A DNA stretch of 35,868 bases from contig JAFLEE010000056.1 in the NCBI GenBank assembly GCA_017302015.1, positions 1 through 35,868 of the forward strand, given 5' to 3'. The notes beneath the pieces are model-generated. The model saw nothing but the letters and a program-made list of their open reading frames with translations, did not search any database and had not been told where the DNA came from. The position numbers and the translations under genes were made by a program. Within the stretch, counting starts at the first letter, position 1. Every line of letters starts with the position of its first letter. The DNA comes from Spirochaetota bacterium. Lineage in GTDB: Bacteria > Spirochaetota > UBA12135 > COTS27 > JAFLEE01. Shown one piece after another: positions 1-35,868 of the stretch.

Positions 1-67
1 CTATTACAACAAAAAACGATTCCACTCGTCCATCAATTATTGCACCCCGGAGGAAAAGCATGTAGAA

Positions 68-253
68 TCAAACCCGAAGCAATTCAGTGTGGCTTGACCG
101 ACTGTCCCAATTTTTGAGAAAGATCAGCAGGTTGGTGTGCCAACGCCACGCGTTCGTGAAGGGTTCATCCAAGATTTGGCCGAAGAGTCCCGAGAAAACC
201 AGGAGAGCGGTGGTGAACGCCGTTTTCAGCGCGCCTGTTACGTGGATTTTCAT
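68..253 (-). CDS. small putative secreted protein, 61 aa
   Basis: A short ORF that I do not recognise. The start is chosen because AGGAG lies six bases upstream of the ATG at 253. The first 26 or so residues look like a signal peptide: MKIH, then a hydrophobic stretch through FTTALLVFSGLFG. The remaining 35 residues contain two Trp pairs (AWRW, KNWD) but no known motif. The reading frame stays open on the far side of the TGA stop (68-70) to the window edge, so this could also be the front part of a gene broken by a stop codon. A candidate promoter with an overlapping palindrome lies about 170 bases upstream (427-462). Coding status is uncertain. Confidence 0.35.
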   Translation of the reverse strand: MKIHVTGALKTAFTTALLVFSGLFGQILDEPFTNAWRWHTNLLIFLKNWDSRSSHTELLRV

Positions 254-426
254 GGAGGACTCCTCTGCATTCCGAATCGAGAATCGCGGTCGGGCACAGC
301 GAAACCAAGTGACCCGTGGGATGTTTGAAAAAGGTCGATGGCTGTTCATGCCCGCTCCTGAAAGCCTTTTCATTTTCGAAGAATCGAAAAATGCCGTGGA
401 ATCCTGCTGACACTCAAGTAACACGA

Positions 427-455
427 AGCCTACAACGATTGGAATACTTTTTCAA
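427..455 (-). promoter_or_regulatory. candidate sigma70-type promoter (TTGAAA-N17-TAGGCT)
   Basis: On the minus strand TTGAAA (455-450) and TAGGCT (432-427) are separated by exactly 17 bases. It would drive leftward transcription toward the small ORF at 253-68 with a leader of about 170 bases. The palindrome at 443-462 overlaps its -35 element. Confidence 0.4.
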
Positions 456-462
456 AAGTATT
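443..462. promoter_or_regulatory. perfect 9-bp inverted repeat, candidate operator
   Basis: AATACTTTT and AAAAGTATT are perfect inverted arms separated by the two bases TC. The element covers the -35 box of the leftward promoter at 427-455, the usual position for a repressor site. No cognate regulator can be assigned. An AT-rich palindrome of this size could arise by chance in an AT-rich island. Confidence 0.4.
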
Positions 463-523
463 TTCACTTGAAAAAAATAGTCAATTTTATCGCTCGATCA
501 TCCTGGAATTAAATCAATCTTTT

Positions 524-551
524 TTGATCTTTTAGTACAAAATAGCATAAT
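524..551 (+). promoter_or_regulatory. possible rightward promoter (TTGATC-N16-CATAAT)
   Basis: TTGATC at 524-529 and CATAAT at 546-551 are 16 bases apart in the AT-rich island. No convincing coding region follows on the plus strand, so either it drives a non-coding transcript or the match is chance. Confidence 0.2.
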
Positions 552-775
552 AATTTTCGTATTCAGTAAAAGATGTGAGAAATTTTAAAAATGCCTCCCA
601 ATACCACCAAAATGAGAATTCCTGGAAAAGAATGCAATTTGCCCCGTCATTGAAAAATTCACGAAATCAAATCGAATTTTCACCGCATTTTTAGGAGAAA
701 ATTCCATCGATGATCGGGGAGTCCCTGATAGCCTCGCTGCCCCTCCCAGCCCATAAAGAGGTCGTGCGACACACG

Positions 776-793
776 GCAAATGTCGCCATTTGC
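776..793. repeat. perfect inverted repeat GCAAATG-tcgc-CATTTGC
   Basis: A 7-bp perfect stem with a four-base loop, just beyond the T-tract of the minus-strand terminator at 804-834. It may be a backup terminator or a protein site. It has no T-run of its own on either strand. Confidence 0.4.
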
Positions 794-803
794 ACAGGAG
801 AGC

Positions 804-834
804 AAAAAAAAAGGCAGGGGAAAGCCCCTGCCTT
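804..834 (-). terminator. intrinsic terminator of the structured RNA
   Basis: On the minus strand a perfect 10-bp stem (AAGGCAGGGG at 834-825 with CCCCTGCCTT at 820-811, loop CTTT) runs directly into a T-tract; the plus strand shows nine consecutive A at 804-812. This is a textbook rho-independent terminator and one of the clearest signals in the window. It lies more than 350 bases past the sulfatase stop codon and directly at the 3' end of the structured RNA, so I assign it to the RNA. Confidence 0.85.
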
Positions 835-1000
835 AGACTCCGAAGCGCCGTAGCACGCACAATCGCCGCTCGCGCCGAAAAGAACGCCCGTTCGATGAGC
901 ACAGTATTTCCGTACCCTGGGACCGATCCACACACTCGACGTCTCGAATGGAGACCCCATCGAACGGGCACCGAACCAATTTTCCCAGTCCGGAACCTAA
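831..1000 (-). ncRNA. structured non-coding RNA, possibly 6S-like
   Basis: No protein gene lies between a -10 box (TATACT, 1010-1005) and the terminator at 834-804, yet the sequence is strongly self-complementary. Bases 1000-991 pair with 842-833 over 10 bp, including two G-U pairs, as a closing stem at the two ends of the transcript. Bases 969-958 (GCCCGTTCGATG) pair perfectly over 12 bp with 897-886. Inside that stem is a small hairpin (GTCTC/GAGAC, 955-941). Between the two stems lie a 5' strand of about 20 bases and a 3' strand of about 40 bases. A closing stem, large asymmetric bubble and long apical stem in about 170 nt is the architecture of 6S RNA, which sequesters sigma70 RNA polymerase. 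I see no tmRNA, SRP RNA or RNase P signature. The existence of an RNA gene is fairly well supported; the 6S identity is a hypothesis from shape and size. Confidence 0.6.
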
Positions 1001-1004
1001 CTTC

Positions 1005-1029
1005 AGTATAGTCCCTTCCACCGGAAGGG
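1005..1029 (-). promoter_or_regulatory. promoter of the structured RNA with inverted repeat in the spacer
   Basis: TATACT (1010-1005, minus strand) lies 4 bases before the closing stem of the RNA, placing the start of transcription near 998. At 17-bp spacing the -35 position reads TAACCC, a poor match. The spacer contains a 7-bp inverted repeat (CCCTTCC-acc-GGAAGGG, plus-strand 1013-1029) that could be a regulator site. Confidence 0.45.
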
Positions 1030-1186
1030 GTTAGGCCAGGCCGGGTTTTTTTGCGATTTCACCTTTTTAGGGGAATAGTTGTCGCTTCGGGGGGGCCGGA
1101 GAAGCCTGCGCGGGCGCGCGTGCGACCCGACCGCGGGGCAGGGAGCGGCGCGAATCTCCGCCCCCGACCGGGAGGGGGAGGCCCTA

Positions 1187-2917
1187 TTATTCTTCAATAT
1201 TGACATATACATAATAGGCCCCGAGGGAGAGGCCCGCCACCCCCAAGAGCCAAGTCTGGAGCCGCGTCTCGCCCAAGGGAAGGTTCAGGGCAAAAGAGAC
1301 GCTCGCCGAATCGGGATCCAAGGGGGCCTCGACCTCTTGCCCCGCGATGGAAAGCCGGGCGTGCACCAAGGGCAGGGCCGCCCCGCCCTCGTAATAGGCG
1401 TGGTATTTCGGGTCGACTTCCCCCCGCCGCCAAGGCACGTCGCTGCCTTCGATGCCCCTCGCAAGCGCGTGGCCCGCCTCCCTCGGCCACCTCCTCAATT
1501 CGAAGCGGTAGCGGCCCGCGCGCTCCACCATGACCTCGAGGTAACTATTGCACCGCTTCCCGGCCCGGACGTCGGCCTGGCTCCAGGCGCACTCGCCCAC
1601 GTCTCCCCGCCAATCGTGGGATGTCAGGCAGGTTTCACCGGGGCCGCCGAGGGAGAGGGGGATGGTCTCATCCACCTGGGTCGAAACGAGCTCCCACCAT
1701 TTTTCGTACTCGGCCCGAAGGCGCGCCACCCGGGCCGGATCTCCCGCCGCCAAGTCGCGCCGCTGCTCCCGATCGGAGTCGACCTCGTAGAGTTCCTTCC
1801 CGTCGATGAGGCGCCAGGGGCCCTCCATCACCGCGCTCTGACGCCACTTCACGGGCTGCACCAGGCGCTGGCTATCGGTCACAACGGCGCGGGGCGGGAG
1901 GCTCCCGCCCTTAAGGAGCGGCGCCAGGCTACGGCCGTGGAAGGCGTGCGCCCCCGCATCCACCCCGCAGAGTTCGAGGAGCGTGGGCATGACATCCACA
2001 TTGGCGGTGAGGTCGGCGATGTCGCGGCTCGCTCCGATGCCGCCCGCGGGATAGCGCAGGAAGAACGGCACCCGATGCCCGCCCTCATAGGGGCTATTCT
2101 TGATGCCGCGCAGGCCCGCGTTCCATCCCCCCACCACGAAGCCCTCTCGGTCCAGGTCGCAACCCCCGCTGGTGCCGTTATCGGTCATAAAGATGAGGAT
2201 CGTGTCGCGCTCGAGGTCGAGGCGGCGCAGGTGCTCGCGTAAGTGCGCGAATTGGGCGTCGAGATTGGCGATCATCCCGTAGAAGCGCGCCCGGGATTCG
2301 GGGACCTTCCCCCGGTAGGGCTCGCTCCACAGGAGGGGAACGTTATAGGGGGCGTGGGGGGCGTTGGGGGCCAGGTAGCAGAAGAAGGGTTCGTCGCGGT
2401 GCTCGGCGATCCACGACTTGGCCTCGGCGAAGAACACCTCGGTGCAATAGCCGGTAAACGGCGTGGGCACCCCATCCACCGAATAGGTGTCGTCGAAATA
2501 ATCATTGCCCCAATGGTCCGGCGTCTGGGAGATGCCCCCGCCGCCGTGCACCACCACGCGCTCGAAACCACGGTCCTGCGGTCGGTAGGGGGTGGCGTCG
2601 CCGAGATGCCATTTGCCGAAGATGCCGGTGCGGTAGCCGTTCTCACGGAGGGCTTGGGGAAGGGTCCATTCGTTCTTCCGCAAGAGCGAACGGCCGCCGA
2701 TGGTATGCCAGACCCCGGTGCTATTGGCGTAATGCCCGGTCATGAGGCCCGCGCGGGTGGGCGCGCAGGTGGGGCCCACGTGGAAATCGGTGAAACGCAG
2801 AGCTTCGCCGTGGAACGCATCCAGCGCGGGGGTCTTCAAGGTCGGGTTCCCATGGCAACCGAGATCGCCGTAGCCCTGGTCGTCGGTGAGAACGAAGACG
2901 ATATTGGGTTTTCTCAT
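1187..2917 (-). CDS. sulfatase, family S1 (arylsulfatase A-like)
   Basis: Hydrolyses sulfate esters, probably on a glycan; substrate unknown. The 576-residue protein opens with the sulfatase core strand and metal site (TDDQG, D12-D13). It carries the formylglycine motif C51-A-P-T-R55, then K102 and H104 (GKWHLGD), H188 (PHAPY) and D246-N247 (TDNG). The motif has Thr where CxPSR has Ser, which is tolerated in the family. A maturase must convert Cys51 to formylglycine, and none is encoded here. After about residue 410 a C-terminal extension of some 165 residues looks like a beta-sandwich accessory domain. No signal peptide is visible, so it appears cytoplasmic unless the start is wrong. The ATG at 2917 overlaps the TGA of the upstream DUF4832 gene by 4 bp, with GGAG five bases before it, so the two are cotranscribed and coupled. 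Confidence 0.93.
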   Translation of the reverse strand: MRKPNIVFVLTDDQGYGDLGCHGNPTLKTPALDAFHGEALRFTDFHVGPTCAPTRAGLMTGHYANSTGVWHTIGGRSLLRKNEWTLPQALRENGYRTGIFGKWHLGDATPYRPQDRGFERVVVHGGGGISQTPDHWGNDYFDDTYSVDGVPTPFTGYCTEVFFAEAKSWIAEHRDEPFFCYLAPNAPHAPYNVPLLWSEPYRGKVPESRARFYGMIANLDAQFAHLREHLRRLDLERDTILIFMTDNGTSGGCDLDREGFVVGGWNAGLRGIKNSPYEGGHRVPFFLRYPAGGIGASRDIADLTANVDVMPTLLELCGVDAGAHAFHGRSLAPLLKGGSLPPRAVVTDSQRLVQPVKWRQSAVMEGPWRLIDGKELYEVDSDREQRRDLAAGDPARVARLRAEYEKWWELVSTQVDETIPLSLGGPGETCLTSHDWRGDVGECAWSQADVRAGKRCNSYLEVMVERAGRYRFELRRWPREAGHALARGIEGSDVPWRRGEVDPKYHAYYEGGAALPLVHARLSIAGQEVEAPLDPDSASVSFALNLPLGETRLQTWLLGVAGLSLGAYYVYVNIEE

Positions 2918-4314
2918 AGGAACTCCGCCAACGGAAACCAGAGCGAGCCTTCCGGATATTTATTGAAGAAACGCACATCGGGTTCGGGGGACGTTCCGCT
3001 CGAATAGAAGCCCAGGGCGATGCGGCGGGCGCCCGCCGGAGGCGGAGACGGAACATCCAAACGGACTTCCACGGTTTTCCCCGGTTCCCACTCATTGGGG
3101 CGCACCCCATCCACTGGGATTCTACCCAAGACCAGGCCGGAATCGTCGAGGGATGCGAGGGACAGGCGGAACGCCGGGGGGCACGGGGCCAGGCCCGTCG
3201 CTTCGATGGACACGCGAAGGGCTCGTGGCGACACGTTTGCCCTGCCGGGCTCCAAGGCGATGTTTCGAACGATGAACTCATAACCGAGGCGCCTTCCCGC
3301 GGCCTCCACCAGCGGGCCCTCCGCGGCGAGGATCGAAGCGGCATCTCCCCGCCAAAGGCCGAGGCCCAAATAACTCGCGCCGCTTTCGGCGAGGTCCTGG
3401 CTCAGGCGGTCCTTCCACCCGCGAACCAAGCGCAGGGTCTCTTCGTAAGTGAAGCACCATTCGAGGATCTTGGGCGTGCCCACGGCGGCGTGGCGCAAGG
3501 GGCGAGCCGGCGAGACCCCGCACACCGCCCCGTCCCACCGGAGCCAAAACCCCGCGGCGGCGAGGCGGACGGAGGTGGCCTCCAGCACCTCGGGGTTCTC
3601 GTCCAGGAAGCGCAGGTTCTTCGAGTCGTCGTCCTTGGAGCAGACCGCCACGGGCGTTCGTTGGAACGCGGCCTTGAACGGGAGGGCGTGGGATTCGAGG
3701 AAGGTCTTGGAATCGATGGGGGCGGAAAAGGCGGAGAGCGTACTCAGGTGGTTCTCGCCCCAATTGCCGTAGGACCCGAGGTCGATGAAGGCGATGGAAG
3801 GGTCGCCATCCCAGCGCTTGGCCAGGGCCCGGTGGAACGCCTGGATGCACTGGAGGAATACCGGATCGTCCCAGACGGGCACCCTCGATGCGCCTTCTTC
3901 GCCCACGCCCCTGGCCCCCTTGGCGAAGACCCAATCGGGGGTCGCCTTGCTGGAGCGGCCCTTCCCGAAATAATTGGCGCAGAAGACCCGGAAGGCGAAG
4001 GGAAGGCCGTGGGCGCGGCACTCGGAGATCGCGCGTTCCACGATCCCCCATTGGGTGACGCCGGGGGCACTCTCCAACTCGGCCCAATTAAAGCGCATAT
4101 AGCCGATGCTGCCGATGGCCCAGGCTTCGGCGGGGAGATTGGTGAAGCGACGGCTGGCGGGGTCTCCGTATAGGATCCAACCCTTCCCCGGGTTCGGTCG
4201 GTAGCGGGTCTCCACCACGGGGGTCACGGCCCGCCAATTTCCGCCCAGGGCCCAAGAGCCACTGGCGAGGCAAGCGCCCATGATGAGGAGGCGGAACCGA
4301 AGTGAAACGCTCAT
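2914..4314 (-). CDS. DUF4832 domain protein, glycosidase-like TIM barrel
   Basis: A 466-residue exported protein. Residues 1 to about 24 form a signal peptide (hydrophobic FRLLIMGACLASGSWAL). Residues about 35-330 resemble the barrel of beta-galactosidase-like enzymes seen in DUF4832 proteins (NPGKGW near the N-terminus, MRFNWAELE, YGNWGENH). The last 120 residues form a beta-rich domain typical of the family's C-terminus. Function in this family is not well established; hydrolysis or binding of glycans is inferred from fold and company. It is the first gene of a two-gene minus-strand operon, overlapping the sulfatase start by 4 bp (ATGA), and is divergent from the AraC gene at 4385. No strong ribosome-binding site precedes its ATG. 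Confidence 0.85.
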   Translation of the reverse strand: MSVSLRFRLLIMGACLASGSWALGGNWRAVTPVVETRYRPNPGKGWILYGDPASRRFTNLPAEAWAIGSIGYMRFNWAELESAPGVTQWGIVERAISECRAHGLPFAFRVFCANYFGKGRSSKATPDWVFAKGARGVGEEGASRVPVWDDPVFLQCIQAFHRALAKRWDGDPSIAFIDLGSYGNWGENHLSTLSAFSAPIDSKTFLESHALPFKAAFQRTPVAVCSKDDDSKNLRFLDENPEVLEATSVRLAAAGFWLRWDGAVCGVSPARPLRHAAVGTPKILEWCFTYEETLRLVRGWKDRLSQDLAESGASYLGLGLWRGDAASILAAEGPLVEAAGRRLGYEFIVRNIALEPGRANVSPRALRVSIEATGLAPCPPAFRLSLASLDDSGLVLGRIPVDGVRPNEWEPGKTVEVRLDVPSPPPAGARRIALGFYSSGTSPEPDVRFFNKYPEGSLWFPLAEFL

Positions 4315-4384
4315 GGTGGAATGATAGCCCTGCCCCGGGGGGATAAGTTGGACTTTTCCGTGTTATTCCAGCACAATCCCAACC

Positions 4385-5206
4385 ATGGTCCGCGCAGTGT
4401 CGCCCCTCCCCCACCCCGCCTCGCCCCCGTTCCATGCTTGGCGGCTTTCCATCGATCTCGTGGGCCGGACCTGGGTGGATTCATCGTGGAATCGAAGGGT
4501 CTTTTTCTGGCCCTATGACCGCCTCTATCAATTCCTTTCCGGGAGGGCCACCGCGTTCCTGCGGGGCGGGGGGCGCCTCGCCATGCGCCCGGGGCGGCTG
4601 TATTGGCTCCCCGCCTTCATGCTTGCAGAAATCCGTTGTCCCGTGAGATCCGAACACCGGTTCATCCATTTCCGGTTCGCCGGCGGGGGGGAGCGCCTTT
4701 GGTACGGGGCCGCCCGCCCCGCCCTCGAGGCCCCCATCGTGGAGGCGCCGCTGATGGGCGCCCTCCTGGCCCACGTGGAGAAAAATTGGCAATCGAGCCG
4801 GGCGGAGGACACCATCGCCTGCGAGGCGGGGCTGCGCTTCCTGCTCTCGCCTTTCTTTAGCGGCACCTCGGCGCGGCTCCCCGAATTGGAGCGCTTTCGC
4901 CCCGTCCTCGAATGGGTGGAGGGCCATCTGGATGATCCGCCCAGCGTCGGCGACCTCGCCCGCATCATCGGCCTCGATGTGGACTATTTCTCGGTGCGGT
5001 TCCGGAAAACCCTCGGCGTCTCCCCCAAATCGTGGATCCTCTCGCGCCGGCTGCAAAAGGCGGCGGCCCTCTTGTGGGATACGCCCCTCAAGATCCGGGA
5101 AGCCGCGTTTGCCTGCGGCTGGGAGGACGAGGCCTATTTCACCCGGGTTTTCCACCAGCGCATGGGCTGCTCGCCCAGTGCCTACCGGAAGAGGCGAAAG
5201 GAGTAA
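4385..5206 (+). CDS. AraC-family transcriptional regulator
   Basis: A 273-residue regulator. Residues about 20-110 resemble an AraC cupin-type ligand-sensing domain (WLPAFMLAEI followed by HRFIHFRF). Residues about 170-270 are the AraC double helix-turn-helix: first HTH around DLARIIGLDVDYFSVRF, second around IREAAFACGWEDEAYFTRVF, closing with the family signature GCSPSAYRKRR. It is divergent from the DUF4832-sulfatase operon across a 70-bp gap, which it presumably controls in response to a sugar; that target is inferred from position. The ATG at 4385 is the first in frame; I see no good ribosome-binding site, so the start is less certain than the identity. Confidence 0.9.
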   Translation: MVRAVSPLPHPASPPFHAWRLSIDLVGRTWVDSSWNRRVFFWPYDRLYQFLSGRATAFLRGGGRLAMRPGRLYWLPAFMLAEIRCPVRSEHRFIHFRFAGGGERLWYGAARPALEAPIVEAPLMGALLAHVEKNWQSSRAEDTIACEAGLRFLLSPFFSGTSARLPELERFRPVLEWVEGHLDDPPSVGDLARIIGLDVDYFSVRFRKTLGVSPKSWILSRRLQKAAALLWDTPLKIREAAFACGWEDEAYFTRVFHQRMGCSPSAYRKRRKE

Positions 5207-5289
5207 GGGGCCCCCTGGCGAGCGAAGAGAGGCGATTCGACGCAAGAGGATATCGGTCCATCGATGACCGGCACCGAAACGTATCCGGA

Positions 5290-5318
5290 TTGTGGAAGGG
5301 ACCACTTTGGGCTATACT
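5290..5318 (+). promoter_or_regulatory. promoter of the GntR/LacI regulator gene
   Basis: TTGTGG (5290-5295), 17-base spacer, TATACT (5313-5318). The layout is the same as at 6697-6725 upstream of the heparinase-like gene, including a palindrome that begins at the fifth base of the -10 box. Confidence 0.7.
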
Positions 5319-5330
5319 GCTCGGTAGCAG
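5317..5330. promoter_or_regulatory. operator, palindrome CTGCT-CGGT-AGCAG
   Basis: Perfect inverted arms CTGCT/AGCAG around a CGGT centre, overlapping the end of the -10 box and the expected transcription start. A near-identical copy (12 of 14 bases) sits in the same position before the heparinase-like gene (6724-6737). This is a classical repressor position, so the adjacent GntR/LacI protein is the natural candidate to bind both. Confidence 0.7.
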
Positions 5331-5331
5331 C

Positions 5332-5445
5332 ATGAGCCCTCTCTTTAGAAATTGGCCCACGGAGCACCCGGTCATTTACCCGACCCCAGGGGAAGACCCT
5401 GGGTCCATGGGCCGTGAAAGCCTCGGCCCCGAGCGCGCCCCGTGA
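5332..5445 (+). CDS. possible leader peptide, 37 aa, overlapping the regulator start
   Basis: An ORF that begins seven or so bases after the predicted transcription start and ends with a TGA overlapping the GTG start of the regulator (GTGA, 5442-5445). The peptide (MSPLFRNWPTEH... ending ERAP) is rich in Pro and Gly and has no recognisable motif. It contains the hairpin at 5385-5403. It could couple translation of the regulator, which itself has no good ribosome-binding site. It could also be an accident of a GC-rich leader. Confidence 0.3.
   Translation: MSPLFRNWPTEHPVIYPTPGEDPGSMGRESLGPERAP
5385..5403 (+). promoter_or_regulatory. hairpin in the regulator leader
   Basis: CCCAGGG-gaaga-CCCTGGG is a perfect 7-bp stem with a five-base loop, extendable across a bulged C. 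It lies about 60 bases after the predicted transcription start and 38 bases before the GTG. No T-tract follows, so it is more likely a translational or stability element than an attenuator. Confidence 0.4.
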
Positions 5446-6563
5446 AGGCCCGCAAAAGGCGGCGTCTCGCCCGACAGCCCGATTGCACCCTGCGCCATGC
5501 CTGGCTCGCCCGGGAATTGGAGGCGGAACTGAAGCGCGCGAACGCGGCCCCCCACGCGCCCTTCCTCTCCGAAAACCTCATGCGGCGGCGCTTCGACGTC
5601 AGCCTGCAGACCGTTCGTCGCGCGCTCCTCGACCTGGAACAGCGGGGCCTCATCTACCGCATCCCCCGCAAGGGCACCTTCGTCGCCCCGCCCCGAAAGC
5701 GCGCGCGGCTGCTCATCTACCTCCCCAATCTCCGCCCCCGGGAACGGGATTGGATCCAGGGGACCTCCGGCGATAGCGCCTTCTTCCTCAACGCCCTCGA
5801 TCGGGCCGCCGAGCCCGACCTTCCCTTCGAACTGAACTTCGAGGCCAAACGCGAGACGCTCCTGGCCCGGGTGGACGACCTTCCCCTGACGCTGCCGGGC
5901 CTGGCGGCGGTGGTCGTCTTCCGCGAATACGCGGCCCTGGACATCCTCGCGGCCCCCTTGGCGCGCCACGGCATCCCCCTCCTTTTCTACGGATCCTCCG
6001 CCCAACGCGCGCGTTGCCGGGGAATGGCGGGACTTTTTTACGATGAAACCCGGGTCACCCGCCTCGCCCTGGAACACCTATGGTCCCTCGGGCACCGGCG
6101 CATCGGCTGCGTCTGGGTGCCCACCCACCATGCCCAGATCGCCCGCCATCAGGCATGGCTGGCGTGGCACGAGGAGCGGGGCCTCCCCATCGAACCGAGC
6201 CTCGACCTTCCGGTGGAGTACGCCACCGTGGCCGATGCCGTGGCCACCCGCGACGGCGAACTCCGTCGAACGAAGCGACCGTGGACGGCGCTCTTTTCCA
6301 CCGATGACCAGTTCCTCCCTTATGTGCTGAGGGCATTACGGGCCCAGGGCACGATGGTCCCCGGCGATCTCAGCGTGGTGGGGGTCAATAATTCACCGGG
6401 CTGCCGCTGGTGCGACCCGATGCTCACCGCCGTCGATCTCCCCCTGGATGCGGACGGGCGCCGCATGGTCGAACTCGCCGCACTGGCCGTGCGGGGAGAG
6501 CGGCCCCATTGGGAAAGCGAGGTCAGCCTCGTCGTGCGCGAATCGACGGCGCCGGTGGCGTAG
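5442..6563 (+). CDS. GntR/LacI-type regulator (winged HTH plus periplasmic-binding domain)
   Basis: A 373-residue repressor-type protein. Residues 1-75 form a GntR winged helix-turn-helix: SENLMRRRFDVSLQTVRRAL is the recognition region and GLIYRIPRKGTFVAPP the wing. Residues about 85-370 match the LacI/GalR periplasmic-binding-protein fold, with TRLALEHLWSLGHRRIGCVW, FSTDDQFLPYVLRAL and GDLSVVGVNN as typical core elements. Proteins of this build (AraR-like) sense sugars. The start is the GTG at 5442, needed to include the full HTH. The same palindrome lies in its own promoter and in the promoter of the downstream heparinase-like gene, which indicates autoregulation and control of that gene. 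Confidence 0.9.
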   Translation: MKARKRRRLARQPDCTLRHAWLARELEAELKRANAAPHAPFLSENLMRRRFDVSLQTVRRALLDLEQRGLIYRIPRKGTFVAPPRKRARLLIYLPNLRPRERDWIQGTSGDSAFFLNALDRAAEPDLPFELNFEAKRETLLARVDDLPLTLPGLAAVVVFREYAALDILAAPLARHGIPLLFYGSSAQRARCRGMAGLFYDETRVTRLALEHLWSLGHRRIGCVWVPTHHAQIARHQAWLAWHEERGLPIEPSLDLPVEYATVADAVATRDGELRRTKRPWTALFSTDDQFLPYVLRALRAQGTMVPGDLSVVGVNNSPGCRWCDPMLTAVDLPLDADGRRMVELAALAVRGERPHWESEVSLVVRESTAPVA

Positions 6564-6696
6564 GCATCCCCCCCGACGAGCCTCCAAAGGATAGTCTGCG
6601 AGTTCATCCTGGATTTTCCCCGATCGAACCTTTCCGTCACCCCGTGGCTCGGCCCCAAAACGCCGATTCGCTCCGCCCAAAACGCGCGGGCCTCCC

Positions 6697-6725
6697 TTGT
6701 GCTCGAAAAAAAGAAGAACTAAACT
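6697..6725 (+). promoter_or_regulatory. promoter of the heparinase-like gene
   Basis: TTGTGC (6697-6702), 17-base spacer, TAAACT (6720-6725). It gives a start near 6732 and a leader of about 36 bases to the ATG at 6768. It matches the regulator promoter at 5290 in spacing and in the overlapping palindrome. Confidence 0.65.
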
Positions 6726-6737
6726 ACTTGGTAGCAG
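6724..6737. promoter_or_regulatory. operator copy CTACT-TGGT-AGCAG
   Basis: Differs from the site at 5317-5330 at two of 14 bases and occupies the same position relative to the -10 box. The arms CTACT/AGCAG carry one mismatch, with an alternative perfect inner palindrome CTAC-ttg-GTAG. Confidence 0.65.
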
Positions 6738-6767
6738 ATGACATCCCCCCGCACCCCGAGGTATCCC

Positions 6768-9700
6768 ATGACCCGACGCGCCGGTTTCCTCGCCTGTCTT
6801 TTGGCTCTTCCCCTTCTGGCCGACCGCGTGCTCCTCGACGAGGTCGGCAGCGAAAAAGCCTGGTCCGGCCTCGAGGTAGATGCCAGCAAAGCCAAGGAGG
6901 GCCGCGCGGGATGGAAATCCCTCGGTTCGGGAAGGGGCACGATCGCCGTCTTCCTCCAGCCCGCTGCCGACTGGAGCGCCGCCGCGGGTTTCCGCTTTTG
7001 GCTGTGGTCCTCGGCCAATCTGGGGTCGGAAGTGATCCTCCAGGTCACCGTGCCGGGTCCCAACGGCCATGGCGATTATTGGATGCACCGGTTCAAGGTC
7101 GATTGGGCGGGTTGGAAGCAGGTGGAGGTGTCGAGGTCCCAATTCACCAAGTCGCGCAACCCCGATGGGTGGAAGGGGGTCACTTCCGTCGGGCTTCTCA
7201 CCGCCGGTTGGGGGCTTAAAGCCAATCCCGAATGGCAGGCGGCTTTGGATCAATTCACGGTGCTGGGCGAGGTTCCCTTCGCGACCGCCGTCGTCGCTCC
7301 CGCGCCAACCGGCGCATCCCCCACGCCCCCTCCTCCCGCTCCAAATACTGCCGTAGCCGTAAAACCGGCGCAGGCGGCCCCGCCCACCCCTGAGGTCTGC
7401 CGAGTGCTGTTGGACGAGGCCGACAGCGCGGCCGGTTGGGCCAACGTGGAGGCGGATGCCAGCTTGGCGAAGACGGGCCAGGTGGGATGGCGATGGAAAG
7501 GCACCGCGGCCCTCACCCGCAGTTTTTCCCCGAAAGAAGACCTCAGCAAGTACAACGCCTTGCGCCTGTGGGTGCATTCCGCCGTCGCGAACAAGCAAGA
7601 CATCATCTTCCAGGTGGTCAACCCCGGCACCAACGGGAATAGCGATTATTGGAACACCACCTTGAAGGTCGACCACGCGGGATGGAAGCACCTCCTCATC
7701 CCCCTCGACCGCCTCAACAAAACCCGCAGCCCCCGCGACATGAAAGGGGTGAGCGCCATCGCCTTCAATCTTTTTTGGGGAGGGATCACCATCAAGCCCG
7801 ACACGAAACTGGCCATCGACCGCGTGGAATTGGTGGAGGGCCCGCGCCAGGCCTCCGCCCCCGAAACGCCCGTCGCCGGGGCGCGCGCGCCCCGATCTTT
7901 TCCCAAGGAGGTCAGCAATGTCAATGTGGACGACCTCACCCTCGCGGATTGGGGCGGGCGCCTCGCCCTGGCGAATCTTCCCTGGGACGCCATGATCAAG
8001 GAAGCGGGCCTCGACCCCGATGTGGCCACCGCCTTCTCGGATTGGAAGAAGCAGGCGGCCAATTGGTCCCTGGGAGAAATCATCCGCCGGACGTATAAGC
8101 TCGCGGATGTGCCCAAGGGCCGCCTCGATAGCCGGGTGGGCGCCTGCGGCCCGAACGCCGAACTCTTCGCCCTCGCCATGGACGACTGCGCGGTGTGGGG
8201 GATGCTCGGGCGCCAGCTCATCCCCGCCGCCCTCGTGGTGCGCCGCGACGGCGACCGCGCCGCCTTGGAATACCTGACGAAGCAGCTGGGCGAGATCGCC
8301 ACCTGGTGGCCCATCCAGAGGCCGGGTTGGACCCAATTCACCGCGACGAGCAAAATGACGGGGGAGCACGACGGCCCCTGGCTCGCCGAGGGCTACGCCA
8401 TGGTGAGCCTCGCCTTCACCCTCGACATCCTGGGCGACCGGCTCGATGCGAAGGTCCGCGGCGAACTCCGCGCCCTGCTCCAGAAGGAGATCGATTGGAT
8501 CGTGCGGGCGTGGAAGGAAAAAATCCCGTGGTACGTGAAAGCCAAGGCCTACCGCAGCAACCAATGGGCCCTGCCCAGCGCCGCCCTGGCCCTGGCCTGC
8601 CTGGCCTTGGGCGACGAGCGGAATCGGCCGGCCTACGAGTTCGCGGCCCTGAACCTCGCCAAGATGCTCGCCGCCCAGGGCGAGAGCGGCAGTTTCGCCG
8701 AGGGCTACGCCTACGCCTCCATGACGATGGACTACGTCATGCCCGCCCTCTGGGCCATGGACCGGGCGGGGGATAAGCGCCTGGGGCAAATCCCCTTCCT
8801 CGTGAAGTACGCGACCTGGAGCCACCAGATGACCCTCCCGGGAAAGACGGTGGTCAACCACAGCGATTGCGGGGCGACCTGGGTCCCCGCCACGCCGGGG
8901 CGGCACCTGATGCTGGCCAACCTGGTCTCGAAGAGCCCGCAAGACCTCTGGGCCATGGAGTACATTTACCTCTACTACAATATGGCCGACCCCTTCTCCA
9001 TCATCTACAAGGCGGAATTGGCGAAGCTACCGGCCCTGCGCGAGCCGCTCCCCGCCAGCGCTTTCTTCGCCAATATGCAACTCGCCGTCTGGCGCACCGA
9101 TTGGGACCTCGAAAACGCCATGGCCGTTTGGGCCAAGGGCGGCACCCTCAACGATTTCCACATCCATAACGACCAGGGGCAGGTCACGGTCATGAACGGC
9201 ACCGAGCCGATCCTCATCGACGCGGGCAGCGTGGCCTACGGCGACCCCGAGTACGACGCGAAGTTCGCCTGCAGCGCGGGCCATAACGTCCTCCAGACCC
9301 CGACCGGGCTCAAGCGGATGCACCAGATGATCCGCGCGCCGCTGGCTGTGGAGCGCTCCGACGCCCAGGGCGGCGCCCTCGACATCGATATCTCCGAAGC
9401 CCAGCCCGAGGTCAAGTCTTGGAAACGCCGGGTGGAATGGGCGGCCCAGGGCCGCGTCCGCGTGGCCGACGAGGCCGAACTCTTCCAACGGAAAGCGGCG
9501 GGCGATGAATGGTTCCGCTGGCACACCGGGGCCCTCGCCGCCCCGATGATCACCGGCGAGGGGAAGGCCTGGCAGGTCGCCTGGGGAAGCAATCGCCTCG
9601 CCCTCGAGGCGGACCGGAAGATCTCGGTGGAAGCCCTCCCCTGGCGCAGCGCGCTCCTCAAATCCAATTTTGTCGTCGTCGTCAAGGCGGGGGAAGCGGG

Positions 9701-10301
9701 GGACCATCTGCGGCTCCAGTCCACGGTGAGTTTCCCGCGGCGCCTCTCGCGCCCCCTGAAGGCCCTCCCGAACTACGGGGAATACCTGAAAGGCCGCACC
9801 CCCGGGGCGTCGGGGAAGCCCATCCTGCTCCAGGGCGAAAGCATGGTCACCCCCGGCGGCGGCATGCGCGCCGTGACCACGAAGGTCGGCGCCAAGACCG
9901 CCATCACGGGGTGGGATGCCATGGGCAGCCGCCTCGAGGCGACCGTTGAGATCCCCGCCGAGGGCTGGTACTATTTCGGCATCAAGTACTGCGCGGCGAG
10001 CCTCGCGCTTCGGGCCGTGGAGATCGACGGCCAAGTGCCCTTCGCCGAGGCCGATCGCCTCTCCCTCTCGGCCACCCTGCCCCACCCGACGAGCGACGGC
10101 TTCGCCAATAATGCCGATGACTGGTCCTTCGTGTTATTGGGGGCCCGGGCGGACCGCCCCGGCCTGCTCTTCAAACTCGCCAAGGGCACGCATCGCATCG
10201 CCTTCATCAACCGAGCCAACGCTTGCAATGTGGATTATTTCGCCCTGGTGCCCGAAGGGCAGGAAGGGAAGGCTTCCCGGGAGCGGCTGGACGCGGAATA
10301 G
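6768..10301 (+). CDS. heparinase II/III (alginate lyase)-like protein with three carbohydrate-binding-like modules
   Basis: A 1177-residue exported protein, probably an uronide polysaccharide lyase. The ATG at 6768 is preferred to that at 6738 because GAGG lies just upstream and a signal peptide (RRAGFLACLLALPLLA) follows. Residues about 20-160 and 205-355 are two homologous beta-sandwich modules, alike in the block DYW...VD-AGWK. A Pro/Ala-rich linker (about 170-205) separates them. Residues about 385-700 fit the alpha/alpha-toroid of heparinase II/III. Residues about 720-1000 fit its beta-sandwich, with the typical FHIHNDQG (near 796) and GHNVLQ (near 836). Residues about 1040-1170 resemble a CBM6/35-type module. 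Binding and lyase functions follow from family resemblance; substrate is unknown. It is controlled by the operator shared with the upstream regulator and is followed by a URO-D gene. Confidence 0.85.
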   Translation: MTRRAGFLACLLALPLLADRVLLDEVGSEKAWSGLEVDASKAKEGRAGWKSLGSGRGTIAVFLQPAADWSAAAGFRFWLWSSANLGSEVILQVTVPGPNGHGDYWMHRFKVDWAGWKQVEVSRSQFTKSRNPDGWKGVTSVGLLTAGWGLKANPEWQAALDQFTVLGEVPFATAVVAPAPTGASPTPPPPAPNTAVAVKPAQAAPPTPEVCRVLLDEADSAAGWANVEADASLAKTGQVGWRWKGTAALTRSFSPKEDLSKYNALRLWVHSAVANKQDIIFQVVNPGTNGNSDYWNTTLKVDHAGWKHLLIPLDRLNKTRSPRDMKGVSAIAFNLFWGGITIKPDTKLAIDRVELVEGPRQASAPETPVAGARAPRSFPKEVSNVNVDDLTLADWGGRLALANLPWDAMIKEAGLDPDVATAFSDWKKQAANWSLGEIIRRTYKLADVPKGRLDSRVGACGPNAELFALAMDDCAVWGMLGRQLIPAALVVRRDGDRAALEYLTKQLGEIATWWPIQRPGWTQFTATSKMTGEHDGPWLAEGYAMVSLAFTLDILGDRLDAKVRGELRALLQKEIDWIVRAWKEKIPWYVKAKAYRSNQWALPSAALALACLALGDERNRPAYEFAALNLAKMLAAQGESGSFAEGYAYASMTMDYVMPALWAMDRAGDKRLGQIPFLVKYATWSHQMTLPGKTVVNHSDCGATWVPATPGRHLMLANLVSKSPQDLWAMEYIYLYYNMADPFSIIYKAELAKLPALREPLPASAFFANMQLAVWRTDWDLENAMAVWAKGGTLNDFHIHNDQGQVTVMNGTEPILIDAGSVAYGDPEYDAKFACSAGHNVLQTPTGLKRMHQMIRAPLAVERSDAQGGALDIDISEAQPEVKSWKRRVEWAAQGRVRVADEAELFQRKAAGDEWFRWHTGALAAPMITGEGKAWQVAWGSNRLALEADRKISVEALPWRSALLKSNFVVVVKAGEAGDHLRLQSTVSFPRRLSRPLKALPNYGEYLKGRTPGASGKPILLQGESMVTPGGGMRAVTTKVGAKTAITGWDAMGSRLEATVEIPAEGWYYFGIKYCAASLALRAVEIDGQVPFAEADRLSLSATLPHPTSDGFANNADDWSFVLLGARADRPGLLFKLAKGTHRIAFINRANACNVDYFALVPEGQEGKASRERLDAE

Positions 10302-10317
10302 GAAATGGGCCGTTCAT

Positions 10318-10341
10318 CCCCGCGGGCCTGGCCCGCTGGGG
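10318..10341 (+). other. strong intergenic hairpin without T-tract
   Basis: GCGGGCC-t-GGCCCGC inside flanking CCCC/GGGG, between the lyase gene and the URO-D gene 69 bp downstream. Without a T-run it is unlikely to be a full terminator. It could stabilise the lyase message or lower expression of the second gene. Confidence 0.4.
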
Positions 10342-10370
10342 GAAGCGCCCCCGCCGCCAGGAAATAGCCT

Positions 10371-11348
10371 ATGGCAATGAAGGTCGATTTTCAACCCGCC
10401 GTCTACGAGCACGCCGCCCGCTTCATCGGTCGGCGCCCCTTCGAGGTCTCCCAGGATGCCCGACTCATGGCCGAGGCCCACGCCGCCGCCTTCGAGGCCT
10501 ACGGGCATTCACCGGTGATTTGCGGCATCGATCTTTACGCCGTGGAACCCGAAGCCTACGGCGCCCAGGTGCCCGATCCCGGCGGCGATGGGGTACCGGT
10601 GATTTCGCCCCACCCCATGTCCGAGATCGACGAACTCCTCTCCCTTAAGGCCCTCGACCCCCTGAAGGCGGGCCGCCTTCCCCTGGTCCTCGAGGCCGCG
10701 GAACTCCTTCGCGGACGCCTGCCATCGGGGACCGATGTGCGCATCCCGATCGGAGGCCCATTCAGCATCGCGGCGAACCTACTCGGCTTCGAGAACCTCC
10801 TCCTCGGTCTCGCGGAAGACCCGGAACTCCTCGCGCAAGCTCTCGGGCGACTCGCCCGGAACCAACTCTCCTGGGCCGAAGCCATTCTCAGCCGGGGATT
10901 CGGCGTGAGTATCTTCGAGAGCGCCGCGGCCCCGCCCCTCGTTTCCCCGGCCCAATTCCTCCACACCGATGCCCCGGCCCTGGGCCTCCTCTGCCGAGGC
11001 ATCGCCGAGCGCTCCGGGAAAACTCCGGGCCTCATCCTCGGCGGAGACGTGAAGGATTTGGTGGATGCCCTGGCGGGAACGGGGGCGGGATTCCTGATCT
11101 GCCCCGCGGAGACCGACCAGGAAGCCTTCATGGCCGCCGCCAAACGCCATCCGGGGATCCGCATCCGGCTCAACCTCGACGCGGCCCTCGTGTCCCGCGG
11201 CAGCGCGGCCGAACTTGAAATCGCCTTTCGTAATGCGATCGGCCTCATCCGGGACCACGGAAACGCGGCCCTCGGAACCGGCGTCCTTCCCTATGGGTTC
11301 GAGCCGAGCCGCCTTCGCCTGCTCTCAGAACTGGCCCAGAGCTTCTAA
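10371..11348 (+). CDS. uroporphyrinogen decarboxylase (URO-D)-like protein
   Basis: A 325-residue TIM-barrel protein of the URO-D superfamily, which includes haem enzymes and corrinoid methyltransferases. Family landmarks are SQDARLMAEAH near the N-terminus, IPIGGPFSIAANLLGFENLL, the ESAAAPPLVSP segment, and NLDAALVSRGS near the end. The HxC zinc site of MtaA/MtbA-type methyltransferases is absent: the matching strand reads LILGGDVKDL. It also lacks the N-terminal signature expected of true HemE. It is therefore neither a standard methyltransferase nor a likely haem enzyme; relatives often occur in glycan-utilisation loci. The start has AGGA eight bases upstream. It probably forms a unit with the lyase gene. 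Confidence 0.8.
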   Translation: MAMKVDFQPAVYEHAARFIGRRPFEVSQDARLMAEAHAAAFEAYGHSPVICGIDLYAVEPEAYGAQVPDPGGDGVPVISPHPMSEIDELLSLKALDPLKAGRLPLVLEAAELLRGRLPSGTDVRIPIGGPFSIAANLLGFENLLLGLAEDPELLAQALGRLARNQLSWAEAILSRGFGVSIFESAAAPPLVSPAQFLHTDAPALGLLCRGIAERSGKTPGLILGGDVKDLVDALAGTGAGFLICPAETDQEAFMAAAKRHPGIRIRLNLDAALVSRGSAAELEIAFRNAIGLIRDHGNAALGTGVLPYGFEPSRLRLLSELAQSF

Positions 11349-11363
11349 GGGAAAACCGTTTCC

Positions 11364-12530
11364 TTATCGCTGCCTTGCGGCCTTCTCGAACTCAGCCATC
11401 ATGGCCGAATAGGGCCCGAAGAACGCCCCGCTTGCTTGCGGCGTGCCATCCTCCTTGAGTGGCACGGTGCGGTTTAGGAGCAGGGAACAGGGATCAAATT
11501 GGGTATTGCCCCATTGCCCATGGGGATAGAGCATGACCTTCACCCCAAAGGCCGAACCCAGGGCGAAGCTGCGAGCGATAAAGCCGGCGTCATAGGGCGC
11601 CAAGGCGATGAAGTCTTCCCACTGGGCCAAGGCGACCCGATTGCTGTGGCACCGCGAAACGAATTGCCGGGCCGTCATGGGCGGCAGGTCATAGCGCCGG
11701 CGAAACCCGCCGTCGAGGGGCCGGTTCAGCCACTCCGTTCCCGCGGGCGCCTGGCTCCACTCGCAGACGAGGACCGGTTTCCCCGAACGCTTCCCCATAA
11801 AGTCGAGGGCGGCAGCGAAGGCGTCGGCGTCCTTCACGTGGGCGTGGTAATCGATGGCCTCGATGTCGGCGTTCGTCGCGGCCCAGTCGAGGAGTGGGAG
11901 CATTTTCTCCGCGACATTAGCCTCTAATTCCCCCCGGGCCGCCTGGTCCATGCCGTAGACGCCCGGCGAGACCACCACCAGTTTGGCGAGCGACGCATTC
12001 GTCTTTTTTTCGGCCTGGGCCCGCGCGGCGAGTTCCCCGTAGAACCGCAGCGCGTGGGGAACGCCCCCGATCCCCGGCTGGAAATCGGCCTCGGCGCGGT
12101 CGAAGGTCGGTTCATTGTCGAGGGTGACCCACGTCAGATGGGGGCCATAGCGGCGCAAGAAAACCGCGAAATCATCCTGCAAGCGCCGCCAGGGCGCCGA
12201 GCCCTCGGGGGGAAGCGCCTCGCCGGGCTTCATCCAAGCGAAGACGGTGGCCACCACCCGCACCCCCGCCCGGTCATACGTTTCAATGTCTGTTAGGTTT
12301 CGGGGCGAGTCTTCGATGCGCGAGGGGGGAGGGACCTTCCCCTGGTCGATATTGGAGAACCAGATGGGGAGGAAACGGCCATAGACGAGGATGCGCACGG
12401 CCTTGGGCCTCATCCTCAGCGCGTTTTCGATCTGGCGGGGCTGATGGAGGCCGGGAAGGGTCTGGCCGATCAGAGCCGATACCCCGAGCGCGATGAAGAG
12501 CGCCAGAACCCTCGCCAATGGGCGCCTCAT
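11364..12530 (-). CDS. exported glycosidase-like protein (clan GH-A-type barrel)
   Basis: A 388-residue protein with an N-terminal signal peptide or anchor (about residues 5-23, VLALFIALGVSALIG). The rest reads as a TIM barrel. WVTLDNEPTF places a Glu at 140 after strand 4 (NEP, the clan GH-A acid/base signature) and VLVCEWS places Glu257 as the likely nucleophile on strand 7. The exact family cannot be named by eye. Its start overlaps the stop of the upstream AraC gene by 4 bp (ATGA), so regulator and enzyme are in one minus-strand operon. It ends 15 bp from the convergent URO-D gene, and a short imperfect inverted repeat in that gap might serve both as terminator. Confidence 0.75.
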   Translation of the reverse strand: MRRPLARVLALFIALGVSALIGQTLPGLHQPRQIENALRMRPKAVRILVYGRFLPIWFSNIDQGKVPPPSRIEDSPRNLTDIETYDRAGVRVVATVFAWMKPGEALPPEGSAPWRRLQDDFAVFLRRYGPHLTWVTLDNEPTFDRAEADFQPGIGGVPHALRFYGELAARAQAEKKTNASLAKLVVVSPGVYGMDQAARGELEANVAEKMLPLLDWAATNADIEAIDYHAHVKDADAFAAALDFMGKRSGKPVLVCEWSQAPAGTEWLNRPLDGGFRRRYDLPPMTARQFVSRCHSNRVALAQWEDFIALAPYDAGFIARSFALGSAFGVKVMLYPHGQWGNTQFDPCSLLLNRTVPLKEDGTPQASGAFFGPYSAMMAEFEKAARQR

Positions 12531-13348
12531 GGCCGCCGCGCGAAGCGCTTGGGCGAGATGCCCGCGATCTTCTTGAAGGCGTGGCCGAAATGGTACTCGT
12601 CGAAGAATCCGAGTTGGGCGGCGAGGCCGCGGGCGGGAAGGGAGGGATCGCTCAGGAGCATCTTTTGGGCCAGGGCGATGCGGCGGGCGAGGAGGAATTG
12701 GCCCACGCTCTTCCCCGTCTCGGCCTTGAACCTTCGGATGAGGGTGCGCCGACTCATGCCCACGCGGGCGCCGAGGGCGTCCATATCGGGGGCCCGATCG
12801 ATGCGGGCCTCGATGGCCTCCACCACCCGGGCGATGGGCGATTCGCCATCGGAGGCGATGCCTTCCCCCCGGGCCACCAATTCGGCGAAGAGCAGGTGCA
12901 GCCAGGCATCACGCTGGAGGCCGTGGGAAGCCGAGGAGGCCGCCGCCCCCGCGAGGATCTGGCGGCACCATCCCCGGGGAAGGGGGTTCCCCCCCGTCGC
13001 GCAAAGGAGCGGGAGGTGGACGGCGCCGCCCAGTGGGGCGAGTTCCTCGACGATGCGGTCGCCCGGGCGGGCCGTGAAGGCGATGGCGATCTCTTCATAG
13101 GTCTGGCGCGTGTCGAGGACGTAGCGCGCCCCCTTCGCGTGCACCCGCAGGGTCTCGGGGACCACGGCGTACTCGAAGCCGCCCCCGGCGATATCGCGGC
13201 GGCCCCGCAGGGCGTAGATGAGGAAATGCTCGTTGGGCTCGAAGAGCAGGCGGTCCTTCCCGAGGCCGTCGAAGATCGGGGGATGGCGGGAGAGGCGCAC
13301 GCTCGCTACGCGGCGCTCGGCGGGGGCCGTGATCCGCAGGTATTTCAT
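12527..13348 (-). CDS. AraC-family transcriptional regulator
   Basis: A 273-residue regulator. Residues about 15-120 are a cupin-like sensor domain (LLFEPNEHFLIYALRG). The C-terminal 100 residues are the AraC DNA-binding domain: first HTH around ALGARVGMSRRTLIRRFKAETG, second around PARGLAAQLGFFDEYHFGHAFKK, closing with AGISPKRFARR. I start it at the ATG at 13348. An upstream in-frame ATG at 13405 would lie before the TATAAT box at 13363-13358. That leaves only about nine bases between -10 and ATG, suggesting a leaderless message. It is cotranscribed with the glycosidase it overlaps, and divergent from the ADP-ribosylglycohydrolase gene. Confidence 0.9.
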   Translation of the reverse strand: MKYLRITAPAERRVASVRLSRHPPIFDGLGKDRLLFEPNEHFLIYALRGRRDIAGGGFEYAVVPETLRVHAKGARYVLDTRQTYEEIAIAFTARPGDRIVEELAPLGGAVHLPLLCATGGNPLPRGWCRQILAGAAASSASHGLQRDAWLHLLFAELVARGEGIASDGESPIARVVEAIEARIDRAPDMDALGARVGMSRRTLIRRFKAETGKSVGQFLLARRIALAQKMLLSDPSLPARGLAAQLGFFDEYHFGHAFKKIAGISPKRFARRP

Positions 13349-13357
13349 CGTGGCGCA

Positions 13358-13363
13358 ATTATA
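13358..13363 (-). promoter_or_regulatory. -10 box TATAAT, nine bases before the AraC start
   Basis: Perfect TATAAT on the minus strand. The -35 position at 17-bp spacing reads TGCACG, a weak match. Transcription would begin within three bases of the start codon. Confidence 0.45.
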
Positions 13364-13386
13364 CATTTTCCGGACCTGCCCGTGCA

Positions 13387-13415
13387 TTGCCCTTTCCCCG
13401 GGCATCCCCTACTAT
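13387..13415 (+). promoter_or_regulatory. promoter of the ADP-ribosylglycohydrolase gene
   Basis: TTGCCC (13387-13392), 17-base spacer, TACTAT (13410-13415). The predicted start near 13422 leaves a 30-base leader containing GGGAG (13437-13441). It is back-to-back with the AraC promoter. Confidence 0.5.
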
Positions 13416-13453
13416 TCCTGCGGGGCCGGGAGCCCCGGGAGAACGTGACGCCC

Positions 13454-14968
13454 ATGAACCATATGAACCGCGACGAGTTTTTCGACAAGGTCCACGGCTG
13501 CTGGATGGGGAAGAACATCGGGGGCACCCTGGGCGCCCCCATGGAGGGGAAGCCCGAGATCAACGCCGTCGATTTCTACCTCCAAGACCTGAAGAAGGGC
13601 GCCGTCCCCAACGACGACCTCGACCTCCAACTCGTGTGGTTCCAGGCCGTGAAGCAGTACGGCCTCTCGCGCATCACCCCGAAGGTCCTCGCCGAATATT
13701 GGATCAGCGTCGTCAACGGGCCCTGGAACGAGTACGGCGTGGGCCGCACGAACCTGAAGATGGGCCTCCTTCCCCCCCTCTCCGGCGCCTGCAATAACGA
13801 GCGCTGGAAATGGAGCAACGGGGCGTGGATCCGCTCGGAGATCTGGGCCTGCCTGGCCCCGGGCGACCCCGACCGCGCCATCGAATACGCCTATATGGAC
13901 GCCTGCGTCGACCACGCGGGCGACGGCATCTACGCCGAACTCTTCACCGCCGCCCTCGAGTCCGCGGCCTTCGTGGTGTCCGACCTGCGCACGCTCATCC
14001 GCATCGGCCTCAGCAAGATCCCCGCCGAGTGCCGCACGGCCCGCTGCGTGTCCGTCGCCGTGGCCCAGCACGAGGCCGGCAAAGACTGGAAGGCCGCCCG
14101 CGAAGCCGTGCTGCGCGAGAGCGCCGACCTGGGCTGGTTCCAGGCCCCCGCCAATATCGGCTTCACGGTCATCGGCCTCCTCTACGGCGGCGGCGATTTC
14201 GGGAAGAGCGTCTGCCTGGCGGTGAATTGCGGCGACGATACGGATTGCACCGGCGCCACCGCGGGCGCCGTCCTCGGCATCATCCAGGGGCGCAAGGCCC
14301 TGCCCGCCAAATGGACCGAGCCCGTGGGCGAATCCATCGTGAACGTGTGCATCACCCCGTTCATGGGCGCGCCCAAGACCCTCACCGACCTGGCCACCCA
14401 GGTCGCCGAAGAGGCCATCCACCAGGGCTCGGGCTTCCTCGCCCGCGCCCATGGCCGCGCCCTCGGCGTGCCGCCCCTGACGATCGGCGACGGTCCGACC
14501 TCCATCACCCCCGCGCTCCTCGCCCGCCTGCCCGACAGCGCCGCGGCGGCCAAGATCTGGGCCCGCAGCCCCTATGTCCTCGATTTCGAGGTGCCCGGCC
14601 TCGCCTGCGCCGTCGACTATATCGACGGGCCCCAGGTCTCCTGCGGCGTCGAGAAAAAGATTAAGGTCCGCATTGGCGTGGACGCCCTCCTCTGCCTCTA
14701 CGAAAAGGTGGTCAGCCTCGAATGGCGCCTGCCGCCGGGGTGGTCCATGCCCTCGGGCCAGCGCCGAGAGGTCTACCTCGGCTCCTACGATAGCCGCCCC
14801 GAGATCCCGTTCACCCTGGTGCCCGGGCCCATGGCCGAGGGTTTCACCTTCCTCGAACTCGTGGTGCGCGAGAACGGGCGCCGGGCTCCGACGATCCTCG
14901 CGGTGCCCTTCCAGGACCGGGAGACCGTGCAGTACTCCCACAAGGAAGCCATCCCGATCAAAATCTAG
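13454..14968 (+). CDS. ADP-ribosylglycohydrolase family protein
   Basis: A 504-residue member of the ADP-ribosyl-[dinitrogen reductase] hydrolase/ARH superfamily, whose members release ADP-ribose or related groups using a two-metal site. The N-terminus (GCWMGKNIGGTLGAPMEG, residues about 15-32) is typical. Metal ligands are predicted in PNDDLD (D54, D55, D57) and GDDTDCTGA (D261, D262, D264). The domain ends near residue 370 and is followed by about 130 residues of a beta-rich C-terminal domain absent from small ARH enzymes. Versions with this extension occur in carbohydrate loci, where they may act on N-ribosides or nucleoside-like sugars; that is inference. I prefer the ATG at 13454, 12 bases after GGGAG; GTG at 13445 and ATG at 13463 are alternatives. 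The reading frame is open far upstream by chance, but the promoter lies just ahead. Confidence 0.88.
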   Translation: MNHMNRDEFFDKVHGCWMGKNIGGTLGAPMEGKPEINAVDFYLQDLKKGAVPNDDLDLQLVWFQAVKQYGLSRITPKVLAEYWISVVNGPWNEYGVGRTNLKMGLLPPLSGACNNERWKWSNGAWIRSEIWACLAPGDPDRAIEYAYMDACVDHAGDGIYAELFTAALESAAFVVSDLRTLIRIGLSKIPAECRTARCVSVAVAQHEAGKDWKAAREAVLRESADLGWFQAPANIGFTVIGLLYGGGDFGKSVCLAVNCGDDTDCTGATAGAVLGIIQGRKALPAKWTEPVGESIVNVCITPFMGAPKTLTDLATQVAEEAIHQGSGFLARAHGRALGVPPLTIGDGPTSITPALLARLPDSAAAAKIWARSPYVLDFEVPGLACAVDYIDGPQVSCGVEKKIKVRIGVDALLCLYEKVVSLEWRLPPGWSMPSGQRREVYLGSYDSRPEIPFTLVPGPMAEGFTFLELVVRENGRRAPTILAVPFQDRETVQYSHKEAIPIKI

Positions 14969-15048
14969 GGGGCGGTCACCGACCGATAACCCCGGCGAGG
15001 TCGCAGCGGCCTCCCCGCCCTTCGGACCCTGCCTCGGAGAATGCGCGC

Positions 15049-15906
15049 CTAGCCCCTCCACCGCGCCGGGCTTCGGCCCATGCGCTTTCGGAAGAGGCGC
15101 GAGAAATACGCGGCGTCGTCATACCCGAGGTCCCTGGCCACGGCGGCTACCGAGAGGGAAGTTTCTTCCAGGAGCGCCGCGGCCCGCCGCATGCGCGCGG
15201 TGGCCAGATAGCGCAGGGGATGGACTTGGAACTCGCGATGGAAGCACCGCTCCAGATGGGCATAGGAGCGCCCGAGGCCCGCGAGAATTTGTTGGATGCT
15301 CCCCTGCTCACTGGCGGGACGCCCCGCCACTTCATCGAGGCGCCGCCGTACCCGATGGGAGAGCGGCTTGCCGGCGGCGTCTTCCTCCCGTGGCGGATCG
15401 AGGAGGCCCAATAATTCCTCGAGGAACCGGGCCCGGGCTAGGCGGCACCGGCGAGCGTCGCCCGAGCGCAATTGGGCCGCGACCGAGTCGTGGTGCTCCA
15501 AGATTTGGGGATCGCCTAGGCGGCCGAATTGAAGTCCCTTCGGCACATGGCGCGGCTTCTCGAAGGCGAACGCCGGCACGGGGGCCCCGGGGCCCGGTAG
15601 ATAGGTGAGTTTGCCCACGGGCGCTCCGGCGCCCCAGGTGAAATGCATCCAGCGAACGTGCACCGTCGCCGAGAGGCATTCCGACAGGTGCCGCCGAGCG
15701 GGGGGGATGATGAGCCAAGAACCCTCGGGGCAGGAAAACACCTCGCCCTCCACCGACATGCGGGCCTCCCCCCGGGTGAAGAGGAAGAGTTCGTGGTCGC
15801 CGATCACCCGCCAGGGGTTGATGATCCCCCGGCGAAACGCCATGCCCCCGCCGTGGCGCGGAACGGGCAAGGACCGAAAAAGCCAGGAGTGATCATTTTT
15901 ATCCAT
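15049..15906 (-). CDS. AraC-family transcriptional regulator
   Basis: A 285-residue regulator. Residues about 20-110 form a cupin sensor domain (HELFLFTRGEA and GSWLIIPPARRH are typical strands). Residues about 185-285 are the double HTH: EQGSIQQILAGLGRSYAHLERCF, then AAVARDLGYDDAAYFSRLFRKRMGRSPARWR. The ATG at 15906 is chosen because it heads the whole sensor domain. GGGAG lies 15 bases upstream and is better placed for an out-of-frame ATG at 15916. That ATG opens a five-codon ORF whose stop overlaps this start, so translation may be coupled. Direct repeats at 15892-15919 overlap its start and sit upstream of the divergent gene promoter, fitting autorepression and activation of the URO-D gene at 15994. 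Confidence 0.9.
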   Translation of the reverse strand: MDKNDHSWLFRSLPVPRHGGGMAFRRGIINPWRVIGDHELFLFTRGEARMSVEGEVFSCPEGSWLIIPPARRHLSECLSATVHVRWMHFTWGAGAPVGKLTYLPGPGAPVPAFAFEKPRHVPKGLQFGRLGDPQILEHHDSVAAQLRSGDARRCRLARARFLEELLGLLDPPREEDAAGKPLSHRVRRRLDEVAGRPASEQGSIQQILAGLGRSYAHLERCFHREFQVHPLRYLATARMRRAAALLEETSLSVAAVARDLGYDDAAYFSRLFRKRMGRSPARWRG

Positions 15907-15919
15907 AAGATATCATTTT
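15892..15919. promoter_or_regulatory. direct repeat ATCATTTT, 20-bp period, candidate AraC-type site
   Basis: Two identical octamers (15892-15899 and 15912-15919) are two helical turns apart, the arrangement of AraC half-sites. The second ends eight bases before the -35 box of the rightward promoter at 15927, the position of a class II activator. Both lie just downstream of the leftward -10 box of the AraC gene, where binding would repress it. Confidence 0.5.
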
Positions 15920-15926
15920 AACTCCC

Positions 15927-15954
15927 TTGATTATACCTGTTTTATGCCTATGAT
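15927..15954 (+). promoter_or_regulatory. rightward promoter (TTGATT-N16-TATGAT)
   Basis: TTGATT at 15927-15932 and TATGAT at 15949-15954. A minus-strand TATAAT (15935-15930) overlaps its -35 box, so transcription of the AraC gene and of the URO-D gene should be mutually exclusive. Confidence 0.5.
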
Positions 15955-15993
15955 TCATGCAAGCCCATCAGTTATGACCCAGTAGGAGATCCC

Positions 15994-17268
15994 ATGGCCC
16001 CCGCCGCGACCCTCGAGAAAACAACGGAATCCCCCACCGCCCAGGAATTATCGACCCTCCGGGAACTCGCCCGGCGTGTCGCGGATCTGGCCGCCGCGCC
16101 CATCCAGGCGGCGCGGGAAAAACTTTGGACCGACCATAACGATTTGAAGCCCGGGCGCCCCCTCGTGCTCGCCTTTCCCGAGGGCGCCTGGAGGGAACTA
16201 CTGCCCGAGGCCGGCCTCGTGTGCCGCCACCCGAGGCTCCGCGCCCTCGAGGCCGATTTTAGGCGGCGCCTCTACCACGGCGAAATCCTGGGCGACGAGA
16301 ACCCCATCGAAGCCGCGGTGCGCATCCCCCTGGTCATGCATTCCACCCAGTGGGGGCTCCAGGCGAACCGCAGCCATAGCGCCGATTCCCTGGGCGCCCA
16401 CCATTTCGAGCCCGTCTTAAACGGCCCGGACGACCTCGCCCGCCTCACGGCCCCCGAACTCACCGTCGACCACGGGGCCTCCGCCGAAGACCGGGAGCGG
16501 GTCTCGGAGTGGTTGGAGGGCATCCTCCCCGTGGAGCCGGTCTGCCCCCTCGGCACGGGCATCGCGCCGATGGACCATTACTCCCAATTGCGCGGCCTCG
16601 ACCGCATCTTCACCGACCTCGTGGACGAGGAAGCCTTCGTGCACGAGGCCATGGGCCGCCTCGTCGACGGCGAGATCGCCATGCGCAGGAGCCTGGAAGC
16701 GCAAGGGGCCCTGACCCTAAATCTCCGGGGCCATTACGCGGGCTCGGGGGGGAATAGCTACACAGGGTCCCTGCCGTCCCCGTCCTACGACGGGAAACGC
16801 GTCACGACCCGGGATCTCTGGGGCTTCGCCGCGGCCCAGATCTTCTCCGAGGTCTCCCCGGCGATGCACGAGGCCTTCGCCCTCGAGCATGAACGTCGTT
16901 TCCTGGATCTCTTCGGCCTCAATAGCTACGCGTGCTGCGAACCGCTGACCCGCAAGATGGAACCGGTGCTTCGCCTCGTGCCCCGGCTGCGGCGCGTCTC
17001 CATCTCGGCGTGGGCCGATTTTGCCGTCTGCGCCGAGCAACTAGGCGGCCGCGCCATCCTCTCGTGGAAACCCAACCCCGCGGCCCTCGCCGGGGAAGGC
17101 TTCGACGGGGGCGCCATCGCCCGCGAGCTGCGGGAAAAACTCGCCATCGCACGCCGCTGCGGATGCGTGGTGGAAATCATCATGAAGGACACCCACACCC
17201 TGCGCCATGATCCGCGGCGGCTCGTCACGTGGATCCGCCTGGCGAAGGAGGCCGCGGCGGAGGCCTAA
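15994..17268 (+). CDS. URO-D superfamily protein (large subgroup)
   Basis: A 424-residue protein. After a variable N-terminus of about 45 residues it follows the longer URO-D-like subgroup: IPLVMHSTQWGL, the PLGTGIAPMDHYSQLRGL segment, LNLRGHYAGSGGNSYTGSLP, YACCEPLTRKMEPVLRLVPRLRRVSIS (near 310-335), LSWKPNPAAL and the terminal EIIMKDTHTLRHDPRRL. The paired Cys in YACCEP and the final KDTHT block recur in these proteins; metal binding is plausible but not shown. No corrinoid-binding partner is nearby. It has GGAG six bases before the ATG. It is divergent from an AraC gene that probably activates it. It is not a close copy of the URO-D gene at 10371. Confidence 0.8.
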   Translation: MAPAATLEKTTESPTAQELSTLRELARRVADLAAAPIQAAREKLWTDHNDLKPGRPLVLAFPEGAWRELLPEAGLVCRHPRLRALEADFRRRLYHGEILGDENPIEAAVRIPLVMHSTQWGLQANRSHSADSLGAHHFEPVLNGPDDLARLTAPELTVDHGASAEDRERVSEWLEGILPVEPVCPLGTGIAPMDHYSQLRGLDRIFTDLVDEEAFVHEAMGRLVDGEIAMRRSLEAQGALTLNLRGHYAGSGGNSYTGSLPSPSYDGKRVTTRDLWGFAAAQIFSEVSPAMHEAFALEHERRFLDLFGLNSYACCEPLTRKMEPVLRLVPRLRRVSISAWADFAVCAEQLGGRAILSWKPNPAALAGEGFDGGAIARELREKLAIARRCGCVVEIIMKDTHTLRHDPRRLVTWIRLAKEAAAEA

Positions 17269-17280
17269 AGCGAGGTTTCC

Positions 17281-17850
17281 CTACCGCTTGAAGAACGCCA
17301 GTTTTTCACCCAGGGCGTCGAGGCGCTTGCGGATCTCGTCGAGATCCTTCGCGGCCGGTTTTTTCTTCGCGGCGAGTTTCGCGATCGCCGCGTGCTCCCG
17401 CTGGAGTTCCCCGACGCGGCTGCTATAATCGATGATCACGTCGTTCAAGCCGTCGGCGAGGTCTTTCAGGTCATCGCGGCGGCGCAATTGGACGCGCACG
17501 CGCAGGTCGCCCGCGCGCAGTTCGGCGAGGGTGCGCTTGAGCCGAAAGAGCGGCCCGGCGATGCGGTGGGTGTAGAAGAGGAACCAGACGGCGATGGCGA
17601 CGGAGGCCAGCGCGAGCGTGGCGGCGCCGACTTTGGCGACAAGCGGGGTGAAGGCTTCCCGGGCGTCTTTCATCCCCTGGAGGCGCGAATAGACGCTGTC
17701 CGACAATTCGCGGGAAGAGAGCAGCACCACCGCCACCCCGGCCACGGCCAAGGCCGAGGCGAGGGCGAGGAACACCGCCAGGATCGTGCGCCCCTGGTAG
17801 GCGGGTTGGATCCAGTATTTGCGTCGAAAAACCGGCGGTTTGGGCATCAT
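17281..17850 (-). CDS. stand-alone HAMP-domain membrane protein
   Basis: A 189-residue inner-membrane protein. A basic N-terminus (RRKYWIQPAYQGR) precedes a transmembrane segment at about 22-44, a short extracytoplasmic loop, and a second segment at about 72-92. Then comes a HAMP domain (THRIAGPLFRLKRTLAELRAGDLRVRV...DDLKDLADGLNDVI, about 93-142) and a charged coiled coil to the end. There is no kinase, cyclase or chemotaxis signalling domain. Such stand-alone HAMP proteins exist in several bacterial groups and their role is unknown. The ATG at 17850 overlaps the TGA of the upstream gene by 4 bp and is preceded by GGGGGA. It is last in a three-gene operon and ends 12 bp from a convergent gene. 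Confidence 0.85.
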   Translation of the reverse strand: MMPKPPVFRRKYWIQPAYQGRTILAVFLALASALAVAGVAVVLLSSRELSDSVYSRLQGMKDAREAFTPLVAKVGAATLALASVAIAVWFLFYTHRIAGPLFRLKRTLAELRAGDLRVRVQLRRRDDLKDLADGLNDVIIDYSSRVGELQREHAAIAKLAAKKKPAAKDLDEIRKRLDALGEKLAFFKR

Positions 17851-18386
17851 TTTCCCCCGTTGAGCATGAACCCGACGACCTGGAATTTCCGGGCCGGGTC
17901 CCGGGCGAGGTTGAGTTCGAAGCGCGTATCGCGATGGAGCACCCCGCGGTCCCGCCAGGTCAAAAGGCCCGTGCGGTAGAGGATCGGGCCCCCGAGGAGC
18001 GCGCTGCCCTCCACCCGGTCCTCGAGCAGGGCCTCGTCGAAGCGGTAGGAGACCCATTGGTGCTCGCCCCGCAGGAACTCCTTCATCAGGTGGCCGGAGA
18101 GGCTGAAGATGTAGCGGGTGATGTCGACCTTCCCCGAGAACATCTCTTCGGTGAGGTCGAAGATCGCCTTCTCGGGCAGGCTATCGAGGCGGATGCCCGG
18201 GTGCAGGGCGGCCCGCACGGCCTTCTCGTCGCCGCGGGCGAGGGAGGCGATGAAATCGACGCTGAACTTCCGCGCCTGCGCCCTTTCCGCCTCGGTGAAA
18301 TTCCCGGGGGCGCGATCGGCGCCGAAGAGCGCGAGGCAGACGAAAAGGAGGGCCGGCGCCCGCAGGCGCCGGAGACCGAGGCTCAT
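17847..18386 (-). CDS. exported protein of unknown function
   Basis: A 179-residue protein with a signal peptide at about 1-22 (LRAPALLFVCLALFGA). The mature part (ARKFSVDFIASLARGDEKAVRAAL..., then beta-rich segments) is vaguely like NTF2/SnoaL folds, but I cannot assign a family. It overlaps by 4 bp both the gene before it (ATGA at 18383-18386) and the HAMP gene after it, so the three are translationally coupled. An envelope partner or sensor for the HAMP protein is possible on context alone. Confidence 0.7.
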   Translation of the reverse strand: MSLGLRRLRAPALLFVCLALFGADRAPGNFTEAERAQARKFSVDFIASLARGDEKAVRAALHPGIRLDSLPEKAIFDLTEEMFSGKVDITRYIFSLSGHLMKEFLRGEHQWVSYRFDEALLEDRVEGSALLGGPILYRTGLLTWRDRGVLHRDTRFELNLARDPARKFQVVGFMLNGGK

Positions 18387-19534
18387 TGGGGGGCCAGGAG
18401 TTTGTAGTAGGGGTCGGATTCGGGTTGGAAGCGCTCGGGGGCGGCGGCCTTGCCCTGGGCGTCGAAAGTCTTCACCGGTTCGGTCACCTTGTCGTCTTTG
18501 AAGGCGTAGGACCGCTGCAAGACCCCGTTTTCCCCGTAGAACGCGGCGGCCCCGTGGAGGCGACCTTCGCGGGTATTCCACACCGCCCGAACTTTGCCGG
18601 AGGGCCAAAAGAGCTTATTTTCGCCGGCGCGCAGCCCCTTCGCCCAGGGGACCCACTTCATCTTGTTGGTACCGGTCTCGAAGTACTGGATTTCGAGGCC
18701 ATGACGGGCGCCCTTCACCCAGGGCACCGAGGATTTGAGGGCCGCATTGGGATAATAATCGTAGAGCACCCACTTCTCGGGCCGGCCCTTGCGGTATTCG
18801 GCGCTCACGGCGAGTTTCCCCATGGCGTTCCACTGCTCGAAGAGCCCCTCGTTGCCGTGGTCGACGAGGGTGCCCTTCTCGAGGAGGGTATTGCTCGTGG
18901 AAAGCACGCGGTAGGCGAGTTCGCGGGCCTCGGAGATTTCGTTCTTGCCGAAGGCGCTGGTGAGTTTGCGGCGCAGGTAATAGACATCTTTGTAGACGCT
19001 GCGGGGCGCCTCCTGCAATTGCTCGGCGCCGAGGGAGGCGGTGTTCGAGGGGGAGCGTTCCGGGAGCGTCCAACCCGCGGCGACCTTATAGCCGACTTCC
19101 GAGAAGTCGAAGAGGGCCCTGAGGCCCTTGGCGCCGTCGGAAATGAGGAAGGCGACCTCGCCCCGGTTGCGGTCGCCGGGGATGACCTTATTCCCCAGGT
19201 CGCCCTTGGTCTTCTGGAGGCGCACCGGTTCGAACGCATAGCCCTTGCCGTCGCGCAGGCGCACTTCGCTGGACTCGTAGACCATCATGGTTTCGCGTCC
19301 GCGATTTTCGATGCTGAAATCGAGCACGAGGAAGAGGCGGGGCTCCCCGTCTCCCGGTTGGGCGATATAATGGGCGTCGGCGAGGGTGGCCTTCACCTCG
19401 TTCATTTCAAAGGCTTCCCCGACTTCCAGGGACCGGATACGGCTTTGGAAGGGAGGGGCCTCCGCCTCGGCGGCAAATAGCGCCGCGGCGACAATTAGTA
19501 ATGGAAGAAAGACGATTCCAGCACGCATAAGCAT
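18383..19534 (-). CDS. exported protein with DUF4352-like and MORN-like regions
   Basis: A 383-residue protein, first in a three-gene minus-strand operon. Residues 1-23 are a signal peptide (IVFLPLLIVAAALFAAEAEA). Residues about 30-160 resemble the immunoglobulin-like DUF4352 fold (FLVLDFSIENRGRETMMVYESSEVRLRDGKGYAF). Residues about 235-365 contain MORN-type repeats of the bacterial WxxG-x-L kind (WVPWAKGLRAGENKLFWPSGKVRAVWN, then EGRLHGAAAFYGENG), which occur in surface or envelope proteins. Either the ATG at 19534 or that at 19528 may start it; AGGCAGG precedes the first. The function is unknown. Confidence 0.7.
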   Translation of the reverse strand: MLMRAGIVFLPLLIVAAALFAAEAEAPPFQSRIRSLEVGEAFEMNEVKATLADAHYIAQPGDGEPRLFLVLDFSIENRGRETMMVYESSEVRLRDGKGYAFEPVRLQKTKGDLGNKVIPGDRNRGEVAFLISDGAKGLRALFDFSEVGYKVAAGWTLPERSPSNTASLGAEQLQEAPRSVYKDVYYLRRKLTSAFGKNEISEARELAYRVLSTSNTLLEKGTLVDHGNEGLFEQWNAMGKLAVSAEYRKGRPEKWVLYDYYPNAALKSSVPWVKGARHGLEIQYFETGTNKMKWVPWAKGLRAGENKLFWPSGKVRAVWNTREGRLHGAAAFYGENGVLQRSYAFKDDKVTEPVKTFDAQGKAAAPERFQPESDPYYKLLAPQ

Positions 19535-19763
19535 CCTGCCTCGTACGCCCCAGGCGTGAAAATGATACCCGCTTTTCCCCCGAAACGCTAGTGCGCGAAG
19601 CAGGGCCCCCCACGCACGGCCCTACTGAAAACCCCGGAAAAATGGGAGTCCTGGGGCGGTTTCAACGAAATTTTCTCCCCGCGCTTCTTTTCCCGCCCGG
19701 GCGCCAAGACGATAATCTTCTGTCGAGATTTCCCCCGCCACCCGATTTTCAAGGTTTTCCCCC

Positions 19764-20183
19764 ATGATCCTCCATAGTTGGACCGACCCCGATTCCAAAC
19801 TCGTCGTTTTTTTCCTGCGCGGCTCGTTCACGGTTTCCCATACCCAGGCCTTCCTCGCCCAGGTGGACGAAAAGATTTCCGCCGGCTATGCGCGCCTCAT
19901 CATCGACCTCCAGAAGGTGAACGCCATGGACAGCGCCGGCATCGGGTCGCTCTTGGCCCTCGCCCGCCGCCTCGATGCCTGCCGCGGCGAACTCTACCTC
20001 TCCAACCCATCTGCGGCGGTGAGCCGGGGCCTGGGCCTCATGTCGCTGGAAGATTTCTTCCAGGTGCTCCCGGGGGTGCGCGACGGCCTCGCGACCCTCG
20101 CCTCGAAAACCGCGCCCGGCGTGACGGAACGTTTCGAAGCCGGCGTGCGCCGCGATGAGCGGTTAAAGCTCCTCGTCGAATAG
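19764..20183 (+). CDS. STAS-domain protein (anti-sigma factor antagonist-like)
   Basis: A 139-residue cytoplasmic protein. Residues about 10-110 are a STAS domain with the conserved switch NAMDSAGIGSLLAL, where Ser57 in D-S-A-G is the residue phosphorylated by partner kinases in SpoIIAA/RsbV proteins. Proteins of this kind release an anti-sigma factor or feed a phosphatase-kinase switch. No RsbW/RsbU partner is encoded here, so the partner is remote. AAGG lies nine bases before the ATG. About 25 charged residues follow the domain. The gene is divergent from the MORN operon across a 229-bp gap in which I see no clear promoter. Confidence 0.88.
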   Translation: MILHSWTDPDSKLVVFFLRGSFTVSHTQAFLAQVDEKISAGYARLIIDLQKVNAMDSAGIGSLLALARRLDACRGELYLSNPSAAVSRGLGLMSLEDFFQVLPGVRDGLATLASKTAPGVTERFEAGVRRDERLKLLVE

Positions 20184-20339
20184 GGGCGCGGCGGGATCCG
20201 GGATAAGCATCGCCCGCGCGAGCTTTTCCGCAAACCAGATTGCGCCATTTGCCTCTCGTCTTCCCGGCGGAAGATTGACGTTTCCCGTCGAAACCGGTCC
20301 ATCGACCGGGGGGTGAGCGCATGGATTCGTTATGGCAGG

Positions 20340-20368
20340 TTGCGCGGCCGGGAATTTTCCCCTAGCCT
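20340..20368 (+). promoter_or_regulatory. candidate promoter of the 29-residue ORF
   Basis: TTGCGC (20340-20345), 17-base spacer, TAGCCT (20363-20368). Transcription would start near 20375, giving a leader of about 15 bases that contains GAGGGG at 20380-20385. Confidence 0.4.
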
Positions 20369-20389
20369 TAAGGACAATAGAGGGGTCGC

Positions 20390-20479
20390 ATGGAGTTTCT
20401 TGTGACCACGCCGGTGATCATCTTGGGGGCCATGCTCGCGGTGGCCCTCGGCGATTGGATCCGACATCGAGCGCCGTGA
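20390..20479 (+). CDS. predicted single-pass membrane micro-protein, 29 aa
   Basis: The ORF has a strong ribosome-binding site (GAGGGG, four bases before the ATG) and a promoter-like pair just upstream. The peptide begins MEFLVTTP and is hydrophobic from about residue 4 to 21 (VIILGAMLAVALG), then ends with a short basic tail (DWIRHRAP). That is the usual layout of small membrane proteins that modulate larger complexes, such as KdpF-like peptides, though I cannot name a family. It stands between the STAS gene and the GH20-like gene, with no overlapping longer gene on either strand. It is short enough to be missed by standard gene callers. Confidence 0.5.
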   Translation: MEFLVTTPVIILGAMLAVALGDWIRHRAP

Positions 20480-20532
20480 GGGCGGGGAAGGCGGGGGCGC
20501 CTTCCCTCAGAGCAGGGCCGCATTTCGTCGAG

Positions 20533-20560
20533 TTGACATTCCCCCATTTTTTTCTATAAT
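20533..20560 (+). promoter_or_regulatory. consensus sigma70 promoter (TTGACA-N16-TATAAT)
   Basis: Both hexamers are perfect matches to consensus: TTGACA 20533-20538, TATAAT 20555-20560. Transcription should start near 20567, which rules out the ATG at 20561 as a start and points to the ATG at 20609. Inverted hexamers GTCGAG (20527-20532) and CTCGAC (20569-20574) flank the promoter 42 bp apart and could be regulator half-sites. Confidence 0.8.
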
Positions 20561-20608
20561 ATGAGTGTCTCGACTCAAAACATTTTTTTGAACCAACAGG
20601 ATTTCCCC

Positions 20609-22096
20609 ATGCTCCCCGATGAATCCCGCATCCTGCGCGATCGCCTCGTGCCCGCCCCGGCCCAGTTCCACTTGGCTTCGGGGAATCCCCTCCGCATCCA
20701 GGACGATTGCGAGGTTTCCCTCTGCACCGATTCGGACGCCGCGGAAAGTCCCGCGGAAACGCGGCGGCTTTTCAAAACATATTGGGGTGCCAGGCCGAAA
20801 CTTCGCCCCGGGGCCCCGAGCGGCGCGCCCCTGGAAAAGGAAGCCTACCGACTCGAGGTGAAGCCCGACGGGATCGTTCTTCGATCCGGCGGCCTCGCCG
20901 GGGTGCGCCATGCCTTAAGCACCCTGCGCCAATTGGCGGAAGCCGAGCGGGGGGTCGAGAAGCACGCCCATTACCTGCTGGCGCCCTGCCGGATCGAAGA
21001 CGCCCCCGCCCTTCCCTTCCGTGGCGTGCACCTGTGCTTCTTCCCCGAAACCGAGGTCTTCGAGATCGAGAAGAACCTGCGCCTGGCGGCCCAGTACAAG
21101 TTCAACCACGTGGTGCTGGAATGCTGGGGCATCTTCCCGTGGAAGAGCCATCCCGATTTCTCCTGGGCCGACCGGCGCGTCTCCCGAAGCGATTTAGCGC
21201 GCCTAGTCCGCCTCGCGGGGGAATTGGGCCTCACCCTGATCCCCCAATTCAACCTCCTCGGCCACGCCTCAGCCTCCCGCGCCATGGCGGGCAAGCACGC
21301 GATCCTCGATTTTAAACCCTCCCTCCAATCCCTCTTCGAGCCCGATGGCTGGTCGTGGTGCCTGACCAATGGAAGAACCCGCGGCATCCTCACCGACCTC
21401 GTCGTCGAACTCCACGAGTTCTTCGGCCGGCCGCCCTATTTCCACATCGGGTTCGATGAGGCGGACAATCTGGGCACCTGCGCCGCGTGCCGCAAGCGCG
21501 AGAGCAAGGCGCTGGTGAAGGAGCACCTGCTGTATTTCCACGGCCTCCTGGCCTCGCGCGGGGCGAAAACGATCCTCTGGCACGATATGCTTGTGCAGAA
21601 CGACGACCCGCGCTGGAAGGGCGGCTATACCGCGTGCGGGCTCCCCGAGCAGGGCCTCTCCGAACTCCACCGCGAACTCCCCAAAGACCTCATCCTCGCC
21701 GATTGGCAATACGATTACCCCTCGAAAGACGGGGCGGAGCCCTCCTGGCCCACCACCCGCTTCTTCAAGGAGCAGGGGTTCCCCCTCCTCGTCTGCCCCT
21801 GGGACAACGCCAAGGGCATCCGTAGCCTGGGCGAGTTGGCCCGCAAGGAGGGCCTCTTCGGCCTTCTCGCGACGACCTGGCACCACCAGCACGACGAGGA
21901 ACTCTGCCGCATCTACCACCACGCCGCGAAGGCCTCCTGGGAAAAGGAACCCGATTGGTCCACCAGCCACCTCGTGCAGCGCCTGATGTTCGCCCACCAC
22001 CAGCGCCTCACCGGTTGGGATATGGGCGTGAAACACTACCGGAAGACGGGGTCCGCCCAGTACCAATTGCCGCAGCACACCTGGCCCTCGCGCTGA
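20609..22096 (+). CDS. GH20-like hexosaminidase family protein
   Basis: A 495-residue protein. Residues about 10-115 match the N-terminal GH20b-type domain (LVPAPAQFHLASG..., then GVRHALSTLRQLAE). Residues about 130-430 form a TIM barrel with FRGVHLCFFPE, LGLTLIPQFNLLGHA and HIGFDEADN. D283-E284 is the Asp-Glu pair that in GH20 enzymes orients the substrate acetamido group and acts as acid/base. It resembles the GH20-related subgroup found in glycan loci, and beta-N-acetylhexosaminidase activity is likely but unproved. No signal peptide is seen. The start at 20609 has AGGA upstream and lies after the predicted transcription start of a consensus promoter. Confidence 0.85.
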   Translation: MLPDESRILRDRLVPAPAQFHLASGNPLRIQDDCEVSLCTDSDAAESPAETRRLFKTYWGARPKLRPGAPSGAPLEKEAYRLEVKPDGIVLRSGGLAGVRHALSTLRQLAEAERGVEKHAHYLLAPCRIEDAPALPFRGVHLCFFPETEVFEIEKNLRLAAQYKFNHVVLECWGIFPWKSHPDFSWADRRVSRSDLARLVRLAGELGLTLIPQFNLLGHASASRAMAGKHAILDFKPSLQSLFEPDGWSWCLTNGRTRGILTDLVVELHEFFGRPPYFHIGFDEADNLGTCAACRKRESKALVKEHLLYFHGLLASRGAKTILWHDMLVQNDDPRWKGGYTACGLPEQGLSELHRELPKDLILADWQYDYPSKDGAEPSWPTTRFFKEQGFPLLVCPWDNAKGIRSLGELARKEGLFGLLATTWHHQHDEELCRIYHHAAKASWEKEPDWSTSHLVQRLMFAHHQRLTGWDMGVKHYRKTGSAQYQLPQHTWPSR

Positions 22097-22150
22097 GGGT
22101 TTGAAAAAAAAAGGCGGGCGATCGGAGGATCGGGCGAACGGTTTTCCGCT

Positions 22151-22945
22151 ATGAACCCCGCCCACCGCCACGGCTTGGCCTTCGACCTCGCGGCCCTCGC
22201 CGGCGCCTTCCTGCTGTCGACGCTCCTTTGGAGCCCCCTGTTCCAGTTCGCCGAGCCCCTGGGGAACACGATGACGCCCGCCCCGATCTTGGCGTGGCTC
22301 ATCCTCGCCGCGGCGGTGGCCCAATTTCTCGGCACGCTCCTGAAAGCGGGCCCCCTCCAGGCCCGCCTCTTCCCCGGCGAGAAGCCGCCCCGTTCCCATT
22401 TCCGCCTGCTGGCGGATTGGAAGATCCTATTACTGCTCGGGGGGCATGGCTTCCTCTTTCCCTTCCTGCTCGTTCTCGCGGGCAATAGCCCGGCGGCGGG
22501 CTCCCTCATGAAACCGGGGAATTTCCCGGCGCCTTTGGCATGGGCACTCTTTTTATGCCTGTTCGTCCCGACCCTGTCCGCCTGCGCCGCCCTGGTATTG
22601 CCCTTTCCCCGCGGGGGACGGCTCGCGAACCTATTGGTTCGTGAATGGGCGGCGAACCTGCTCCTCGTCTTCTCCGCCGTGGTCGTCCAAGCCTGGTTCC
22701 AGGAGGCGATCCTCCTCCCCCTCGCCCGCCAGCGCCTCCTCGATGGGGATGTGGCCACGCTCGCGCACCCCGCGACCTGAGGCTACCCCCTCGGCCAATT
22801 GCTGGTGCTCTTCCCGCTATTCATCCTCTGCTATCTGCCGCCGCGCCTTCTTTTTTTCGTCGAGGATGGGCGCGAGGGGCGGACCTGGAAGCGCATCCTC
22901 GCCCTCTCGTTCGCGCTTTGGACCGCGCGGTATTTCCTGCCCTGA
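22151..22945 (+). pseudogene. membrane protein gene interrupted by an in-frame TGA
   Basis: The first segment (22151-22780) encodes 209 residues with several hydrophobic helices (DLAALAGAFLLSTLLW, PILAWLILAAAVAQFLG, WKILLLLGGHGFLFPFLLVL, ALFLCLFVPTLSACAALVL). It stops at TGA 22778-22780. The same frame then continues for 54 codons that are plainly protein-like: GYPLGQLLVLFPLFILCYLPPRLLFF, then WKRILALSFALWTARYFLP, ending at TGA 22945. One base (TGA for TGG, Trp) separates it from an intact 264-residue protein of about six helices. UGA is a normal stop elsewhere in the window, so genome-wide recoding is excluded. A recent nonsense mutation, a sequencing error or readthrough remain. The protein family is not recognised. 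No good ribosome-binding site precedes the ATG. Confidence 0.65.
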
Positions 22946-22962
22946 GGATCCGCCCGCCTCAG
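22942..22962. terminator. inverted repeat between convergent gene ends
   Basis: CTGAGG (22942-22947) and CCTCAG (22957-22962) form a 6-bp stem over a nine-base loop, spanning the stop codons of both convergent genes. Without T-runs it is at best a weak bidirectional terminator. Confidence 0.3.
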
Positions 22963-24272
22963 ATCGCCCGCGCCGCCCGGTGGAAAGCCGCCCGCACTGC
23001 GGAGGCGTCGGCGTTGGGAAAATTGGCCCTCTGGACCATGAGGATATGGACGCGTTTTTTCACGGGGTCGATCCACGCCTGCGTACCCCAGGCGCCCCCA
23101 TGGCCGAAGGTGCCGGGGGTGAGGTCGGCCGTGGGGCCCTGGGGATGGCGCACCACGCCGCAACCGAGGCCGAAGACGTTCCCCGGGGTGAAGCCCACGG
23201 CGAGATCGCCGGTGAGGTTGGATCCCATGAGCGCCACCGAAGCGGGCGCAAGGAGCGGAAGGCCCTCGAAGACGCCCCCGCCGAGGAGCATGCGGGCGAA
23301 CCGGGAATAATCTTCGGCGGTGGAATAGAGGCCGGCGTTCCCCGCGGGGAGCGCATCGGGATCGGTGGGGCCCCGGGGCGAGCCGTGGACGTTCACCGCT
23401 TCCGTGAGGGCGCCCCCCTCGGTGCGCGCGTAGAGTTTCGCGAGGCGAAGCGCTTGGGCTTCCGTGAGGACATGGCCGCTATCGACCATGCCGAGGGGAC
23501 CGAAGAGCCGTTCCCGCAGGAAGCGGGGGAAGGATTTCCCGCTGACGACCTCGACGAGGCGCGCCGCGGTGTTGAGGCCCGATTGGCAATAGCCCCATTG
23601 GCTCCCCGGAACGAACCGCAGGGGTTTCGCGGCGTGGGCCGGCACGAGGTCGGCGAGGGTGCGGCAGGCGCGCCACTCTTCGGGGGTCGCCTCGCCCATG
23701 CCCGAGGTATGGGTGAGGATCTGGCGGATCGTGACCGCGTGCACGCTGCCGGCCGGAGTCGTGAGGCGCGCGAGTTCGGGGAGGTACTTGCCCACGGGGT
23801 CTTCCACGGAGAGTTTGCCCTCGTCCTGGAGCATGAGGACCGCGGCGGCGGTGAGGGGCTTGGTCATGGAGGCGATGGCGAAGAGGGAGTCGCTCGCCAT
23901 GGCGATTTTCTTCGCCACATCCCGCAGCCCGTGGGCCTCGAGGTGCAGGATCCGCTTCTCGTCGGCCACCAGGGTCACGGCCCCTGAGATCTCCCGCTGG
24001 GCGAGGAAGGGCTCGAGGGCCGCGGCCATGATGGACGGGCGGGGCCGGCGCGCGGAGGCTTTTACGGCGGCGGCCCGGGCCGCGGTAGCCCGGTTCGTGG
24101 AGACCTTTTTACCGGGCCGCTTTCCGGAGGGTTTCTTTTTGACCGCGCGCTTGGCGATTTTTTTGGCCTGGGGCCGGTCTTTTTTCCGCGGCGTGCGCGC
24201 CGGCGCTTTCTTCGCCTTCTTTCTCGTTACTTTCTTGGTCTTTTTCGATTCTTTCTTACTCTTTTTCGCCAT
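22959..24272 (-). CDS. serine beta-lactamase-family hydrolase with histone-like Lys/Ala tail
   Basis: A 437-residue protein. Residues about 82-437 are a beta-lactamase/class C penicillin-binding-like esterase domain: S135-M-T-K138 (SxxK nucleophile), ILTHTSGMGE, Y228-C-Q as the YxN-type element, GLYSTAEDYSRFARML and the terminal HGGAWG (KTG equivalent). Residues 1-80 are extremely basic, built of Lys, Arg, Ala and Pro (AKKSKKESKKTKK, RKKDRPQAKKIAKRAVKKK), like bacterial histone H1-type tails, in place of the signal peptide these enzymes normally have. The ATG at 24272 is chosen because GGAG lies seven bases upstream and the basic tail begins there. The combination suggests a cytoplasmic, nucleic-acid- or polyanion-associated hydrolase. 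That is inference; the reaction is unknown. Confidence 0.85.
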   Translation of the reverse strand: MAKKSKKESKKTKKVTRKKAKKAPARTPRKKDRPQAKKIAKRAVKKKPSGKRPGKKVSTNRATAARAAAVKASARRPRPSIMAAALEPFLAQREISGAVTLVADEKRILHLEAHGLRDVAKKIAMASDSLFAIASMTKPLTAAAVLMLQDEGKLSVEDPVGKYLPELARLTTPAGSVHAVTIRQILTHTSGMGEATPEEWRACRTLADLVPAHAAKPLRFVPGSQWGYCQSGLNTAARLVEVVSGKSFPRFLRERLFGPLGMVDSGHVLTEAQALRLAKLYARTEGGALTEAVNVHGSPRGPTDPDALPAGNAGLYSTAEDYSRFARMLLGGGVFEGLPLLAPASVALMGSNLTGDLAVGFTPGNVFGLGCGVVRHPQGPTADLTPGTFGHGGAWGTQAWIDPVKKRVHILMVQRANFPNADASAVRAAFHRAARAI

Positions 24273-24437
24273 GGGCTCGCTCCACCAAAAGTCGTTGCCC
24301 AACGATATCCTCTCCGGGATTTCCTTTCAAATAGCGAAAGGCCCCTGGACGCATGCGCCCCTTGCGCTAGGGATTTCCCGGGGCAAGGGGCGAGCGCTTC
24401 GGCGGGTCGAGGCCTGGCCGCCCATCGGTCGCCTCCA

Positions 24438-26588
24438 TCAATTTCCCCGTTTCTTCTTCTCGATCTCCTCGAGTTCGAGGGGGTGGTCTTCCCGCATCTC
24501 TTTCTCGCTGAGGGTGCCCTTCCAGAAGGCCAGGTTGATCGGGAAGGTTCCGGGGCTGAGGATCACGAAATAGAAATGCCACACGAGGATCGAGAGGGTG
24601 GCGAGCCAGGCCTCGTAATAGTGGATGGTGCGGGCGGCGTCCCAGCCGAGCTTGGTCAGGAGGCCGAGGAAGGTATTGTCGAACCAGAGGATGAACCCGG
24701 TGGCCGCCATGACGAGGGTGCCCCAGAGGAGGGCCCAGTATTCGCTCTTTTCGACGTAACTAAAGCGCCCGAAGCGCGGCTTCTCCTTCCCCAAGCCCAG
24801 GTTGAACCGCACCACGGCGAAGGCGTCGGCGAAATCCTTCTTGCGGGGGCGGAGATCCCGCAGGAGTTGCCGGCCCCGGGGGACGAAGACCACGTAATAG
24901 AGGTGGAAGAGCCCCACGCCGAGCATCAGCACCGCGGCCACCCGGTGCACTGCGCCCCGGGCGCCGAAGAGGGTCGGGCTTAAGTCGCGGAGGAAGGCGA
25001 CCCAGCCCGCCTCGGGGAATTTCAGCAGGAACCCGGTGAGGACGAGGGCGACGAAGCTCAGGAGGAAGACGCCGTGCTGGAGGCGCTCGCTCAAGCTCAT
25101 GCGCAGGTAGAGCCCGGTGCCGACGGGGGCCGCGGAAGCCTGCCCGCGGCGGAGGGCCAATTCATGGCGGGCTTTCTTCATGAAGTCGATGAGGTTGTGG
25201 AAGAACATCCCCCCGACGACCAGGAAGATGAAGAGGAGATAGAGGGTCGCGATCCAATAGAGGAGCGGTTGCGCGCGGGAGCGGGTGTCGACGTGCACCG
25301 CGCCCTTGGTGAAGCGCTCGTTGGCGCCGGGATGGCATTTACCGCAGGTCTGCGCCAGATGGCCGGGGGCGATGGTCGAGAGGGGGTCTTTCGAGGGGCG
25401 GATATTGTGCACCCCGTGGCAACTGGCGCAATGGGCCACGTCGACGGAGCCGGCCTTGCCCGCCAGCCCGTGGAAGCTCTCGGCGAAGGTTCGGGAGCGG
25501 TTGCTATTGAGGTCGTACTTCTTGGAGAGTTTCACCGAGGAATGGCAGGGCGCGCACACCCGGGTGGAGAGGTTGGCCACCTCCGTGCGCGCCTGGGGGT
25601 CGGTGTGGATGAGGATATCGTGCTCGCCGTGGCAATCGGTGCAGACGGGGGAGTCGGCGGCGCCCCGGGCCGAAGCGACCCCGTGGACGCTCGCGTCGTA
25701 TTCCCGGGCCACGGCGGGGTGGCATTTGGCGCAGGTGCGGGAGAGGTGGCCCTTGCTCGTCGCCGCCGACGGATCGCGGGCGTTCTTCATGTCGTGGCTG
25801 CCGTGGCAATCGATGCAGGTCGCCGCGTTCGTATTGCCCCGCAGGAGCGCCAGGCCGTGCACGCTCTTCTCGTAGGAGGCGAAAAAGGCCGCGGCGGCCA
25901 GGCTCCCGTTCTGCTTGCGGGCGTTCTCCACATGGCAGGCGAGGCAAAGTTTTTCCTGGGCCACCCGGAAGGCCAGCCGGTCGCCCGCTTTCGTGCCGGG
26001 CGGCACCCGCAGCCGGTGGCAACTCACGCAATCCGGCGCTCCGCCCCGGTTTCCCTTCAGGGCCAGGCCGTGGGCCGATTCGTCGAATTGGGCCCGCGCC
26101 TTCAGGTGGCACGAGCCGCAGAGCGCGACCATGGAGGCTTCGCCCGGCTTGCCCGGACCCCGGGAGCGGGCGATGACATGCTTGCCATGGCAAAGCACGC
26201 ACGAGGCCGAGGGCGCGGCCTGGGCGCCGAGGTTCCACTTGGCGGCGGGGTGGGCGGCGTGGATCTCGGAAAGATTGGTATGGCACCCCATGCAGGAGAC
26301 CGCCGACATCGGAGCGCGGTGGGGCATTTTCTCCCCGTCGAAGCCGAGGTGGCAGCTCGTGCAAGGAAGCCCGCCATGGGCCGATTTTCCATAGGCCCCC
26401 CCTGCGACGTGGAGCGAGAGGGTTTTGCCGTCGCGTTGTAGGGTCTGGCTGGGATCATCGTGGCAAGCCAAGCAATCCGCGCTCGTCTGCCCGGGAAAAG
26501 CCAGCCCCCCGAAGGCGATCAGAAATCCAAGCGCGAGGCCGGAGAAACCATTGGACAAATTGGATAATGCCACGTTTTTTTGACCCAT
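24438..26588 (-). CDS. 13-haem cytochrome c fused to a b561-like membrane domain
   Basis: A 716-residue electron-transfer protein. A signal-type segment (about 15-35) exports the N-terminal half. From residue about 39 to 440 there are 13 CxxCH haem-binding motifs, beginning CLACH, CTSCH, CMGCH, CVLCH and ending CASCH, CGKCH, many preceded by distal His in SVHG or SAHG. Residues about 455-700 form a di-haem cytochrome b561-like domain with four to five helices (PLLYWIATLYLLFIFLVVGG, HGVFLLSFVALVLTGFLLKF, VHRVAAVLMLGVGLFHLYYVV and a terminal IHYYEAWLATLSILVWHFYFVIL) carrying likely haem-ligand His. This layout fits a quinol-oxidising or quinone-reducing membrane module passing electrons to periplasmic haems. 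Start at 26588: TATAAT lies 12 bases upstream, no ribosome-binding site is seen, and upstream ATGs would precede the promoter. Confidence 0.92.
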   Translation of the reverse strand: MGQKNVALSNLSNGFSGLALGFLIAFGGLAFPGQTSADCLACHDDPSQTLQRDGKTLSLHVAGGAYGKSAHGGLPCTSCHLGFDGEKMPHRAPMSAVSCMGCHTNLSEIHAAHPAAKWNLGAQAAPSASCVLCHGKHVIARSRGPGKPGEASMVALCGSCHLKARAQFDESAHGLALKGNRGGAPDCVSCHRLRVPPGTKAGDRLAFRVAQEKLCLACHVENARKQNGSLAAAAFFASYEKSVHGLALLRGNTNAATCIDCHGSHDMKNARDPSAATSKGHLSRTCAKCHPAVAREYDASVHGVASARGAADSPVCTDCHGEHDILIHTDPQARTEVANLSTRVCAPCHSSVKLSKKYDLNSNRSRTFAESFHGLAGKAGSVDVAHCASCHGVHNIRPSKDPLSTIAPGHLAQTCGKCHPGANERFTKGAVHVDTRSRAQPLLYWIATLYLLFIFLVVGGMFFHNLIDFMKKARHELALRRGQASAAPVGTGLYLRMSLSERLQHGVFLLSFVALVLTGFLLKFPEAGWVAFLRDLSPTLFGARGAVHRVAAVLMLGVGLFHLYYVVFVPRGRQLLRDLRPRKKDFADAFAVVRFNLGLGKEKPRFGRFSYVEKSEYWALLWGTLVMAATGFILWFDNTFLGLLTKLGWDAARTIHYYEAWLATLSILVWHFYFVILSPGTFPINLAFWKGTLSEKEMREDHPLELEEIEKKKRGN

Positions 26589-26600
26589 TCTAAGCGGGGG

Positions 26601-26632
26601 ATTATAACTTGCCAGCCTTGAGTGTGTGGCAA
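26601..26632. promoter_or_regulatory. divergent intergenic region: TATAAT and inverted repeat TTGCCA-N12-TGGCAA
   Basis: A minus-strand TATAAT (26606-26601) lies 12 bases before the cytochrome start. Next to it perfect inverted hexamers TTGCCA (26609-26614) and TGGCAA (26627-26632), 18 bp apart centre to centre, lie between the cytochrome gene and the divergent acyltransferase gene. They could be a dimeric regulator site. Read on the minus strand the distal arm resembles a -35 box, but at 20 bp the spacing is too long. Confidence 0.4.
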
Positions 26633-26695
26633 TCGACGTCCCCGGCCCATCGTAGACTTCCCGACCGGAAGGACCCCCCATCGATCGGAGGAACC

Positions 26696-27736
26696 ATGAG
26701 TACGCCCGCCCGCAATGATCGGATCGCTTGGGTCGACCTCGCCCGCGCCGTCGCCATGATGGGGGTGGTCGCCATCCACACCGCCGGGCAAGCCATGGTG
26801 ACGCCCCCGGGATTCCGCGCCGATGATTGGGAGATCGGCAATGCGGTGAACGCCCTCGCCCGCCTCGCCGTGCCGCTCTTTTTCATGGTGAGCGGAACCC
26901 TCCTCCTCGGCCCCCGGGACGAGCCGGTGGGCGCCTTCCTCAAGCGGCGCCTGACCAAGATCGCCATCCCCTTCGGGTTCTGGAGCCTGTTCTATATCGC
27001 CTGGCGCACGGTGTTCCGCGGAGAGTGGCCCGCTTTCTCGGATTTCGCCTCGGTGCTCTGGCAGCCCGCCCATTACCACCTGTGGTTCTTCTATTCGATC
27101 CTCGGGCTCTACCTCATCACCCCGCTCCTCCGGTCCTTCCTGCGCGACAAGGGGGGGCGCTATCTCGCCGGGCTCTGGCTCCTCACGATCCCCCTCGTCT
27201 TCGCGCTCCAGACCTTCTCCCCCTTCCGCCTGGAATCCAATTTCCGCGTCCTCCCCACCTATTTGGGCTATTTCGTCGGCGGCTACCTCTTGAAAGATGT
27301 ACTGCTCGCACCCGGGCAAACCAAGTGGGCCCTCTTCGCCCTGCTCGCCGGTTGGGCGGCCACGGCGGCGGGAAACCACACTCTCGCCTTCATCCACCCC
27401 ATCCCCGAATCGGGCTATTTCACCGATTTCCTAAGCCTCAACGTGCTCGTCATGGGGGTCGCCGCCTTCCTCTTGCTGCGGAAACTTGGCGAATGGATGG
27501 GCAAGCAGAGCGGGCCCGGCCTCTCGGCGGTGCGCCTCGTCGCCGATTGCGGCCTGGGGATCTACGTCATCCACCCGGCGATTTTGGATGGGCTCCGCCT
27601 CCCGGGCTTGGGGATAAGCGCCTTCTTCGTCCACCCGCTCCTCGGCATTCCCCTCACCTTCGGCCTGGCCCTGATCCTCTCCGTGGGGATCGTCTCGCTC
27701 ATCAAACGGGTGCCGTTCCTGCGGGCGACGGTTTAA
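26696..27736 (+). CDS. acyltransferase family 3 membrane protein
   Basis: A 346-residue polytopic membrane protein of the OatA/WecH-type acyltransferase 3 family, which transfer acetyl or other acyl groups to exported sugars or lipids. Family landmarks are RIAWVDLARAVAMMGVVAIHTAG at the start (Arg17 and His28, expected to be catalytic), LFFMVSGTLLLGP, and about ten hydrophobic helices. Examples are YHLWFFYSILGLYLITPLLRSF and CGLGIYVIHPAILDGL near the end. There is no extra SGNH domain. The start is well fixed by GGAGG four bases upstream. It is divergent from the cytochrome gene and followed 23 bp later by truA. The acceptor is unknown. Confidence 0.9.
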   Translation: MSTPARNDRIAWVDLARAVAMMGVVAIHTAGQAMVTPPGFRADDWEIGNAVNALARLAVPLFFMVSGTLLLGPRDEPVGAFLKRRLTKIAIPFGFWSLFYIAWRTVFRGEWPAFSDFASVLWQPAHYHLWFFYSILGLYLITPLLRSFLRDKGGRYLAGLWLLTIPLVFALQTFSPFRLESNFRVLPTYLGYFVGGYLLKDVLLAPGQTKWALFALLAGWAATAAGNHTLAFIHPIPESGYFTDFLSLNVLVMGVAAFLLLRKLGEWMGKQSGPGLSAVRLVADCGLGIYVIHPAILDGLRLPGLGISAFFVHPLLGIPLTFGLALILSVGIVSLIKRVPFLRATV

Positions 27737-27748
27737 AGGGGCAGGGGG

Positions 27749-27754
27749 TATAAT
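27749..27754 (+). promoter_or_regulatory. -10 box TATAAT, five bases before truA
   Basis: TATAAT lies inside the small palindrome GGGG-TATAAT-CCCC. If used, transcription begins at the start codon itself. No recognisable -35 box is at 17 bp, so the assignment rests on the perfect -10 only. Confidence 0.4.
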
Positions 27755-27759
27755 CCCCT

Positions 27760-28524
27760 ATGCGACTGAAACTCCTCATCGAGTACGATGGCAGCGATTA
27801 CGGCGGCTGGCAACAGCAGAAAAACGCCAAGACGATCGCGGGGGAAATCTTGCGCGTCGCGGGCCAGATCTTTCCCGGGGTCCCCCTGGAACTCCACGGC
27901 GCCGGGCGCACCGATGCGGGGGTCCACGCCAGGGGCCAGGTCGCCCACATCGACCTCCCCGAGACCCTTCCCCTCGAAACCCTCCACGGCCGAATGAACG
28001 ATTTCCTGCCGGCCGACATCAATCTCCTCAAGATCGAAGAGGTGCACGCGCGTTTCCACGCGCGCCACCACGCCAAGGCCCGCCATTACACCTACCAGAT
28101 CTCCCGCCGCCGCGACGCCCTGAACCGCCGCCAGGTCTGGTGGGTCAAGGAACGCCTCGCCCTCGCCCTCATGGGCGAAGCGGCGGCGAAACTCGTGGGC
28201 TTCCACGATTTCGTCTCGTTTAGCGACGAGAAACCCGCTTCGCCCGAGACCGCGCCCGACCCCGCGCGCCCCAATGAAAAATCAACCTGGGTGAACCTCA
28301 CCCATTGCGGCCTCGTGGAGCGGGACGACCTGCTGCTCCTGGAGATCTCCGGCTCCCATTTCCTGCGCAAGATGGTGCGCCGTGTGGTCGGGAACCTCGT
28401 CGAGGTCGGTACGGGGAAACTCTCGCCCGCCCAGATGGCCGCCCACCTGAAGACGCCTTCCCGGGTTCCCGCGGCCCACACGGCCCCGCCCGCGGGGCTC
28501 TTCCTCACGCGGGTGGATTACTAG
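27760..28524 (+). CDS. truA: tRNA pseudouridine synthase A
   Basis: A 254-residue enzyme that converts uridines 38-40 of the tRNA anticodon stem to pseudouridine. The N-terminus reads LKLLIEYDGSDYGGWQQQ, and HGAGRTDAGVHARGQ carries the catalytic Asp52. The family core continues with FHARHHAKARHYTYQI and the closing SHFLRKMVRRVVGNLVEVG. Length is normal. It is the one clear housekeeping gene in the window. It follows the acyltransferase by 23 bp but probably has its own promoter, with TATAAT five bases before the ATG and no standard ribosome-binding site. It ends 3 bp from the convergent beta-barrel gene. Confidence 0.97.
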   Translation: MRLKLLIEYDGSDYGGWQQQKNAKTIAGEILRVAGQIFPGVPLELHGAGRTDAGVHARGQVAHIDLPETLPLETLHGRMNDFLPADINLLKIEEVHARFHARHHAKARHYTYQISRRRDALNRRQVWWVKERLALALMGEAAAKLVGFHDFVSFSDEKPASPETAPDPARPNEKSTWVNLTHCGLVERDDLLLLEISGSHFLRKMVRRVVGNLVEVGTGKLSPAQMAAHLKTPSRVPAAHTAPPAGLFLTRVDY

Positions 28525-28527
28525 GCC

Positions 28528-29418
28528 CTACTCGAGGCTCACCCCGAGGGTGACGGCCATGGTGGCGAGGGCGTTATAGGTGAACGGGTTCACGCTCGTG
28601 GTGCTGCTGACGTACGAGTAGGCGTTATTGCCCTGGGCCCCGCCGCCGATGGAGCGCAGGGTGACGAACGCGGCGACCTTGGGCATGAGGCGGGTCTTGG
28701 CGGAAAGGGAGGCGTCCCAGATCCAGCCCTCGAAGGCCTTTGCGGAACCGTTGAGCACGGCGCCGGCGGCGTAGAAGCCGTCGGCCTCCAGGTCGAGGCC
28801 GAAATGGGGGTTGAACCAGCGGGCCGCGCGGACCTTGAGGATCGGCACCGGCCCGATATTCTGGTTGACCGTGCGGCTCTTGCCGTCGACCGAGGTGAAG
28901 GCGATGGAGGCGTTTCGGATCTGGAAGCTCACCCCGGCGGCGAGGATCGTGTCTTCGGCCTTCGCGAAATCCCACATCCAACTCAGGCGCCAGAAATCGA
29001 ACCCATAGGAGAGGTCGATGGGCGTGCCGACGGGGAACGTGGCGTCATCGATCACCAGGGGCAGCCCCCCCGTGGAATTATTGCGCCCGACCACGGTGCG
29101 CGTGTTGAGCGTGAGCGGTTGGTAGAGGAAACTGACCCGGTTGCGGGCCCCGATGGCGACGTCGACGGAGAGGCGCACGTAGGGAAAGAGGGTGTCTTGC
29201 GCGCCCATGGTGACGAAATTGAAGCGCGTTCCGTTCGCCCCGCTTTGGTAGGTATGGGAGAGCACCGCCGCGAAACCCAGCTCCGCATGGGGGATGATCT
29301 GGACGGGCGAAGGGGTGGACTGTTTTTCGCCGGCCGCGGGGGCCTCATCGGCCGCCCAGACGGGCGCGGTGGATAGAACAAGCAGGCTGGAGTAGAAAAG
29401 TTTTTTTAACGATGTCAC
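28528..29418 (-). CDS. predicted outer-membrane beta-barrel protein
   Basis: A 296-residue exported protein. The start is the GTG at 29418, with AGGAG six bases upstream, which places a signal peptide (KKLFYSSLLVLSTAPVWAADE) at the N-terminus. The mature part is a series of alternating amphipathic strands rich in aromatic residues (FPYVRLSVDVAIGARNRVSFLYQ, DLSYGFDFWRLSWMWDF, WFNPHFGLDLEADGFYAAG) and ends TLGVSLE. This pattern resembles DUF6268-type and related barrel proteins, whose function is not known. It is convergent with truA and followed upstream by an almost 290-bp spacer holding a strong hairpin. Confidence 0.7.
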   Translation of the reverse strand: MTSLKKLFYSSLLVLSTAPVWAADEAPAAGEKQSTPSPVQIIPHAELGFAAVLSHTYQSGANGTRFNFVTMGAQDTLFPYVRLSVDVAIGARNRVSFLYQPLTLNTRTVVGRNNSTGGLPLVIDDATFPVGTPIDLSYGFDFWRLSWMWDFAKAEDTILAAGVSFQIRNASIAFTSVDGKSRTVNQNIGPVPILKVRAARWFNPHFGLDLEADGFYAAGAVLNGSAKAFEGWIWDASLSAKTRLMPKVAAFVTLRSIGGGAQGNNAYSYVSSTTSVNPFTYNALATMAVTLGVSLE

Positions 29419-29569
29419 GGGGTTCTCCTGGGTATGGGTCGCGGGTCTGGAACCGGCTCGGCTCTCCAAGACTTACACGAAGCAATATATTCAAGATTGA
29501 GGGAAAGAAAAGTCATGGGGAGAGAGGATGGAGGTCTGGGTCTCGGCTTGCCTTGGGACCCACCCCCGG

Positions 29570-29600
29570 CCCCTCCCTCCGCCGGAAGCGGATGGAGGGG
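29570..29600. repeat. 13-bp-stem palindrome in intergenic spacer
   Basis: Bases 29570-29582 pair with 29588-29600 with one mismatch, loop CGGAA, in a C-rich/G-rich context (CCCCTCC...GGAGGGG). It lies in the 289-bp spacer 29419-29707, which has no gene. It looks like a REP-type or miniature extragenic palindrome, or a bidirectional transcript end; no second copy is in the window. Elsewhere in the spacer I see only the upstream region of the barrel gene. Confidence 0.5.
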
Positions 29601-29707
29601 GGATATTTTGTATGGAAGGTTTAAGGGAGGGATGGATCTGGCGGAGGGTTTTTGGAATGGCCACGATCCGGCCCCGCCTTCCCGACGATTCATTACGAAA
29701 AGCGCTT

Positions 29708-30373
29708 TTAGCGCGCGCCGACGGCCTCGCAAAAGGCCCGGGCGATGACCATGTGGCCGGCGGGGCCGGGGTGGATTCGGTCCCAGGCGATGGCGGCGGA
29801 GTGGTAGGTCTCGAGCACTTTATCGAAGGCCGCCTGGGTATCGACGAAGAGGGAGCCCGTTTTTCCAGCCAATTCCTTCACGGCGGCGCCGTACTGGGTC
29901 ATCCGCACGCGCATGGGGTCGGCCGGGTTAGGTTCGATGTGGTAGGGGGCCATGAGCACGAGGCCCTTGACCCGCGGCTTGGCGAGGGCGACCAATTCGG
30001 CGAGGGTCTGGCGGTACTCGTCGAGGGGCACCTGGCGTTCGGCGCCCAGGGGGGCGTCGAATTGGCGCCACACGTCGTTGATGCCGATCATGATCGAAAG
30101 CCAATCGGGGTTCAGGTCGAGCACGTCGCGCTGCCAACGGGCCTTGAGGTCGCGCACCGTGTTGCCGCTATTGCCCGTGTTGAGCACGCGGATGCGGTAT
30201 GTGGGATGCCAGGCGGTGAGGATCGCCCCGACCTGGCTCACATATCCGTTCCCCGCGCCCCCCCAATTCCACGGGGCGCTTTCGCCCACCGGCTGGGCGC
30301 GCCCGGCGTCGGTGATGCTATCGCCGATGAAGAGGAGGAGCGAGCCGGGTTGGATGAGGAGGCCGTTTACCAT
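29708..30373 (-). CDS. SGNH/GDSL-family hydrolase
   Basis: A 221-residue esterase, probably removing acyl groups from a glycan. All four catalytic blocks are present: GDSIT with Ser19, the oxyanion Gly/Asn in NTGNSG (Gly67), GIND with Asn99, and DRIHP with Asp198 and His201. No signal peptide is seen, so it acts in the cytoplasm as annotated. AGGA lies six bases before the ATG. It is in tandem with the AraC gene upstream (30468-31346) across a 94-bp gap, so they may share regulation. Confidence 0.93.
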   Translation of the reverse strand: MVNGLLIQPGSLLLFIGDSITDAGRAQPVGESAPWNWGGAGNGYVSQVGAILTAWHPTYRIRVLNTGNSGNTVRDLKARWQRDVLDLNPDWLSIMIGINDVWRQFDAPLGAERQVPLDEYRQTLAELVALAKPRVKGLVLMAPYHIEPNPADPMRVRMTQYGAAVKELAGKTGSLFVDTQAAFDKVLETYHSAAIAWDRIHPGPAGHMVIARAFCEAVGAR

Positions 30374-30467
30374 GGGGTTTCCTTCGCGCCGCGGCGCCCT
30401 GGATGGCCCGGACCGCGTCTATGGACATTTTGGCATCCCCCCCGGTGCCCTGCAAAAGCGCTTTGCC

Positions 30468-31346
30468 TCAGAAGGAGCGCTGCGGATCGTCGGCCCGCAC
30501 GGCGGGCGCGTAGAGTTGTCGGGCCTCTTCGCGGTAATCCCTCGGGGAACGGCGGAAGCGGGCGCGGAACATCTTGCTGAAATGGTGGGGGTCGGGCATG
30601 CCCACGCCGGCGGCGATCTCGAGGATGGCCGTGTCGCTCGTGCGCAGGAAGCGGGCCGCGAGGTCTAAGCGCGATTGCAATAGAAGTTGGTGGGGGGATT
30701 GGCCGAAGCGCGCCTGGAACCTGCGCCTCAGATGGACCCCCGAGACGCCGATGCGCGCCGCCTCTTCCCCCCAATCGCATGGAAGTCCGGGGCGGGACCG
30801 CAGGCGCTCGGCGAGGGCGTCGACGGCGCGGTCCAGGGGCGAACGGCCCCGAATCGGCGGCGCGCCGATGGGTTGGTTCAATTGGAGGAGTAAGCCCTCG
30901 AGCAGGTGCACCGCTTCTTGGTTTCCGCGTGTGCCTGACCGCGTCAGCGACGCCAAGAGCCGCTTCCACCCCCCCTCGAAAAGATCGGGGTCTTGGACCG
31001 GAACGTAGGCGCGGGAAGGATCGAGCTTGGGAAGGAGGCCCGCGGCTTGGTAACGGCGGACCCGCGGGCCCTTGAAGGTGACGAAATAATGGTCCCAATG
31101 GCGCCCCGGGGGGCAGCCGTAGCGGAACCGTGGCCCGGGCCAGGTCCACCAGCAAAGCGGGGCGGTGAGGGGGCGGGGCTCGCGCTCCGCGGGGCCCTGC
31201 CACTCGATGCTGCCGGCCCGGGCGAAATTAAGCCCGGCATAATCGGTGAAGCGCCGGTCGATCCACGCCGCGCACCGGGGCAGGTGGTCGTGGTAGAGGA
31301 ACTCGAGGCCGCTCCAAAAGTTCGTCGCCATCCCAGAGGATACCAT
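30468..31346 (-). CDS. AraC-family transcriptional regulator
   Basis: A 292-residue regulator. Residues about 25-110 form a sensor domain (WQGPAEREPRPLTAP through HWDHYFVTFKGP). Residues about 175-275 are the double HTH: WGEEAARIGVSGVHLRRRFQARFG, then ILEIAAGVGMPDPHHFSKMFRARFRRSPRDYREEA. The start is uncertain: ATG codons at 31346 and 31331 are both plausible and neither has a clear ribosome-binding site. It is divergent from the dioxygenase-sulfatase genes and lies upstream of the SGNH hydrolase in the same direction, so it may control either or both. Confidence 0.88.
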   Translation of the reverse strand: MVSSGMATNFWSGLEFLYHDHLPRCAAWIDRRFTDYAGLNFARAGSIEWQGPAEREPRPLTAPLCWWTWPGPRFRYGCPPGRHWDHYFVTFKGPRVRRYQAAGLLPKLDPSRAYVPVQDPDLFEGGWKRLLASLTRSGTRGNQEAVHLLEGLLLQLNQPIGAPPIRGRSPLDRAVDALAERLRSRPGLPCDWGEEAARIGVSGVHLRRRFQARFGQSPHQLLLQSRLDLAARFLRTSDTAILEIAAGVGMPDPHHFSKMFRARFRRSPRDYREEARQLYAPAVRADDPQRSF

Positions 31347-31388
31347 GGCCCAGGTTCGTTTTTGACAAGTCTTGGATCGGATCGCCCA

Positions 31389-31417
31389 TTGCCCCCGGGC
31401 GCGCCGTCCCCTATGCT
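31389..31417 (+). promoter_or_regulatory. promoter of the dioxygenase gene (TTGCCC-N17-TATGCT)
   Basis: TTGCCC 31389-31394 and TATGCT 31412-31417, 17 bases apart. The -10 box ends six bases before the ATG, so the message would be leaderless. The -35 box is identical to that at 13387. Confidence 0.5.
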
Positions 31418-31423
31418 CTTCCC

Positions 31424-32140
31424 ATGAAAACAACCCACGCCGCCGCGCCCCTCACCGAAACCCAGATCGAGGATTACTGGAAAAACGGTTACCTCGTCGT
31501 CCCCGACCTCGTCCCCCCGGCCTCCATCGACCGGGTGCTCGAGGAGGCCCACCGCGTTCCCGTCGCCCCGGGGGGCGGGTGGACGCCAAAGACCTTCGAC
31601 CACGATCAGCCTCTCCTCGACGCCGCCCTCCACCGCCTATTGGTGGAACCCTCCATTGTTTCGGCTGTGGAACAGATTTTCGAGGCCCCGGCCCGCGTGT
31701 ATTACGGCATGCTCGCCATCGTACCGGCGCAGGGCGGCAAGGGGCTGGAATGGCACCAAGACAATATGTATAACCTCGTCCTCGGGCGCGCCCTCAATAC
31801 CTTCGTCGCCCTCTGCGATATCACCCCCGACAAGGCGATCCTATGGGTCGCCCCCGGCAGCCACCGCTTGGGCGTGCAGGAATCCCTCACCCGCGAGGGC
31901 CACCGCGTCGCCAAGACCCCGGAGAACGGACGGCCCCTGCCGACGCTCCCCAAGGGTTCGGTGTGCATTTTTGACCGGTCCACCCTCCACCACTCCAAAC
32001 GCAACGAGACCGCGGAGCACCGCTACGCCTACGCGGCCCAGTATCAAGAGGAGAACGCGCGAAACGGCGAGAGCGGGCGCAAGGACCCCCGTCGCCTTCG
32101 GGTCGCGGAACTCCGTCGGATGTGGGAGGAAGCGATTTGA
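31424..32140 (+). CDS. phytanoyl-CoA dioxygenase family protein
   Basis: A 238-residue Fe(II)/2-oxoglutarate-dependent oxygenase. The iron site is H111-Q-D113 (EWHQDN) with the distal His in STLHHSKRNE (H189 or H190), and Arg200 (EHRYA) is placed to bind 2-oxoglutarate. The N-terminus (TETQIEDYWKNGYLVVPDLV) is typical of the family. Such proteins are numerous in glycan-degrading bacteria and hydroxylate unknown small molecules; oxidative demethylation of sugars is one possibility. No ribosome-binding site is visible, consistent with a leaderless start from the promoter just upstream. It precedes a sulfatase by 207 bp on the same strand. Confidence 0.92.
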   Translation: MKTTHAAAPLTETQIEDYWKNGYLVVPDLVPPASIDRVLEEAHRVPVAPGGGWTPKTFDHDQPLLDAALHRLLVEPSIVSAVEQIFEAPARVYYGMLAIVPAQGGKGLEWHQDNMYNLVLGRALNTFVALCDITPDKAILWVAPGSHRLGVQESLTREGHRVAKTPENGRPLPTLPKGSVCIFDRSTLHHSKRNETAEHRYAYAAQYQEENARNGESGRKDPRRLRVAELRRMWEEAI

Positions 32141-32208
32141 TGGCCCACGGGGCGGGCGCGCCGAACGCCTGAACCGACGCCCCCAATGCAATCGGGCCGC
32201 CGCCGGCC

Positions 32209-32214
32209 TATACT
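32209..32214 (+). promoter_or_regulatory. possible -10 box TATACT before the second sulfatase
   Basis: TATACT matches the -10 box of the promoter at 5290 but has no good -35 partner at 16-18 bp. It would give a leader of about 125 bases. Confidence 0.25.
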
Positions 32215-32347
32215 AAGGCGGAGGCCCCTTGAGAGCACCCACCCCCGATTGTCTCCTTTTTTTCCCGGCCACCGCGCCCGCGGCGTTTCCCCAGTATCCC
32301 ACGACCCATTCGGTCCAGCGCCTGCGGGCCTTTGTCGAGGGTACAAG

Positions 32348-33820
32348 ATGACCGCCCGTCCCCACCTGCTCCTTTTCAATCCCGACCAGTTCCGCTCCGA
32401 CGCCTTGGCCCATCTGGGGAACCCCCAAGCCTCCACGCCCCATTTCGACGCCTTGGCCCGCACGGAGGGCCTCTCCTTCCGCCACGCATATTGCCAGAAC
32501 CCGGTGTGCACGCCGAGCCGCTGCAGCTTCATGACGGGCTGGTATCCCCATGTGCGGGGCCACCGCACCATGTTCCATATGCTGCGCCCCGGGGAACCCA
32601 TGATGCTCCAGATTTTGAAGGAAAACGGCTATTTCGTTTATTGGGGCGGGAAGAACGACCTCACCCCGGGCCAATTGGGCTACGAGGCCTATTGCGACAT
32701 CCACGCGAAGGTGAAACCGAAGGCGAAGAACCCCCACGGTTGGAACGAGTGGCGCGGGCCGAAGAACGGGCCGGACTGGTATTCCTTCCTCACCGGGAAA
32801 TTGACGTCTCCACCGGGGGAGACGGAGTACGACGACGGGGATTGGGGCCATACCCACGCCGCCGTGGATTTTATCCGGCGCTACGATGGCGAGAAGCCGC
32901 TTTGCGTCTACCTCCCCTTCTCCTATCCCCATCCCCCCTACGGGGTCGAGGAACCCTTCTATTCGCTCATTCCCCGGGACGGGTCCTGGAAACGGACCCC
33001 CGCGCCGGCGGACTGGTCGGGGAAGCCCGCGCTGCTTAAGGGCACCTTCGACCGCCAGCATCTCGGCCATTTCGACGAGGCGCGGTGGAACGAACTCAGG
33101 GCCGTCTACCTCGGCATGTGCGCCCGCGTCGACGCCCAATTCGCCCTGGTGAGAGCGGCCCTCGTCGAACGCGGCTTCTGGGAGAACACGGGGGCCTTCG
33201 TCTTCAGCGACCACGGGGATTTCACCGGCGATTTCGGCCTCGTGGAGAAGATGCAGAACACCTTCCAGGATTGCCTCACCCGCACGCCCTTCCTCATGAA
33301 GGCCCCGGCGTCCTACCCCGTCGAACCCGGCATCCGCGAGGGCCTCGTGGAGAACCTCGACTTGTCTGCGACCATCTATGAGCTCGCCGGGATCAAGCCG
33401 ACCTACACCTCGTTCGGCAAATCTCTCCTCCCCCAGCTGGCCCGACCGGGGCTCGAGCACCGCGATGCGGTCTTCTGCGAGGGCGGGAGGCTCCCGGGGG
33501 AGGCGCACGCGAAGGAACTGGAATCCACCCGGAACATGGTCGACCCTTCCGAATCCCTCTATTGGCCCCGGGTGGGCCTGCAGCAGGGGGACGGCCCCGA
33601 GCACGGCAAGGCGGTAATGTGCCGCACCCGAACGCGGAAGTACGTCCGGCGGCTCCTGGAGAAGGACGAACTCTACGATCTGGAGAAGGATCCCGCGGAG
33701 ACGCGCAACCTCATCGAGGATCCCGCCTACGCCTCAGATCTCGCGGCGCTGCGGGAACGGCTCCTCACCTTCTTCATGGAAACCGGCGATGTGGTGCCCT
33801 GGGTCGGTGACGCGAGGTAA
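32348..33820 (+). CDS. sulfatase, family S1
   Basis: A 490-residue sulfate ester hydrolase with the canonical formylglycine motif C54-T-P-S-R58 and the preceding metal residue Asp13 (NPDQ). Other landmarks are YWGGKNDL at the expected Lys site, FSYPHPPYG (His), and FSDHGDFTGDFGL with the metal-binding Asp-His. The closing ELYDLEKDPAETRNLIEDP block is typical of the S1 family. It differs clearly from the sulfatase at 1187 (shorter, no accessory domain). No signal peptide is visible. The start is set by GAGG just upstream of the ATG. Cys54 must be modified by a maturase encoded elsewhere. It probably belongs with the dioxygenase gene and is regulated by a flanking AraC gene. Confidence 0.95.
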   Translation: MTARPHLLLFNPDQFRSDALAHLGNPQASTPHFDALARTEGLSFRHAYCQNPVCTPSRCSFMTGWYPHVRGHRTMFHMLRPGEPMMLQILKENGYFVYWGGKNDLTPGQLGYEAYCDIHAKVKPKAKNPHGWNEWRGPKNGPDWYSFLTGKLTSPPGETEYDDGDWGHTHAAVDFIRRYDGEKPLCVYLPFSYPHPPYGVEEPFYSLIPRDGSWKRTPAPADWSGKPALLKGTFDRQHLGHFDEARWNELRAVYLGMCARVDAQFALVRAALVERGFWENTGAFVFSDHGDFTGDFGLVEKMQNTFQDCLTRTPFLMKAPASYPVEPGIREGLVENLDLSATIYELAGIKPTYTSFGKSLLPQLARPGLEHRDAVFCEGGRLPGEAHAKELESTRNMVDPSESLYWPRVGLQQGDGPEHGKAVMCRTRTRKYVRRLLEKDELYDLEKDPAETRNLIEDPAYASDLAALRERLLTFFMETGDVVPWVGDAR

Positions 33821-33826
33821 GAAAGC

Positions 33827-33850
33827 CTGCGGCCGGGCCGCGAATCGCAG
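33827..33850. terminator. nested inverted repeat between convergent genes
   Basis: Outer arms CTGCG (33827-33831) and CGCAG (33846-33850) and an inner stem GCGGC-cgg-GCCGC (33829-33841) lie between the sulfatase stop and the barrel gene stop. There is no T-tract, so a terminator role is only suggested by position. Confidence 0.35.
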
Positions 33851-33855
33851 CCGTT

Positions 33856-34855
33856 TCAGGGGAAGAAAGAGAGGCCGGCATAGAGGGCGAAATCGGTGGT
33901 GGCCCGCTGGGCCTCCAAGTTCTCGGTGATGCCGAGATCGATGCGGGCATGGTTCCCCAGGCCGATGCGCGCGCTCAGGTTGAGGAGCGAGTGGAACCCC
34001 GGGTACTCATCGATATTGGCGATGAGGCGGCTCGCCGCGTTCACCTCGGCCACCAGGGCCCAGAGCGACCCGGGGCGCCATTCCACCGCGGCGAACGCGT
34101 GGAGGCGCGCAGGCACGAAGAGGATGCCGAGGACGGGCCCGGGATCTTGGACGGTGGCGCCGAGCCCCCCGTAGAAATTGAGGTGGGCGCCGAGGGGGAG
34201 ATTTCCGACGGTCTCCACCGCAGCGCCGAAGCCGTGGCCGGCGAAGACCCCCGTGCCGGTCGGCAAGGCGAGCAGGGGCAGGAGCGCCAGGGCCGCACCG
34301 CCCGCGTTGTCGCCCAGGATACGCCAACGCACGCCCCATTCCAGGGATCCCAGGCCGAACCCCGATCGATCGGACCAGGAGAATGGGGCCCCGTCCACCA
34401 AGCGGCCCATCGACACGGAACGCATTCTGCACGAAGGCCGAGCGATCGCCGTCGGGGAAGCCCGTTTTCCCGTGCCAATCGGCGATGGGGCCGTCGAGTG
34501 CGCCCCCGCCGCGCCCTTCCACGCGCAAGTGCATCGACAGGTCGAGGTTCTTGGCCAGGCCGTAGCGCACCGTGGCGGCGAGGAGCAGGGTTTCACCGTC
34601 CAGAAGGTAGCGTCGCCAAGCGGGCGCTTCGCCTGGCGCGCTTTGAACCTGGGCGAAGGTGCTCGACCAGAGGGCGGAACTTTCCACCGCCCATTTCCCC
34701 TTTCCCACGGTGAAGGGCGCGACCGCGCCCAGGGTGAGGCGCGCCTGGGCGAGGAGTTGCCCATCGCGGATCTCGGGCGGCCCCAGGGGCGCGGCGTGGA
34801 GGGCCGCGAGTAAGATACTTCCCAGAAGCGGGGCGAAGGGATTTCGCGGGAACAT
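33856..34855 (-). pseudogene. outer-membrane beta-barrel protein gene with a one-base frameshift
   Basis: The N-terminal half is read from ATG 34855. A signal peptide (FAPLLGSILLAALHAAP) is followed by barrel-like strands (TLGAVAPFTVGKGKWAVESSALW, RYGLAKNLDLSMHLRVEGRGG) up to FVQNAFRVDG near 34408. The C-terminal half continues in another frame: LVDGAPFSWSDRSGFGLGSLEW, then WRILGD, later strands such as ARIDLGITENLEAQ and the ending FALYAGLSFFP at 33856. The whole span is 1000 bp, one more than a multiple of three. Removing one G from the GGG in GATGGGCCGC (minus strand, near 34408) joins the halves as VDGRLVDGAPFSW. So this is a single gene of about 332 residues with a one-base insertion, real or from sequencing. 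The family resembles DUF3187-like or transporter-type barrels. No good ribosome-binding site is seen. Confidence 0.75.
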
Positions 34856-34926
34856 GGGTGGACGGCCCAGATCGGTGGCGGGCCGCAGGCATTCTATCCC
34901 GCGCCGATGGGGTGCGGGCGCGGGAC

Positions 34927-35835
34927 TCAGGCCTTGAACTTCTCGCGGTAGGCCGCCGGCGTCCATCCCCTCGATTTCTTGAAGACCTTGTGGAAATGGG
35001 AGAGGTTCTTGAAGCCGGCCTCCAGGGCGATGCGCAGCACCGGGTCGTCGGTCTCGGAGAGTGCGCGGCACGCGCGGGCTAAGCGAACTTCTTGGACATA
35101 ATCGACCCAGGGGCGCCCGACATGGCGGCGGAACCACCGGCTGAAGGCCGAGGGCGCCATGCCCGTGCGATCGGCCACAAGGGCCTGGTCGAGGGCTTCG
35201 CCGGCATGGGCGTGGATATAGGCCAAGACCGGGGCGATGGCGGCGGAGGCGACGCTGGCCGAGCGGGAGACGCAGAGTTCCCGCACGCGGCATTCCTCCG
35301 CCAGGCCGGCCAGGAGCGCCAGGAGATCGGTGAAGCGCCGCGGGCTCGCGGGGGGCCGGTGGGCGAGTTCGCGGAACGCCTCGGCGGCGGAAGCGGCCTG
35401 CGGGCCGTCGAAATGGAGGCCGCGATCGCCGCGCTCCATGAGGCGGCGCACGCCGTGCCATTCTTCCATGCGCAAGATCGTCTCGAGATAGGCCGGGAGG
35501 ATCTGGAGGACCACGGATTCCACCGGGCCGCCGGCGGGCTCCGAACTCCAGGTATGGGGGAGCCCGGGCCCCAGGAGGCAGAGGTCCCCGGGGATATAGG
35601 CCTCCACGCTCTCCCCAACATAGCGCAGGCCCTGGCCCTTCACGATGAGGGTGAGTTCCCATTCGGGATGGTGGTGGTAGTGGAAGGGGAAATTGGACAA
35701 ATGGAAGGAGGCGCATCGGAATGAGGCGCGGCGATCGGGGAGCACGGCCTCGAAGGCCGGGGAGAGATTCTCGCACTCGGGGAAGGCCCGGGGCGGCGTG
35801 GGCGCGTGGTAGAGGTGCGCCGTCAGGATGCCCAT
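34927..35835 (-). CDS. AraC-family transcriptional regulator, start possibly outside the window
   Basis: A regulator of 302 or more residues. Residues about 30-115 form a cupin sensor domain (FHYHHHPEWELTLIVKGQGLRYVG, GDLCLLGPGLPHTW). Residues about 200-302 are the double HTH: ALVADRTGMAPSAFSRWFRRHVG, then LRIALEAGFKNLSHFHKVFKKSRGWTPAAYREKF. The only in-frame ATG is at 35835. The frame remains open and protein-like beyond it to the window edge (KIPFDAENL just before the Met), so the true start may lie past 35868. It is read away from the frameshifted barrel gene's start with 71 bp between, on the same strand. Confidence 0.88.
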   Translation of the reverse strand: MGILTAHLYHAPTPPRAFPECENLSPAFEAVLPDRRASFRCASFHLSNFPFHYHHHPEWELTLIVKGQGLRYVGESVEAYIPGDLCLLGPGLPHTWSSEPAGGPVESVVLQILPAYLETILRMEEWHGVRRLMERGDRGLHFDGPQAASAAEAFRELAHRPPASPRRFTDLLALLAGLAEECRVRELCVSRSASVASAAIAPVLAYIHAHAGEALDQALVADRTGMAPSAFSRWFRRHVGRPWVDYVQEVRLARACRALSETDDPVLRIALEAGFKNLSHFHKVFKKSRGWTPAAYREKFKA

Positions 35836-35868
35836 GAGGTTCTCGGCGTCGAAGGGGATCTTCCCGAC

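Follow-up and report, generated by a model that had tools for sequence, protein, structure and literature searches.

A palindrome repeated over two promoters as the probable operator of a GntR/LacI-type regulator linked to a heparinase-type lyase

AraR operators are A/T-rich, of the ATTTGTACGTACAAAT type, and overlap the promoters of the regulator's own gene and of sugar-utilisation genes, and the LacI operator is a CG-centred palindrome. Among LacI-family regulators 72% are autoregulated, and the GntR/IdnR pair provides a precedent for paralogues that share sites after duplication (PMC4052901). The operator consensus of the GntR family is a GT-Nx-AC core in most sites, with exceptions noted (PMC4494728). 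On the enzyme side, the PL35 lyase GAGase VII employs Tyr241 and His397 as its general acid/base pair, with Asn187 as the neutralising residue (PMC12088678).

The locus compared here with these systems lies in a 35,868-nucleotide stretch of DNA (the whole stretch analysed, hereafter the window), in which a regulator gene and a lyase gene are preceded by the same promoter element.

5290..5318 (+), promoter of the regulator gene: TTGTGG 5290-5295, 17-nt spacer, TATACT 5313-5318, read from the sequence and one of four genome-wide module matches
5317..5330 (+), putative operator copy 1, CTGCTCGGTAGCAG, covering the final two bases of the -10 box and kept at the paralogous locus
5442..6563 (+), regulator gene: GntR winged helix and LacI-type sugar-binding domain, 373 aa, GTG start (Pfam; PDB relatives)
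6697..6725 (+), promoter of the lyase gene: TTGTGC 6697-6702, 17-nt spacer, TAAACT 6720-6725, read from the sequence and a module match
6724..6737 (+), putative operator copy 2, CTACTTGGTAGCAG, read from the sequence and a module match
6768..10301 (+), secreted polysaccharide lyase of the heparinase II/III type, 1177 aa, with one or more CBM_11-like domains at its N-terminus (Pfam, PDB)
10371..11348 (+), URO-D/MtaA-like gene, 70 nt after the lyase gene (Pfam PF01208)

Judging from sequence, the repeated element probably serves as operator for the GntR/LacI-type repressor whose gene lies at 5442-6563; this repressor would regulate its own gene and be released by a sugar.

In Pfam, the N-terminus of the regulator matches GntR (PF00392, E 1.6e-9, residues 23-81) and the C-terminus a Peripla_BP_3/LacI-type sensor (PF13377, E 2.6e-26, residues 211-369). 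In the PDB the DNA-binding part is related to AraR, YvoA and DasR and the second part to LacI-family sensors, and the GTG start is backed by alignment with the ATG start of a paralogue. By architecture the protein fits the AraR-type hybrid class, and the two domains bear out the earlier note's description of the regulator as AraR-like. Searches for relatives yielded a single 26%-identical protein among 393 genomes of the phylum (E<=1e-20), one unrelated 25% match in a scan of GTDB contigs, and none in viral contigs. Because no orthologue turned up in the phylum, GTDB or viral collections, no orthologue footprint was possible.

Both window modules have the boxes, the 17-base spacer and the 14-base palindrome first described for them, and the two 14-mers, each beginning at base 5 of the -10 box, differ at exactly two positions (3 and 6), as had been reported. 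Copy 1 overlaps the regulator's own promoter, and the overlap claimed for both the regulator and lyase promoters is supported. The -35 boxes of both copies share three of six bases with TTGACA, which is why a strict sigma-70 promoter scan called neither promoter. The palindrome arms are perfect at site 1 (5+5) and pair at four of five positions at site 2, and when the promoter region was shuffled an arm of equal length appeared in 19% of shuffles. The GntR-family core GT-Nx-AC was sought inside ACTRCTYGGTAGYRG, where GT is followed by AC in none of the four sites of the genome. A hairpin, CCCAGGGGAAGACCCTGGG, is present in the leader of the regulator transcript (window 5385-5403) and has no T run.

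Taken alone, the window pair is not significant, because ~12,000 14-mer pairs with <=2 mismatches are expected in window-sized sequence of the same composition. Within the window there is no third copy of the 14-mer with <=2 mismatches, and matches with three mismatches are at chance level. An expectation of thousands of such pairs is what a chance likeness of two weak promoters within the window would have in its favour. Such a likeness is contradicted by the distribution of the site across the genome and by its conservation across a duplicated locus.

We scanned the genome (5.43 Mb, 165 contigs) with patterns of increasing length. The window-derived 14-mer has two exact matches, one match at one mismatch and 22 at two mismatches. 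The sole one-mismatch match (C122:17221) is upstream of the regulator's closest paralogue; it reads TTGATT-17-TATACTGCTTGGTAGCGG and lies ~85 nt before that gene. A two-mismatch match on the minus strand (C35:44282) reads TTGACA-17-CATACTACTTGGTAGTGG and precedes a gene encoding a secreted, NPCBM-domain protein of ~799 aa, and the other two-mismatch matches are without such promoter context. A 14-mer taken from the window alone, then, recovers both other promoter sites among its 23 non-window matches (<=2 mismatches). Once its flanks are added, the pattern WWACTRCTYGGTAGYRG matches perfectly at four sites and nowhere with one mismatch, and with two or more mismatches only noise appears. The full module, TTG-N20-YAWACTRCTYGGTAGYRG, matches perfectly four times in the 5.43-Mb genome, with no match at one to three mismatches. 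A first-order Markov model predicts 0.018 occurrences of the 15-mer and 5e-6 of the full module, values that serve as a guide only, the patterns having been fitted to the sites. The 15-mer occurs four times in this genome versus three times in total across 392 other genomes of the phylum, and all three of those occurrences are within open reading frames.

It is this genome-wide distribution, not the window pair itself, that places the module above chance level. Four full modules and nothing at one to three mismatches rule out a chance pair, to which we assign a negligible probability. A dispersed repeat is ruled out as well, the flanks of the four sites being unrelated. The four sites sit in three loci and precede two regulators, the window lyase and the secreted NPCBM protein; of the 16 Hepar_II_III_C genes in the genome, one lies within ~4 kb at each locus. 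The genome-wide scan proposed in the earlier note has now defined a candidate regulon of four sites. The statement that no third copy exists holds within the window and fails genome-wide, and the proposal of one main target proved too narrow, since the site also stands before another regulator gene and another gene for a secreted protein. Among the papers listed in a literature search on the motif string TACTTGGTAG, all were unrelated.

All four copies show TTG, a 17-nt spacer and a -10-like YAWACT, as might an extended promoter of a particular sigma factor without operator function. However, conservation extends ~12 nt past the -10 box, and sigma factors are not known to read that far. The hexamers are also of the ordinary sigma-70 type, only four copies occur in 5.43 Mb, and the common targets are two regulators and secreted-protein genes. 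The reach of conservation beyond the -10 box leads us to reject a promoter of this kind alone, and we regard the explanation as very improbable.

Further evidence comes from C122, where the entire regulator-lyase pair is present as a diverged duplicate.

C122:17218-17234, putative operator, overlapping the promoter of the paralogous regulator as in the window
L113:10836-11075, small HTH_3 gene between the C122 regulator and the C122 lyase
L113:11112-13685 (G000:C122), lyase copy, 67% identical to the window lyase and without the operator

The regulators are 66% identical, making this the closest paralogue of the window regulator, and the lyases are 67% identical over 785 aa. In a blastn comparison of the two loci the coding DNA alone aligns (~70-72% identity) and the noncoding flanks do not. 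Upstream of both regulators there is one long conserved block, TATACTGCTYGGTAGCRG, with the TTG at equal distance. The survival of the module before the C122 regulator amid diverged flanks is, on our reading of the alignment, a footprint of selection. Before the C122 lyase there is no site, the best match having five mismatches. In this paralogous pair, in other words, the site is kept at the regulator promoter and absent at the lyase promoter, and no orthologues were found for the same comparison. The recognition region, DVSLQTVRRALLDLE, is identical between the two regulators, and cross-regulation is therefore likely. Sites may be shared between the two paralogues or contested by them, and it is not certain which repressor acts where.

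Other GntR/LacI-type genes of the genome offer a second comparison. Three of them have a TTGACA-17 promoter and a palindrome of their own starting from bases 4-6 of the -10 box, in each case stronger than the window palindrome and distinct from it.

L032, palindrome GTCCTATATAGGAC
L033, palindrome CATTCTTTAAAGAATAAAGAATG
L035, palindrome TGTCATAGGACACTATGACA

A fourth gene (L055) has its palindrome, TGGTGCACGATGATGGTGCACCA, slightly further downstream, and a LacI-type gene at C100 has a like arrangement with the palindrome AGTCCCATATGGGACT. A distinct palindrome at or just past the -10 box of a TTGACA promoter is found at L032, L033, L035, L055 and L129. Searches for further sites with the L032 and L035 palindromes gave mostly noise, with one similar promoter before another LacI-type gene. 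Elsewhere, L128 (G000:C98:22351) has a TTGACA-17-TATAAT promoter followed by a perfect palindrome, TTGCACCGGTGCAA, resembling an operator of the LacI type. It thus seems that several regulators each have an operator of their own, set over their own promoter at a standard position, and that the window motif is the one belonging to the C118/C122 pair. The autoregulation predicted in the earlier note is strengthened, still as a prediction, by the C122 locus and by the like architecture at these other GntR/LacI-type genes. Since a palindrome occupies the same position in the TTGACA-17 promoters of several of them, these data suggest that operators of this genome's GntR/LacI-type regulators can be assigned from sequence alone.

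These comparisons also bear on whether the element belongs to a third-party regulator that governs both GntR/LacI genes and the two secreted-protein genes. Such a regulator might be the product of the AraC-type gene at 4385-5206 or an unlinked factor. The AraC-family gene is directly upstream on the same strand, and the motif is without the GntR consensus core. However, the site follows the GntR/LacI gene into C122, with no AraC-type gene among the C122 neighbours examined, and the other GntR/LacI genes have their own, differing palindromes at the same place. Inverted-repeat symmetry over the -10 box and start also suits a dimeric repressor better than an AraC-type activator, as such activators usually bind direct repeats upstream of -35. 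We consider a third-party regulator unlikely, and return to the GntR/LacI-type repressor as the preferred owner of the site.

The predicted target in the window, the lyase gene, more likely starts at 6768 than at the ATG at 6738, 30 nt upstream, because GAGG precedes 6768 and a signal peptide follows it, and the ATG at 6738 adjoins the operator. The protein has Pfam matches to CBM_11, Hepar_II_III_C and Lyase_N. Its nearest structure in the PDB search is the PL35 glycosaminoglycan lyase 8KHW (E 4.8e-7), in a local match over residues 593-810. In that alignment Tyr649 and His798 correspond to the catalytic Tyr241 and His397 of GAGase VII, and Gln599 to the neutraliser Asn187, with the adjoining Asn598 kept; residue numbers in PMC12088678 exceed those of the aligned chain by 14. 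The heparinase II/III fold, the PL35 match and the kept Tyr and His agree with the large polysaccharide lyase first proposed here. The similarity, local and weak overall, is too weak for PL35 membership or substrate assignment. As the lyase matches PL35 with equivalents of the catalytic Tyr and His, a uronate-containing polysaccharide would be a sensible substrate class, from which a specific substrate does not follow. A single-sequence structure prediction of the lyase core (pLDDT 38) was set aside.

In the C122 lyase, residues at the PL35-aligned catalytic centre have changed (FHIH to PRPH and RSNQW to GETLW), among them those aligned with the catalytic His and the Asn/Gln. With these residues lost, the C122 copy is probably a derived and inactive enzyme. 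It is possible, if rather doubtful, that the two diverged repressor-lyase units keep one operator through which the repressors regulate one another as well as a shared group of secreted enzymes, and that the one lyase to have lost both operator and probable catalytic residues may be a non-catalytic binder.

The URO-D/MtaA-like gene is possibly co-transcribed with the window lyase, given the same strand and the short gap; if so, it would be unusual to find a methyltransferase of this type alongside a polysaccharide lyase. The window further contains two sulfatase genes (1187-2917 (-) and 32186-33820 (+)), a GH20-type hydrolase gene (20561-22096 (+)) and an ADP-ribosylglycohydrolase-domain gene (12518-14968 (+)), a set consistent with a sulfated-polysaccharide-degrading lifestyle. 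At 24438-26681 (-) it encodes a large protein in which multihaem cytochrome c3/c7 domains are joined with a cytochrome b561 domain.

In the mechanism we propose, ACTRCTYGGTAGYRG would be bound across the -10 box and transcription start by this repressor or by either member of the 66%-identical pair. Since the site runs from the end of the -10 box across the position where transcription is expected to start, the bound dimer would keep RNA polymerase off by simple promoter occlusion. The repressor's own gene would be shut down in this way, as would the gene for the secreted lyase and, at the distant loci, those for the paralogous repressor and the secreted NPCBM-domain protein. A sugar-type ligand in the LacI-like domain would release the repressor; the most plausible candidate is a lyase product, either an oligosaccharide or a uronate-derived compound. 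We infer binding of the site by the regulator, repression and not activation, and a uronate-type effector. Counting against the proposal are the short, imperfect palindrome, the lack of a GT-N-AC core, the lack of a site at the C122 lyase, the failure to find an orthologous pair and the strict scan that called neither promoter. Nonetheless, the analysis provides a concrete candidate operator for a GntR/LacI-type regulator in a genome for which the sets searched contained no close relative, together with a compact candidate regulon centred on a heparinase-type lyase.

Of the known systems, Bacillus subtilis AraR has the same two-domain architecture, a GntR winged helix with a LacI-type sugar-binding domain. 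The sequence relation is distant (E 5e-5 for the AraR DNA-binding domain in the PDB and E 6e-9 for the sensor domain), the operator here is ACTRCTYGGTAGYRG whereas that of AraR is of the ATTTGTACGTACAAAT type, and the targets here are secreted polysaccharide-acting proteins. The window motif also departs from the GntR family in having no GT-N-AC core, a feature of the site and not of the protein. Compared with PL35 GAGase VII (8KHW, PMC12088678), the window lyase has equivalents of the catalytic Tyr and His (Tyr649/His798), but Gln599, next to the kept Asn598, aligns with Asn187 and there is an extra N-terminal CBM_11/Lyase_N-like region. The likeness to local LacI/GalR regulons is in organisation: these are small and autoregulated, with a palindrome over the promoter, carbohydrate-gene targets and duplicates sharing sites. 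In contrast to them, the DNA-binding domain here is a GntR winged helix, not that of LacI, and the operator is unrelated to LacI's. Overall, this is probably a local sugar regulon of an ordinary kind, with a candidate operator that is previously undescribed.
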